This document shows positions 1 through 52,891 of a stretch of 52,891 nt of DNA, piece by piece. Source of the DNA: an uncultured Gemmiger sp. (GTDB taxonomy: Bacteria; Bacillota; Clostridia; Oscillospirales; Ruminococcaceae); contig CALWNP010000016.1 in NCBI GenBank assembly GCA_944382835.1, positions 1 to 52,891 of the forward strand, in the 5' to 3' direction. How positions within the stretch are numbered: position 1 is the first letter of the stretch; every line of letters starts with the position of its first letter. The notes beneath the pieces are model-generated. The model was not told the origin of the DNA. It saw only the letters and a list, made by a program, of their open reading frames with translations, and did not search any database. The translations under genes were made by a program, and so were the position numbers.

Positions 1-906
1 ATCAAGGAAGGCGCCGACGCCATCTGCCACGGCTGCACCGGCAAGGGCAACGACCAGGTCCGGTTTGAGCTGACCCTCAAGGCCTTTGCCCCCGATATGA
101 CCATCATCGCCCCCTGGCGGGAGTGGAACATCAAGAGCCGTGACGAGGAAATCGACTACGCCGAGGCCCACAACATCCCCCTGAAGATCAGCCGGGAGAC
201 CAACTACTCCAAGGACAAGAACCTGTGGCATTTGTCCCACGAGGGCCTGGACCTGGAGAACCCCAAGAACGAGCCCCAGTACAACAAGCCGGGCTTCCTG
301 GAGCTGGGCGTCAGCCCCGAGCAGGCCCCCGACACCCCCACCTATGTGACCATCCACTTTGAGCAGGGCATCCCCACCGCCGTGGACGGCAAGGAGATGG
401 ACGGCGTTTCCCTCATCGAGTACCTGAACAAGCTGGGCGGCGCCAACGGCATCGGCCTGCTGGACATTGTGGAGAACCGTCTGGTGGGCATGAAGAGCCG
501 CGGCGTCTATGAGACCCCCGGCGGTGCCATCCTCTACAAGGCCCACAACGTGCTGGAGACCATCACCCTGGACAAGGAGAGCTTCCACTTCAAGGAGATC
601 GTCGCCCAGAAGATGGCCGACATCGTCTACAACGGCCAGTGGTTCACCCCCCTGCGGGAAGCCATCTGCGCCTTCACCGATCAGCTGCAGAAGACGGTCA
701 CCGGCGATGTGACCCTCAAGCTCTACAAGGGCAACATGATCAACGCCGGCGTCACCAGCCCCTTCACCCTCTACGACGAGCAGACCGCCAGCTTCGGCGA
801 GGATGACGACTACAACCAGGCCGACGCCAGCGGCTTCATCAACCTGTTTGGCCTGCCCATCGCCGAGCGCGCCAAGCTGGCCAAGAAGTGGCCCGCCCAG
901 GACTGA
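1..906 (+). CDS. argG: Argininosuccinate synthase, C-terminal part (5' end outside window)
   Basis: Joins citrulline and aspartate with ATP to form argininosuccinate, the penultimate step of arginine synthesis, in the cytoplasm. The frame is open from base 1 and gives 301 residues; the family is about 400, so roughly the first quarter is missing because the window begins inside the gene. The visible part starts with a [13 protein letters not shown] motif typical of ArgG, followed by APWREW and the conserved C-terminal synthetase domain. The stop TGA is at 904-906 and argH follows after a 123-base gap with its own strong ribosome binding site. It is the first visible gene of a run of seven arginine genes on the same strand. 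Identification is secure; the start cannot be seen. Confidence 0.97.
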
Positions 907-1029
907 TTCCGAACCACAAAATTTCATGAGCCATGGCCGCCGGGGCGGCAAAAAACGCTCCCGGCGGTTTTGGCGTTCTTATTCCTGGTTGGCCCCCGGG
1001 CCCCAGACAACGACGGAGGTAGATCAACA

Positions 1030-2421
<1,392 letters not shown>

Positions 2422-2443
2422 AACACAAACGGGGGAATCTGTT

Positions 2444-3397
2444 GTGTCTGAAAGCTGCAAAATCTTTATCGACGGTTCCGCCGGCACCACCGGCCTGCGG
2501 ATCCATGACCGGCTGGCCAACCGCCCCGGCATCACCCTGCTCACCATCGACGAGGCCGACCGCAAGAACATCGAGGCCCGGGCCGCCGTCATCAACCAGA
2601 GCGACCTGACCTTCCTCTGCCTGCCCGACGCGGCAGCCCGGGAGATCGTGCCTCTGATCCGGCCGGAGGTCCGGGTGCTGGACACCTCCACCGCCCACCG
2701 CACCGCCCCGGGCTGGGTCTACGGCCTGCCCGAGCTCCACGGCCAGCGGGTGCGGATCGCCGCCGCCAACCGGGTGGCGGTGCCGGGCTGCCATGCCACC
2801 GGCTTTCTGACCCTGGCGGCCCCCCTGGTGGCCCTGGGTCTGGCCTCGCCGGACACCCCCTTTGCCTGTTACAGCCTCACCGGGTACAGCGGCGGCGGCA
2901 AGAGCATGATCGCCGACTACCGGGCCGAAAACCGCCCGGCGGCCCTGGACGCCCCCCGGCCCTACGGCCTGGCCCTCCACCACAAGCACCTGCCCGAGAT
3001 GCAGACCATCGCCGGGCTGACCCAGCCGCCCCTCTTCTGCCCCATCGTGGCGGACTATTACTGCGGCATGGAGACCATCCTGCCGCTGCAGATGTCCGCC
3101 CTCAAGGCGGACGCCGCCACCGTGGCCCGGGAGCTGGCCGGCTACTATGCCGAGGAGCAGATGATCACGGTGCATCCCCTGGGGGAGGGCACCCAGAACG
3201 GTTTCCTGGCCGCCAACACCCTGGCAGGGTCGGACCGGCTGGAGATCTTCTGCCTGCCCAACGCCGACGGCAGCCAGATGCAGCTCATCAGCCTGTTTGA
3301 CAACCTGGGCAAGGGGTCCAGCGGCGCGGCGCTGCAGTGCATGAACCTGATGCTGGGCCTGGAGGAAACCACCGGCCTGGCCATGGACCCCGCCTGA
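2444..3397 (+). CDS. argC: N-acetyl-gamma-glutamyl-phosphate reductase, short type
   Basis: Reduces N-acetylglutamyl phosphate to the semialdehyde with NADPH. The 317-residue protein is shorter than the common form of about 345 residues and resembles the short, type 2 class: it starts KIFIDGSAGTTGLRI, has the active-site cysteine in AVPGCHATG, and the LTGYSGGGK motif. The start is GTG at 2444, behind a weak GGGGGAA ribosome binding site; no better ATG exists in frame near the conserved N-terminus. It lies 22 bases after argH and 69 bases before argJ. The assignment is firm from motifs and from context. Confidence 0.95.
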   Translation: MSESCKIFIDGSAGTTGLRIHDRLANRPGITLLTIDEADRKNIEARAAVINQSDLTFLCLPDAAAREIVPLIRPEVRVLDTSTAHRTAPGWVYGLPELHGQRVRIAAANRVAVPGCHATGFLTLAAPLVALGLASPDTPFACYSLTGYSGGGKSMIADYRAENRPAALDAPRPYGLALHHKHLPEMQTIAGLTQPPLFCPIVADYYCGMETILPLQMSALKADAATVARELAGYYAEEQMITVHPLGEGTQNGFLAANTLAGSDRLEIFCLPNADGSQMQLISLFDNLGKGSSGAALQCMNLMLGLEETTGLAMDPA

Positions 3398-3466
3398 ACA
3401 AAAACCACCGGCCCCGGGGCCGGAACATCTCATGATGATTGTCACAAAGAGGAAGGGAATCTAGGA

Positions 3467-4696
3467 ATGGAACAGTATCAATGGATCGAGGGCGGCATCT
3501 GCGCGCCCCAGGGCTTTTCGGCGGCCGGGGTGCACTGCGGCATCCGCCACAACCACAGCAAGCTGGACCTGGGCCTGATCAAGGCGGATGTCCGCTGCGC
3601 CGGCGCCGCCTGCTACACCACCAACAAGGTCTACGGCGCCCCCATCACGGTGGACCGCCAGCACCTGGCCGACGGCTACGCCCAGGCCATCGTGGTCAAC
3701 AGCGGCAACGCCAACACCTGCGCCCCCAACGGGGTCCAGCTGGCCCAGGATGTCTGCAAGCTCACCGCCCAGGCCCTGGGCATCGCCGCCGAGGATGTGC
3801 TGCCGGCTTCCACCGGCGTCATCGGCCAGGCCATGGAGCTGACCCCCTTCGAGGCCGGCGTCCCCGCCGCCGCGGCCAAGCTGGCCGCCACCCCGGCGGG
3901 CAGCCATGACGCCGCCACCGCCATCATGACCACCGACACCCATCCCAAGGAGGCCGCGGTGGAGCTGGTGCTGGACGGCAAGCCCTGCCGCATCGGCGCC
4001 ATCGCCAAGGGCTCCGGCATGATCCATCCCAACATGGCCACCATGCTGCTCTTCATGACCACCGACGCCGCCGTCAGCCCGGAGGTGCTCCAGCAGGCCC
4101 TGTCCGGTGTGGTGCCCGCCACCTTCAACCAGATCTCGGTGGACGGCGACACCTCCACCAACGATACCGTCCTGCTGCTGGCCTCCGGCCATGCGGGCAA
4201 CACCCCGCTGCAGCCCGGCACCCCCGACTACGACACCTTTGTGGCGGGCCTCACCGCCATCGCCGAGCGCCTCTGCCGGGAGCTGGCCGGGGACGGCGAA
4301 GGGGCCACCAAGCTGCTGGAGTGCATCGTCACCGGCGCCCCCGACCTGCTCACCGCCCGGGCGGTCTCCAAGAGCGTCATCCATTCCACCCTCTTCAAGG
4401 CCGCCATGTTCGGCGAGGACGCCAACTGGGGCCGGGTGCTCTGCGCCATCGGCTACACCCCCGGGGACTTCTCCATCGACCATGTGTCGGTGCGGCTCAA
4501 GAGCGCAGCCGGCGAGGTCTTTGTCTGCGAGAACGCCGCCTACCACCCCTACAGCGAGGAGGAGGCCGCCAAGGTCTTGAAGGAGCCGGAAATCCAGATC
4601 CTGGTGGACCTGGGCGCCGGCGACGCCACCGCCAAGGCCTGGGGCTGTGATTTGACCTACGACTACGTCAAGATCAACGGGGATTACCGCACCTGA
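3467..4696 (+). CDS. argJ: Bifunctional glutamate N-acetyltransferase / amino-acid acetyltransferase
   Basis: Moves the acetyl group from N-acetylornithine to glutamate and so recycles acetyl through the pathway; some members also use acetyl-CoA. The 409-residue chain contains the autocleavage site in IHPNMATMLLF, where Thr192 becomes the N-terminal nucleophile of the beta subunit. Other ArgJ hallmarks are the early TTNKVYGAP stretch and NDTVLLLASG after SVDGDTSTN. A good AGGAAGGGAAT ribosome binding site precedes ATG 3467. No separate argE or argA is seen in the window, consistent with a cyclic route carried by ArgJ. Confidence 0.96.
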   Translation: MEQYQWIEGGICAPQGFSAAGVHCGIRHNHSKLDLGLIKADVRCAGAACYTTNKVYGAPITVDRQHLADGYAQAIVVNSGNANTCAPNGVQLAQDVCKLTAQALGIAAEDVLPASTGVIGQAMELTPFEAGVPAAAAKLAATPAGSHDAATAIMTTDTHPKEAAVELVLDGKPCRIGAIAKGSGMIHPNMATMLLFMTTDAAVSPEVLQQALSGVVPATFNQISVDGDTSTNDTVLLLASGHAGNTPLQPGTPDYDTFVAGLTAIAERLCRELAGDGEGATKLLECIVTGAPDLLTARAVSKSVIHSTLFKAAMFGEDANWGRVLCAIGYTPGDFSIDHVSVRLKSAAGEVFVCENAAYHPYSEEEAAKVLKEPEIQILVDLGAGDATAKAWGCDLTYDYVKINGDYRT

Positions 4697-4726
4697 GCCG
4701 AACCCCGGGAGAAGGAGCCATTGGAG

Positions 4727-5581
4727 ATGAAAAACGAAGAGATGGCGCTGCTCTTTTCCGAGGCAACGCCCTACATCCAGAAATACCACGGCAAAACCCT
4801 GGTCATCAAATACGGCGGCAACGCCATGGTCAACGACGAGCTCAAGCTGGCCGTCATGAACGACCTGGTCACCCTGACCCTGCTGGGGGTGCGGGTGGTG
4901 CTGGTCCACGGCGGCGGCCCTGCTATCAACCAGATGCTCAAGCGGGTGGGCAAGGAATCCCGCTTCATCGGCGGGCTGCGCTACACCGACAAGGAGACCA
5001 TGGGCATCGTCCAACAGGTGCTGGCCGGCCAGGTCAACAAGGACCTGGTGGCCCTGCTCAAGGGCCGCGGGGTGGGCCTGTGCGGCATGGACGGCCACAC
5101 CATCACCTGCCACCGCAAGACCGATGTGGACCTGGGCTATGTGGGGGTCATTGACCAGGTGGACACCACCCTGGTGGAACACCTGCTCAACGACAGCTTC
5201 ATCCCGGTCATCGCCACGGTGGGGATGGACGAAAACGGCATCCCCTACAACATCAACGCCGACACCGCGGCGGCCGCCATCGCCATCGCCCTCCACGCCG
5301 AAAAGCTGGTCTCGATGACCGATATCGTCGGCCTGCTCTACGACAAGGACGACGAGAGCACCCTGATCCCCGAGGTGGAGGTTTCCGAGATCCCCGGCTA
5401 CAAGGAGGCCGGGGTCATCTCGGGCGGGATGCTGCCCAAGATCGAGGGGATGGCCGACGCCATCTACGAAGGGGTGCACGAGGCGGTCATCATCGACGGC
5501 CGGGTGCCCCACTCGGTGCTGCTGGAGATGTTCTCCGACCGGGGCTCCGGCACCCTGTTCTACCGCCGCGGCAGCCGCTGA
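4727..5581 (+). CDS. argB: Acetylglutamate kinase
   Basis: Phosphorylates N-acetylglutamate with ATP, normally the arginine-feedback step. The product starts MKNEEMALLFSEA and shows the amino acid kinase glycine loops KYGGNAM near residue 30 and VHGGGPAI near residue 63, plus NINADTAAAAIA. An in-frame TTG at 4721 is also possible, but AAGGAG at 4712-4717 is only 3 bases from it and 9 bases from the ATG at 4727, so the ATG is chosen. With 284 residues the length is normal. The N-terminal helix that forms the hexamer in arginine-sensitive kinases seems to be present (EATPYIQKYHGK), which suggests feedback inhibition; that is an inference. Confidence 0.96.
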   Translation: MKNEEMALLFSEATPYIQKYHGKTLVIKYGGNAMVNDELKLAVMNDLVTLTLLGVRVVLVHGGGPAINQMLKRVGKESRFIGGLRYTDKETMGIVQQVLAGQVNKDLVALLKGRGVGLCGMDGHTITCHRKTDVDLGYVGVIDQVDTTLVEHLLNDSFIPVIATVGMDENGIPYNINADTAAAAIAIALHAEKLVSMTDIVGLLYDKDDESTLIPEVEVSEIPGYKEAGVISGGMLPKIEGMADAIYEGVHEAVIIDGRVPHSVLLEMFSDRGSGTLFYRRGSR

Positions 5582-5601
5582 TACAAGGAGGAATCTGACC
5601 C

Positions 5602-6807
5602 ATGAACGCAGAAAAAGTCATCAAGCGGGACAACAAATACGTCATGCACACCTATGCCCGCAGCCCGCTGGTCATCGAGCGGGGCCAGGGCATGTTCGCC
5701 TATGACCCCGAGGGCAACGCCTATCTGGATTTCACCTCCGGCATCGGGGTCAACGCCCTGGGCTTTGCCCACCCCGCCTGGGTGGAAGCCGTCACCCAGC
5801 AGGCCGGCAAACTCCAGCACATCTCCAACCTCTATTACACCGGCCCCTGCGGCAAGCTGGCCAAAAAGATCTGCCAGCGCACCGGCCTGGACAAGGTCTT
5901 TTTCGGCAACTCGGGCGCCGAGGCCAACGAGGGCGCCATCAAGTGCGCCCGCAAATACAGCGTGACCCACTACGGCCCCAACCGCAACAAGGTGGTCAGC
6001 CTGGTCAACTCCTTCCACGGCCGCACCCTGGCCACCCTCACCGCCACCGGCCAGGATGTCTTCCACCATGATTTCGGCCCCTTCCCCGAGAACTTTGCCT
6101 ATCTGCCGGTGAATGACCTGGAGGCGCTGCAGGCTGCGCTGGACCCCACCGTCTGCGCCGTCATGATCGAGCTGGTCCAGGGCGAGGGCGGCGTGGTCGC
6201 CCTGGATGCTGGGTATGTCCATGCCCTCGCCGACCTCTGCGCCAAGCGGGACATCCTGCTGATCGTGGACGAGGTCCAGACCGGGGTGGGCCGCACCGGC
6301 ACCTTCCTGGCCTGTGAGCACTACGGCCTGCACCCCGACATCGTCACCCTGGCCAAGGGTCTGGGCGGCGGTCTGCCCATCGGCGCGGTGGTGGTCAGCG
6401 AAAAGGTGGCCGAGACCATGGGCCCCGGCAGCCACGGCTCCACCTTCGGCGGCAACCCGGTGGCCTGTGCCGGCGGCTGCGCCGTGCTGGACACCATGGA
6501 CCAGGAGTTCATGGAGAACGTCAACGCCTGCGCCGTCGCCCTGCGGGAAGGCCTGGCCAAGCTGCCCCATGTGGTGGAAGTCAGCGGCCTGGGCCTGATG
6601 GTGGGCATCTCCCTGGAACCCGGCATCAACGCCGCCGAGGTCCGCGCCGCCTGCGAGAAGGAGGGCCTGCTGGTCCTCACCGCCAAGACCCGCCTGCGCC
6701 TGCTGCCCCCGCTGATTCTGCGCCGGGGGGATGTGGACGCGGCGCTGGATGTGCTGTATAAGGTGCTGTCCGGCTGGCAGATGACAGACCGGGGGGCACA
6801 GGCATGA
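5602..6807 (+). CDS. argD: Acetylornithine aminotransferase
   Basis: PLP-dependent transfer of the amino group from glutamate to N-acetylglutamate semialdehyde. The 401-residue protein has the class III aminotransferase pattern: GNSGAEANE near residue 100, LIVDEVQTGVGRTG, and the PLP lysine in LAKGLGGG at Lys252, followed by GSHGSTFGGNP. ATG 5602 is preceded by AAGGAGGAA. Its stop overlaps the start of argF by four bases (ATGA), which implies translational coupling. Members of this family may also serve lysine synthesis, but the context points to arginine. Confidence 0.96.
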   Translation: MNAEKVIKRDNKYVMHTYARSPLVIERGQGMFAYDPEGNAYLDFTSGIGVNALGFAHPAWVEAVTQQAGKLQHISNLYYTGPCGKLAKKICQRTGLDKVFFGNSGAEANEGAIKCARKYSVTHYGPNRNKVVSLVNSFHGRTLATLTATGQDVFHHDFGPFPENFAYLPVNDLEALQAALDPTVCAVMIELVQGEGGVVALDAGYVHALADLCAKRDILLIVDEVQTGVGRTGTFLACEHYGLHPDIVTLAKGLGGGLPIGAVVVSEKVAETMGPGSHGSTFGGNPVACAGGCAVLDTMDQEFMENVNACAVALREGLAKLPHVVEVSGLGLMVGISLEPGINAAEVRAACEKEGLLVLTAKTRLRLLPPLILRRGDVDAALDVLYKVLSGWQMTDRGAQA

Positions 6808-7718
6808 AACATCTGTTGAAATTGAGCGGGCTGTCCGCCGAGGAAATCGGCCACATCCTGGATGTGGCTGCCGAGTTCAAGCGGCTGCACCGCCAGGGCA
6901 TTGACCCCCAGGACCTGCGGGGCAAGGCGGTGGCACTGCTCTTCGGCAAGAACTCCACCCGCACCCGCACCAGCCTGGAGGTGGGCATCCACCAGATGGG
7001 CGGGCTGGGCACCTACCTCAACGCCGGCACCGAGCTGCAGATTGCCCGGGGCGAGCCCATCCAGGACACCGCCCGGGTGCTGGGCCGGTACTACGACGCC
7101 ATCGTCTACCGCACCTTCAAGCAGAGTGATCTGGAGGCCCTGGCCCACTGGAGCGGGGTGCCGGTGATCTCGGGCATGACCGACTACGCCCACCCGCTGC
7201 AGGTCCTGGCCGACTTGCTGACGGTGCGGGAGTACAAGGGCCGGCTGGAAGGGCTGCGGGCCGGCTTTGTGGGGGACGGCTACAACATGGCCAACAGCCT
7301 CATTGTGGGCTGCCTGACCATGGGGATGACCCTGGTGGCCGCCTGCCCCAAGGGGTACCGCCCTGCGGCGGACGTGCTCTTCTTTGCCAAGCAGTTCGGG
7401 GATCGGTTCCGTCTGGTCACCGACCCCGACGAGGCCGCCCGGGACGCCGATGTCCTCTTCACCGATGTCTGGACCAGCATGGGGATGGAGCGGGAGACCG
7501 AGCGCCGCCGGCGGGATTTTGCCGGCTACACCCTGGACAGCGCCCGGATGGCCCTGGCCAAACCCGACTGCCTGGTGCAGCACCCGCTGCCCGCCCACCG
7601 GGGGGAGGAGATCGCCGAGGACGTGCTGGAAGCCCACGCCGCCGAGATCTTTGACGAGGCGGAAAACCGCCTCCATGTGGAAAAGGCGGTGCTGGCAATC
7701 CTGCTGGCCGGGCGCTAA
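6804..7718 (+). CDS. argF: Ornithine carbamoyltransferase with an altered HCLP motif
   Basis: Makes citrulline from ornithine and carbamoyl phosphate. The 304-residue protein has the carbamoyl phosphate loop KNSTRTRTSLEVG, the second site HPLQVLADLLT, and the ornithine-binding loop DVWTSMGME, which separates ornithine from aspartate carbamoyltransferases. The usual HCLPAHRGEE motif reads HPLPAHRGEE here: the cysteine codon is replaced by CCG. The usual GDGNNM reads GDGYNM. It is coupled to argD by a four-base overlap and closes the cluster. Whether the substitutions change substrate, for example to an acylated ornithine, cannot be told; the intact SMG loop and gene order favour ornithine. Confidence 0.92.
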   Translation: MKHLLKLSGLSAEEIGHILDVAAEFKRLHRQGIDPQDLRGKAVALLFGKNSTRTRTSLEVGIHQMGGLGTYLNAGTELQIARGEPIQDTARVLGRYYDAIVYRTFKQSDLEALAHWSGVPVISGMTDYAHPLQVLADLLTVREYKGRLEGLRAGFVGDGYNMANSLIVGCLTMGMTLVAACPKGYRPAADVLFFAKQFGDRFRLVTDPDEAARDADVLFTDVWTSMGMERETERRRRDFAGYTLDSARMALAKPDCLVQHPLPAHRGEEIAEDVLEAHAAEIFDEAENRLHVEKAVLAILLAGR

Positions 7719-7754
7719 AATTTGCCCGGTCCTCTGGCGCAGCCCCTTGTCTTG

Positions 7755-7763
7755 TGGTATAAT
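7755..7763 (+). promoter_or_regulatory. Extended -10 promoter before the 172-aa gene
   Basis: TGG followed directly by TATAAT (7758-7763) forms an extended -10. The base positions 17-18 upstream show no convincing -35, which is common when the TGn element is present. It lies about 60 bases before the start at 7824 and after the argF stop, so the next gene is probably transcribed independently of the arginine operon. Confidence 0.6.
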
Positions 7764-7823
7764 GGATTCTGGAGTTCGCCCGGAACCGGGCACCCGATTC
7801 TGTTGCAGGAAGGAGCCCGCCGG

Positions 7824-8342
7824 ATGGGACTGTTCCACAAAATTCAAGCCAAAACCGAAGAAGCCCGGGCGCGGGAAAAGATCCGCCCCCTGCTGGAAAG
7901 CCGGATGATGCGGGATATCCTGCTGGAAATCGGCCAGCGGGGCACCGAGGCGTTGGACCCCCAGTCGGTGCCGATGGCCCAGCGGGAGCGCGCCGCTCAG
8001 CTGGCCCGGGAATCCGGTATCTCGGGGCTCAAACAGTCGGTGGTGGACGAGGTGCGGCTGGACGAGGCCGGCATTGTGCTGGTCTGCGGCGGCAGCGAGG
8101 TGGCCTTCCGCTACGCCGACTACAACTACGAGAACATCCAGGACACCGACTGCCTGCCCGCCGTGGCCCAGTATCTGGTGCAGCATCTGCGGGGGTACTA
8201 CAACATCAGCCGGACCTTCTTCACGGTGCCCAAAAGCCACGGCCGCAAGCCTGCCGAGCGCACCAAGGAGGTCTTCATCCGCCGTCACCACGAGGACAGC
8301 GCCTTTGACCCCGGCCCGGTGCAGCGCCAGCGGCTGTTCTGA
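7824..8342 (+). CDS. Hypothetical protein, 172 aa
   Basis: I do not recognise this protein. The start ATG at 7824 is preceded by AAGGAG at good spacing; the frame is open further upstream but that part crosses the promoter. The product begins MGLFHKIQAKTEEARAREK. It has no signal peptide or membrane segment. The first 70 residues are charged and helical, followed by a mixed region (VDEVRLDEAGIVLVCGGSE) that looks like beta strands, and a basic, His- and Arg-rich C-terminus (VFIRRHHEDSAFDPGP). It is probably a soluble cytoplasmic protein. It stands alone between the arginine operon and a tRNA gene, with its own promoter and a terminator at 8393-8427. Confidence 0.75.
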   Translation: MGLFHKIQAKTEEARAREKIRPLLESRMMRDILLEIGQRGTEALDPQSVPMAQRERAAQLARESGISGLKQSVVDEVRLDEAGIVLVCGGSEVAFRYADYNYENIQDTDCLPAVAQYLVQHLRGYYNISRTFFTVPKSHGRKPAERTKEVFIRRHHEDSAFDPGPVQRQRLF

Positions 8343-8360
8343 ACCCGCCGCGAAAAGTAT

Positions 8361-8389
8361 TTGACGCGGCCCCGAAATTTTGATATAAT
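8361..8389 (+). promoter_or_regulatory. Promoter of tRNA-Ser
   Basis: TTGACG (8361-8366) and TATAAT (8384-8389) are separated by exactly 17 bases, near the sigma-70 consensus. Transcription would begin around 8395-8398, only about 30 bases upstream of the mature tRNA and inside the left arm of the hairpin at 8393-8421. Confidence 0.85.
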
Positions 8390-8392
8390 ATA

Positions 8393-8427
8393 TGCCGCAG
8401 ATGGCCCCGCCACCTGCGGCATTTTTT
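8393..8427 (+). terminator. Intrinsic terminator overlapping the tRNA start site
   Basis: TGCCGCAG (8393-8400) pairs perfectly with CTGCGGCA (8414-8421) and is followed by six T residues. It would stop transcripts coming from the 172-aa gene. Because the tRNA promoter starts transcription inside the left arm, the tRNA transcript itself would lack the full stem. Confidence 0.8.
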
Positions 8428-9740
<1,313 letters not shown>

Positions 9741-9770
9741 CAATTCCTACAATTGAATCAAAAACAGTCA

Positions 9771-9800
9771 ATGCAGAAGAGATTTCTCTTCTGCATTTTT
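9771..9800 (+). terminator. Terminator of the LacI-type gene
   Basis: ATGCAGAAGAG (9771-9781) pairs perfectly with CTCTTCTGCAT (9786-9796) around a four-base loop, followed by TTTT. It separates the regulator from the catabolic operon. Confidence 0.9.
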
Positions 9801-9872
9801 CATAAATCTGAGAGCTTGTTTTAATAAATAATTTACGAACTTTTCCTTTTGAAGGTAAAAATATTAGTAAAA

Positions 9873-9904
9873 TCGTTGACGTAACGAATTTCTGGTGTTA
9901 CCAT
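9873..9904 (+). promoter_or_regulatory. Promoter and candidate operator of the galactoside operon
   Basis: TTGACG (9876-9881) and TACCAT (9899-9904) are 17 bases apart. The inverted repeat TCGTT-GACGT-AACGA (9873-9887) lies over the -35, a good position for a repressor site. A related stretch, GTAAAACCGTTG, occurs again about 55 bases downstream of GTAAAATCGTTG, so a second site is possible. This 250-base gap is AT-rich compared with its surroundings and holds no gene. Confidence 0.6.
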
Positions 9905-9988
9905 TTTTCTTGGAAACGGAAAAATATGCGTAAAACCGTTGCCTATCAACCGTAAAAACACCGCAGAAAAATGGGGGAGAGAAGATCC

Positions 9989-12067
9989 ATGAGCATTGTG
10001 CTTGGGACAAAAAACAAGGTATTCCTGCTCAGCACCGAGAATACCAGCTACGCCTTCGGCATTGACGACCGGGGCCTGGTGCGCCACCTGTACTGGGGCA
10101 AAAAACTGACTTCGGCGGAGGATCTGGAGATGCCGGTCCTCACCGAGGTCTCCACCAACGACCCGGTGTTCGAGATCACCCCCGAGGAGTTCCCGGTGCA
10201 CGGGGGGCTGCGCTACAAGGAGCACTGCCTCAAGGTCACCTTTGCCGACGGCACCCGGGAGCTGGTCTACCAGTACTGCGGTTATGATCTGGAAGAGGGG
10301 GAGGACTGGGAGGAACTGGTGCTCCACCTCAAGGACGAGCACTACGCCCTCTGCATCGACCTCCACTACAAGGTCTACCCCCGGTACGACCTGATGGAGC
10401 GCAGCGTGGTGCTGAAAAATGAGATGGAGGAGCCGCTGCAGATCGAGCAGCTGCACAGCGCCCAGTTCCACATCCCCTACGAAAACCTGAATTTCTCCAA
10501 CGTCCACGGCCACTGGGGGGCCGAGGAACAGCGGTTCACCCAGCGGGTGAGCTACGGCAAAATCCTCATCGAGAACCGGCGGGGCACCTCCAGCCACAAC
10601 CACAACCCCTACTTTGTGCTGGACCGGGACGCCACCGAGACCACCGGCGAGGTCTTCTTCGGGGCGCTGCGGCTGACCGGCAACTTCAGCGGTGTGGTGG
10701 AGCAGACCCCCTACGGCGAGACCCTGGTGCAGATGGGGATCAACCCCCACGACTGCCTGCTCCAGCTGGACCCGGGGCAGAGTTTGAAGGCCCCCGGCGT
10801 CCTCTGCGGCTACTCCGCCACCGGCTTTGAGACCATGTCTCACAACCTCCACCGCTTTGCCCTGGACCATCTGATGCGCAAGGGGCTGCGGCCGGTGCTC
10901 TACAACTCCTGGGAGGCCACCGAGTTCCATGTGAACTGCCAGGACCAGATCAAGCTGGCCCAGAAGGCCAGCGAGCTGGGCGCCGAGCTCTTTGTGCTGG
11001 ACGACGGCTGGTTCGGGGAGCGGCACAGCATCCAGAACGGCCTGGGGGACTGGTACGTCAACGAGGGCAAGTTCCCCAACGGGCTGGAGGAGCTCATCAC
11101 CGCGGTGAAGGACCTGGGAATGATGTTCGGCCTCTGGGTGGAGCCCGAGATGGTCAACCCCAAAGCCCAGCTCTACCAGGATCACCCCGACTGGATCTAC
11201 CACTACGAGACCCGGGTCAGCGATACCTCCCGGGTGCAGTATGTCCTCAACGTCACCAAGCCGGAGGTGCGGGAATTCATCTACAACATGCTGGACAACC
11301 TGCTCACCCGGTATGACATCGACTACATCAAGTGGGACGCCAACCGCCCCATCTCTCAGACCGGCCCCCAGCGGGACATCTGGTACCAGCACATCCAGGT
11401 GATCTACGGCATCGTCACCGAGCTGAAAAAGAAGCATCCCAAGGTCCTCTTTGAGGCCTGCGCCTCGGGCGGCGGCCGGATTGACTACGGCATCCTGGGC
11501 ATCTTCGACGACTTCTGGACCAGCGACAACACCGACGCCTACGACCGGCTCTACATCCAGGATGCCTATTCCCGGATCTATCCCATCAAGGCCATGCGGG
11601 CCTGGGTTACCGACTGCCCCAACTTCCTCTCGGGCCGGGTGATTCCCCTGACCTTCCGCTTCCACAGCGCCATGATGGGCAGCCTGGGCATCGGCTGCAA
11701 CATCCTCAAGTTCACCCCCGAGGAGGTAGAGCTGTCCCAGAAGATGATCCGCCAGTACAAGGAAATCCGGCCCATCATCCAGGAAGGAACCTTCTACCGG
11801 CTGGACAACCCCAGCGCCGACCGGTATTTCCTCTACGAATATCTCAACGGGGACAAGGGGGTGCTCTTCGCCTTCCTGCCCCAGAGCAAGGTGGGCCACC
11901 GGGGCACCACCATCCGGCTGCGGGGGCTGGAGGAGAACGAACAGTACACCCTCCACATCGCCCAGGGGGACATCACCAAGAGCGGAAGCTATCTCATGGG
12001 TCACGGATTGCCCCTGCGTCTGAGCGGCGATTACGCCAGCGCGCTGGTGCAGTTTGAAAAAAAATGA
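9989..12067 (+). CDS. Alpha-galactosidase, glycoside hydrolase family 36
   Basis: Removes terminal alpha-galactose from melibiose, raffinose and similar sugars. The 692-residue protein has the family order: N-terminal beta-sandwich, then a TIM barrel beginning near WEATEFHVN and LFVLDDGWFG, the nucleophile in YIKWDANR (Asp450), CASGGGRIDYG, and the acid/base in WTSDNTDA (Asp513). There is no signal peptide, so it acts on imported sugar. An upstream in-frame ATG at 9971 exists, but GGGGGAGAG lies between the two, so ATG 9989 is preferred. It is the first gene of the operon with the transporter and beta-galactosidase. Confidence 0.95.
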   Translation: MSIVLGTKNKVFLLSTENTSYAFGIDDRGLVRHLYWGKKLTSAEDLEMPVLTEVSTNDPVFEITPEEFPVHGGLRYKEHCLKVTFADGTRELVYQYCGYDLEEGEDWEELVLHLKDEHYALCIDLHYKVYPRYDLMERSVVLKNEMEEPLQIEQLHSAQFHIPYENLNFSNVHGHWGAEEQRFTQRVSYGKILIENRRGTSSHNHNPYFVLDRDATETTGEVFFGALRLTGNFSGVVEQTPYGETLVQMGINPHDCLLQLDPGQSLKAPGVLCGYSATGFETMSHNLHRFALDHLMRKGLRPVLYNSWEATEFHVNCQDQIKLAQKASELGAELFVLDDGWFGERHSIQNGLGDWYVNEGKFPNGLEELITAVKDLGMMFGLWVEPEMVNPKAQLYQDHPDWIYHYETRVSDTSRVQYVLNVTKPEVREFIYNMLDNLLTRYDIDYIKWDANRPISQTGPQRDIWYQHIQVIYGIVTELKKKHPKVLFEACASGGGRIDYGILGIFDDFWTSDNTDAYDRLYIQDAYSRIYPIKAMRAWVTDCPNFLSGRVIPLTFRFHSAMMGSLGIGCNILKFTPEEVELSQKMIRQYKEIRPIIQEGTFYRLDNPSADRYFLYEYLNGDKGVLFAFLPQSKVGHRGTTIRLRGLEENEQYTLHIAQGDITKSGSYLMGHGLPLRLSGDYASALVQFEKK

Positions 12068-12110
12068 ATCGTCAGTTGGTTTGTAAGAATGGATGGAGGT
12101 ATCACGAATC

Positions 12111-13481
12111 ATGCAATTATCAATGGGAAGGAAACTCTGTTTCGGCGTAGGCGGCCTGGGCAAGGACCTGTGTTACGCCATGATCAGCACCTATCTGACC
12201 ATCTACCTCACCGACACCATCGGCCTGGCGCCGCTGTTTGTCGGCAACCTGTTCCTGGTGGCCCGTGTCTGGGACGCGGTGAATGACCCCATGATGGGCT
12301 TCATCGTGGACAACACCCGCACCCGCTGGGGCAAATTCCGTCCCTGGATTCTCATCGGCACCCTTCTCAATGCGGTGATTCTGGTGCTGTTGTTCCGGGG
12401 CCCGAATCTTGCCGGCTTTGCCCAGTACGCCTACTACTCGGTCATGTACATCCTCTGGGGCATGACCTACACCGTTCTGGACATCCCGTACTGGTCCATG
12501 CTGCCCTCCATGTTCTCCACCAAGGAGGAGCGGGACTCCATGTCGGTCATTCCCCGCATCTTCGCCAGCTCTGCCTGGCTGCTGGTGGGCGCCTTCGGTC
12601 TGGCCATGATCAACTTCCTGGGCAAGGGCGATGAGGCCAAGGGCTATGCCGGCACCTCTGTGGTGGTGGCCGTGATCTTTGTGGTCACCCTGCTGGTCAC
12701 CGTCCTCTTCTCCCGCGACCGCAGCAGCATGGAAGCTGCCACCAGCAAAAAGACCCAGCGCACCTCTCTGAAATACGCCATCCACGTCATCACCGGCAAC
12801 GATCAGCTCAAGGTCTACATCGGCGTGGTGCTGGCCTACAACCTGGTTGTCCAGCTGGCCGGCGGTATGGCCCTGTATTACTTCAAGTACGTCACCATGG
12901 ACGACGGCCTGTTCCCCTACTTCACCACCGCGGCTTCGCTGGCCGAGATGATCGCGCTGTTCTTCTTCCCCCTCTTCTCCCGCTTCATGTCCAAGAAGGC
13001 GGTCTTTGCGGTGGCCAGCTTCACCCCGGCCGTGGGTCTGCTGGGCCTGCTGGCGGTGGGTGTGGTGGCCCCCGAGAACATCCCCCTCACCATCGTCTGC
13101 GGCCTGTTCTATAAGTTCGGCTCCGGCCTGACCCTGGGCGCCACCACCGTCATGCTGGCCGACGTCATCGACTACGGCGAGGTCAAGCTGGGCACCCGCA
13201 ACGAGAGCATTGTGGCCTCCTTCCAGACCCTGCTGGTCAAGACCGCTTCCGCCGTGGCCGGCTGGCTCATCGGCGTGGGCCTGACCATCTTCGGCTATGT
13301 GGAGAATGTGCCCCAGAGCGCCGGCACCATCATGGGCCTGCGGGTCCTGATGGGTGTGATTCCTTCGGTCATCACCGTGCTGGCCTTTGTGATCTATGTG
13401 GGCGGCTACAAGCTGGACGGCAGCGTCCTGGAGGACGTGGCCAAGCAGCTGAAGGAAAAACGCACTGCCGAAGTACAGTAA
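12111..13481 (+). CDS. Galactoside:cation symporter, GPH (MelB-like) family
   Basis: A membrane carrier of 456 residues that probably imports a galactoside with Na+ or H+. The N-terminal part GLGKDLCYAMISTYLTIYLTD and the loop RVWDAVNDPMMGFIVDNTRT match the MelB/GPH pattern, including acidic residues in helix 2 used for cation binding in MelB. About twelve hydrophobic segments are visible. ATG 12111 has GGAGGT at 12095-12100; an earlier ATG at 12093 would overlap that site. It lies 43 bases after the alpha-galactosidase and 27 bases before the beta-galactosidase. The exact sugar is not shown by the sequence. Confidence 0.92.
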   Translation: MQLSMGRKLCFGVGGLGKDLCYAMISTYLTIYLTDTIGLAPLFVGNLFLVARVWDAVNDPMMGFIVDNTRTRWGKFRPWILIGTLLNAVILVLLFRGPNLAGFAQYAYYSVMYILWGMTYTVLDIPYWSMLPSMFSTKEERDSMSVIPRIFASSAWLLVGAFGLAMINFLGKGDEAKGYAGTSVVVAVIFVVTLLVTVLFSRDRSSMEAATSKKTQRTSLKYAIHVITGNDQLKVYIGVVLAYNLVVQLAGGMALYYFKYVTMDDGLFPYFTTAASLAEMIALFFFPLFSRFMSKKAVFAVASFTPAVGLLGLLAVGVVAPENIPLTIVCGLFYKFGSGLTLGATTVMLADVIDYGEVKLGTRNESIVASFQTLLVKTASAVAGWLIGVGLTIFGYVENVPQSAGTIMGLRVLMGVIPSVITVLAFVIYVGGYKLDGSVLEDVAKQLKEKRTAEVQ

Positions 13482-13508
13482 ATCAACAACAAAACAAGAG
13501 GAACCGTT

Positions 13509-15461
13509 ATGTATCTTGGCGTAGACTATTATCCCGAACAGTGGGAACCCGGCATGCTGGAGCAGGACCTGGACACCATCCTGGACCTGGGCTGCAATGC
13601 CATCCGCATCGGCGAATTTGGCTGGCACATCATGGAAAAGACCGAGGGTCAGTTCGACTTCTCCCTCTTTGACCATGTGATCCAGCGGGCGAAGGCCCGG
13701 GGCCTGCAGGTGGTCATGGGCACCCCCACCGCCACCATCCCGGCCTGGCTGGCCAAAAAGCACCCCGAGATCCTCTCCCGGTTTGAGGACGGCAGCCCCC
13801 GCTCCTTCGGCGGGCGGCATGTCTACTGCTTCAACAGCAAGGCGATGTACGCCTATTCCGAGCGGATCATCCGGGCCCAGGCCCAGCACTACAAGGACGA
13901 GCCTGCCATCGTGGCCTGGCAGATTGACAACGAGCTGGGCCATGAGGACAGCGACATCTGCTACTGCCCCCAGTGCCGGGCAGCCTTCCAGGACTATCTG
14001 CGCCGGAAATTCAACGGGGACATCGAGGCGCTCAACCGCACCTACGGCACCACCTTCTGGAGCCAGGAGTACAACGACTTTGACGAGATCCCCCTGCCCG
14101 CCCGGACCATCACCACCCACAACCCGGCCCTGCGGCTGGACTGGGAGCGGTTCCGCAGCGAGAGCATCCGGAAATTCGCCCAGTTCCAGTGCGACCTGCT
14201 GCGGGAGATTCTGCCCGGGGCGGTGATCCTGCACGACTTCCCCGGCGGCGGGCTGTCCAAACATGTGGACTACTCCCGGGTGGCCGAACCCCTGACGGTG
14301 GTGGCCTACAACAACTACCCGGTCTGGGGTGGTCAGCGGGAGCCCCTGGCCCCCAACGAGATCGCCTTCGGGCTGGACTACATCCGGGGCCTGCGCCGGC
14401 AGAACTTCTGGATCACCGAGGCCATCATGGGGGCCCAGGGCCACGATGTCACCGGCTTCTCCCCCCGGCCCAACCAGGCCAAGATGTGGGCCTGCCAGGG
14501 CATGGCCCGGGGCTGTGAATCCCTCTTCTTCTTCCGCTACCGCGGTGCCACCAAGGGCGCCGAGCAGTTCTGCTACGGCATCCTGGACGCCGACAACGTC
14601 AAGCGGCGGAAATACTACGAGGTGCAGAGCTTCTTCCGGGAGATCCGCCCCTACGCCCCCCAGCTGGCCAGCCCCATCACCAGCCAGGTGGCCATCCTCT
14701 ACGACTATGACTCGCTGGCGGCCTTCCGCATCCAGCGCCAGAGCCTGACCCTGGACTGCGAAGGGGAGATGAAGAAGTACCACAAATTCTTCTACGACCG
14801 CAACATTCCGGTGGATGTGATCCCCGCCCGGGCCGATTTCTCCGGCTACAAGGTGGTGATCCTGCCCCAGATGATCGTCACCGATCCCCGGCTGCAGCAG
14901 CGGCTGAAGGACTTTGTGCAGCAGGGCGGCATCGCGCTGCTCACCTACCGGGACTTTGTCAAGGATCTGGACAACAACCTGGTGCTGGGCAAACAGCTGC
15001 CCCTGGACTTTGACGACTTCGCAGGGGTCTGTGTAGCCGAGACCGAGAGCCTGCAGGAGGGCCAGGACTTCCCCCTGGGTGGGGAAGGGGACTGGTCCGG
15101 CGCCCAGGGCCAGGGCGGCATCTTCCGGGATATGCTGCTCTGCTCGGATGCCCAGGTGCTGCTGCGCTACCGGGACCCCTTCTACGGGGAGTACGCAGCC
15201 CTCACCCGCAAGGCCCAGCAGAAGGGCTGGGTCTACTACCTGGGCTGCGGGGTGGACCAGCCCCTGCTGGCCCGTCTGCTGGAGGAGATCTGCACCCGGC
15301 AGGGCATTGCCGGGGAGAAGACCGCCCCCGGGGTGGAGGTGGTGTACCGCGGCAGCGGCAAGGACCGCATCCGGATGGTCATGAACCACAACGCCGGTCC
15401 GGCGGACTACCGCGGCCGCACCCTGGAGCCCTTCCAGTGCACCATCGAGCCGGCAGAATAA
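13509..15461 (+). CDS. Beta-galactosidase, glycoside hydrolase family 42
   Basis: Hydrolyses terminal beta-galactosides inside the cell. The 650-residue protein starts MYLGVDYYPEQW, the family 42 start. The acid/base is Glu142 in QIDNELGHE and the nucleophile is Glu304 in FWITEAIMG. The cluster CYCPQC near residue 155 belongs to the cysteine zinc site known in this family. Domain order is barrel, a glutamine-amidotransferase-like trimerisation domain (VILPQMIVTDPRL), then a small C-terminal beta domain. It closes the operon, so alpha- and beta-linked galactosides can both be split after uptake by the same carrier. Confidence 0.95.
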   Translation: MYLGVDYYPEQWEPGMLEQDLDTILDLGCNAIRIGEFGWHIMEKTEGQFDFSLFDHVIQRAKARGLQVVMGTPTATIPAWLAKKHPEILSRFEDGSPRSFGGRHVYCFNSKAMYAYSERIIRAQAQHYKDEPAIVAWQIDNELGHEDSDICYCPQCRAAFQDYLRRKFNGDIEALNRTYGTTFWSQEYNDFDEIPLPARTITTHNPALRLDWERFRSESIRKFAQFQCDLLREILPGAVILHDFPGGGLSKHVDYSRVAEPLTVVAYNNYPVWGGQREPLAPNEIAFGLDYIRGLRRQNFWITEAIMGAQGHDVTGFSPRPNQAKMWACQGMARGCESLFFFRYRGATKGAEQFCYGILDADNVKRRKYYEVQSFFREIRPYAPQLASPITSQVAILYDYDSLAAFRIQRQSLTLDCEGEMKKYHKFFYDRNIPVDVIPARADFSGYKVVILPQMIVTDPRLQQRLKDFVQQGGIALLTYRDFVKDLDNNLVLGKQLPLDFDDFAGVCVAETESLQEGQDFPLGGEGDWSGAQGQGGIFRDMLLCSDAQVLLRYRDPFYGEYAALTRKAQQKGWVYYLGCGVDQPLLARLLEEICTRQGIAGEKTAPGVEVVYRGSGKDRIRMVMNHNAGPADYRGRTLEPFQCTIEPAE

Positions 15462-15487
15462 GGCTCCCGCACAATTTCAGCAAAAAC

Positions 15488-15532
15488 AAAGAGGAGACAG
15501 AACTTCCCGCAAGGGGGTCTGTCTCCTCTTTT
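15488..15532. terminator. Bidirectional terminator between convergent genes
   Basis: AAAGAGGAGACAGA (15488-15501) pairs perfectly with TCTGTCTCCTCTTT (15518-15531). T residues follow on the plus strand, and A residues before the stem provide a U tract on the minus strand. It ends both the galactoside operon and the minus-strand sigma-like operon. Confidence 0.9.
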
Positions 15533-15545
15533 GCTGTTGTGGGGG

Positions 15546-16610
15546 TTATTCCTGTTCCAGCATCTGGCGGCGCAGGGTTTGCTGCAGCTTCTGGAACCGG
15601 CGGTGGGCCATCGAGACGGCGGGAGCGCCCACCTGTTTGTAGGCCGCGATGGAGCTGTCCCGCAGCGGCAGCCGCAGCTTGCCCGCAATGAGGTTGCGGA
15701 TGCTGTCCGGCTGCGGGGGCGGACAGTAGACAAAGCAGAGGTAGGGCAGGGCAAAGACCGCCCGGAAGAGCGCCGCCTCGTGGCGCAGCAGCAGCCGGGC
15801 GTAGCCCACATCGTCGGTGAGCTCCTCCTCCTTCAGGGGGCGGAGCAGGTCGTTGGTCAGAAACAGCCGGGCGTACTCCTTTTGCTCGGTCTCGCAAAGC
15901 CGGTCCAGCAGATCGCTCAGCTGCTGGGCCAGCTCCACCGCCCGGACAAACCCCTCCGACTGGGGATCGGGGGCGGGCAGTTCCTCCTCCTCCCCCTCCT
16001 CGGCGGGGCGGGGGGCGATGGTGTTGGCCATCCGCACCACCGCCAGCAGCTGGCGCAGCGCCGATTCGGTGACCCCCAGCTCGGCGGCCAGCGAGGCGCA
16101 GAGCCCGGCGGGCAGGTTCTCGGCGGCATGGGGGGAATGGCGGCGCAGCAGAAAGGCGTTGAGCTTTTTCAGCAGCTCCATATCCCGCTTTTTCAGCGGG
16201 CCAAAGGCCTTCTGCTCCTGCACCGCCACGCTCTGCCGGGCCTCGCGGACCAGCTTCTGGCGGTAGAGCAGCTGAAAGTAGGAGAGAAAGGGCACCCCCT
16301 TCTCCCCGTCATACCGGGCCATGGCCTCGCAGATGGCGTTCATGAAGGCCAGGTTGTCATACTGGCGGCCGCGGCTGGCCGGGTCGTACTGGGCCCGGCG
16401 CAGGCTCTCCTCGTTTTTCAGCAGGGCGCTGTCGGGGTTCCGGGTGTCCCGCTCCAGCTGCTTGTCAAAGGCAAAATACCGCAGCACCAGCCGCATCAGT
16501 TCCAGCCGCAGCCGCTGGTCCTGCCGCTGCTGGGGCGGCAGGGCCAGCAGGGGATGGCCGTTGATCTGCTGCTGCAAGGCGGCGCGCTGCCGGGAAATCT
16601 CCTGTTCCAT
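15546..16610 (-). CDS. Sigma-70-like protein (putative RNA polymerase sigma factor)
   Basis: A 354-residue protein whose middle resembles sigma region 2: NLAFMNAICEAMARYDGEKG followed by VPFLSYFQLLYRQKLV (about residues 86-121), the pattern of core-binding and -10 recognition helices. Residues 172-195 (SLAAELGVTESALRQLLA) look like a region 3 or HTH helix pair, and the C-terminus (about 319-350, IAAYKQVGAPAVSMAHRRF) could be a region 4 helix-turn-helix. A Glu-rich linker is at 204-211. It is larger than ECF factors and has unusual inserts. The start ATG has GGAGG just upstream, within the 12-base gap after the TM1812-like gene, so the two are cotranscribed. The sigma role is inferred from motif resemblance; it could be a degenerate or specialised DNA-binding protein. 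Confidence 0.65.
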   Translation of the reverse strand: MEQEISRQRAALQQQINGHPLLALPPQQRQDQRLRLELMRLVLRYFAFDKQLERDTRNPDSALLKNEESLRRAQYDPASRGRQYDNLAFMNAICEAMARYDGEKGVPFLSYFQLLYRQKLVREARQSVAVQEQKAFGPLKKRDMELLKKLNAFLLRRHSPHAAENLPAGLCASLAAELGVTESALRQLLAVVRMANTIAPRPAEEGEEEELPAPDPQSEGFVRAVELAQQLSDLLDRLCETEQKEYARLFLTNDLLRPLKEEELTDDVGYARLLLRHEAALFRAVFALPYLCFVYCPPPQPDSIRNLIAGKLRLPLRDSSIAAYKQVGAPAVSMAHRRFQKLQQTLRRQMLEQE

Positions 16611-16622
16611 GGCCGTCCTCCG

Positions 16623-17234
16623 TCACAGCTCCAGCATCTGCCGGATCATCTTGTCCTTGTCGCTGCCCTCCATCCCCGCCACCAGGTCCACCAGGGCGTT
16701 GAGGGTGAAGAGGGCGGTGACATCATAGAGGTTGGCGGTGCGGTTCTGGCCCTGGCTGCGCAGGATCTCCCGGTAGTAGATCCCCCCGATCTGGGTGTTG
16801 CGGCAGATCTTGTCGGCGTAGGACAGGGCGCTGAAGAGCACCACCGGGAAGGTCTTGGTGCCAAAGGTCATGCAGGCGTAGTAGCAGGCGTCGTCCTCCA
16901 TGCAGTCGATGAGCCGGGCAAACAGGTCCAGCAGCAGGTCCTTCTGCTGGCTCTCGGGCACAACCAGCTCCCGCAGCGTCCAGTTGCGGCGGGGCAGGGC
17001 CTCCAGCTCCCGGCGCAAAATCTCCATGTTCTGGTTGCGGGGGCTGTTCTGCTGGCGCACCGCCACCACAATCCCCTCGTCGCCGGGGGCCAGGGTGGCG
17101 TCAATCACCGGCAGGATGGGGTAGGCGCTTTGGGTCATGGCGGTGTTCAGGGAGAAGTTCACCGGGTGGAGGGGCTGGGGTTCCAGGAGGAAGTTGCTCT
17201 CCAGCGGAACCGCGGTAAAATAGATGCGTTTCAT
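16623..17234 (-). CDS. TM1812/CARF-like protein (CRISPR-associated family, orphan)
   Basis: A 203-residue soluble protein with the layout of the TM1812 (Csx/CARF-like) family: first strand KRIYFTAVPLES, a second strand GDEGIVVAVRQQN near residue 51, a helix ahead of YYACMTFGTKTFPVVLFSA (118-136) which corresponds to the DxTxGTK ligand loop, then GGIYYREI (150-157) and LYDVTALFTLNALVDLV (169-185). The aspartate of the DxTxG motif is replaced by Cys121, while Gly125 and Lys127 remain. In this family the fold binds cyclic oligonucleotides, but no ligand can be claimed here. ATG 17234 has AGGAGGC upstream; the frame extends further but without a start site. It precedes the sigma-like gene by 12 bases. 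No cas genes or CRISPR repeats are present. Confidence 0.7.
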   Translation of the reverse strand: MKRIYFTAVPLESNFLLEPQPLHPVNFSLNTAMTQSAYPILPVIDATLAPGDEGIVVAVRQQNSPRNQNMEILRRELEALPRRNWTLRELVVPESQQKDLLLDLFARLIDCMEDDACYYACMTFGTKTFPVVLFSALSYADKICRNTQIGGIYYREILRSQGQNRTANLYDVTALFTLNALVDLVAGMEGSDKDKMIRQMLEL

Positions 17235-17291
17235 GGGTGTGCCTCCTTTGCAGGCGGTGGCCGCGCCGGGTGGGGCGGCCTTGTTGTGTTG

Positions 17292-17321
17292 AGTATAGCA
17301 TGAAGGCCGCACCGGGCGCAA
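17292..17321 (-). promoter_or_regulatory. Promoter of the TM1812-like/sigma-like operon
   Basis: On the minus strand TTGCGC (17321-17316) and TATACT (17297-17292) are 18 bases apart, upstream of the start at 17234. The -10 is strong, the -35 moderate. Confidence 0.55.
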
Positions 17322-17384
17322 GCGGCGGGGCCTTTCGGAAGGGAAGGTAGCGCCCCCGCCGGCGAAAGTTCACCCCCCGGACGC

Positions 17385-17428
17385 AAAAACGCCCCGCAGA
17401 GGGCCACCGGGCCGCCCTGCGGGGCGTT
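17385..17428 (-). terminator. Terminator of the sulfotransferase operon
   Basis: AACGCCCCGCAG (17388-17399) pairs perfectly with CTGCGGGGCGTT (17417-17428). On the minus strand the stem is followed by TTTTT (17389-17385). Confidence 0.88.
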
Positions 17429-17441
17429 GCAGCCATCCGGC

Positions 17442-19205
17442 TCAGGCGAACCAGATGCTCATGTCATATTTGAAGGTGCGGTAGTTCTGCATGGTGCACT
17501 CGTAGGCGTACTGGCGGATCAGGGTGCCGGTGGCATCGTACTCCCCGAAGACCATCGAGATGCCGCTGTTCACCACCCAGTTGCTGCCGCCGGGGCAGAG
17601 AGACCCGTTGGAGACGATGCTGGAGTAGGGCACATCAAAGCTCTCGGCCAACGAGAAGGTGCGGTTGTTCTCGTCGATGCGGTAGACATAGACCTGGCTG
17701 TGGTCCTCCTCCGAGCCGTAGAGGTCGGTGCCCACGCTGTCGGCCACCTCCATGGAGAAATCGTCCCGGCTGTTCAGCGACCAGTAGTTGTTGTTGAAGA
17801 AGGAGAGGTAGTAGACCCCCTCTTCCTCCCCGTCCCGCAGAAACTCCACACAGTGCTGGCCGTACTGGGGCACAAAGTCCCCCTCGGCGGTCAGGCAGAG
17901 GTCGGCGTAGGGGGTGTCGGCCCAGAACCGGTCATCCCCGGCCAGCCAGTCCACAGTGGGCTGGCCGTGCAGGTCGGCCACCTTGATGATGGTGGAGGTC
18001 TCCCGGGAGGAGACGATCAGGCTGTCCTCCTCGGGCAGGTACTGCAGGCTGTTCAGGTGAATCCAGTCCCACTCCCCGGCCTGCCAGAAGAAGTCGTCGG
18101 TGGCGCCCACCGGGCGGGTCATCTCAAAGTAGGGGGCCATCAGCTGGCTGAAATCCAGCAGCTGGGTCACGGCGCCGCTTTCCAGGTCGATGGAGAGCAG
18201 CCGGTCCTCCACCGTCTGGCTCCCCACCTCCTCGGCCAGGGCCAGCACCTCCCCGTCGGCGCCGAAGCCGATGTCGTGGTGGAGATCGTAGCCGCCCAGG
18301 TCATAGACCTGGGTCACCTCGCCCAGGCCGTTGATCCGGGCCAGCTTGGAGGAGGAGGCACAGGTGATGATCTCGTCCCCGTCAAAGAGGATGCGGTCCA
18401 GCCCGAAGCCCTCCAGCACCATCTCGTACCGCAGCACCCCGGCGTTGTCGTAGAAAAAGCCGTAGCCCAGGGTGCCGTTGACCCGCATCATGGCAAAAAG
18501 CCCCTCGTCCTGGGGCTGGTCCGAGCTGCCGTCGGTGACCTCCAGCCGGGTGGCGTAGCCCGAACTGGTCTCGGGCATCTCCACCGTGAAGCTGACCACC
18601 TGGCGGGTGTTGCCCCAGCTGCCGGTCATGGTCATGGTTACCCGGTTGGTCTCGCCGGGCACCAGCCCGATGAGCTGGAACTCATGGATGCGGGTGAAGT
18701 CCTGCCCCGAGCTGTCCGCCGCGTCGGCGGTAAAGTCGGGGATGTCGGAGTGCGGCACCTGGACGGTGTAGCTGACCCGGGTGGGCTGGTCGGTGGTGAA
18801 GTAGAGGTAGAGCCCGTTGCTGCCGGTGCCAAAGGGGTTCAGCACCGCCAGCGGGGTGGTGGCGGTCCACTGCATCCCCTCGGTCTTCAGGCTTTCCAGG
18901 GTGTTGGCCAGCCGCTGCTGCACCTGGGTGTCATAGAAGGTGAAGCCCTCCTCCTCCAGGTCCTGGGGCACCAGCTGCACCGCCCGCAGCCCCTCCCCCA
19001 GGGGGGCCTCGTTCACGTCCACCTGCCACTCGTCCATCTCTTCCAACAGGCTGCCGGTCTCAAAGGACCAGTCGGTGCGCACCACATGCTCCTGGGCGGT
19101 GAAAGCCTTGGACACCAGCATGACGATGGCCAGCGCCAGCACCACCAGCAGGGCCAGACCCACCACAATCCCCGCAATCAGCCGTTTGCGATGTTTCAGC
19201 TTCAT
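17442..19205 (-). CDS. Membrane-anchored arylsulfate sulfotransferase (ASST family)
   Basis: Predicted to move a sulfate group from one phenolic ester to another phenol without PAPS. The 587-residue protein has one N-terminal membrane segment (about residues 9-32) and an extracellular part: a beta-rich N-terminal domain, then a propeller with DLHHDIGFG (His309/310), WDWIHLNSLQ (His383), SSRETS (Arg401) and YGQHCVEF (His451). In E. coli ASST the active site consists of three histidines and one arginine, with the sulfo-intermediate on the last histidine; the 18-residue spacing from His383 to Arg401 is the same as in that enzyme. It lies 23 bases downstream of a TauE/SafE-type exporter gene and is probably cotranscribed with it. 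Substrate unknown. Confidence 0.85.
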   Translation of the reverse strand: MKLKHRKRLIAGIVVGLALLVVLALAIVMLVSKAFTAQEHVVRTDWSFETGSLLEEMDEWQVDVNEAPLGEGLRAVQLVPQDLEEEGFTFYDTQVQQRLANTLESLKTEGMQWTATTPLAVLNPFGTGSNGLYLYFTTDQPTRVSYTVQVPHSDIPDFTADAADSSGQDFTRIHEFQLIGLVPGETNRVTMTMTGSWGNTRQVVSFTVEMPETSSGYATRLEVTDGSSDQPQDEGLFAMMRVNGTLGYGFFYDNAGVLRYEMVLEGFGLDRILFDGDEIITCASSSKLARINGLGEVTQVYDLGGYDLHHDIGFGADGEVLALAEEVGSQTVEDRLLSIDLESGAVTQLLDFSQLMAPYFEMTRPVGATDDFFWQAGEWDWIHLNSLQYLPEEDSLIVSSRETSTIIKVADLHGQPTVDWLAGDDRFWADTPYADLCLTAEGDFVPQYGQHCVEFLRDGEEEGVYYLSFFNNNYWSLNSRDDFSMEVADSVGTDLYGSEEDHSQVYVYRIDENNRTFSLAESFDVPYSSIVSNGSLCPGGSNWVVNSGISMVFGEYDATGTLIRQYAYECTMQNYRTFKYDMSIWFA

Positions 19206-19228
19206 TTTTCTTTCCCTCTTCCTTGATG

Positions 19229-20005
19229 TTACAGCCAGGAGATCACCACCAGCACGATGCCCAGCCCGGTGAGGATGATGCCGGTGAGCCGGTTGAGCAG
19301 CTTGGCGTCCGCCCCGGTGGCGATCCGGGCGGCGATCTGGGCCCAGACCAGGGTGAAGATCACGCAGAGGACCAGCAGATCCATCCGGGGCGGATGCCCC
19401 AGGGCAAAGTGGCTCACCGCCCCGGTCAGGGCCGAGAAGGTCATCACAAAGACGCTGGTGCCCACCGCGGTTTTCAGCTCATAGCCCAGCACGGCGGTCA
19501 GCACCAGCAGCATCATCATGCCGCCGCCGGCCCCGAAAAAGCCGCAGATCAGCCCGATGATGGCGCCGCCCGCCGCCCCCTTGGCGATCCGCACCGCCCG
19601 GCTGCCCCCCTGCAGGATCTGCCGGGTGGAGGTCACCGGGAAGAAGAGGAACCGCAGCCCCAGGATCAGGGTCATGGTCACCGAAAAGCCCCCCAGGGTG
19701 GTGTTGGGCACAAAGGTGGACAGCCAGCTGCCCACCAGGGTCATCACCAGCACCCCGCACATCATCACAAAGCCGTTGCGGATGTCGATGGAGCCGTTCT
19801 TGGCGTAGGTGCGGGCGCTGGCGGCGCTGGCCAGCACGTCGCTGGCCAGGGCGATGCCAATGGCGTCGTAGGCGGGCAGGCCCAGAAAGGTGACCAGCAT
19901 GGGGGTGATGACGGTGGCGGCGCTCATCCCGGCAAAACCGGTGCCCAGCCCGGCCCCGGCCCCGGCCAGAAAACAGATCAGGATTTCATACAACAGTGAA
20001 GCCAA
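19229..20005 (-). CDS. TauE/SafE (TSUP) family membrane exporter
   Basis: A 258-residue protein with about eight hydrophobic helices. The first repeat, LAGAGAGLGTGFAGMSAATVITPM, and the second, GGAIIGLICGFFGAGGGMMM, are the paired glycine-rich repeats of this family, many members of which move sulfite, sulfonates or related anions. No ATG fits the conserved N-terminus; a TTG at 20005 has AGGAGG at nine bases, so translation probably starts there (MASLLYEILICF). The frame extends to 20071 but crosses the promoter. It precedes the arylsulfate sulfotransferase gene, which supports a role in moving a sulfur compound. Its promoter carries the same box as the two-component and ABC promoters. Confidence 0.82.
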   Translation of the reverse strand: MASLLYEILICFLAGAGAGLGTGFAGMSAATVITPMLVTFLGLPAYDAIGIALASDVLASAASARTYAKNGSIDIRNGFVMMCGVLVMTLVGSWLSTFVPNTTLGGFSVTMTLILGLRFLFFPVTSTRQILQGGSRAVRIAKGAAGGAIIGLICGFFGAGGGMMMLLVLTAVLGYELKTAVGTSVFVMTFSALTGAVSHFALGHPPRMDLLVLCVIFTLVWAQIAARIATGADAKLLNRLTGIILTGLGIVLVVISWL

Positions 20006-20061
20006 AGGGGCGATCCTCCTTGCAGTGGTGGCACGACGGGCCGCGGCACCGCCGTGGCTGA

Positions 20062-20094
20062 AGGATAGCACAGGGCGCTAAACTGCCGCTAAAG
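20062..20094 (-). promoter_or_regulatory. CTTTAG-box promoter of the exporter/sulfotransferase operon
   Basis: Reading the minus strand, CTTTAG (20094-20089) and GTTTAG (20083-20078) are direct repeats 11 bases apart. The second begins 16 bases before a -10 element TATCCT (20067-20062). No normal -35 is present; the repeats take its place, as expected for an activator-dependent promoter of an OmpR-type regulator. Confidence 0.75.
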
Positions 20095-20113
20095 ATGGGG
20101 CAGACCCTTGCGT

Positions 20114-20143
20114 TTGACCGTCGCGCTTGATATCCTTTATACT
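20114..20143 (+). promoter_or_regulatory. Possible second promoter upstream of the two-component operon
   Basis: TTGACC (20114-20119) and TATACT (20138-20143) are 18 bases apart on the plus strand, about 150 bases before the response regulator gene. It could give basal expression independent of the CTTTAG box. The 289-base gap 20006-20294 holds this, the two box promoters, and no gene. Confidence 0.45.
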
Positions 20144-20236
20144 ATATAACACCATTTCTGTCGCTGCAAGATGATTTGCGGCAAAAAAACCGAAAAATTG
20201 CTGCAAAAAAGAAGGCTTCCTGTCCTGCTGCCGCCG

Positions 20237-20269
20237 CTTTAGCCTGCCTTTAGGCCGGTGTGGTAGGAT
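20237..20269 (+). promoter_or_regulatory. CTTTAG-box promoter of the two-component operon
   Basis: CTTTAG at 20237-20242 and 20248-20253 (11-base period), then the -10 element TAGGAT at 20264-20269, 16 bases from the start of the second repeat. The arrangement is the same as at 20062-20094 and 22265-22297, so the regulator probably controls its own gene. Confidence 0.78.
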
Positions 20270-20294
20270 GGGGGCAAAAACCGGAGGTGAGACC

Positions 20295-20969
20295 ATGCGG
20301 CTTCTGATTGCCGAGGACGATCCCAGACTGCTCAAATCCCTGCTGCACATCTTTGCGGCCAACAAGTTCAGCGCCGACGGGGTGACCAACGGCCGGGACG
20401 CCCTGCTCTATGCCCAGACCACCGAGTATGACGGCCTGGTGCTGGACATCATGATGCCGGGGCTGGACGGCATCGAGGTGCTGCGCACCCTGCGGGGGCA
20501 GGGGATCACCACCCCGGCCCTCTTTCTCACCGCCCGCACCGAGGTGGCCCAGCGGGTGGAGGGGCTGGACGCCGGGGCGGACGACTACCTGCCCAAGCCC
20601 TTCTCCACCGCCGAGCTGCTGGCCCGGGTGCGGGCGATGCTGCGCCGCAAGGACACCTACCTGCCCGACCTGCTGGTGCTGGGGCGGGTCACCCTCAACC
20701 GCTCCACCTACCAGCTGGGCTGCGGGGAGCGTCTGCAGGCCCTCAGCGGCAAGGAGTTCCAGATTCTCGAGATGCTCATGCAGGCCCCCGGCACCATCAT
20801 CCCCACCGAGCGGTTCATCACCCACCTCTGGGGCTGGGACGCCACGGTGGACACCAGTGTGGTCTGGGTGCACATCTCCAACCTGCGCAAAAAGATCAAC
20901 GCCCTGGGCGCCCCGCTGGACATCCGCTTTGTCCGCAACGCCGGCTACCTGCTGGAGGTAAAGCCATGA
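20295..20969 (+). CDS. OmpR-family response regulator
   Basis: A 224-residue DNA-binding response regulator. The receiver domain (1-115) has acidic residues in IAEDDPRL, the phosphorylated Asp51 in VLDIMMPG, Thr in FLTART and Lys in YLPKPFS. The C-terminal winged helix (about 125-222) contains LSGKEFQILEMLMQAPG and SVVWVHISNLRKKI. ATG 20295 has GGAGGTGA at 20283-20290. It overlaps the histidine kinase gene by four bases. The CTTTAG direct repeats in front of this gene, the exporter and the ABC operon have the 11-base period expected for tandem OmpR-type dimer binding, so this protein is the best candidate to bind them. Confidence 0.93.
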   Translation: MRLLIAEDDPRLLKSLLHIFAANKFSADGVTNGRDALLYAQTTEYDGLVLDIMMPGLDGIEVLRTLRGQGITTPALFLTARTEVAQRVEGLDAGADDYLPKPFSTAELLARVRAMLRRKDTYLPDLLVLGRVTLNRSTYQLGCGERLQALSGKEFQILEMLMQAPGTIIPTERFITHLWGWDATVDTSVVWVHISNLRKKINALGAPLDIRFVRNAGYLLEVKP

Positions 20970-22192
20970 TCGCCGCCCTGCAGAAAAAGTTCATCCTGGT
21001 CAGCACCCTGTCGGTGGTGGCGGTCTTTGCGGGGATCTTTCTGCTGCTGGCGGTCTTCAGCCAGGTGCAGGCCGCCCGCACCATGGACACCCTCACCGAC
21101 GCCATCGCCTCCAACGACGGGGTCTTCCCGCCCTTTGACCCAGCCCAGGCCGGGCCGGGCCGGGGCCTGCCCTACGACAGCGGCATCGACGCCGAAACCC
21201 GGTTCAGCACCCGGTTCTTCACCGTCTGGATGGACGGGGCCGACCGGATCACCCGGGTGAACATCGACGCCATCTCCTCTCTCACCGAGGACCAGGTCCG
21301 CCAGTATGCGTCCCAGGCGGCGGCCTCGGGGCGGGAGCGGGGCTGGATTGCCGACTACCGCTACCGGGTGCTGCGCACCGACACCGGGGCCACCCTGGTC
21401 TTTGTCAACGGCAGCATGAACCGGGCCATGACCGGGCGGCTGCTCTTCACCGCCTTTCTGGTGCTGCTGGGCAGTGCGGTGCTCATCGTCACCCTCACGG
21501 TGCTGATCTCCAAGCGGGTGGTGCGGCCGGTGGCCGAGAGCTACGAAAAACAAAAGCAGTTCATCACCGACGCCAACCACGAGCTCAAGACCCCCCTGAC
21601 CCTGATCCTCTCCAACCTGGACATCGTGGAGGCCGAGCTGGGCCAAAACGAATGGCTGGACGACATCCGCAGCGAGGGGGAGCGGATGGGGCTGCTGATC
21701 AACCAGCTGGTGACCCTGAGCCGGATGGACGAGGCCCGCCCCCCGGTGGAGGCCGCCGAGTTTGACCTGAGCGCCGCGGCGGCGGACACCGTCTCGGAGT
21801 TCGGGCCGCTGGCCGCCGGGCGGGGGCTGGGCTTTTCGGTGGAGATCCAGCCGGGGCTGCGCTACACCGGGGACGAGGCGCTGATCCGCCGGCTGCTTGC
21901 CATCCTGCTGGACAACGCGGTGAAATACTGCGACCCCGGCGGGCAGATTGCGGTGCGGCTGTTCCGCCGCCGCCATCCGGTGCTCACGGTGGAGAACAGC
22001 TATGCCGGGGTGGACGCTCTGGCCCTGGACCGGCTCTTTGACCGGTTCTACCGGGCGGACAAGGCTCGCACCTTCTCGGGCAGCTTCGGGGTGGGGCTGT
22101 CCATCGCCCGCTCCATCGCCCGCAACCACCGGGGCAGCATCTCGGCCTACAAGCGGGCGGGGATCATCGGCTTCCGGGCGGACCTCAGATAA
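20966..22192 (+). CDS. Sensor histidine kinase
   Basis: A 408-residue membrane sensor. A first membrane helix is at about residues 9-30, an extracytoplasmic sensing part of about 120 residues follows, and a second helix lies at about 158-180. The H box DANHELKTPLTL carries His205; the N box is LLAILLDNAVKYC; the G box is SGSFGVGLSIARSI. It lacks an obvious HAMP domain. The signal is unknown. Because the regulon includes a sulfur exporter and a GldG/ABC-2-type ABC system, a cell-envelope or small-molecule stress signal is possible but unproven. Confidence 0.92.
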   Translation: MIAALQKKFILVSTLSVVAVFAGIFLLLAVFSQVQAARTMDTLTDAIASNDGVFPPFDPAQAGPGRGLPYDSGIDAETRFSTRFFTVWMDGADRITRVNIDAISSLTEDQVRQYASQAAASGRERGWIADYRYRVLRTDTGATLVFVNGSMNRAMTGRLLFTAFLVLLGSAVLIVTLTVLISKRVVRPVAESYEKQKQFITDANHELKTPLTLILSNLDIVEAELGQNEWLDDIRSEGERMGLLINQLVTLSRMDEARPPVEAAEFDLSAAAADTVSEFGPLAAGRGLGFSVEIQPGLRYTGDEALIRRLLAILLDNAVKYCDPGGQIAVRLFRRRHPVLTVENSYAGVDALALDRLFDRFYRADKARTFSGSFGVGLSIARSIARNHRGSISAYKRAGIIGFRADLR

Positions 22193-22202
22193 ACCTTTTC
22201 CG

Positions 22203-22233
22203 GCGGACGGCGCTTTGGCGCCGTCCGCTTTTT
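22203..22233 (+). terminator. Terminator of the two-component operon
   Basis: GCGGACGGCGC (22203-22213) pairs perfectly with GCGCCGTCCGC (22218-22228) around a four-base loop, followed by TTTTT. The next operon therefore needs its own promoter. Confidence 0.92.
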
Positions 22234-22264
22234 GCTGCCCCTTTGGCCGGAAACCGGGGCCTTT

Positions 22265-22297
22265 CTTTAGCGCCGCTTTAGGCGGGCAGAGTATACT
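22265..22297 (+). promoter_or_regulatory. CTTTAG-box promoter of the ABC operon
   Basis: CTTTAG at 22265-22270 and 22276-22281 (11-base period) and -10 element TATACT at 22292-22297, again 16 bases from the second repeat. It follows a strong terminator and precedes the ATPase gene by about 60 bases. Confidence 0.8.
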
Positions 22298-22356
22298 GGC
22301 CAGGACGGGGCAGCGCGCCCCGGATGCTGTCCCCACGGGGGCAAGGAGGTTGCGCA

Positions 22357-23340
22357 ATGATCAAAGTAGAGCACCTGACCAAATATTACGGCACGTTCCG
22401 GGCGGTGAGCGACCTGTCCTTTGAGATTGAGGAGGGGCATGTCTACGGCTCCCTGGGCCCCAACGGGGCGGGCAAGACCACCACCATGAACATCATGACC
22501 GGCTGCCTGTCCGCCACCTCGGGCCATGTGCAGGTGGGGGGCTGCGACATCTTTGAGCAGCCCCGCAAGGCCAAGGCGATGATCGGCTATCTGCCCGAAC
22601 AGCCGCCCCTCTATCTCAACGAGACCCCGGTGGAATACCTGCGGTTTGTGGGGGAGGCCAAGGGGCTGCACGGCGCCGCCCTGGACCAGCAGATCCGCCG
22701 GGTGGTGGACCGGGTGGGCATCGGCGGGGTGCAGCACCGGCGGATTGCGGCGCTGTCCAAGGGCTACAAGCAGCGGGTGGGCATTGCCCAGGCGCTGCTG
22801 GGCAACCCCAAGGTCATCATCCTGGACGAGCCCACCGTGGGGCTGGACCCCATCCAGATCATCGAGATCCGGGACCTGATCAAGGAGCTGGGGCAGGAGC
22901 ACACCGTCATCTTCAGCTCCCACATCCTCTCCGAGGTGCAGGCCATCTGCGAAAAAATCCTCATCATCGCCCACGGCAAGCTGCTGGCCTTCGACAACCC
23001 CGACCGGCTGGAACAGAGCTTGCTCTCGGGCAGCCAGATCGTCTTCACCGCCGAGGCCGGGGTGGGGATGGTCCGCCAGCTGCTCAGCGCCATCCCCCAC
23101 ATCACCGAGGTGGTCCTCTCGGAGCAGGAGGGGGGCCGGGTCACCGCCGAGCTGCGCACCGACAGCCCCGACATCTATGAGGTGTCCCGGCGGATCTTCT
23201 TCGCCTTTGCCAACAAGCACCTGGCCCTGTTGGAAATGACCCTCAAGCGGGCCAGCCTGGAGGACATCTTCCTGGAACTCACCGAGGCGGACCCCGCCGG
23301 CAAAGCCCCCAAGGGCGGAAAGGAGGCCGCCAAACAATGA
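22357..23340 (+). CDS. ABC transporter ATP-binding protein, GldA/ABC-2 type
   Basis: A 327-residue ATPase. Walker A is GPNGAGKTTT, the Q-loop region is GYLPEQPPLY, the signature is LSKGYKQRVGIAQAL (the KGY variant common in this subfamily), Walker B is VIILDEPTVGLDP, and the H-loop is FSSHILSE. A C-terminal domain of about 90 residues follows. The start has AAGGAGGT. Its stop overlaps the next gene by four bases. In related loci such an ATPase is followed by a separate permease, a GldG-like auxiliary protein and a DUF4340 protein; here the middle two are replaced by one fused gene, so the ATPase may lack its membrane partner. Confidence 0.92.
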   Translation: MIKVEHLTKYYGTFRAVSDLSFEIEEGHVYGSLGPNGAGKTTTMNIMTGCLSATSGHVQVGGCDIFEQPRKAKAMIGYLPEQPPLYLNETPVEYLRFVGEAKGLHGAALDQQIRRVVDRVGIGGVQHRRIAALSKGYKQRVGIAQALLGNPKVIILDEPTVGLDPIQIIEIRDLIKELGQEHTVIFSSHILSEVQAICEKILIIAHGKLLAFDNPDRLEQSLLSGSQIVFTAEAGVGMVRQLLSAIPHITEVVLSEQEGGRVTAELRTDSPDIYEVSRRIFFAFANKHLALLEMTLKRASLEDIFLELTEADPAGKAPKGGKEAAKQ

Positions 23341-24335
23341 CAGCGGTACTGAAACACGAGCTGCGCAACTATTTCCATTCCTTCACCGCCTATGTCTTCG
23401 GGGCCATCACCTCGGCCATCGACTATGTGGTCACCGACGAGCTGCCCCAGCTCTACGTCCTGGAGGGCCACGGGGAGGCGGAACTGCCCGCCACCTTCCA
23501 GGACCAGATCGAGAAGGAGAACATCGAGATCAACACCCTCTCGCTGCTGACGGTGGATGAGATCCCCGAGGACGCCGCCTGCCTGATGATCTACGCCCCC
23601 ACCTCCGACATCTCCACCGAGGAAAAGGAGATGCTGGCCGAGTACGCCGCCGGCGGCGGCCGGCTGATGGTGGTGGCCGGCCCGGCGGAGGACGCCTCGC
23701 TGGACAACCTGGAAAGCCTGCTCTCCGACTACGGCGTCACCGCCAACGACGGCATCGTGGTGGAGGAAAACCGGGAGAGCTACACCTACCAGCCCTACGT
23801 CCTGCTGCCCGAGATGGCCTCCAGCGAGATCACCGACTCGCTGATCGAGGAGAACTACTATCCGGTGCTGCCCATCGCCCAGGGCCTGACGGTGCCGGAG
23901 GACAGCAGTTCGGTCACCACCCTGCTCAGCACCTCCGAGCTTTCCTTCAGCAAGGTGGCCGGCTATGACCTGGACACCTACGAGAAGGAGGACGGGGACA
24001 TCGACGGTCCTTTTGCGGTGGCGGGCTCCATCGACTGCGGCAACGAGGGGCAGATCCTCTGGTTCTCCTCCTCAGTCTTCCTGGAGGATATGTACAACGC
24101 CTGGTCCTCAGGCGCCAACGTGGACCTGGCCATGAACGGCCTGTCCTCCCTCATCGGAGAGACCGAAGCCATGGCCATCCGCAGCAAATCGATCAACTAC
24201 AACTATCTCAGCATCAGCAGTTCCACCGCGTCGCTGCTCAGGACGGTCATGATCGGGGTCTTCCCCCTGGGGTATCTGGCCATCGGCATCTTTGTGATCT
24301 GGAACAGAAGGAGGGAACAGAATGCAGCGGGCTAA
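23337..24335 (+). CDS. Fused remnant: start of ABC-2 permease joined to C-terminal GldG-like protein
   Basis: The 332-residue product begins MTAVLKHELRNYFHSFTAYVFGA, the cytoplasmic start and first helix edge of GldF/ABC-2 permeases, but then passes without a break into TSAIDYVVTDELPQLYVLEGHG, which belongs to the middle of GldG-like auxiliary proteins. The rest (LMIYAPTSDISTEEKEMLAE, GGGRLMVVAGP) and a C-terminal membrane helix (about 302-322) are GldG-like. Five or so membrane helices of the permease and the N-terminal helix and domain of the second protein are absent. The reading frame is intact. This looks like an in-frame deletion of more than 1 kb joining two genes; an assembly error is the main alternative. 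Coupled by a four-base overlap upstream and a 14-base overlap downstream. Confidence 0.8.
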   Translation: MTAVLKHELRNYFHSFTAYVFGAITSAIDYVVTDELPQLYVLEGHGEAELPATFQDQIEKENIEINTLSLLTVDEIPEDAACLMIYAPTSDISTEEKEMLAEYAAGGGRLMVVAGPAEDASLDNLESLLSDYGVTANDGIVVEENRESYTYQPYVLLPEMASSEITDSLIEENYYPVLPIAQGLTVPEDSSSVTTLLSTSELSFSKVAGYDLDTYEKEDGDIDGPFAVAGSIDCGNEGQILWFSSSVFLEDMYNAWSSGANVDLAMNGLSSLIGETEAMAIRSKSINYNYLSISSSTASLLRTVMIGVFPLGYLAIGIFVIWNRRREQNAAG

Positions 24336-25761
24336 ACGCATCTATCTTTTGCTGGGGGTGCTGGCGGTGGTCTGCGCCGCGGCCTTCGCCGTCACCCGCT
24401 ACCAGGCCGAGCAGGAGCGGATCAGCAACACCGACGAGGTGGTGCTGGAGCTGGACCCCGACACGGTGGACAGCCTCTCCTGGAGCTGCGACGGGGAGAG
24501 CCTGGCCTTCCACAAGGACGGCAGCTGGCTCTATGACGAGGACAGCGCCTTCCCGGTGGACGAGGAGAAGGTCCAGGCCCTGCTGGAGGACTTCCAGGCC
24601 CTGGGCGCCGCCTTCATCATCGAGGATGTCACCGACTACGCCCAGTACGGGCTGGATGACCCGGTCTGCACCATCGACATCACGGCGGGGGACACCGCCT
24701 ACCAGATCACCCTGGGGGATTACAGCACGATGGATTCCCAGCGGTATCTCTCCATCGGGGACGGCAACGTCTACCTGGTGGAGGATGACCCCCTGGAGGA
24801 CTTCGACATCCCCCTGAGCGAGATGATCGACAACGACGAGACCCCCGCCTTTGACAGCGTGGAGAGCATCCAGGTGGCCGGGGTGGACAACTACACCGCC
24901 GTCTATGAGGAGGACAGCAACGCCAGTTACAGCAGCGAGGACCTCTACTTCAAGCAGGAGGGGGACAGCCTGTCCCCGCTGGACACCGACCTGGTCCAGG
25001 ACTATCTGGACGAGATCAGCGGCCTGGACCTGACCGACTATGTGAGCTACAACGCCACCGAGGAGGAGATTGCCGACTGCGGCCTGGACCAGCCCGAGCT
25101 GACCCTCACCATCCGCTACACCGATGAGCCGGAGGAAGGGGAGGAGGACGCCACCGCCGAGACCGCCGAAACCCCCGCCACCTTCACCCTGCGGGTCAGC
25201 CGGGACCCCGACGAGCGCACCGCCACCCCCGAGGAGGCGGAGGAAACCGACGAAGAGGATGAGGAGGACGAGGAGGAGATCACCGCCTATCTGCGGGTGA
25301 ACGATTCCCCCATTCTCTACCAGATCACCGGCAGCGAGTACGAGGCCCTGATGGCCGCCCGCTACGACGACCTGCGCCATCAGGAGGTGCTGTGGGCCGA
25401 CTTTGCCGACATCACCGGCCTGGAAGTCACCCTGGAGGGCCAGACCTACACCATCACCACCAAGGGCTCGGGGGAGGACCGCACCTTCCTTTATAATGAG
25501 GAGGAGCTGGACACCGAGGACCTGCAGGATGCCCTGGAGGGGCTGACCGCCACCGAGTTCACCGACGAGACCCCCGCCCAGAAGGAGGAGATCTCCTTCA
25601 CCGTCTCGCTGGACAACGAGACCTTCCCCCAGGTGGTCATCCGGCTCTACCGCTACGACGGCGAAACCTGCCTGGCGGTGGTGGACGGCAGCCCCGTCTG
25701 CCTGGTGGAGCGGTCGGCGGTGGTGGACCTGATCGAAGCGGTCAACGCCATTGTTCTCTGA
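24322..25761 (+). CDS. DUF4340-like membrane-anchored protein of the ABC operon
   Basis: A 479-residue protein with one N-terminal membrane helix (about 6-24) and a large extracellular part rich in acidic residues. It resembles DUF4340 proteins, which follow GldG-like genes in ABC operons: repeated units of the type LAFHKDGSWLYDED and YGLDDPVCTIDI occur at least twice. Residues about 305-325 form a run of Glu and Asp (TDEEDEEDEEE), and another acidic Ala/Thr/Glu linker is near 270. Function unknown; probably an accessory surface component. ATG 24322 has GAAGGAGG and overlaps the preceding gene by 14 bases. Confidence 0.82.
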   Translation: MQRAKRIYLLLGVLAVVCAAAFAVTRYQAEQERISNTDEVVLELDPDTVDSLSWSCDGESLAFHKDGSWLYDEDSAFPVDEEKVQALLEDFQALGAAFIIEDVTDYAQYGLDDPVCTIDITAGDTAYQITLGDYSTMDSQRYLSIGDGNVYLVEDDPLEDFDIPLSEMIDNDETPAFDSVESIQVAGVDNYTAVYEEDSNASYSSEDLYFKQEGDSLSPLDTDLVQDYLDEISGLDLTDYVSYNATEEEIADCGLDQPELTLTIRYTDEPEEGEEDATAETAETPATFTLRVSRDPDERTATPEEAEETDEEDEEDEEEITAYLRVNDSPILYQITGSEYEALMAARYDDLRHQEVLWADFADITGLEVTLEGQTYTITTKGSGEDRTFLYNEEELDTEDLQDALEGLTATEFTDETPAQKEEISFTVSLDNETFPQVVIRLYRYDGETCLAVVDGSPVCLVERSAVVDLIEAVNAIVL

Positions 25762-25783
25762 TTTCCAAACTTCCATCATTCTG

Positions 25784-25827
25784 GCCAAAAGCTGGGGCTT
25801 GCAGCTCCGGCTTTTTGGCGTTACAAT
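25784..25827 (+). promoter_or_regulatory. Terminator of the ABC operon overlapping the esterase promoter
   Basis: GCCAAAAGC (25784-25792) pairs with GCTTTTTGGC (25810-25819) with one bulge, with an inner stem GGGGCT/AGCTCC, giving a strong hairpin with a T run. The -35 TTGCAG (25799-25804) lies in the hairpin loop and the -10 TACAAT (25822-25827) follows after 17 bases. Transcripts from upstream would form the hairpin, while those from this promoter start beyond it. Confidence 0.65.
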
Positions 25828-25858
25828 GAAAGCAAAATATCGAGAGGAGTGCTGTTCC

Positions 25859-26686
25859 ATGGCTTTGATTCAGGTTAATTTTACCTCCTACACCCTCCTG
25901 CGCACCGTGCCGCTCAACGTGATTCTGCCGGTGGACAAGTTTGACTGGGGCAAAACCCGCCCCGAGCGCAGCTACCCCACCCTCTATCTGCTCCACGGCA
26001 TCTTTGGCAACTACGAAGACTGGGTCACCCGCACCCGGGTCATCCGCTGGGCCCAGGAGCGGGATCTGGCGGTGGTCATGCCCTCGGGGGACAACCGGTT
26101 CTATGTGGACCAGCCCAACACCTTTGACTATTACGGCAAATTCATCGGGGAGGAACTGGTCGAGATCACCCGGCGGATGTTCCCCCTCTCCCGCAAGCGG
26201 GAGGACACCTTCATCGGCGGGCTGTCCATGGGCGGTTACGGCGCCCTGCGCAACGGGATGAAATACCACGACACCTTTGGCCGGATCGTGGCCCTGTCCA
26301 CCGCCAACGTCACCGCCATGCTGGACACCTACCAGGACAACGCCGACAACATCATGCAGAGCAAGGCCTACATGGAAGGGCTGTTCGGCCCGCTGGACAA
26401 GGTGCCCGGCAGCGACAAGGACCTCTACGCCCTGGCGGACGGCCTGGCCGGCAAGACCCAGGACCAGCCCAAGGTCTACATGGCCTGCGGCACCGACGAC
26501 GGCCTGCTGCCCCTCAACCGCAGCCTGGCCCAGCGGCTGAAAAAGGACGGCTTTGACCTGACCTACCGGGAGGCCCCCGGCGCCCACGAGTGGGATTTCT
26601 GGGACAGCCAGATCAAGCAGGTCATGGACTGGCTGCCCCTGGACGCCGCCAACGACGGGGTCAACAGCGGCAACGTGGGAATTTGA
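25859..26686 (+). CDS. Alpha/beta hydrolase, esterase D / tributyrin esterase-like
   Basis: A 275-residue cytoplasmic hydrolase. The oxyanion segment is YLLHGIFGNYEDW, the nucleophile elbow is GGLSMGGYG with Ser123, the acid is likely in ACGTDDGLL and the histidine in GAHEWDFW. These features fit the esterase D superfamily, which includes acetyl-, feruloyl- and S-formylglutathione hydrolases; short acyl or acetyl sugar esters are plausible substrates. The ATG at 25859 has GAGAGGAG, whereas the longer frame upstream passes through the terminator and promoter. It is transcribed alone. Confidence 0.88.
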   Translation: MALIQVNFTSYTLLRTVPLNVILPVDKFDWGKTRPERSYPTLYLLHGIFGNYEDWVTRTRVIRWAQERDLAVVMPSGDNRFYVDQPNTFDYYGKFIGEELVEITRRMFPLSRKREDTFIGGLSMGGYGALRNGMKYHDTFGRIVALSTANVTAMLDTYQDNADNIMQSKAYMEGLFGPLDKVPGSDKDLYALADGLAGKTQDQPKVYMACGTDDGLLPLNRSLAQRLKKDGFDLTYREAPGAHEWDFWDSQIKQVMDWLPLDAANDGVNSGNVGI

Positions 26687-26704
26687 GCATCTCTGACGAC
26701 ACAG

Positions 26705-26753
26705 AAAAGGCAGAGGGCTTTGATGGCAGACATCAAGGCCCTCTGCCTTTTTT
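26705..26753 (+). terminator. Terminator of the esterase gene
   Basis: AAAAGGCAGAGGG continues into a stem of about 21 pairs, ending CCCTCTGCC at 26739-26747, followed by six T residues. It lies about 110 bases left of the invertible segment and would also block a promoter pointing left from it. Confidence 0.92.
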
Positions 26754-26862
26754 GACGGAACAACACTAAAAAATATTTTATTTTAAGAAAAGGACGTATT
26801 CCCTTTTTTGGGAAAACAAAAGGCAAAAATTCGATGAAACAACGATAAAATAATGACGGAAT

Positions 26863-26881
26863 TTCGTGGAGTATTGTACTC
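26863..26881 (+). repeat. Left inverted repeat of the invertible segment
   Basis: TTCGTGGAGTATTGTACTC. It matches the reverse complement of 28301-28319 at 18 of 19 bases. Inside is the dyad GAGTA-TTG-TACTC, and the dyad extends outward as TTC...GAA to 26887, the form of a tyrosine recombinase core site. Confidence 0.88.
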
Positions 26882-26885
26882 TGTG

Positions 26886-26933
26886 AAAAAAGCCCGCCGG
26901 ACAGGCTTTCCATGCCTTGTCCGGCGGGCTTTT
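26886..26933. terminator. Terminator of the recombinase gene, inside the invertible segment
   Basis: AGCCCGCCGGACA (26891-26903) pairs perfectly with TGTCCGGCGGGCT (26918-26930), with A6 on the left and T4 on the right, so it can act in both directions. It lies between the left repeat and the recombinase stop. After inversion it would stand between the recombinase and the pilus genes. Confidence 0.9.
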
Positions 26934-26939
26934 GACGGT

Positions 26940-28079
26940 TTATTTGACGGCGTACAGATCGGTTAACCGGTTCATATTTTCACGTTTCAGCTCCAGTGTG
27001 GGGTGGACATAGCGGTTCATCGTGATGGTGACGCTGGCGTGACCCAGGATCTCGCTCAGGCTTTTGATGTCAAAGCCCACCTCCACACAGCGGGAGGCAA
27101 AACTGTGCCGCAGGCTATGGAAATTGGCGTCCGCAATTCCACATTCCTTCAAGACCCGCTTGAAATGATTCTGCATGGTACGGGGTTCCACATAATGCCC
27201 GGCCACCCCGGTCAGGACAAAGGCGTCCGCTTCCCGGCGGCAGTGGCGGAGCAGCGGCAGCAACGGGTCCGGCAGCGGGATGGTCCGGATGGAGCACTCG
27301 CTCTTGGGGGTGGAAATCACGATCTTGGTCTTGTGCCCGCCGGTCGGCTGGGAAATCTGGATGCGCTGCATGGCCTGATGGATGAACAGCGTCTTGTCGG
27401 GAAAGGAAAAATCCCCCCACTTCAGGGCACAGATCTCCCCGACCCGCAGCCCGGTGAACAGGCAGATCAACACCCCCAGGTCCCGGCTGTCCCGGGAGTC
27501 AAACAGATACCGGCACAGCGCCTGCTGTTCGGTTTTGCTCAGCACCCGCATTTCCCGGTGCTCCCGCTTGATGGTGATGGAGCGTCCCCCCAAAGGCGGC
27601 GGATTTCCCCGGTCGGCCGAATATTGCAGAATGTTATGGAGCAGGGCCAGGACGTCGGACACCGTCTTGGGGGAAAGGCCCCGCTTTGCCTTGCCGCCCT
27701 GGGTGAGCAGGGTGTTGCACAGCTGGTCCAGGCAGTGGTAGTCCATCTGGGAGATGGGCTTGTCCCCCAGTGCCGGCAAAAGATACCCGGCCAGAAGGTT
27801 GCGGTATTTGACCATGGTGGACTCCTTGACCCGCTGCTCCTTGGAAAGGAACCACTCACCGGCAACCTGCCGGAAGGTGGCGCCGGGGGCTCCGGCGGAC
27901 TCTGCTGCGGACTGGATGGATTGCGACTGTGCATCGCACATTTTTTGCTGCAATTCGTGGTAGGTTCTGGCGTACAGATACCCGTATTTTGCCTTTCCGG
28001 CGCCGGAATGTCCCTTGATATAGCGCCCCTCCCAACGGCCGTCCCTGCATTTGTAAATATTTTTTCCGATTCTCGGCAT
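26940..28079 (-). CDS. Tyrosine recombinase (integrase family), likely invertase
   Basis: A 379-residue site-specific recombinase. The N-terminus (MPRIGKNIYKCRDGRWEGRY) resembles the arm-site binding domain of Tn916-type integrases, residues 65-155 form a SAM-like core-binding domain, and the catalytic domain has Arg212 (TGLRVGEICALKW), His321 and Arg324 (HSLRHSF), His347 (LGHASV) and the nucleophile Tyr357. All key residues are present. ATG 28079 has GGAG; an open extension upstream has no start signal. The gene lies wholly between two inverted 19-base repeats together with a promoter that fires into the pilus operon, so inversion is a more likely role than integration. No other mobile-element genes are nearby. 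Confidence 0.92.
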   Translation of the reverse strand: MPRIGKNIYKCRDGRWEGRYIKGHSGAGKAKYGYLYARTYHELQQKMCDAQSQSIQSAAESAGAPGATFRQVAGEWFLSKEQRVKESTMVKYRNLLAGYLLPALGDKPISQMDYHCLDQLCNTLLTQGGKAKRGLSPKTVSDVLALLHNILQYSADRGNPPPLGGRSITIKREHREMRVLSKTEQQALCRYLFDSRDSRDLGVLICLFTGLRVGEICALKWGDFSFPDKTLFIHQAMQRIQISQPTGGHKTKIVISTPKSECSIRTIPLPDPLLPLLRHCRREADAFVLTGVAGHYVEPRTMQNHFKRVLKECGIADANFHSLRHSFASRCVEVGFDIKSLSEILGHASVTITMNRYVHPTLELKRENMNRLTDLYAVK

Positions 28080-28231
28080 TGTGGTCTCCTTTCTGCGTGA
28101 CGACATTTTTGACGGCGTTCCTTTCCATCCAACGCCATTTTGCGGGCAAAACGCCGGACAAAATCGGGACGCTCTCTCGATTCTTGGTGGGAAAAAGGGC
28201 GGAGGGGGTGGAAAATATCCGAAATACGGCC

Positions 28232-28260
28232 TTGACAATAAAAATAATAACATTTATACT
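28232..28260 (+). promoter_or_regulatory. Invertible promoter, now directed into the pilus operon
   Basis: TTGACA (28232-28237) and TATACT (28255-28260) are 17 bases apart, almost perfect sigma-70 consensus, in an AT-rich patch. It lies 41 bases inside the right repeat and points to the adhesin gene at 28368. On inversion it would point left to the esterase terminator. Confidence 0.88.
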
Positions 28261-28300
28261 TATTAAAACTTTCTGTTATCACCATAATTTTCCTGTCTTG

Positions 28301-28319
28301 GAGTACAATACTCTACGAA
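28301..28319 (-). repeat. Right inverted repeat of the invertible segment
   Basis: GAGTACAATACTCTACGAA, the reverse complement of the left repeat with one mismatch. It is transcribed in the leader of the pilus mRNA in the present orientation. The repeats are inverted, not direct, so recombination between them flips the 1.4-kb segment instead of excising it. Confidence 0.88.
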
Positions 28320-28367
28320 TTGTGCAAAATTGGTTCGTTTTTCTGATTTTTGAAGGGGGGATAGAGC

Positions 28368-31300
28368 GTGAAGAGCAGACCATTCTACCGTTTTGCTGCG
28401 CTCGTACTTTGTGCGCTGATGCTGCTGTCGTTTCCGCCCTATGATGGAGTGACGGCATTCCGGGCGTTTGCCGAGCCGCTGCCGGAGGCCTCCGAACTCC
28501 AGACCTCCGAGACGGCACAGGCGGAACCTTCCGCCTCGCCGCAGGAGGACACGTCTTCCCCACAACAACCCGGGGCCGATTCCCAGCAGCCAAGCCAGTC
28601 CGACGGGGAGCCTGCCGCAGAGCAGGATGCGGCATCTGACAAAGAGCAGGATGCAGCATCTGCCGCGGAGCAGGACGCCGAAACGCCGGCCACGCCGGAG
28701 AACGCCATCGGTGCGCCGCTGCGCGCCCCGCAGCGCAGCGTGGCCAGCTACACCCTGTCGCTGCGTCTGGACGGCGGCGTGCTGGAAGGTCTCCCGGAGG
28801 CAGGCTGGACGCTGGATTCCGAAACCGATCAGTGGACCTGCAGCATGACCGAGACCGCGGCGGGCGCGGGGGTTTCGCTGACCCTGGGCCAGCCCAACCG
28901 CGAGGGCTATGTCTTTGACGGCTGGGAGGCCGGCGAAGGCGCCGCACAGCAGCAGGACGGCGGCTGGCTGGTCACGGGGGATACCACCTTCACCGCCCGC
29001 TGGCTGCCGGTGGCCACCCCCGGCACCGCTCTGCTGGACCTGAAGAGCACCCAGAAGGTGACCATCACCGCCCGCAAATGGAGCAATACCAATAATTCCT
29101 ATTCCCTGGTGCTCTCCCATGCGGATACCCAAACCATGCCGGACAGCAAAGCTCTGGTGGATGCGCTGAACAGAACGGCCAACGGTCTGCAGCTGAGCTA
29201 TACCTATCTCGATGCCGAGGGCAGCACGGTGTCCAAGACCACCGGCTTCTCCCTTGACTGGAACGACCCCACGCTGAATGTCCTGCTGACCGACATGAAG
29301 GCGGCTGTGGGTGACCATCAGTTCAAAGGCACCACCTACACCATCACCCTGCCGCAGGAGTACCTGATCGGCCTCATTGCCAACCAGGAAAAACTGGATG
29401 CCACCCAGGTCCAGCTGGCCTACGATGAAGCCCTGAAGGATAAGGTGGAGCTGAACGTGACCCTGGGTGCGGCCCAGAGCGTCATCCAAAACAAAGAACA
29501 GTACGAGATCCAGACGGTGGACCCCCAGAATGTGACCTTCAACCTCTTTGACTACTGGGTTACCGACCCGCTGATCTCCGACCAGATCAGCGACAGCAAT
29601 ATCTATCAATTCAACCTGTTTCAGTCGGGGGTCAACAAGGACCACGGCCTGATCTTCCGCAAAAATTCCGCAAGCGGCACGTGGAACGCTTGGACCGACA
29701 AGACAGGCGGTGTCAGAAAGGGCATTGTCAAGAATAACCTCCAGGGCGATTACCCGGTTCTGAACCTGAAAAACGGGTTCCATGCCAGCGGCAACTGGGG
29801 AGGCACCACGGGAAACTACGATCCCGAAGAATCCCTTGAGTATCTCTTTAACCCCACAAAGGTCAAGGAAGGAAACTATGGCAAGGCTTATTCCAATGTG
29901 ACCGGGCTGCTCAAGATTGCGGACAACGGAAACTATTACTACTCCAGCCACGAAAACTTTGCCGAGTTCAACGAAGCGGAAAACAGCTTCAATGTCTACA
30001 ACACCTGGGGTGTCAAAAAGGGCGGATCTTCTCCCAATGGACAGTTCTTCCCCTTCAACAGCGCCGAAGAGGTTTTTGATCTGGACAGCAACGGCCAGCT
30101 GACCCAGAAAAACTTCACCTCCCTGGATGACCGCATCAACCACTATCTGGGTCTGACCATGGAGGCGGAGTTCCAGCAGCCGCTGGACGGTATGGTCAGC
30201 GTGGGCACTTCGGCAAAACCCATGGTCTTTGACTTCTCGGGTGATGACGACGTCTGGATCTTCATCGACGGCGTTCTGGTAGCGGACCTGGGCGGCATCC
30301 ACGACGAGATGAAGGTCTCCATCGATTTTTCCACCGGCGCCATCCATGTGGAGCGCGCATACAACCCCAACGACAACACCACCTGGGATACCACTCTGAG
30401 AGCTCAGTTTGAGGCGGCCGAAAATACCTCCATCAGCTTTGACGGCAATACCTTTGCCGGCAACACCGTCCACACCCTCAAGATGTTCTATCTGGAACGG
30501 GGCAACACCGACTCCAACCTGACCCTTTCCTTCAACCTGATGGAGCCGGTGGACAGCGAACTCATCAAGCTGGACCAGAACGGCGAGCCGGTTCAGGGCG
30601 CCGGATTCTCCCTCTATGAGGCGGCGGTGGACGAGGCGGGCCAACCGATTCTGGGGGACGACGGCAGATATCAGGTGGAAACCTTCATCGCCGAAAACCT
30701 GACCAGCGATGAAGACGGCCACTGTACCTTGCCAAAGGGCTATGATTTCAGCCAGCACACCTATTATGTCCTGCGGGAGACCAAAATCCCCGCCGGCTAT
30801 TTCAGCACCGGGGATGTGCTGCTGCGGTATGACCGGTTTGAAGAACATCCCGACGGCACCAGCTCCGGCACCAACCTGCTGTTGGTGGAAAACCGCTGGA
30901 CCACCGGTGCAGTCTCCAACTTTGTGGCCCAGGTCAGCCAGGCCGGAACCCTGCATTACGATGACGGCGGCGAAATCGCCCTGTCCACCGGGCAGGACGG
31001 CCTGATCCTGGCCGTGCCGCTGCTCAAATCCACCGCCGGCGACTGGCTGCCGCTGTACGGCTCCAACCTCACCGGCTACCATGCGGTGGAATACGACCCC
31101 TCGGTCGGGGATGCCGAAGAACAGCAGCGCAAGGCCATCCTGACCGCGGCGCTGCGGCAGATCTACGGCGCCGGTCAGGACGAGCACCAGGACGAGGATC
31201 TGGGATACCGCAGATGGTATCTGGAATGGAACGAGAAAAACCAGCGCTACCAGGGCACCCTGGTGGATCTGCCCGGCGATGCCTCCCGCTACTACTGGGC

Positions 31301-33806
31301 CAGCGGTTCGGTGGATGCCGATATGAGCGCCGCCTATTATTTCCTGGATCTGGGCAGCCTGAAAGGTCTTTTCGGTACCACAACCGGGATGGACACCGCC
31401 GACAAACTGAACGCGGTGTATCAGGCCATCCAGAAGGAAGCAGACGCAGATGCCGCCATCCAACAGCTGGTGGAGAAGATTCTGAACCAGGATCAAAAGG
31501 TCTTTGGACTGCTGGATGTGGGCGCGTTCAACCGCACCTTTGCCAGCCGGATCTATGTCCCCGACGTGGAGCCGGAGCTCCAGGTGCTCAAGCTGGACTC
31601 CGACGGCAACCCGCTGAAGGGGGTCGAGTTTACCCTCTATCAGGGCAGCGAAGCCACCGGGACGGAGATTGCCTCCGGCGCCACCGACGAGAACGGCCTT
31701 CTGATCTTCTCCCAGACGGTGGAAAATGGCCCGGGAACCGCCAATGCGGTGCTGACAGAGGGCAATTACATTCTGAAGGAAACCGAGACGCTGGAGGGCT
31801 ATGAGATCAGGACGGAAACGGTCCCGGTGTATGTCACATCCACCGGCCGGGTCTACGCCGACGCCCTGCAGGAGGATGACGGCATCACGGTGCGCAAGGG
31901 CCTGGGCAAGCTGCTTCAGACGATGGTGCGCTACGCCTCGGAGGGCAGCGTCAACGTCACCCTGCGGGACATCAGCGCCCGGCTGATCACGGCGGAAAAG
32001 GTCACGGATCTGCCCGCCGCCATCCCCACCGGCGAACCCCTCCACCTGCATTACGGGCTGAGCAATGCCCTGCTGGAATACGGCACCCACGAAATCAACG
32101 GTGTGGCCCCCAACCCCTATTTTGAGGTGGATACCGACTACGCCGGCATCGAGATCCAGCAGAATTACGAGGCCCACCAGGGCGATGCCCTGTACAGTGC
32201 GGTGGTGAACAAGACCTACCTGGGCGATACCAACATCCGCGGCCTGTTTACCGGGTCCACCACCGTGGTGGTCCGCAACCGCAAGACCGATGAAATGGGG
32301 AAATTCTCCATCGAAAAATCGGTCAGCGGCGATGCCAGCAATCCCCAGGATACCTTCCCCTTCCAGGTCACCGTCAGCAAACCGGAGGCGGGCTGGGAAA
32401 ATCCGTCCTGCCCCTATCGCATCACCGACTCCGAAAACACCACCCTGGAAGAGGGCACCCTGACCTTTGCAAAGGGGAACGATGACCTGTACCGGATTGC
32501 CGGCGTGACGCTGGCAGACGGCACAGAATCTTCCTACATCAAAAAAAACCAGGCGGATACATACCAGATCTGGCTGCAAGACGGCCAGAAGATCGAGGTG
32601 GCAGACCTGCCCTTTGATGCGACGGTGACCGCGAAAGAGATGGACAACAACGGCTACACCACCCAGGTGTCGGTCAACGACGGCGAATGGACCACCGCAA
32701 CCCAGGCCTCCGGCAATGTGGCGCGTCCCATCGGAAACCCGGCCTTCCATTTCAACAACCACAAGGACCTGTTGACCGATCTGGTCCTCAAAAAGATGGT
32801 GACGGGAACCGAATCGCAGACCAAGTTCCCCTTCACCATCCGCCTCACCGATGCTGCGGATTCCGCCGCCCTGACAGGCAGCTATCCCTTCACCGTGACC
32901 GATGCAACCGGGGCACAAACCCAGCAGGGGAAGATTGAAAACGGCACCCTGACGGTGAATCTGGGGCACGGCGATACCCTGACCATCAAGAATCTGCCGG
33001 TGGGGGCCAAGTACCTGATCACCGAAACCCCCATGGGCTTTACCCCCACCGTCATGGTCAACGACCAGGTGGTGGAAGTGGTGGACAACAGCATCAGCGG
33101 TCAGCTGGGACAGAACAACACGGTCAACACGGTGGTCTTTACCAACAGCCGCACCGGTTCTATCACCATCACCAAACGGGACGGCGTGGGCAACCTGCTC
33201 AGCGGCGCCGGATTCACCCTGTATACCGTGGATGCGGGCAGCAAGACCCAATACCGCACCGAACAGCGGACTGCGCTGGCCATGAATGTGGAGGTGCAGG
33301 AGGGTGACCAGAACTTTGATCGGGATGCCATGCGCTACACCGACGGGACGAACTCCTACACGGTGCACACGACCAAGGACAACGGATATTTCTACTATCG
33401 TTTCCTGAGCGAGTCGGAACGGCAGCAGTACTACAACGGAACGCTGCAGAACTCCGACCGGGTGGAAGCGGTGGTGCAGTTCACCGACCTGCCGCTGGAA
33501 AACACCTATGCGGTGGAGGAAACCACCGTCCCGGACGGATACGTCCAGAACGCGGATTTTGAAGCCACCATGGGGGAAATCCGTCTGGGTGCTCCTGCCG
33601 GGGAGGGGGACAACCCCGTCTACGACATCCTGTATACCGTGACCAACCACAGGAAGCTGGTCCTGCCCACTGCAGGGCAGATGGGCATTGCCCCCACCCT
33701 GATGATGGGTGTGCTTCTGCTGGTGGCAGCAGCGCTGCTGCTGTGGTTTGCCCGCCGCAAACCCCGCCGTGCCGGTCCGCCCGGGCCCCGGCACCCCACC
33801 CCCTAG
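28368..33806 (+). CDS. Large sortase-anchored adhesin with fibro-slime and SpaA/Cna_B-like domains (probable pilus tip)
   Basis: An 1812-residue surface protein. GTG start 28368 has GGGGGG at 7 bases. Signal peptide about 1-35, then a Gln/Glu/Ala-rich linker (to about 115, with repeated EQDAAS units), an InlB-like repeat near 180-225 (GYVFDGWEAGEG), a fibro-slime-type domain with FDFSGDDDVWIFIDGVLVAD near residue 620, a SpaA-like domain near 730 (IKLDQNGEPVQGAGFSLYE), another near 1070 (LKLDSDGNPLKGVEFTLY), two pilin-type domains from about 1310 and 1471, a last SpaA-like domain near 1597, and the sorting signal LPTAG near 1766, a membrane helix and a basic tail. The size and order suggest a tip adhesin. 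The sorting motif departs from LPxTG. First gene of the pilus operon. Confidence 0.9.
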   Translation: MKSRPFYRFAALVLCALMLLSFPPYDGVTAFRAFAEPLPEASELQTSETAQAEPSASPQEDTSSPQQPGADSQQPSQSDGEPAAEQDAASDKEQDAASAAEQDAETPATPENAIGAPLRAPQRSVASYTLSLRLDGGVLEGLPEAGWTLDSETDQWTCSMTETAAGAGVSLTLGQPNREGYVFDGWEAGEGAAQQQDGGWLVTGDTTFTARWLPVATPGTALLDLKSTQKVTITARKWSNTNNSYSLVLSHADTQTMPDSKALVDALNRTANGLQLSYTYLDAEGSTVSKTTGFSLDWNDPTLNVLLTDMKAAVGDHQFKGTTYTITLPQEYLIGLIANQEKLDATQVQLAYDEALKDKVELNVTLGAAQSVIQNKEQYEIQTVDPQNVTFNLFDYWVTDPLISDQISDSNIYQFNLFQSGVNKDHGLIFRKNSASGTWNAWTDKTGGVRKGIVKNNLQGDYPVLNLKNGFHASGNWGGTTGNYDPEESLEYLFNPTKVKEGNYGKAYSNVTGLLKIADNGNYYYSSHENFAEFNEAENSFNVYNTWGVKKGGSSPNGQFFPFNSAEEVFDLDSNGQLTQKNFTSLDDRINHYLGLTMEAEFQQPLDGMVSVGTSAKPMVFDFSGDDDVWIFIDGVLVADLGGIHDEMKVSIDFSTGAIHVERAYNPNDNTTWDTTLRAQFEAAENTSISFDGNTFAGNTVHTLKMFYLERGNTDSNLTLSFNLMEPVDSELIKLDQNGEPVQGAGFSLYEAAVDEAGQPILGDDGRYQVETFIAENLTSDEDGHCTLPKGYDFSQHTYYVLRETKIPAGYFSTGDVLLRYDRFEEHPDGTSSGTNLLLVENRWTTGAVSNFVAQVSQAGTLHYDDGGEIALSTGQDGLILAVPLLKSTAGDWLPLYGSNLTGYHAVEYDPSVGDAEEQQRKAILTAALRQIYGAGQDEHQDEDLGYRRWYLEWNEKNQRYQGTLVDLPGDASRYYWASGSVDADMSAAYYFLDLGSLKGLFGTTTGMDTADKLNAVYQAIQKEADADAAIQQLVEKILNQDQKVFGLLDVGAFNRTFASRIYVPDVEPELQVLKLDSDGNPLKGVEFTLYQGSEATGTEIASGATDENGLLIFSQTVENGPGTANAVLTEGNYILKETETLEGYEIRTETVPVYVTSTGRVYADALQEDDGITVRKGLGKLLQTMVRYASEGSVNVTLRDISARLITAEKVTDLPAAIPTGEPLHLHYGLSNALLEYGTHEINGVAPNPYFEVDTDYAGIEIQQNYEAHQGDALYSAVVNKTYLGDTNIRGLFTGSTTVVVRNRKTDEMGKFSIEKSVSGDASNPQDTFPFQVTVSKPEAGWENPSCPYRITDSENTTLEEGTLTFAKGNDDLYRIAGVTLADGTESSYIKKNQADTYQIWLQDGQKIEVADLPFDATVTAKEMDNNGYTTQVSVNDGEWTTATQASGNVARPIGNPAFHFNNHKDLLTDLVLKKMVTGTESQTKFPFTIRLTDAADSAALTGSYPFTVTDATGAQTQQGKIENGTLTVNLGHGDTLTIKNLPVGAKYLITETPMGFTPTVMVNDQVVEVVDNSISGQLGQNNTVNTVVFTNSRTGSITITKRDGVGNLLSGAGFTLYTVDAGSKTQYRTEQRTALAMNVEVQEGDQNFDRDAMRYTDGTNSYTVHTTKDNGYFYYRFLSESERQQYYNGTLQNSDRVEAVVQFTDLPLENTYAVEETTVPDGYVQNADFEATMGEIRLGAPAGEGDNPVYDILYTVTNHRKLVLPTAGQMGIAPTLMMGVLLLVAAALLLWFARRKPRRAGPPGPRHPTP

Positions 33807-33867
33807 CTATGGTGCAAGTTCCTGCATCCAAGATATTTTGAGAAAGAAAATGAGAGGAGAACAAGCA

Positions 33868-35778
33868 ATGATAAAGATGAAACACAAAGCAAAACGATTA
33901 TTTGCCACAGTATTGGGCCTGCTGATGGCCCTCAGCCTGCTGAGCACCACCGCCTTTGCTGCGGATAGCTCGGCGAGCATCACCGTAAATATGTCCGGCA
34001 TCACGACTGTGCCGCAGGAAGAGCTGGAACAGATCCAAGTGACCCCCTATCTGGTCCTGGATCAGGTCAATGATACCGAGACCGATGCGACCAAAAAGCA
34101 GTATGAAGTGACCCAGGCTTTCAAGCTCTTCTTTGATCATCAGGACAAAAGCGCTCCTGAAGAAGGCTTTACCAGCGGCCTGGACACCATCTTTAAAACG
34201 GTTGCTGCAGAAAGCAAGGTTTATCTGACCTATAACGAAACGGAAAAAAAGCTGGTAGCCTCGGCATCTGTGCCGGAGAATTCTGAAACCAAGTATATTG
34301 AAGTGAGCGGCGGCGCTCTGGATCAGACCTATCCCGAAGCAGAACTGCTCAGCCGGATTCAGGAGAATGGGGCCAAGAGCATCCTGTACAGCTGGATTGA
34401 AAAATACATCAAGGCGGCAAACGTTCCGGAAGCGACTCCTGCAACGAAAGATAACAACGGCACGAATATTACCATCAGTGGCCTGAATGAGGGCTACTAC
34501 GCCCTTCTGTTTGCCAACGCCCCCGACGGGGTGTCGGTGATCCAGGGCATCCTGATCCCGACAAAGAGTCCGGAAGGAGCCGAAATTGATCTGAAAGCAG
34601 AGCAGCTCCCGCTGAACAAGCAGGTGATCAATGCGCAGCATGGAGAAGCGTTCGACGACAGTCCTGCTTATACGGGCAACAAGGAGACCTCGGGGGATAT
34701 CGGCGACACCCTGACGTATCAGATCCTCACCAAGGTTCCCACCCTGGCGGATTCCGAGAATCTGACTGCCTTTGTGCTGTCCGATGCCATGGAGAACCAG
34801 CAGTTGACCGACACCATGACCCTGACCCTGACAAAGGATGGTAACAAGGCTGAGTTTACCGCACCGCTGCCCGCCAACCCCGACGAGCCGACTTATTTCG
34901 CTAAGCCAGGAGACAATGCCTCAAAGATTGCAAAGCTGACGGTTTATGCCTATGGACAGGATAGCGATGGTGTCAAAAAACAGAAATTCAAAGTCGATTT
35001 CCTGCCCATGACCACAGGTGATCCGTCGGTTGTGGAAGATGCAATCACCGATCCGCTGACCAACTATCAGGGCTATGATGTGAAGCTGATCTACTCCGCC
35101 GAGCTGACCACAGATGCCGTCCAGGTCAACGACAACGATGTGACCCTGGATTATACCAACAATGGCGATGATTCGCAACAGACGGATCATACCGAGGTCT
35201 ACACCTACGGCATCGACGTGCAGAAAACCTTCAGCGATGGCAACACCAGCGCCGAAAATTATAACGCTGTCACATTCTCCCTGTACACCGACGAGGCGTA
35301 TCGTGTGACTGAAGGAACCAAGACCCCGATGAACCTCTACGGCTCGGCCGGCAGCTACACGACCGACGGAACGACGCAGGCACAAACCGTTCTGAATCTG
35401 AGCACCGCCGGCAAGCTGACCATCACCGGCCTGGACGATGGCACCTACTGGCTGGTTGAGAATACCACCGCTGACGGATACACCGTGTCTCAGCCCATCC
35501 AGATTGTTCTGGCGGCCGATACCGACAACAAGGCACAACTGGATGATGACGGGACCTCTGCCATGATCAACGGCACCGGCAAAGATCTGGCGACCGTTGA
35601 CTCCCAGGCCAACACCAGCATCAGCCTGGCCAAGTTTGATGTCCTGAACCAGAAGGGCTTCAACCTGCCCCAGACCGGCGGCGCCGGTACCTGGATGTTC
35701 ACCATCGGCGGTATCCTGCTGGTGGCGGCGGCCGGTGTGCTGTTTGCACTGTCCCGCAAAAAGGACGGCTCCAAGTAA
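33868..35778 (+). CDS. LPQTG major pilin (SpaH/EbpB-like)
   Basis: A 636-residue backbone pilin. Signal peptide about 1-31 (ending TTAFA), several immunoglobulin-like domains probably closed by isopeptide bonds, an E-box-like YWLVENTTADGYTV near residue 530, and C-terminal LPQTGG near 601, a membrane helix and RKKDGSK. Lys251 in LPLNKQV sits where the polymerising lysine of backbone pilins lies; this is an inference. ATG 33868 has AGAGGAGA. Base composition is less GC-rich than the housekeeping genes around. It lies 61 bases after the adhesin gene and is followed by a hairpin that may limit sortase expression. Confidence 0.92.
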   Translation: MIKMKHKAKRLFATVLGLLMALSLLSTTAFAADSSASITVNMSGITTVPQEELEQIQVTPYLVLDQVNDTETDATKKQYEVTQAFKLFFDHQDKSAPEEGFTSGLDTIFKTVAAESKVYLTYNETEKKLVASASVPENSETKYIEVSGGALDQTYPEAELLSRIQENGAKSILYSWIEKYIKAANVPEATPATKDNNGTNITISGLNEGYYALLFANAPDGVSVIQGILIPTKSPEGAEIDLKAEQLPLNKQVINAQHGEAFDDSPAYTGNKETSGDIGDTLTYQILTKVPTLADSENLTAFVLSDAMENQQLTDTMTLTLTKDGNKAEFTAPLPANPDEPTYFAKPGDNASKIAKLTVYAYGQDSDGVKKQKFKVDFLPMTTGDPSVVEDAITDPLTNYQGYDVKLIYSAELTTDAVQVNDNDVTLDYTNNGDDSQQTDHTEVYTYGIDVQKTFSDGNTSAENYNAVTFSLYTDEAYRVTEGTKTPMNLYGSAGSYTTDGTTQAQTVLNLSTAGKLTITGLDDGTYWLVENTTADGYTVSQPIQIVLAADTDNKAQLDDDGTSAMINGTGKDLATVDSQANTSISLAKFDVLNQKGFNLPQTGGAGTWMFTIGGILLVAAAGVLFALSRKKDGSK

Positions 35779-35805
35779 GGGCCTTTCCACTCCGTTTTTC
35801 CACCT

Positions 35806-35840
35806 GATTGGGCAGAAGGGCATCCTTCTGCCCAATCTTT
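35806..35840 (+). terminator. Hairpin between pilin and sortase genes (partial terminator)
   Basis: GATTGGGCAGAAGG (35806-35819) pairs perfectly with CCTTCTGCCCAATC (35824-35837), followed by only TTT. The sortase gene starts 19 bases later with no promoter in between, so the hairpin is best read as an attenuator lowering sortase relative to pilin. Confidence 0.75.
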
Positions 35841-35858
35841 GCAAAGAGAGGTTTGCTT

Positions 35859-36752
35859 TTGGGGCGAAAAATCATCAGCGTGCTTTCGGCACTGGTTTTT
35901 CTGGCGGGGGTGGCGATTCTGTCCTACCCGGCCGTCAGCAACCTGTACTACGAATCCCAGCAGGAAAAGCTGACCGAATACTACGATGCCCTGGTGACCG
36001 AGTCGGTCCCCGAGGAGGAAATCCCCACCGAATTTCAGGCGTGCTGGGATTACAACCAGGGGCTGCTGCAGGGCGGTGTCCTGCTCACCGACCCCTTTGA
36101 CGAAAGCCAGCTGGACCCCACCGCCATGCCCTATGCCGGTCTGCTCAACGTGGACGGCAGCGGCGCCATGGGGTATCTGACCATCCCCTCCATCGACGTG
36201 AACCTGGTCATCTACCACGGCACCGGGGAGGATGTGCTGCAAAAAGGGGTGGGGCACCTGCAGGGCACCTCACTGCCGGTGGGGGGCACCGGCAGCCACT
36301 GCGTGCTGTCGGCCCACAGCGGCCTGAGCAGCAAAAAGCTCTTCACCGATCTGGACAAGGTGGTGGAGGGGGATGTCTTTTACCTGCACATCCTGGGCGA
36401 GGTGCTGGCCTACCAGGTGGACCAGATCAAGGTGGTGCTGCCCAATGAGACCGAGGACCTGCGCATCAACGCGGAGCAGGACTATGTCACCCTGCTCACC
36501 TGCACCCCCTACGGCGTCAACACCCATCGCCTGCTGGTCCGCGGCACCCGCATCCCCTACGAGGAAGCCGTCGTGGTGGAACAGACCGCCGAGCCCCACA
36601 GCAGCACCTGGCTGAAACAGTATCTGGAAGCCGCGCTGGTGGGGCTGGTCATCGCGCTGGTGCTGGTGATTCTGCTCTATCTGTGGAGCTGGAACCGCCT
36701 GCGCCGCAAGCGGAAGGCCGGACGGCGCAGCTGTCAAAGGAGTCCCAAATGA
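35859..36752 (+). CDS. Class C sortase
   Basis: A 297-residue membrane transpeptidase. N-terminal helix about 5-22, lid motif TDPFDES, catalytic His in VLSAHSGLSSK, catalytic Cys in LLTCTPYGVNTHRLLVRG with the conserved Arg, and a second membrane helix near the C-terminus, all typical of pilus-assembling class C sortases. No ATG fits; TTG at 35859 has AGAGAGG at good spacing (MGRKIISVLSALVF). It overlaps the next sortase gene by four bases. It probably polymerises the LPQTG pilin at 33868-35778. Confidence 0.9.
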   Translation: MGRKIISVLSALVFLAGVAILSYPAVSNLYYESQQEKLTEYYDALVTESVPEEEIPTEFQACWDYNQGLLQGGVLLTDPFDESQLDPTAMPYAGLLNVDGSGAMGYLTIPSIDVNLVIYHGTGEDVLQKGVGHLQGTSLPVGGTGSHCVLSAHSGLSSKKLFTDLDKVVEGDVFYLHILGEVLAYQVDQIKVVLPNETEDLRINAEQDYVTLLTCTPYGVNTHRLLVRGTRIPYEEAVVVEQTAEPHSSTWLKQYLEAALVGLVIALVLVILLYLWSWNRLRRKRKAGRRSCQRSPK

Positions 36753-37639
36753 GACGCAGACTTTTTCGAGGCTTTCTCCTTCTGCTGGCCCTGGCGGGGA
36801 TCGGCCTGATCCTCTATCCCAACCTGCGGCGGGTCTGGGCGGACCGGCAGAGCGGGGCCGTCATCCGGGAGGTCCAGGCCAAGCGGGAGGAAAATCTCCG
36901 CGCCCCAACCCCCGACCAGCGGCCCTACGAGACCCTTTACCGGGATATGCAGGCCTATAACGACCAGATCTATCAGGACCGGCAGAGCGGATTGCAGGAT
37001 GCCTGGAGCTATGAACAGCCGCCCTTTTCCCTGGCCGAATACGGGGTAGTGGAGGAGGCGGTGGGGTATCTGACCATCGAGGCCATGGACCTGCACCTGC
37101 CCCTCTACCTGGGGGCGAGCCGGGACAACCTGGCCAAGGGGGCCGCGGTGCTGGGCAACACCAGCATGCCCATCGGCGGGCAGAACACCAACTGCGTCAT
37201 TGCGGGCCACCGGGGCTGGCAGGGCATCCCCATGTTTCTGGAAATCCAGAACCTCCAGCCCGGGGACACCGTCACCCTGGACAATCTGTGGGAAACCCTG
37301 CAATACACCGTGACTGAAATCCGGATTATCCGTCCCGACGAGATTGAGGCGGTAAAAATCCAGGAGGGCCGGGACCTGCTGACCCTGGTCACCTGCCATC
37401 CCTACCCCCACAACACCCAGCGGTACCTGGTCTACTGCGAACGGGTCACCGACCCCGGGGCCGGGATCACCCCGGCCGGGTCCGCCCCGGCAGAACCGCA
37501 GACGGTGCCCGATGCCTCGGTGGAAAAGATCACGGCGGAACGCCTGATCAACCGGGCGGCACTGGCAGGCCTGGGAGTTCTGGCGGTGGCGGTGCTGGTG
37601 GGATGGGCGGTCAAGCGCATCCGCCGCAAACCCAGATAA
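36749..37639 (+). CDS. Second class C sortase
   Basis: A 296-residue sortase with N-terminal helix about 5-23, a lid-like GLQDAWSYEQ where the usual DPF/DPW proline is Ala, catalytic His in CVIAGHRGW, and Cys in LVTCHPYPHNTQRYLVYCE. A C-terminal helix (about 272-290) and basic tail follow. ATG 36749 overlaps the previous stop (ATGA). Two sortases of one class with different lids, next to two different sorting signals (LPTAG and LPQTG), suggest a division of labour, which is inference. Confidence 0.9.
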   Translation: MRRRLFRGFLLLLALAGIGLILYPNLRRVWADRQSGAVIREVQAKREENLRAPTPDQRPYETLYRDMQAYNDQIYQDRQSGLQDAWSYEQPPFSLAEYGVVEEAVGYLTIEAMDLHLPLYLGASRDNLAKGAAVLGNTSMPIGGQNTNCVIAGHRGWQGIPMFLEIQNLQPGDTVTLDNLWETLQYTVTEIRIIRPDEIEAVKIQEGRDLLTLVTCHPYPHNTQRYLVYCERVTDPGAGITPAGSAPAEPQTVPDASVEKITAERLINRAALAGLGVLAVAVLVGWAVKRIRRKPR

Positions 37640-37648
37640 CAGACAAGA

Positions 37649-37692
37649 CACCCCGTGCCGCCCTCGCCGGGCCGGTGCGGGGTGTTCTGTGC
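37649..37692 (+). terminator. Probable terminator of the pilus operon
   Basis: CACCCCG-TGCCG pairs with CGG-TGCGGGGTG with a small irregularity in the middle, ending near GTTCT. The stem is strong; the T run is weak. Confidence 0.55.
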
Positions 37693-37740
37693 CTGGATGC
37701 CCCGGGAAGGGGAAAAGGGAAATTTGGATAAAAAATGACC

Positions 37741-37769
37741 TCGACGGGCGCCATCCGCTGTGCTATAAT
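37741..37769 (+). promoter_or_regulatory. Promoter of the phosphoglucomutase gene
   Basis: TCGACG (37741-37746) and TATAAT (37764-37769) are 17 bases apart, with TGC directly before the -10, an extended -10. Confidence 0.75.
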
Positions 37770-37833
37770 AAACCCAGAATACCCATCGGGGTACACACCC
37801 CATCATTTATAGTCTGAAAGGGGAAATTTTTTG

Positions 37834-39516
37834 ATGTCTGATCCGAAATCTGTATACGCGGCCTGGTGCGCCCAGCCCGACCTGGACCCGGAGATTGCCG
37901 CCGAACTCAACGCCATTGCCGGCGATGAGGAGGGGATCAATGATCGTTTTTACCGGGACCTGGAGTTTGGCACCGGCGGTCTGCGCGGGGTGCTGGGCGC
38001 CGGCACCAACCGGATGAACCTCTACACCGTCCGCAAGGCCACCCAGGGCCTGGCGGATTACCTCAACGGCACCGATCTGCCCAAGCGGGTGGCCATTGCC
38101 CACGACAGCCGGATCAACGGCGAGCTCTTCACCCGGGAAGCCGCCCGCGTCCTGGCGGCCAACGGCATCACCGCTCTGGTCTATCCCCGGCTGGAACCCA
38201 CCCCGGCGCTGAGCTGGGCGGTGCGGTATCTGGGCTGCGGCGCCGGCGTCTGCGTCACCGCCAGCCACAACCCCGCCAAGTACAACGGCTACAAGGTCTA
38301 TGGCGCCGACGGCTGCCAGATCACCCTGGAGGTGGCCGGCAAGATCCTGGCCGCCATCGAAAAGGTGGACTGCTTTGCCGGGGTCAAGGTGGCGGACTAT
38401 GACGCCGCTCTGGCCGAGGGCAAGATCGTCATGATCGAGGACAAGTGCCTGGACGACTTTGTGGACGCCGTCTACGCCCAGCGGGTGGGGGACGGCGCCG
38501 GCATCGCCGACCTGAAGCTGGTCTACACCCCCCTCAACGGCACCGGCTTGGAGTGCGTGCGCAAGCTGCTGGCCAAGCTGGGGGTCAACCACCTGACGGT
38601 GGTGCCGGAGCAGGAAAAGCCGGACGGCCATTTCCCCACCTGCCCCTATCCCAACCCCGAAATCCGGGAAGCCATGCAGAAGGGCCTGGAGCTCTGCGAC
38701 AAGGTGCATCCCGACCTGCTGCTGGGTACCGACCCCGACTGTGACCGCTGCGGCACCGCGGTGCCGGACGGCAAGGGCGGATACCGGCTGATCTCGGGCA
38801 ACGAGATGGGCATCATCCTGCTGGATTACATCTGCCGCACCCGCCAGGCCCGGGGCACCATGCCCCAGAACCCGGTGGCGGTGACCACCATCGTCTCCAC
38901 CGACATGGCCACCCCGCTGGCGGCCAAGTACGGGGTGGAGCTGCGCCGCACCCTGACCGGCTTCAAGTTCATCGGCGAGCAGATCGGCTTGCTGGAAGCC
39001 GACGGCCAGGCCGACCGGTTCATCTTTGGCTTTGAGGAGAGCTACGGTTACCTGTCCGGCTCCCATGTGCGGGACAAGGACGCCGTCAATGCCACCCTGC
39101 TGGTCTGCGAGGCGGCGGCCTGGTATGCGGCCCAGGGCAAGACCCTGCTGGACGCCATCGAGGCGCTGTACGCCGAGTTCGGCTACTATCGCAACGCCCT
39201 GTGCAGCTTTGCCTTTGAGGGCGAAAGCGGCATGCACAAGATGCAGAGCCTGATGAAGGCGCTGCGCGCCAACCCGCCGAAGGAGATTGCCGGCATCGCG
39301 GTGGAGGGCATCACCGACTACCAGTCCGAGGGCACCGGTCTGCCCAGCGCCGACGTGCTGGAGTACCGCCTGGCGGGCGGCCACAAGTTCATGGTGCGGC
39401 CTTCCGGCACCGAGCCCAAGATCAAGGTTTACCTCAGCGCGGTGGGGGACAGCGAAGCCGCTGCCGATGCTGTGAATGCCGCCTTGGCTGAGGCGGCGGG
39501 GAAGATGATGCAGTAA
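37834..39516 (+). CDS. Phosphoglucomutase / phosphomannomutase
   Basis: Interconverts hexose 1- and 6-phosphates, feeding glycogen, cell-wall sugar and Leloir steps. The 560-residue protein has all four signature parts: the phosphoserine loop TASHNPAKYNGYK (Ser144), the metal loop GTDPDCDRCG, the sugar loop GFEESYGY, and the phosphate loop RPSGTEPKIKVYL. This long form is that of PgcA-type alpha-phosphoglucomutases. ATG 37834 has AAAGGGGAAA; a TTG one codon earlier is less likely. Galactose from the galactosidases at 9989-15461 would enter central metabolism through such an enzyme. Confidence 0.93.
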   Translation: MSDPKSVYAAWCAQPDLDPEIAAELNAIAGDEEGINDRFYRDLEFGTGGLRGVLGAGTNRMNLYTVRKATQGLADYLNGTDLPKRVAIAHDSRINGELFTREAARVLAANGITALVYPRLEPTPALSWAVRYLGCGAGVCVTASHNPAKYNGYKVYGADGCQITLEVAGKILAAIEKVDCFAGVKVADYDAALAEGKIVMIEDKCLDDFVDAVYAQRVGDGAGIADLKLVYTPLNGTGLECVRKLLAKLGVNHLTVVPEQEKPDGHFPTCPYPNPEIREAMQKGLELCDKVHPDLLLGTDPDCDRCGTAVPDGKGGYRLISGNEMGIILLDYICRTRQARGTMPQNPVAVTTIVSTDMATPLAAKYGVELRRTLTGFKFIGEQIGLLEADGQADRFIFGFEESYGYLSGSHVRDKDAVNATLLVCEAAAWYAAQGKTLLDAIEALYAEFGYYRNALCSFAFEGESGMHKMQSLMKALRANPPKEIAGIAVEGITDYQSEGTGLPSADVLEYRLAGGHKFMVRPSGTEPKIKVYLSAVGDSEAAADAVNAALAEAAGKMMQ

Positions 39517-39557
39517 GGCGCTGCATCTTGCCGCCAGGGTAACGGCTGCTTGCCGTT

Positions 39558-39806
39558 AGGCCCGACGGGGACCGTAGGCCCGTTGCTGCGGGTTTCGGGG
39601 TGGACCACCCCGCAAGCGATCCTCCCGGGAAGGCGTTCCTTTTTGTGACCAAAAAGGAACCGAAAAAGTCCCACCGTTCCGATGCGGTGGACGCACGGCC
39701 AGGGCTGTAAGCCCTGGACTCCTCAAGGCCCCCACCCCTGACGGGGGCCTTGAGCAAGGTATGGATTGAGAATCAAGGGCATCCGCCCTTGATAATCCTT
39801 CTCTAT
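39558..39806 (+). repeat. Left copy of a multi-hairpin repeat element
   Basis: A gene-free string of hairpins: GTTCCTTTTT/AAAAAGGAAC (39635-39660), CCACCG/CGGTGG (39671-39690), CCAGGGCT/AGCCCTGG (39699-39717), CTCAAGGCCCCC/GGGGGCCTTGAG (39722-39754) and ATCAAGGGC/GCCCTTGAT (39772-39793). The same order occurs inverted at 39960-40322, with different bases in the stems but pairing kept. Confidence 0.8.
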
Positions 39807-39816
39807 AAAAAACAAA

Positions 39817-39866
39817 TAAGCCAGAAACAAATGGAAAGGTGTGTTGCCTAACCATTGTTTCTGGCT
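39817..39866 (+). terminator. Hairpin with T run between the two repeat copies
   Basis: AGCCAGAAACAA near 39819-39830 pairs with TTGTTTCTGGCT at 39856-39867, and a run of T residues follows. It may terminate the phosphoglucomutase transcript. The rest of the 39807-39959 centre is AT-rich and shows no gene. Confidence 0.65.
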
Positions 39867-39959
39867 TTTTGGTTTATGTTGCAGTTTTCGGAAGTGTTTT
39901 CTAAAACCCTTCCTCTGGGTTTGGATTCCGGTTCCGGGGTTGCCTCCGTAGATGGTGAG

Positions 39960-40322
39960 TAATAGAGAAGGTTTGAAAAGGGCGAAGCCCTTTCTCTAAT
40001 CCATTCCTTGCTTTTGGCCCCCGTCCGCGGTGGGGGCCAAAAGGGGTCCAGGGTCAAAGACCCTGGTCGGGCGTCCACCGCCTCGAAACGGTGGAAGTTT
40101 TTGTGCCTGCGCAGCTATGCTGCGCAATCGCGCATAGCGCGATGCACAAACCAACGCGCAGCGTTGGTTCCGAAATGGGTGTTCCGCGTCTCGCGCGGAA
40201 CTGTATGGTAGGCATAAACACTACCTTACTACGGTTACAAAAAAGGAACGCTTTCGGGAGGATGCCGGCTTCCCGGCGGTCATCGCCACCAAGAGGCGAG
40301 AAGCATCCGTCCCCGACGGGCC
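39960..40322 (-). repeat. Right, inverted copy of the multi-hairpin repeat element, with an insertion
   Basis: Contains, in mirror order, stems 39977-39993, TTTTGGCCCCC/GGGGGCCAAAA (40012-40042), CCAGGGTC/GACCCTGG (40048-40066) and CCACCG/CGGTGG (40075-40094), then a stretch of about 140 bases absent from the left copy, then the shared GGAACGC and CCCGACGGGCC ends. Total region 39517-40353 has no credible gene. Confidence 0.78.
40100..40201 (+). repeat. Inserted block of perfect hairpins, including a three-way junction
   Basis: TTTGTGC (40100-40106) pairs with GCACAAA (40144-40150) and encloses two adjoining hairpins, TGCGCAG/CTGCGCA (40108-40126) and ATCGCGC/GCGCGAT (40127-40143). Next come AACCAACGC/GCGTTGGTT (40149-40169) and GTTCCGCG/CGCGGAAC (40181-40201). 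All stems pair without mismatch. Confidence 0.75.
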
Positions 40323-40353
40323 TCCCGGCAGGCACTCTCCTTCGGGAAAAAGA

Positions 40354-41781
40354 TCAACCCCGGACCACGAAAACCCCAGCAGCCCCCCCGCGGCTCCGCC
40401 TCAGCCGCGTCCCGGCGGCCTCCAGGCCGCGGCAGGCCGCCAGCATGGCGGGCTCCAGCACCTCCCCGGGGACGATCAGCGGGACCCCCGGCGGATAGGC
40501 CCAGAGATACTCCGCCGCCACCCGGCCGGCGGCGTCCTCCCAGGCCACCGCCTCCCCCGGGGCGGCCAGCGCCTGGGCAATGGTCATTTTGGCCTCGCCG
40601 GGCTCCGGCAGGGCAGGGGCCGAGGGAATGGACCCCGCCCGGCGGTCCAGCGCCAGCAGCGCCGCCGCAAACCGGTCCAGGGCGGTCTCCTCGTCACAGA
40701 TGCTGGTCATGGCCAGCAGGTTCTCTCCGCAGCTCATCTCGGTCTCAAAGCCGAACCGCTCCCGCAGCAGCTTGGCCAGCCCGGCGCCGGTGTACCCGGC
40801 CCCCCGGCCGCTGACCAGCAGCTTGCCCGGGTCCTGGGCAAACACGGTGGGGTGGTTTTCCGGCCGGTCGGTGCCGTGGCAGAAAACCCGCAGCCCCTGC
40901 AAAGGGCGGACGGCCGCCGAAAACCGGTCCAGCCGCTGCCGCCAGGCGGCAAAGAGGGACTCCCCCCGGTGGGCCAGGATGCCGGTGCAGCCGTCCAGGC
41001 TGGCCATCAGGGGATAGGAGGGGGAGCTGGTCTCGAAGAGATCCAGCGCCTGCTCCACGGCGGCAGGGTCGATCCGGTCCCCATTCAGGTGGAGCAGGGC
41101 GGTCTGGGTCAGGCTGGGCAGGGTCTTGTGGGGGCTCTGGATCACCAGGTCCGCCCCCGCCGCCACCGCGCCGCCCCGCCAGCCCCAGGGGGCCGCCAGC
41201 GGCAGATAATGGGCGCCGTGGGCCTCGTCCACGATCAGCGGGATGTTGCGGGCATGGCAGAGGTCGGCAATGGCCTTCAGGTCGCTGAGCACCCCTTCAT
41301 AGGTGGGGCTGGTCAGCACCAGGCAGGAAGCTTCGGGATGGGCGTCCAGGGCCCGGGCTACCGCCTGGGGCGGCAGGCTGCCGTAGATGCCGAAATCCGG
41401 GTCCACCGGCGGCAGCAGCCAGTGGGGATGCAGATGCCCCAGCTGGATGGCGTGGTAGACCGACTTGTGGCAGTTGCGGGCGCAGAGCAGGCTGCCGCCG
41501 AAGGGCACCGCAGCGTGGATGGCGGCCAGGATGCCGCAGGTGCTGCCGTTGACCAGATACCAGCTCCGGTCCGCCCCCCACAGGGTGGCGGTGCGGGCCA
41601 TGGCCTGGGCCAGAATCCCCTCGGCCTCGTGCAGGTCGTCCACCCCTTCCACCTCGGTCAGGTCCCAGGTGTAGGGCAGATCGGGGGCGGGGGCCATCCG
41701 GCGCTTGTGCCCCGGCATGTGCAGGGGATAGAGCCGGGGGGCGTAGCGGGCCAGCTGGTCTTGCAGAATGTATTCCTCCAA
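40354..41781 (-). CDS. Orn/Lys/Arg decarboxylase-like PLP enzyme
   Basis: A 475-residue fold-type I PLP enzyme of the short Gram-positive SpeA/Cad class. LHMPGHKR near residue 20 is the family signature, LVNGSTCGILA binds phosphate, LIVDEAHGAHY supplies Asp185 and His188, and the PLP lysine is Lys219 in SPHKTLPSLTQ. A C-terminal domain with WAYPPGVPLIVPGE completes it. It would make a diamine or agmatine; which amino acid is used cannot be read. It is the last gene of a minus-strand run, 15 bases after sbcC. Confidence 0.9.
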   Translation of the reverse strand: MEEYILQDQLARYAPRLYPLHMPGHKRRMAPAPDLPYTWDLTEVEGVDDLHEAEGILAQAMARTATLWGADRSWYLVNGSTCGILAAIHAAVPFGGSLLCARNCHKSVYHAIQLGHLHPHWLLPPVDPDFGIYGSLPPQAVARALDAHPEASCLVLTSPTYEGVLSDLKAIADLCHARNIPLIVDEAHGAHYLPLAAPWGWRGGAVAAGADLVIQSPHKTLPSLTQTALLHLNGDRIDPAAVEQALDLFETSSPSYPLMASLDGCTGILAHRGESLFAAWRQRLDRFSAAVRPLQGLRVFCHGTDRPENHPTVFAQDPGKLLVSGRGAGYTGAGLAKLLRERFGFETEMSCGENLLAMTSICDEETALDRFAAALLALDRRAGSIPSAPALPEPGEAKMTIAQALAAPGEAVAWEDAAGRVAAEYLWAYPPGVPLIVPGEVLEPAMLAACRGLEAAGTRLRRSRGGAAGVFVVRG

Positions 41782-41796
41782 AACTTCCTCCTTGGT

Positions 41797-44607
41797 TCAG
41801 TCCGCCCGGACCAGGGCGGTGCTGCCGGCCCGGGTCTTGTGGACCTCGATCTGGCGGGTGATCCGGCTTTGCAGCGCCTCCACATGGCTGATGATCCCCA
41901 CCAGCTTGTCCGAGCCCGCCAGACCGGTGAGGGTATCCACCGCCTTTTCCAGCGCCTCGGCGTCCAGGGTGCCGAAGCCCTCGTCCACAAAGAGGGTGTC
42001 GATCTGCACCCCGCCGGCGCCCTGCTGGATGGTGTCGCTGATGCCCAGGGCCAGGGAGAGGGCGGCCAGGAAGCTCTCGCCTCCCGAAAGGCTGCCCACC
42101 GGGCGGGTCTTGCCGGTGTAGGCGTCAAAGACATCCAGCTCCAGCGCCGTCTTGGCCCCGATGTCGGCGGTTTCCCGGCGCAGCAGCCGGTACTGGCCGT
42201 CGGTCATCCGGGAAAACCGCTGGTTGGCGGCGGCCACCACCCCGTCAAAGCAGAAGGCCTGGACGTACTGCTCAAAGGGCAGCTTGGGCTTGCCGGTCAG
42301 GTTGCCGTTGATGGTCCGGTTCAGGTTGTCCATCACCGCGCTGCGGGCCCGGGCGGCCTCGGCGGCCTTCTGGGCCTGGCGCAGCTTGGCCAGGGTGTCC
42401 CGGTTGGCGGCCAGCCGGGCGGCGGTGGCCTGCTGTCCGGTGCGCAGCCGGGCGCGGCTGGCCTCCGCCTCGGCCAGGGCGGCTTTCAGAGCGGCCAGGT
42501 CGGGGGCTTGGGCGGGGCCGTCGGCGGCCTCCTCGGTCAGGGTCTTGGCCCTGCTGCGGGCCTCGGCCAGGGCCTGGTCGTAGGCTTTGTGGTCGGCCTC
42601 AGCGGCGTCCAGCGCCGCCCGGATGGCGGCAATCTCGGCCTCGGCGGCCCGGCAGGCGGTCTCCATCTCGGCGGCGGTGGGGTAGGGCAGGCCCTCGGCC
42701 TTGGCCTTCACCTCGGCCTGGGCAGCGGCCAGGGCTGCCTCGGCCCCGGCCTGGGCGGTGCGGGCGGCTTCCAGCGCCTGGCGGGCTTCCGGCAGCTTGG
42801 CCTCGGCCTGCTGGCGGCGGCTTTCCAGAGTCTGACGCCGGGCACGGCGGGCCCGGGCCTCGGCCAGGGTCTGGGCCAGCCCGGCCAATCCCTGGGCCAG
42901 GCTGTCGGCCTGGGCGGCCAGCACCTCGGCCAGGGCGGCGGGGTCCAGGGTTTCAGCGGCGGGACCGGTGTACCGCTTGCCCCGCCGGGTCAGAAAGGCG
43001 GCGGCACTGCGGTAGAGGGCGGTGCGGCGGGTCTCGTACCGGGCCTTGGCCTCCCCCGCCCGGCGGCTGGCGTCGGCGGCGGTGGTCTGGGCGGCCTTCA
43101 GCAGCCGGTCGGCGGCCTCCAGGTCTGCCTCGGTCACCGCCCCCTCGGGCAGGGCGGCGGGGGCCGGGTGATGGGTGGCGCCGCAGACCGGGCAGGGCCG
43201 GCCCTCCTCCAGCTCCCGGGCCAGCAGCCCCGCCCGGGCGGCGTTGAGCTGCCGCTGGACCTGAGCAAAGCTGGCCTGGGCGGCGTCCAGCGCCGCCTGC
43301 TTCTGGCGGTAGACGGTGCGGCGGTCCTGCAGCTCCTCCTCCGCCCGGCCCAGCTGGGCCAGGTCCTGCCGCAGCTGGGTGCACTGCTCCTGCAGCGCCT
43401 CGGCGGTCTTCTGCTGGGCCTCGGCCTGGGCGATCTCGGCGTCGGGGTTGCCCAGGGCTTCCAGGGCCTGGGCGGCCTTCTGGCCCGCCTCCCGCAGGTC
43501 GGCCTCGGCCTTGCCGGCCCGGGTCAGGGTCTCGGCGGCGGTGCGGCGGGCGGTCTCGGCGGCCTGGGCCTGGGCCCGGGCCTTCTGCAGGGCGGCATAG
43601 CGGGGCTGCATCTGGCGCAGCCGGGTCAGGGTTTCGGTGCACTCCTCCAGCCGGGGACGCCGGGCTTCGACCTCGGCCCAGCGGGCCTGGCGGGCGGGGG
43701 CCTGGGCTTCCAGGCCGGCGCATTCCTTGCGGGCGGCCTCCAGCCGGGCCAGCAGCCCCAGCCGGGCCTCGGCGGCCTGCACCGCGGCGGTGCGGGCGGT
43801 CACCTGGGCGTCCAGGGCGGTGCACTGCTCCTCCAGGGAGCGGGCGGCGTCCTGGTCCTCGGCCACCAGCTGGCCGGCCAGCTCCAGTGCCTCGGGAATC
43901 CGGTAGGGGTCGGCCTCCTGTTGGAGGGCGTCCAGCGCCCCGGCGTGGGGGCTGTGGGGGTCGGCCTGGAGGTTGTGCAGGTGGAGCACCAGGGCGTCGT
44001 TGCAGCGGTCGGACTCCTGCCCGGCCCGGGTGGCGGCGCTGCGGGCCACCACCCCCAGCTGCTGGTAGGCGCCGGTGTCAAAGACCTTGCGCAGGATGGC
44101 GGCACGGTCGGCGGAGGGGGCGTTGAGCAGCCGGGCAAAGTCGTTCTGGGCGATCATCGAGATCTGGGCGAACTGCTTGGCGTCGATGCCCAGCAGGGCG
44201 GTGACGGCGGCGGTCACCGCCTTGGCGCCGCTCACCGGCTCTTCCGGCTCCCGGATCAGCTCGGCCCGGGCGGGAATGGTGGTGGGGCTGCCGGTGCCCC
44301 GCAGCCGGGGGCGCTGCTGCTCGGGGCGGCGGTAGACCTGATAGCTGCGGCCCCCGTGGGTAAAGACCAGCTCCACCGAGGTCTCGGTGGTGGGGGCAGC
44401 AAAGTCGCTGCGCAGCATGGCGGGGGAGCGGAAGCTGCCGGTCACCTCGCCGTAGAGGGCAAAGGTGATGGCGTCGAAGAGGGCGGTCTTGCCGGCGCCG
44501 GTGTCCCCGCTGATGAGGAACAGCCCGCTGCCGAAGGCGGTCAGGTCCAGTTCGGTGCGGCCGGCGTAGGGGCCGAAGGCGGTCAGGGTCAGCTTGACGG
44601 GTTTCAT
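41797..44607 (-). CDS. sbcC: DNA double-strand break repair ATPase/nuclease subunit SbcC
   Basis: Partner of SbcD; the complex opens and trims hairpins and protein-blocked DNA ends. The 936-residue protein begins MKPVKLTLTAFGPYAGRTEL, Walker A is ISGDTGAGKTALFDAI, long Ala/Glu/Arg-rich coiled coils lead to the zinc hook CPVCGATHHP near the middle, and the C-terminus has the signature LSGGESFLAALSLALG and Walker B IDTLFVDEGFGTLD. ATG 44607 has AGGAGGT and overlaps the sbcD stop by four bases. Length is at the lower end for the family. The antisense strand is open by codon bias only. Confidence 0.95.
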   Translation of the reverse strand: MKPVKLTLTAFGPYAGRTELDLTAFGSGLFLISGDTGAGKTALFDAITFALYGEVTGSFRSPAMLRSDFAAPTTETSVELVFTHGGRSYQVYRRPEQQRPRLRGTGSPTTIPARAELIREPEEPVSGAKAVTAAVTALLGIDAKQFAQISMIAQNDFARLLNAPSADRAAILRKVFDTGAYQQLGVVARSAATRAGQESDRCNDALVLHLHNLQADPHSPHAGALDALQQEADPYRIPEALELAGQLVAEDQDAARSLEEQCTALDAQVTARTAAVQAAEARLGLLARLEAARKECAGLEAQAPARQARWAEVEARRPRLEECTETLTRLRQMQPRYAALQKARAQAQAAETARRTAAETLTRAGKAEADLREAGQKAAQALEALGNPDAEIAQAEAQQKTAEALQEQCTQLRQDLAQLGRAEEELQDRRTVYRQKQAALDAAQASFAQVQRQLNAARAGLLARELEEGRPCPVCGATHHPAPAALPEGAVTEADLEAADRLLKAAQTTAADASRRAGEAKARYETRRTALYRSAAAFLTRRGKRYTGPAAETLDPAALAEVLAAQADSLAQGLAGLAQTLAEARARRARRQTLESRRQQAEAKLPEARQALEAARTAQAGAEAALAAAQAEVKAKAEGLPYPTAAEMETACRAAEAEIAAIRAALDAAEADHKAYDQALAEARSRAKTLTEEAADGPAQAPDLAALKAALAEAEASRARLRTGQQATAARLAANRDTLAKLRQAQKAAEAARARSAVMDNLNRTINGNLTGKPKLPFEQYVQAFCFDGVVAAANQRFSRMTDGQYRLLRRETADIGAKTALELDVFDAYTGKTRPVGSLSGGESFLAALSLALGISDTIQQGAGGVQIDTLFVDEGFGTLDAEALEKAVDTLTGLAGSDKLVGIISHVEALQSRITRQIEVHKTRAGSTALVRAD

Positions 44608-45752
44608 CGGGTTACCTCCTGCCACATGGCGTCCAGGGCGGCCTGCTCCTCCTCGGTCATGGGGCGGCCGTGGAGCTGTTGGAAAAAGCGGTCAAACAGC
44701 GGCGCAAAGGCCCGGATGTCCGGCCCCGGCCCCGCACCGGGGCGCAGGTCCGGCCCGGTGCCCAGGGCCTTGTAGTCCAGCTTCATGGCGTTGGGATAGA
44801 CCGCCCGCAGCCGGGCCATGGCGTCGGGCAGCGGGGTGGGGTCCTCCAGCCGGGCCCAGATGTAGTCCTCCGCCCCGGTCTCGGGGCGATGGGCGGTGAG
44901 CTGGTCCAGTGTGCCCTCGATCCTGCGCATGGCCCGGCGGGGGTGCAGAGGGATCAGCTCCAGCTCGGGCACCGGCCCAGCGCCGAAGTTCACCAGCACC
45001 GCGCTCTTCTCGGCGCCGCACTCGTCCAGGCTGTAACACAACGGGGCGCCGCTGTACCGCACCCAGTCGCTGCCCACCGCCTGGGGCCGGTGGATGTGCC
45101 CCAGCGCCACATAGCCGAAGCCGGCAAACCGGGCGGATTCCACCGCCTCCACCGTGCCCACCGACAGGGCGGGGGCGCAGCTCTCGCTGCCGGCGGCCTG
45201 GGGGGCACGGCTGCCCGCCACCACCATCTGGTGGGCCAGCAGCACCCGGCGGGTGCCCGAATCGGCCGGGGGCAGGGTGGCCAGGGCGGCAGCCACCGCG
45301 GTGTCATAGTCGGTGATGGGGGCGTCGGGCAGAAAATGCCGCACCGTGGCCGCCCGCACAAAAGGCAGCAGACAGAACTCCACACTGCCGAACTCGTCGG
45401 CCAGCTCCACCCGGGCCAGCTGCCCGGTAAACCGCCCGGCGATGTAGACCTTCTCCCGGGCCAGCAGCCCGGCGCCGAAATCCAGCCGCTCGGCGCTGTC
45501 GTGGTTGCCCGACACCGCCAGCACCGCGATGCCCCGCCGGGCCAGTTCGGTCAGGAACCAGTCCAGCAGCAGCACCGCCCCGGCGGGGGGCAGGGGGGTG
45601 TCGTAGAGGTCCCCGGCCAGGGCCACCGCCTGGACCCCCCGGGCGTCGCAGAGGTCCACCACCTGTTCCAGCAGGGCGCGCTGGTCCTCCAGCATCTCAA
45701 ACCCGTTCACCCGCTTGCCCAGATGCAGGTCGGCCAGATGCAGCAGCTTCAT
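44604..45752 (-). CDS. sbcD: Exonuclease subunit SbcD
   Basis: A 382-residue calcineurin-type nuclease. Metal-binding motifs run LLHLADLHLGK (start), ALAGDLYDTP, VSGNHDSAERL, VLLAHQMV and YVALGHIHRPQ. A capping domain follows. It is translated directly before sbcC with a four-base overlap, so subunits are made together, and starts four bases after the stop of the GNAT gene. Nearby on the same side is a region of perfect DNA hairpins, the type of structure SbcCD cuts; any link is speculative. Confidence 0.95.
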   Translation of the reverse strand: MKLLHLADLHLGKRVNGFEMLEDQRALLEQVVDLCDARGVQAVALAGDLYDTPLPPAGAVLLLDWFLTELARRGIAVLAVSGNHDSAERLDFGAGLLAREKVYIAGRFTGQLARVELADEFGSVEFCLLPFVRAATVRHFLPDAPITDYDTAVAAALATLPPADSGTRRVLLAHQMVVAGSRAPQAAGSESCAPALSVGTVEAVESARFAGFGYVALGHIHRPQAVGSDWVRYSGAPLCYSLDECGAEKSAVLVNFGAGPVPELELIPLHPRRAMRRIEGTLDQLTAHRPETGAEDYIWARLEDPTPLPDAMARLRAVYPNAMKLDYKALGTGPDLRPGAGPGPDIRAFAPLFDRFFQQLHGRPMTEEEQAALDAMWQEVTR

Positions 45753-45756
45753 GGCG

Positions 45757-46257
45757 TTACCTCCACAGCTTTTCCCAGGTGGTCAGGTCCAGGGTCACCC
45801 CGGGCAGCACCTCGGTGGGCACCGTCTCGGCCTTGCGGAACCGGCACCGCTTGCAGAAGCCCTCGGCCTTCAGATCCTTGGCCCAGACCTTGAGATAGAG
45901 CCGGCTGCGGCCGTCCCCCTCGGCCAGTTTCTGGGCATAGGCCACCACCCCGCGGCCGATGCCCTGGCCCCGGGCCTTCTCCTTGAGGAAGAGCCGGTGG
46001 AGGCACATCGCCCCGGCGGGGCCGAGATCCAGGGCAAAGTAGCCCACCGGCTCGCTGCCCAGATAGATGAGGAAGTAGTTGATGACCCCGCTGTGGATCT
46101 CGTCGTCGGTGAGGATGTCACTCTGGTAGCGCTCGGCCAGGGCGGCGGCCACCTTGGGGGTCAGCTTGGTGTAGTGCTGGACAAAGATCTCCTGGGCCAG
46201 CTCGGAGACCAGCTGGACGTAGCGGGTTTTGGTCACTTGTTTGTAGGTGGGTTTCAT
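45757..46257 (-). CDS. GNAT family acetyltransferase
   Basis: A 166-residue protein whose second half has the acetyl-CoA pyrophosphate loop in KEKARGQGIGRGVVAYA, preceded by the strand GYFALDLG and MCLHRLFL, and ends with FCKRCRFRKAETVPTEV. Such proteins acetylate amines of small molecules or proteins; no substrate can be assigned. It sits in the minus-strand run between the NusG-II-like gene and sbcD, four bases from sbcD. Confidence 0.83.
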   Translation of the reverse strand: MKPTYKQVTKTRYVQLVSELAQEIFVQHYTKLTPKVAAALAERYQSDILTDDEIHSGVINYFLIYLGSEPVGYFALDLGPAGAMCLHRLFLKEKARGQGIGRGVVAYAQKLAEGDGRSRLYLKVWAKDLKAEGFCKRCRFRKAETVPTEVLPGVTLDLTTWEKLWR

Positions 46258-46283
46258 CGCAGTTCCTTTCGTGGGGCTGAGAT

Positions 46284-46622
46284 TCAGCCGGTGATGGTCA
46301 GGCTGGCCCGGGCGGGCAGGCAGGCGGCCCAGTCCCCCTGGCGGCGCAGCACCCCGAAACTCTCGCAGGTGTGGTCGGGGCAGGGGCTGTCCACAAAGGC
46401 GATGCCCCCGTCCTGCACCTCCAGGTGGATGGTGTAGTAGCCGGTGTCGATGTCATAGCGGCGGTCCTGGTCCAGGGAAATCTCCATCTCCTGGCCGTCG
46501 TCGCCGTACTGCAGCAGCGCGGTGTGGCCGGCGCCGCCCCGCCGCCCCCAGACCAGGAAGGCGACGGCGGCCGCCAGCAGCAGGACGGCCAGAAAGATCA
46601 GGTTGGTACGCAGGGTTTTCAT
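46284..46622 (-). CDS. NusG domain II-like membrane-anchored protein
   Basis: A 112-residue protein with one N-terminal membrane helix (about 7-26, followed by WGRRGG) and a small beta-rich domain outside. SPCPDHTCESFGVL and WAACLPARASLTI match the NusG_II family of Gram-positive bacteria, in which a Cys pair lies in the same place. Function unknown. ATG overlaps the end of the RNase Z-like gene by four bases, so the two are coupled. Confidence 0.8.
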   Translation of the reverse strand: MKTLRTNLIFLAVLLLAAAVAFLVWGRRGGAGHTALLQYGDDGQEMEISLDQDRRYDIDTGYYTIHLEVQDGGIAFVDSPCPDHTCESFGVLRRQGDWAACLPARASLTITG

Positions 46623-47524
46623 TGGTTGTCCTTGTCAAAGTGTAGGGTCAGGCAGAGCCCGTCCTCCCCGGCCTGGGCGGCGGGGAAAAGGGCACGGGCG
46701 GCGGCCAGACCGTCGGCGGGGTCGGTGACGGCGGCGCTGTAATGGGTTAGCCAGAGCCGCCGCACCCCGGCGGCGGCCGCCAGCGCCCCCGCCTCCCGGC
46801 AGGTGGCGTGGCCGTAGAGGCTGGCCTTGTCCAGGTCGGCGTCGTCGGCATAGGTGGCGTCCATGCAGAGCAGGTCCGCCCCCTGGGCGGCCTTTTGCAG
46901 GGCGTCGCAGGGGCGGGTGTCGGTGGCGTAGACCAGCCGCAGCCCCCGGCGGGGCGGGCCCAGCACCTGGTCGGGGGAAAAGCCCCCGGCCGCCTGCCCC
47001 CGCTGCAGGGTGCCCCACAGCTGCCGGGGAATGCCGGCGGCCGCCGCCCGGGCGGGGTCAAACCGCCGGGCACGGGGCAGGGTGAAGGCATAGCCGCAGC
47101 AGGGCACCCGGTGTTCGCACCGGAACCCCTCCACGGTGCCGCCCAGCAGCGCCAGCTGGGAATGGTCGGGGGTCATGATGGCGGGGACCAGGGCAAAGGG
47201 CAGCGGCCCCGCCAACTGCAGAAAAGGCGCCAGCACCGCCTCCAGGCCGGGCGGCCCGGCGACGGTGAGGGGGGCGGTGCGGCCCAGGGCGGCCATCGTC
47301 TGCCACAGCCCCGGCAGCCCGAAGATGTGGTCCCCATGGTAGTGGGTCAGCAGGATGGCGTCGATCTTGACCATGCTCAGCCCCCAGCGGCGGCAGGCGG
47401 TCTGGGTGCCCTCGCCGCAGTCGATGAGCAGGCTGCGGCCCCCCACCGTGACCCCCAGCGCCGACAGCGCCCGGCCGGGCAGGGGCTGGGTGCCCCCGCA
47501 GCCCAGCAGCTTGAGATCCATCAT
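46619..47524 (-). CDS. Ribonuclease Z-like metallo-beta-lactamase fold protein
   Basis: A 301-residue protein probably acting in tRNA 3' processing. It begins MMDLKLLGCGGTQPLPGRALS, the metal motif is THYHGDHIFGLPGLW, and later ligands lie in YATDTRPC and LTHYS. The full tRNase Z set, including the Asp in MDATYADDAD, seems present. ATG 47524 has GGGAGGT at 7 bases; a much longer open frame upstream is an antisense shadow of the lipoprotein gene. As the encoded tRNA here already has CCA, the enzyme would serve CCA-less tRNAs or other RNAs. First gene of the minus-strand run to 40354. Confidence 0.88.
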   Translation of the reverse strand: MMDLKLLGCGGTQPLPGRALSALGVTVGGRSLLIDCGEGTQTACRRWGLSMVKIDAILLTHYHGDHIFGLPGLWQTMAALGRTAPLTVAGPPGLEAVLAPFLQLAGPLPFALVPAIMTPDHSQLALLGGTVEGFRCEHRVPCCGYAFTLPRARRFDPARAAAAGIPRQLWGTLQRGQAAGGFSPDQVLGPPRRGLRLVYATDTRPCDALQKAAQGADLLCMDATYADDADLDKASLYGHATCREAGALAAAAGVRRLWLTHYSAAVTDPADGLAAARALFPAAQAGEDGLCLTLHFDKDNQ

Positions 47525-47722
47525 CTTCCGCACCTCCCTTCGGATGACAATATACCATTCTATTATACCATCTTTGGAAAGGGCTGAAAAGCGCCGCCGC
47601 CCCCTTGCCGGAATGGGAACAGTTTGTAAACTTTGGCATTTCTGGTTGAAAAAGGTCGAGTCTCCTCGTATCATAAAAGAAGAGATGTTGCAAATTTTGA
47701 CCGAAACAGGGGGAGACCCAAG
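47525..47722. promoter_or_regulatory. Divergent promoter region, RNase Z-like operon and lipoprotein gene
   Basis: Minus strand: TATAAT (complement of 47562-47567) with TTTTCA 17 bases upstream drives the RNase Z-like operon. Plus strand: TTGAAA (47646-47651) and TATCAT (47669-47674), 17 bases apart, drive the lipoprotein gene at 47723. Locally AT-rich; no gene. Confidence 0.65.
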
Positions 47723-49027
47723 ATGTATAAAACCGTTAAAACCGGCCTGCTGGCCCTGGCTCTGGGGCTGGTGCTGGCCCTGTGCGGCTGCAGCGAGGTC
47801 AGCCTGCCCGCCCAGATCGACCTGATGCCGGGGCAGAGCTACCCGCTCTCCGCCGCCGCCCGCTACACCGGCGAGCCGCTGACCGAGGAGGACACCGCCG
47901 CCCTGGAAACCCTGACCCAGATGGGGATGGCCCCCGAGGTGCTCTTCACCTCCACCGACCCCGGGGTGGTCACGGTGGACGAGAACGGGGTGCTCACCGC
48001 CCAGGCCCCGGGCAGCGCGGTGGTGGTGGTCCAGTGCATCGACCTGGACTTCTACACCGAGATCACCGTCCAGGTGTCCCAGCTGGCAACCTCCCTCACT
48101 GTGCCCCCGGCGCTGACGGTGGCCACGGGGGAGAGTGCCGCCCTGCAAGCCACCCTGACCCCGGCGGACAGCGCCGCCCTGCGCTACGAAAGCGCCGACC
48201 CCGCCGTGGCTGCGGTGGATGAGGCAGGCAATGTCACCGGGGTGGCGCCGGGCCAGACCATCGTCACCGTCCGGGCGGCGGGCAGCTCGCTGACGGCGTC
48301 CTGCCTGGTCACCGTCACCGGGGCCGAGCCCGCCGCCGTCCTCTCGCTGAGCCGGGCCGAGGCCGCATTGGCCCCCGGCCAGCGGCTGACCCTGGCCGCC
48401 CGCACCGAACCGGCGGGCACCGCCCTGACCTGGCAGAGCAGTGACCTCGAGGTGGCCACGGTGGATGCCACCGGCTGTGTCACGGCGGTGGCGCCGGGCC
48501 GCGCCGAGATCACCGCCTCGGCGGCGGGGGTGCAGGCCTGCTGCCTGCTGACCGTCACTGCCGCCACCCCCGAGAGTGCTGCCACTTCTGAAAGTGCCGC
48601 CACCCCGGAGAGTGCCGCCACTCCCGAGACTGCTGCCACGGCGGAAACCGCCGCCCCGGCTACCCCCGAGAGCGCGGCCCCTGTCCTGGCTGACCCGGCG
48701 GGTCTGATTGCCGAGGAGGAGACCGCTCCGGTCTTCGGCACCCCCGAAACCGCAACCCCGGAAAGTGCAGCCACCCCGGAAACCGTTGCCACCCCCGAAA
48801 GTGCGGCCACCCCCGAGAGTGCCGCCACCCCGGAAAGCGCGGCCACGCCGGAAACTGCCGCCACCCCCGAAACCGCCAGCCCCGAGAGCGGGCGGCCGGC
48901 GGTGACGGCCCAGCCGCCCCAGAACCTGCCCGACCGGGTGGGGGAACTGCTGGGCCAGGCGGCGGACCAGGTGGACGGATTCTTCCGCAGTATCTTCGGC
49001 CACCATCCCGATGATGTGGTGAAATGA
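47723..49027 (+). CDS. Lipoprotein with Big2-like domains and a TPESA/TPETA repeat tail
   Basis: A 434-residue secreted lipoprotein. MYKTVKTGLLALALGLVLALCGCS is a lipoprotein signal with lipobox ending at the second Cys. Three bacterial Ig-like (Big2) units follow: TSTDPGVVTVDENGVLTAQ, YESADPAVAAVDEAGNVTG and WQSSDLEVATVDATGCVTA. From about residue 283 to 390 the chain is made of short Ala/Thr/Pro/Glu repeats (AATPESAATPETA), a likely stalk, and the C-terminus NLPDRVGELLGQAADQVDGF may be an amphipathic helix. Presumably displayed at the cell surface. Ligand unknown. Single-gene transcript with its own promoter and terminator. Confidence 0.88.
   Translation: MYKTVKTGLLALALGLVLALCGCSEVSLPAQIDLMPGQSYPLSAAARYTGEPLTEEDTAALETLTQMGMAPEVLFTSTDPGVVTVDENGVLTAQAPGSAVVVVQCIDLDFYTEITVQVSQLATSLTVPPALTVATGESAALQATLTPADSAALRYESADPAVAAVDEAGNVTGVAPGQTIVTVRAAGSSLTASCLVTVTGAEPAAVLSLSRAEAALAPGQRLTLAARTEPAGTALTWQSSDLEVATVDATGCVTAVAPGRAEITASAAGVQACCLLTVTAATPESAATSESAATPESAATPETAATAETAAPATPESAAPVLADPAGLIAEEETAPVFGTPETATPESAATPETVATPESAATPESAATPESAATPETAATPETASPESGRPAVTAQPPQNLPDRVGELLGQAADQVDGFFRSIFGHHPDDVVK
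48562..48890 (+). repeat. Coding tandem repeats, 15-18 base units
   Basis: The DNA encodes about fifteen imperfect copies of (A)TPE(S/T)A in two blocks, split by a unique segment encoding PVLADPAGLIAEEETAPVF. Such runs change length by slippage or recombination. Confidence 0.8.
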
Positions 49028-49032
49028 GACAA

Positions 49033-49064
49033 AAAAACAGGGAGGCAGATGCCTCCCTGTTTTT
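49033..49064. terminator. Bidirectional terminator
   Basis: AAAAACAGGGAGGC (49033-49046) pairs perfectly with GCCTCCCTGTTTTT (49051-49064). It lies between the convergent lipoprotein and DJ-1-like genes and has A/T tails on both sides. Confidence 0.92.
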
Positions 49065-49078
49065 GGTTGCCGCAGCAA

Positions 49079-49636
49079 TCAGTAGTTGTAGACGATGGCG
49101 TTCTTGACCCGGTTGGCGGCCTCGTTGTCGGCCAGCTTGCGGACCAGGGCCAGGGCGAAGGGGATGGCGGCCCCCAGGGCCTCGCCGGTGATGATGTTGC
49201 CGTCCATGGTCAGGGGCAGGCCGGTGCAGTCGGCGCCGGCGTCGGTCAGTTCCTTGCCCATGCCGGGATAGACGGTGGCCTTTTTGTCCTTCAGCACCCC
49301 AAAGGCGGCCAGGGCGGTGGGAGCGGCGCAGATGGCCGAGACGATCTTGCCCTGGGCGGCAAAGTCCACACAGACCTTGCGCACCGTGGCGTCGGCCTTC
49401 AGGTTGGGCACCCCGGGGATGCCGCCGGGCAGGATCACCGCGTCAAACTGGGCATAGTCCAGCTCTTCGGCCAGGGCGTCGGCCAGGATGTTCACCTTCC
49501 GGGCCGAGGTCACGGTGCGGTTGCCCCCCACCGCGGCGATGGTCACATCCACCCCGGCGCGGCGCAGCAGGTCCACGCACAGCAGGCCCTCGCACTCTTC
49601 CAGGCCGGGGGCGAAAAAGATAACAGCTTTGCTCAT
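49079..49636 (-). CDS. DJ-1/PfpI family protein
   Basis: A 185-residue protein of the DJ-1 class: KAVIFFAPGLEECEG with the conserved Glu near residue 15, LPGGIPG at 69-75, and the nucleophile Cys103 in SAICAAPTAL. Members act as glyoxalases, chaperones or amidotransferase-like enzymes; the similarity is closest to the YajL/DJ-1 type. ATG 49636 has an AAGGAG-type site upstream (AAAGGAGTGAATTCCC). Transcribed alone. Confidence 0.9.
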   Translation of the reverse strand: MSKAVIFFAPGLEECEGLLCVDLLRRAGVDVTIAAVGGNRTVTSARKVNILADALAEELDYAQFDAVILPGGIPGVPNLKADATVRKVCVDFAAQGKIVSAICAAPTALAAFGVLKDKKATVYPGMGKELTDAGADCTGLPLTMDGNIITGEALGAAIPFALALVRKLADNEAANRVKNAIVYNY

Positions 49637-49717
49637 GGGAATTCACTCCTTTTGTGTATTGTCAGGCGCACCGTGTCGTGGTACGCCATTGGAAAACGGA
49701 AAAACAGCCCCGCCCCT

Positions 49718-51184
49718 TTATTTTGGGACGGCGGAGGCCACGCCATTCCGGGGCGGCTCGGCGGGCAGGGTAAAGACAAAGCGGCACCACTTGCCCTCCT
49801 CGCTCTCGGCGTAGATCTGCCCGCCGCTCAGGGTGATCAGCACCTTGCAGATGTGCAGCCCCAGCCCCGAACCCCGGGTGTTCAGCCCGCGGGAGCGGTC
49901 CTCCTTGTAGAACCGCTCAAAGACAAAGGGCAGGGCCTCGGGGGAGATGCCCTCGCCGGTGTTCTCGATGGAAACCTTGACCATCTCCCCCTCCCGGTGG
50001 GCGTCGAACCGGATCACCCCGTCCGGCGGGGTGAACTTGATGGCGTTGTCCACAATGTTGTAGACCACCTGGTGGACAAAGTCGGGGTCGGCGTAGACCG
50101 GCATCTTCTCGGGGGCCAGACCCTGGATGTCGATCTTGCCGTCCTCAATCCGCTGCTCGTCGGCCAGCACCACGTCGGTCACCGTCTGCCACAGGTCGTA
50201 GACCTTGGCATGGACCTGGACCTCGCCGGATTCCAGCTTGGTGATGTCCAGCATGTTCTGCACCAGCCGGGCCAGCCGCCCGGTCTCCTGGGAGACCACC
50301 CCCAGATAGTGCTTGTACTCGGACTCGGGGATGGTGCCGTCCAGCATCCCGTCGATGAAGCCCTTGATGCTGGTCATGGGGGTGCGCAGCTCGTGGGCGA
50401 TGTTGCCCATGAACTGCCCCCGGGAGTTGTCGATGGTCTGCAGCCGGGTGGCCATGTTGTTGAAGGTGGTGGCAAAGGCGGCCAGCTCCTCGCAGCCGGT
50501 GACCGGGGCCCGGGCGGTGAAATCCCCGCTGCCCAGCTGCCGGGCGGCGCTGCTGATGGCCTCGATGGGCTTGGTGATCCGCCGGGCCAGCAGCACCGAC
50601 ATGATGCTGGAGATCACCAGCATCAGCCCCGCCGACAGCACAAAGATGCTGAAGGTGTCCCCCAGATAGTTGACGATGGCGTCCATGGGGGTGGCGGCAA
50701 AGAGGTAGCCCTCGATGTCGTCGATGACGATTTTCCGCCCGGCGGTGTAGTATTTGCTGCTGTACACCCCGTCCATGTCCCCGCTGACAAAGACATCCCT
50801 GCCGCCGTCCATCTTTTGCAGGATGGCGGCGGGCACCGCCTGGCCGGTGAAGTCCTCGGGGTTGGAGCTGATGAGGACGGTGCCGGAGCGGTCGGTGACA
50901 AAGACCAGGGCGTTGTAGGTTGTGTGAAAGAGGGCATAGCCGCTGCGGGCCCCCTCCTTGGCGGTCTCATCGTCGATGGGCTGGGTGACGATGCTGCCGT
51001 ACTCGGCAAAGGTCTGGCTCAGGGCGGTGGCGCCGTCCAGGATGCTGGTCAGCGAGGTGCGCCGCTCGTTGGAGAAGTAGAACCCCGACAGGGTGGTCTG
51101 GATGCTGCCCATCACCAGCAGCCCGACCACAAGCAGGGCGGCGATGCTGGAAAAGAACTCCCAGCTGATGGTTTTGCGCTGCAC
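49718..51184 (-). CDS. Sensor histidine kinase with HAMP domain
   Basis: A 488-residue membrane sensor. First helix about 10-30, an extracytoplasmic sensing domain of about 140 residues that looks PAS-like (ALVFVTDRSGTVLISSNPEDF), second helix about 175-197, HAMP (RRITKPIEAISSAARQLGSGD), H box NIAHELRTPMTS with His264, N box VYNIVDNAIKFTP, and G box RGSGLGLHICKVL. The start is GTG, directly abutting the stop of the response regulator gene, so translation is coupled. It resembles WalK/ResE-type kinases; the signal is not evident. Confidence 0.93.
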   Translation of the reverse strand: MQRKTISWEFFSSIAALLVVGLLVMGSIQTTLSGFYFSNERRTSLTSILDGATALSQTFAEYGSIVTQPIDDETAKEGARSGYALFHTTYNALVFVTDRSGTVLISSNPEDFTGQAVPAAILQKMDGGRDVFVSGDMDGVYSSKYYTAGRKIVIDDIEGYLFAATPMDAIVNYLGDTFSIFVLSAGLMLVISSIMSVLLARRITKPIEAISSAARQLGSGDFTARAPVTGCEELAAFATTFNNMATRLQTIDNSRGQFMGNIAHELRTPMTSIKGFIDGMLDGTIPESEYKHYLGVVSQETGRLARLVQNMLDITKLESGEVQVHAKVYDLWQTVTDVVLADEQRIEDGKIDIQGLAPEKMPVYADPDFVHQVVYNIVDNAIKFTPPDGVIRFDAHREGEMVKVSIENTGEGISPEALPFVFERFYKEDRSRGLNTRGSGLGLHICKVLITLSGGQIYAESEEGKWCRFVFTLPAEPPRNGVASAVPK

Positions 51185-51874
51185 TTATTCCTTCACCTCA
51201 AACTTGTATCCCACGCCCCAGACGGTTTTCAGGTTCCACTGGTCGGAGGCGCCCTCCAGCTTTTCCCGCAGCCGCTTCACATGGACGTCGATGGTGCGGG
51301 AGTCGCCGTAGTATTCAAACCCCCACACCTCGTCCAGCAGCTGGTCCCGGGTGTAGACCCGGTTGGGATGCCCGGCCAGACAGGCCAGCAGCTCTAGCTC
51401 CTTGGGCGGGGCCTCCACCACCTTGCCCTTGACCTTGAGCTCGTAGCGGTTCATGTCCAGGTGGAGGTTGTCGAAGTCATAGACCCCCTTGTCCTCCTCC
51501 CCCTTGACGGCGCAGCGGCGCAGCACCGCCTTGATCCGGGCGGTGACCTCCTTGGCGTCAAAGGGCTTGACAATGTAGTCGTCGGCGCCCAGCTCCAGGC
51601 CCAGCACCTTGTCGTAGGTCTCCCCCTTGGCGGTGAGCATGATGATGGGGGTCTGGTTGTTCTGGCGGATCTTGCGGCAGACCTCCCAGCCGTCCATGCC
51701 GGGCATCATCACGTCCAGCAGCACCATGTCGGGCTTGAGCTTTTCAAATTCGGCCAGGGCGGCGTTGCCGTCGTAGGCCAGGGTGACGTTGTAGCCCTCC
51801 TTGACCAGGTAGAGCCGCAGCAGTTCGCAGATATTTTTGTCGTCGTCCACGACGAGAATCTTTTCGTTGGCCAT
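51185..51874 (-). CDS. OmpR-family response regulator, second pair
   Basis: A 229-residue regulator: receiver with VVDDDKN, phosphorylated Asp54 in LLDVMMPG, MLTAKG and YIVKPFD, then a winged helix with PPKELELLACLAGHPNRV and RTIDVHVKRLREKL. ATG 51874 has GGGAGGG upstream; a longer frame to 51910 lacks a start site. No CTTTAG direct repeat is seen before this gene, so it seems to control a different set from the regulator at 20295. The upstream 51875-52003 stretch is AT-rich with two TATAAT sequences on the minus strand. Confidence 0.93.
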   Translation of the reverse strand: MANEKILVVDDDKNICELLRLYLVKEGYNVTLAYDGNAALAEFEKLKPDMVLLDVMMPGMDGWEVCRKIRQNNQTPIIMLTAKGETYDKVLGLELGADDYIVKPFDAKEVTARIKAVLRRCAVKGEEDKGVYDFDNLHLDMNRYELKVKGKVVEAPPKELELLACLAGHPNRVYTRDQLLDEVWGFEYYGDSRTIDVHVKRLREKLEGASDQWNLKTVWGVGYKFEVKE

Positions 51875-52003
51875 CTTGGTGGGTCCCTCCCTTTTGCTGC
51901 CGGCGGACAATCCCGCCCGCCGGGTCTCAATAATTATACACCATTATAAAAGATAAATGTTGAAAAATAAAGAACAAAAGGGGAAGGCGGCCCCCGGCGG
52001 ACA

Positions 52004-52032
52004 AAAAAACAGGACCCCCGCAGGGGTCCTGG
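52004..52032 (-). terminator. Terminator of the small membrane protein/GNAT operon
   Basis: CAGGACCCC (52011-52019) pairs with GGGGTCCTG (52024-52032); on the minus strand seven T residues follow (52010-52004). Confidence 0.92.
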
Positions 52033-52041
52033 ATGGCAGGT

Positions 52042-52281
52042 TCAGTCCTCCTTCTCGGGGAGGTCGCACTGGCCGGAGCAGCAGCAACAGCCCTTGCCGG
52101 TGACCAGCCGGGAGAGCAGCCAGCCGATCAGCGCCACATAGGCCATCGAGCTGAAGGGGTTGGAGGCGATGGCACAGCTGCCCGAGGCACAGCCCACAAA
52201 CCGGTAGTACAGATAGCCCAGCAGCGCGCCGCCGGCAATAAAGAGGATGGTAACCAGATGTTTGCGCAGAAATTCTTTCAT
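52042..52281 (-). CDS. Small Cys-rich membrane protein, DUF6132-like
   Basis: A 79-residue protein with two membrane helices, about 9-27 (VTILFIAGGALLGYLYYRF) and about 44-58, joined by a loop CASGSCAIASNP, and a C-terminal tail GCCCCSGQCDLPEKED with five cysteines. The helices and CASGSC loop match small DUF6132-type proteins often found near rhodanese or thioredoxin genes. The Cys tail suggests metal or redox binding, which is inference. ATG 52281 is chosen because upstream residues belong to the end of the GNAT gene, one base away. Confidence 0.72.
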   Translation of the reverse strand: MKEFLRKHLVTILFIAGGALLGYLYYRFVGCASGSCAIASNPFSSMAYVALIGWLLSRLVTGKGCCCCSGQCDLPEKED

Positions 52282-52282
52282 C

Positions 52283-52576
52283 TCAATCCCTCCCATCGGA
52301 TGGTGCGGCCAGCAGGTCCTGCTGGTCGGGGTGTTTCTCAAACCAGGCCACGGCGTAGGAACAGACCGGCACCGCCCGCAGCCCCCTGGCCCGCAGTCGG
52401 GCGGCCAGGGTTTCCAGCAGCCGCCCGGCCACCCCCTGGCCCCGCAGGCTGGGGCTGACCACGGTGGAGCGGATCTCCACCCTGCCGGGCCCGCAGGCGG
52501 GGAAGGAGACGAAGGCCAGCTCCTGTCCCTGGGGATCGTACAGACTGATGCGGTCGTCGGTGATGGTAAACTCCAT
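52283..52576 (-). CDS. Small GNAT acetyltransferase (YidJ/CG-type)
   Basis: A 97-residue protein of the minimal GNAT class: VEIRSTVVSPSLRGQGVAGRLLETLAARL holds the strand and acetyl-CoA loop, and CSYAVAWFEKHPDQ is the C-terminal signature of this small family. The ATG at 52576 has an AAGGAAGGGAG-type site upstream. It is cotranscribed with the small membrane protein gene one base downstream. Confidence 0.85.
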   Translation of the reverse strand: MEFTITDDRISLYDPQGQELAFVSFPACGPGRVEIRSTVVSPSLRGQGVAGRLLETLAARLRARGLRAVPVCSYAVAWFEKHPDQQDLLAAPSDGRD

Positions 52577-52674
52577 GATGGCAGCTCCCTTCCTTTTCTG
52601 TGAGATCAGGATACCACGGGGCGGGCCCCGCCGTCGGTGACCTGGTCACACAGGGCGGGGCGGGCAAAAATGCC

Positions 52675-52703
52675 TTGTGGGACGGGGCGGGATCTGATAT
52701 AAT
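52675..52703 (+). promoter_or_regulatory. Promoter at the right end of the window
   Basis: TTGTGG (52675-52680) and TATAAT (52698-52703) are 17 bases apart on the plus strand. The transcript would run off the window. CTGTACG (52708-52714) and CGTACAG (52735-52741) form an inverted repeat in its leader. Confidence 0.7.
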
Positions 52704-52742
52704 ATCTCTGTACGGCCATTTTGCGCCGCCGCGGGCGTACAG

Positions 52743-52891
52743 ATGGGCGTAGCCAATGATGGACAAAGGAAAAATCCTTGCTGTTACGATATATTTGAAG
52801 GAGATGCAGTCATCTATGAAATTAGGAATCGGTGGATAATCGGCCTTTTCATATCTCAATACACCTTCATAAAGCTCAATATTTCCCATAT
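52743..52891 (+). other. Possible start of a gene cut by the window edge
   Basis: From ATG 52743 one frame stays open to the last base (49 codons, MGVANDGQRKNPCC...). There is no clear ribosome binding site, and a competing short frame (28 codons) starts at ATG 52756. The base composition is lower in GC than the rest. I cannot say which, if either, is a gene; the 315-base stretch 52577-52891 otherwise holds only the promoter and an inverted repeat. Confidence 0.2.

What the first reader, a model, noticed from the sequence alone, without database searches (positions are those of the whole stretch)
15546..17234. Orphan TM1812/CARF-like protein paired with a sigma-70-like protein, no CRISPR in sight
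Seen: a 203-residue protein with TM1812-type layout (TFGTKTFPVVLFSA, GGIYYREI, LYDVTALF) sits 12 bases upstream of a protein with sigma region 2-like sequence, under one promoter. The DxTxG aspartate is changed to Cys. Known: CARF/TM1812 proteins sense cyclic oligonucleotides made by type III CRISPR, and one type III system (CalpL/CalpT/CalpS) ends in release of a sigma factor. Inference: here a nucleotide- or other ligand-sensing protein may control a dedicated sigma factor outside CRISPR, an arrangement I do not know to be described.
Basis: partly seen in the sequence, partly recalled or inferred. Interest (0 to 1): 0.85.

Follow-up and report, generated by a model that had tools for sequence, protein, structure and literature searches.

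The report
CARF sensor paired with sigma-like protein
A gut bacterium carries a two-gene unit, a sensor of the kind that reads CRISPR alarm molecules next to a protein related to the factors that direct transcription, and the pair recurs both inside and outside CRISPR loci of related bacteria.

Summary
The upstream gene is a full-length standalone CARF protein (PADLOC CARF2, E 6e-58; best model pLDDT 88; all 14 PDB matches at E<=0.001 are CARF proteins). The downstream gene is a divergent sigma-70 relative: a profile of 16 family members matches the host's own sigma factors at E 2e-8 (95%), against 0.0-0.3% for 22 controls. The pair stays together: 17 of 18 related CARF loci have the partner directly downstream (-4 to 22 bp), and leave-one-out profiles find it in 16 of 16. 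It is a real, old two-gene module.

"Outside CRISPR" is half right. In 4 of 16 carrier genomes the pair lies in a type III-D CRISPR locus and a fifth has Cas10d on another contig; three other loci have a TerY-P-like triad nearby and a fourth part of one. No Cas10 was found in the window's genome or the five other carrier genomes of its clade, with the models applied. Most likely the CARF protein binds a nucleotide messenger and controls the sigma-like partner: like CalpL/T/S or Craspase/CASP-sigma in outcome, but without a protease. Ligand, contact and sigma activity are untested. No description turned up in the papers searched; the 2020 CARF classification was not held.

The parts
16623..17234 (-). 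Standalone CARF protein, 203 aa (P0001)
   Evidence: PDLC01822 E 5.7e-58; best AlphaFold model pLDDT 88, pTM 0.86; 14 of 14 PDB matches at E<=0.001 are CARF proteins
16854..16874 (-). CARF motif C-M-T-F-G-T-K (residues 121-127); [DC]xT[FY]GxK in relatives
   Evidence: motif present in 18 of 18 related CARFs, first position Cys in 9 and Asp in 9
15546..16610 (-). Sigma-70-like partner, 354 aa (P0002)
   Evidence: hhalign of 16 partners against three own sigma factors: prob 95.3, E 2.1e-8; CARF, reversed and 20 column-shuffled controls 0.0-0.3; leave-one-out HMM E 2.4e-75
16230..16361 (-). Region-2-like stretch of the partner (residues 84-127)
   Evidence: SigI and sigma70 model matches lie or start here; D85, D101, G105, F108, F112 invariant in 7 rows; coordinates
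16044..16196 (-). Region-3-like stretch (residues 139-189)
   Evidence: aligned with RpoD region 3; some relatives match Pfam Sigma70_r3 below threshold
15573..15665 (-). C-terminal helix-turn-helix-like stretch, resembling region 4.2 (residues 316-346)
   Evidence: by inspection of the alignments; one relative, L016, matches Sigma70_r4 at E 0.1 only; model confidence low to moderate here
17292..17321 (-). Possible housekeeping promoter: TTGCGC, 18 nt, TATACT with TG before it
   Evidence: read by eye; a TATACT or TATAAT box upstream in 5 of 7 loci of the close clade; the consensus scan found none
15480..15531 (-). Intrinsic-terminator-like hairpin (14-bp stem, T-rich tail) after the partner
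   Evidence: read by eye from the downstream sequence; the scan lists a shorter hairpin at 15511-15530 on the other strand only

Best explanation
The two genes form a conserved, presumably co-transcribed module in which a standalone CARF protein senses a nucleotide second messenger and directly controls a dedicated sigma-70-derived partner, switching a defence transcription programme. SHOWN by computation: CARF fold, sigma homology, conserved gene order, occurrence in type III-D CRISPR loci in part of the family. INFERRED: the messenger is a cyclic oligoadenylate where Cas10 is present (the Cas10d frames keep a GDD or GDE motif) and an unidentified signal where it is not; the CARF dimer holds the partner and releases or arms it on ligand binding; the partner binds RNA polymerase core. 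No protease is needed in this scheme, unlike CalpL/T/S and Craspase.
For: CARF identity. Sigma homology: 21 of the 23 NCBIfam models hit at E<=0.1 by members of A3 are sigma models, best 1.1e-5, though no model is hit by more than 3 of the 11 members; hhalign against own sigma factors 93.5%, E 2.3e-7 for A3 and 95.3%, E 2.1e-8 for 16 partners, with 22 controls at 0.0-0.3%; the A3 profile matches frames in 310 of 394 genomes at E<=1e-3, in the own genome the RpoD frame at 4.3e-9; the 50 of 228 PDB rows printed for the partner model are by title RNA polymerase transcription complexes or sigma models. Linkage: 17 of 18 CARF loci; genus survey with each protein alone: the same 3 of 35 genomes, adjacent in 4 of 4; partner ranked first in 16 of 16 leave-one-out searches, gap -4 to 22 bp; a held-out scaffold gave CARF 1.2e-65 and partner 1.1e-38, 12 bp apart. 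CRISPR link: Cas10d plus Cas5/Cas7 III-D, Cas1 or arrays in L071, L072, L078, L079; Cas10d in 5 of 16 carrier genomes. Distances in the two protein trees correlate, rho 0.67, 0 of 5000 permutations.
Against: In 10 of 16 carrier genomes, the own one included, no Cas10 was found, so the messenger there is unknown (three of the ten were searched with two of the three models only). The partner passes no curated sigma cut-off; 4 of 5 partners outside A3 (L048, L051, L026, L027) hit no sigma model at E<=0.1. The profile of the close clade alone matches sigma factors less well (60.6%, E 8.4e-5). The partner model is poor (pLDDT 60) and no PDB match reaches E 0.001. Contact of the proteins was not tested. 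One CARF relative (G036) lacks the partner. The two trees place G237, G697 and G775 differently, at low support.
Confidence: 0.55

Rival explanations
1. The partner is a sigma-derived effector that binds RNA polymerase and blocks transcription (an abortive-infection effector) instead of an active sigma factor that redirects it; the CARF protein keeps it inert until the signal appears.
For: The partner is very divergent, with extra sequence before its C-terminal HTH-like stretch (by eye), and passes no sigma cut-off. Many type III effectors damage or stall the cell (abstract and passages of PMC11229360).
Against: Region 2-like, region 3-like and HTH-like stretches appear in sigma order in several members, more than core binding alone would need.
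Confidence: 0.25
2. In the window's own clade the pair is a leftover of a lost type III locus and no longer senses anything.
For: No Cas10d in any of the six carrier genomes of the clade; their hits to the Cas10a model are about 23-25 bits, in the own genome an RNase Y-like frame by eye; the nearest other lineage, G697, has a III-D locus; the DxTxG Asp is Cys in 6 of the 7 pairs of the clade.
Against: All 7 pairs of the clade are open frames with short spacing. Third positions differ more than second positions in 8 of 8 comparisons, clearly for CARF, weakly for the more distant partners. The Cys variant also occurs in Cas10d-bearing genomes G237, G268, G249.
Confidence: 0.12
3. Chance neighbours: an orphan CARF gene that happens to precede an unrelated gene.
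For: Single-sequence database hits for the partner are weak.
Against: 17 of 18 loci keep the order; genus survey 4 of 4 adjacent.
Confidence: 0.02

Closest known systems
CalpL/CalpT/CalpS (type III CRISPR Lon protease, anti-sigma, sigma)
   Same: Cyclic-oligoadenylate sensing that ends in a sigma factor (passage of PMC11229360)
   Different: There a SAVED-Lon protease cuts an anti-sigma; here a standalone CARF is alone with the sigma-like gene, with no protease or anti-sigma gene recognised in the window's operon
Craspase: Cas7-11, Csx29, Csx30, CASP-sigma (type III-E)
   Same: CRISPR-linked control of a sigma factor (passages of PMC10028731)
   Different: CASP-sigma resembles ECF sigma factors, is held by Csx30 and freed by an RNA-activated protease; here sensing would be by CARF, and the partner's hits are mostly to SigI and RpoD-type models
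CARF transcription regulators: Csa3 (CARF-wHTH) and RtcR (CARF-AAA-HTH, sigma54 coactivator)
   Same: CARF controlling transcription (Csa3 structures among the matches; Csa3 abstract; RtcR in a passage of PMC11090510)
   Different: There the DNA-binding part is fused to the CARF and is not a sigma-70 relative
CARF2 standalone group of PADLOC (PDLC01820-01823)
   Same: The CARF gene is a clear member
   Different: No PADLOC model fits the partner: two models hit one member each at E 6e-4 and 4e-3
TerY-P triad (vWA, PP2C, kinase)
   Same: Such genes follow the pair in L076 and L109, lie about 2.4 kb off in L073, and partly (vWA, PP2C) near L048
   Different: The passages read on TerY-P (PMC11090510) mention no CARF-sigma pair; no such genes among the four neighbours tested in the window

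Membership tests
CARF superfamily | CARF sequence profile over the whole protein | tested here: met
   PDLC01822 E 5.7e-58, residues 1-202
CARF superfamily | Rossmann-like CARF fold | tested here: met
   Best model pLDDT 88, the other four 55-70; all 14 PDB matches at E<=0.001 are CARF proteins; phosphofructokinases appear further down at E 0.006
CARF superfamily | Binds cyclic oligoadenylate | not testable with these tools
   Needs a ligand-binding assay
Sigma-70 family | Homology over regions 2 and 3 | tested here: met
   hhalign E 2.1e-8, 22 controls at 0.0-0.3%; own RpoD frame hit by the family profile at 4.3e-9
Sigma-70 family | Passes a curated sigma-70 model cut-off | tested here: not met
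   15.3 bits against 42.9 for TIGR02937; none of the relatives whose scores were shown does either
Sigma-70 family | Region 4 helix-turn-helix | tested here: inconclusive
   C-terminal HTH-like stretch by eye in the window and several relatives, not obvious in G268, G249, G775; one sub-threshold Pfam hit; low to moderate model confidence
Sigma-70 family | Binds core polymerase and starts transcription | not testable with these tools
   Needs biochemistry
CalpL/T/S | SAVED-Lon protease and anti-sigma gene beside the sigma gene | tested here: not met
   The four nearest window genes are beta-galactosidase, MFS transporter, arylsulfotransferase and TauE; the rest of the genome was not searched for these genes
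Craspase/CASP-sigma | Cas7-11, Csx29, Csx30 in the locus | not tested
   No search was made for them
Type III CRISPR accessory module | Encoded in a locus with Cas10 | tested here: inconclusive
   Met in 4 of 16 carrier genomes, Cas10d on another contig in a fifth, a Cmr2-like Cas10 elsewhere in a sixth (G308); none found in the window's genome, 91% complete

The most novel reading that the evidence does not exclude
A CARF protein works as a ligand-controlled anti-sigma (or co-sigma) switch without proteolysis, and in Cas10-free gut bacteria the same switch has been rewired from CRISPR to another nucleotide or to TerY-P phosphorylation: a general second-messenger-controlled sigma system of which the CRISPR versions are only one branch.
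Probability: 0.3. Interest if true: 0.88.

Novelty: new variant of a known kind. Interest (0 to 1): 0.7.

Why it matters
The two CRISPR pathways I know to end in a sigma factor both use a protease. A two-gene CARF plus sigma-like module would be a shorter path from an alarm nucleotide to altered transcription, with natural examples in type III-D, TerY-P-like and orphan settings to compare. It would give a group of standalone CARF2 proteins a target, and it asks which signal a CARF reads in cells without Cas10.

Tried and rejected
Chance adjacency: rejected. Cas10 in the own genome: PF22335 and PDLC02057 gave none; the PDLC01739 hit (24.6 bits, G000:C68) lies in an RNase Y-like frame, named by eye from L055; the similar weak hits in other genomes were not looked at one by one. 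The weak PF22335 hit in G036 is a GGDEF protein by eye. A CBASS-type cyclase (PF18144) as messenger source: 1 of 16 genomes, G308. A viral-contig scan confirmed no relative among 73 stretches, plasmid records gave none, phage records one unverified fecal scaffold. Structure of the partner: low confidence, weak use only. Loss of function from the D-to-C change: not a usable criterion. A Fisher test of co-occurrence in 394 genomes (p 6.7e-16) carries little weight: the 8 partner genomes are rows of the profile, chosen for lying next to a CARF; what it adds is that no further genome had a strong match. L039 was dropped because its CARF frame runs to the contig end; the other places (frames of 411 aa or more) were not counted as standalone, and most were not translated. 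Rows L007 and L008 of A3 start one codon inside the frame. In one search two of five shuffles printed the same line, perhaps a stale file, so I repeated the controls with 20 shuffles.

Full report
WHAT IS IN THE WINDOW. On the minus strand, 17234-16623 encodes a 203-residue protein and 16610-15546 a 354-residue protein, 12 bp apart. By eye a hairpin with a T-rich tail follows the second gene (15531-15480) and a TGcTATACT box lies upstream of the first; a TATACT or TATAAT box is found upstream in 5 of 7 loci of the close clade, while the consensus scan found none in the window. The four neighbours tested are a family-42 beta-galactosidase, an MFS sugar transporter, an arylsulfotransferase and a TauE exporter: nothing of defence. 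The genomes of the same genus that carry the pair are Gemmiger MAGs by record title; the window's own name is not shown.

FIRST GENE: A CARF PROTEIN. PADLOC CARF2--CARF PDLC01822 matches residues 1-202 at E 5.7e-58; NCBIfam TM1812 matches at 8.3e-7, below its cut-off; Pfam gave only a sub-threshold hit to an unrelated model. AlphaFold with 7 sequences gave pLDDT 88.0 and pTM 0.86 for the best model; the other four had 55-70. All 14 PDB matches at E<=0.001 are CARF proteins (Csx1-Crn2, Csx1, Csm6, Csa3). The motif [DC]xT[FY]GxK is present in 18 of 18 related CARFs; its first position is Cys in 9, the window included, and Asp in 9.

SECOND GENE: A SIGMA-70 RELATIVE. Alone it scores weakly (SigI 8.8e-4, sigma70 superfamily 0.012) and passes no cut-off. 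As a family it is clearer. Of 23 NCBIfam models hit by members of A3 at E<=0.1, 21 are sigma models, best 1.1e-5, but no single model is hit by more than 3 of the 11 members. hhalign against three sigma factors of the own genome gave 60.6%, E 8.4e-5 for the close clade (A5), 93.5%, E 2.3e-7 for A3 and 95.3%, E 2.1e-8 for all 16 partners; the CARF alignment, the reversed partner alignment and 20 column shuffles gave 0.0-0.3%. The A3 profile matches frames in 310 of 394 genomes at E<=1e-3; in the own genome the second hit, 4.3e-9, is the RpoD frame (RpoD named by eye); the other genomes' frames were not translated. Sub-threshold Pfam hits in relatives fall on region 2 (L012), region 3 (L011, L015, L016, L109) and region 4 (L016). 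Against: 4 of 5 partners outside A3 hit no sigma model in NCBIfam at E<=0.1 (L048, L051, L026, L027), the partner model is poor (pLDDT 60), and no PDB match reaches E 0.001; the 50 of 228 rows printed are, by title, RNA polymerase transcription complexes or sigma models, best E 0.024, and I did not check chain by chain that the match is the sigma subunit.

THE PAIR STAYS TOGETHER. In the genus, each gene searched alone occurs in the same 3 of 35 genomes, 4 copies each, adjacent in 4 of 4. PDLC01822 found 9 of 394 genomes of the order and 19 of 391 of the class, where two new places were complete standalone CARFs. A scan of genome contigs gave six loci, three of them new, in Pygmaiobacter, Fournierella and Ruthenibacterium MAGs. 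With a phage-labelled fecal scaffold (21% identity to the window's CARF) this makes 18 standalone CARF loci; 17 have the partner directly downstream, and G036 does not. For 16 pairs a profile built from the other 15 ranked the partner first among all frames of 80 aa or more in its region, E 2.4e-75 to 2.6e-4 (these are the weakest and, for the window's own pair, one of the stronger values; the strongest is 9.2e-108), and the gap was -4 to 22 bp. The scaffold, in no profile, gave CARF 1.2e-65 and partner 1.1e-38, 12 bp apart. In the order, strong partner matches (E 1e-20 or better) occur in 8 of 394 genomes, all 8 rows of the profile and all with the CARF; no further genome has one. Tree distances of the two proteins correlate (rho 0.67, 0 of 5000 permutations reach it), though the trees place G237, G697 and G775 differently at low support, and shared host history contributes. 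Third codon positions differ more than second in 8 of 8 comparisons, clearly for CARF and weakly for the more distant partners. The survey was by similarity to the window's own CARF group; the neighbouring groups PDLC01820, 01821 and 01823 were not surveyed.

WHERE THE PAIR LIVES. (i) Type III-D CRISPR: L072 (G249; Cas10d and a Cas5 III-D-type gene about 3-5 kb off, a complete Cas10a further on), L071 (G268; Cas10d about 7 kb off, array of 18-19 repeats), L078 (G697; Cas1 overlaps the CARF start, Cas10d follows the partner), L079 (G775; array of 7 repeats upstream, Cas10d follows the partner). Cas10d was found in 5 of 16 carrier genomes; in the fifth, G237, it is on another contig and a CARF-HEPN gene precedes the pair by 4 bp. 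G308 has a Cmr2-like Cas10 elsewhere. All five Cas10d frames keep a GDD or GDE motif, read by eye. (ii) TerY-P-like genes: vWA, PP2C and kinase follow the pair in L076 and L109 and lie about 2.4 kb off in L073; near L048 there are vWA and PP2C genes, on the other strand, and the large third gene had no Pfam hit. (iii) Without recognised defence neighbours: the window and, as far as read, most of its clade. No Cas10 was found in 10 of 16 carrier genomes; seven of these were searched with PF22335, PDLC02057 and PDLC01739, three (those of L048, L050, L051) with the last two only. The own genome is 91% complete, so absence is likely, not proven. SMODS cyclase: 1 of 16.

HOW IT MOST LIKELY WORKS. 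CARF domains are receptors of cyclic oligoadenylates (established for the superfamily). A CARF kept next to a sigma relative, in part within Cas10 loci, points to messenger-controlled transcription. I infer that the CARF dimer binds the partner and that ligand frees or arms it. The main rival is a sigma-derived polymerase blocker. In hosts without Cas10 the signal is open.

COMPARISON WITH THE KNOWN. CalpL/T/S (passage in PMC11229360) and Craspase with CASP-sigma (passages in PMC10028731) couple CRISPR to a sigma factor through a protease; Csa3 and RtcR fuse CARF to other regulators. The 2025 CRISPR classification (PMC12669027; term searches and passages only) has no occurrence of 'sigma' in its main text; its supplements were not seen. 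Searches combining CARF or type III CRISPR with sigma terms showed no paper on this pair by title and start of abstract; one search listed 15 of 34. The 2020 CARF classification is not held, so a mention there cannot be excluded. No PADLOC model fits the partner.

VERDICT. Real, conserved, not found described in what could be searched; a new variant of CRISPR-linked sigma control, with an orphan branch that needs another signal.

Noticed in passing
L077 (G300) 11496-14384: An AAA plus peptidase M41 (FtsH-like) protein of 962 aa starts about 430 bp after the CARF/sigma-like pair, so a protease may take part in this branch.
   Followed up: partly
L109 (MT835511.1) 3933-10402: Unverified phage-labelled fecal scaffold with a WYL regulator, then CARF, sigma-like gene, vWA, PP2C and kinase on one strand; could be a mobile element or a bacterial fragment.
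   Followed up: partly
L072 (G249) 10192-19527: A Cas10a gene with RAMP-like genes (read by eye) lies beside a second cassette with Cas10d and a Cas5 III-D-type gene; the pair is on the side of the latter.
   Followed up: no
L074 (G036) 9516-10115: The only one of the 18 standalone CARF loci without a sigma-like neighbour.
   Followed up: partly
window 48541-48898: Array of 18-bp repeats (9 copies listed in register); read in one frame it would give TPESAA-like repeats. Whether it is coding was not checked.
   Followed up: no
control genomes: The Cas10 palm model PF22335 rings over its cut-off in the E. coli control genome, so that model alone may not be specific for Cas10.
   Followed up: no
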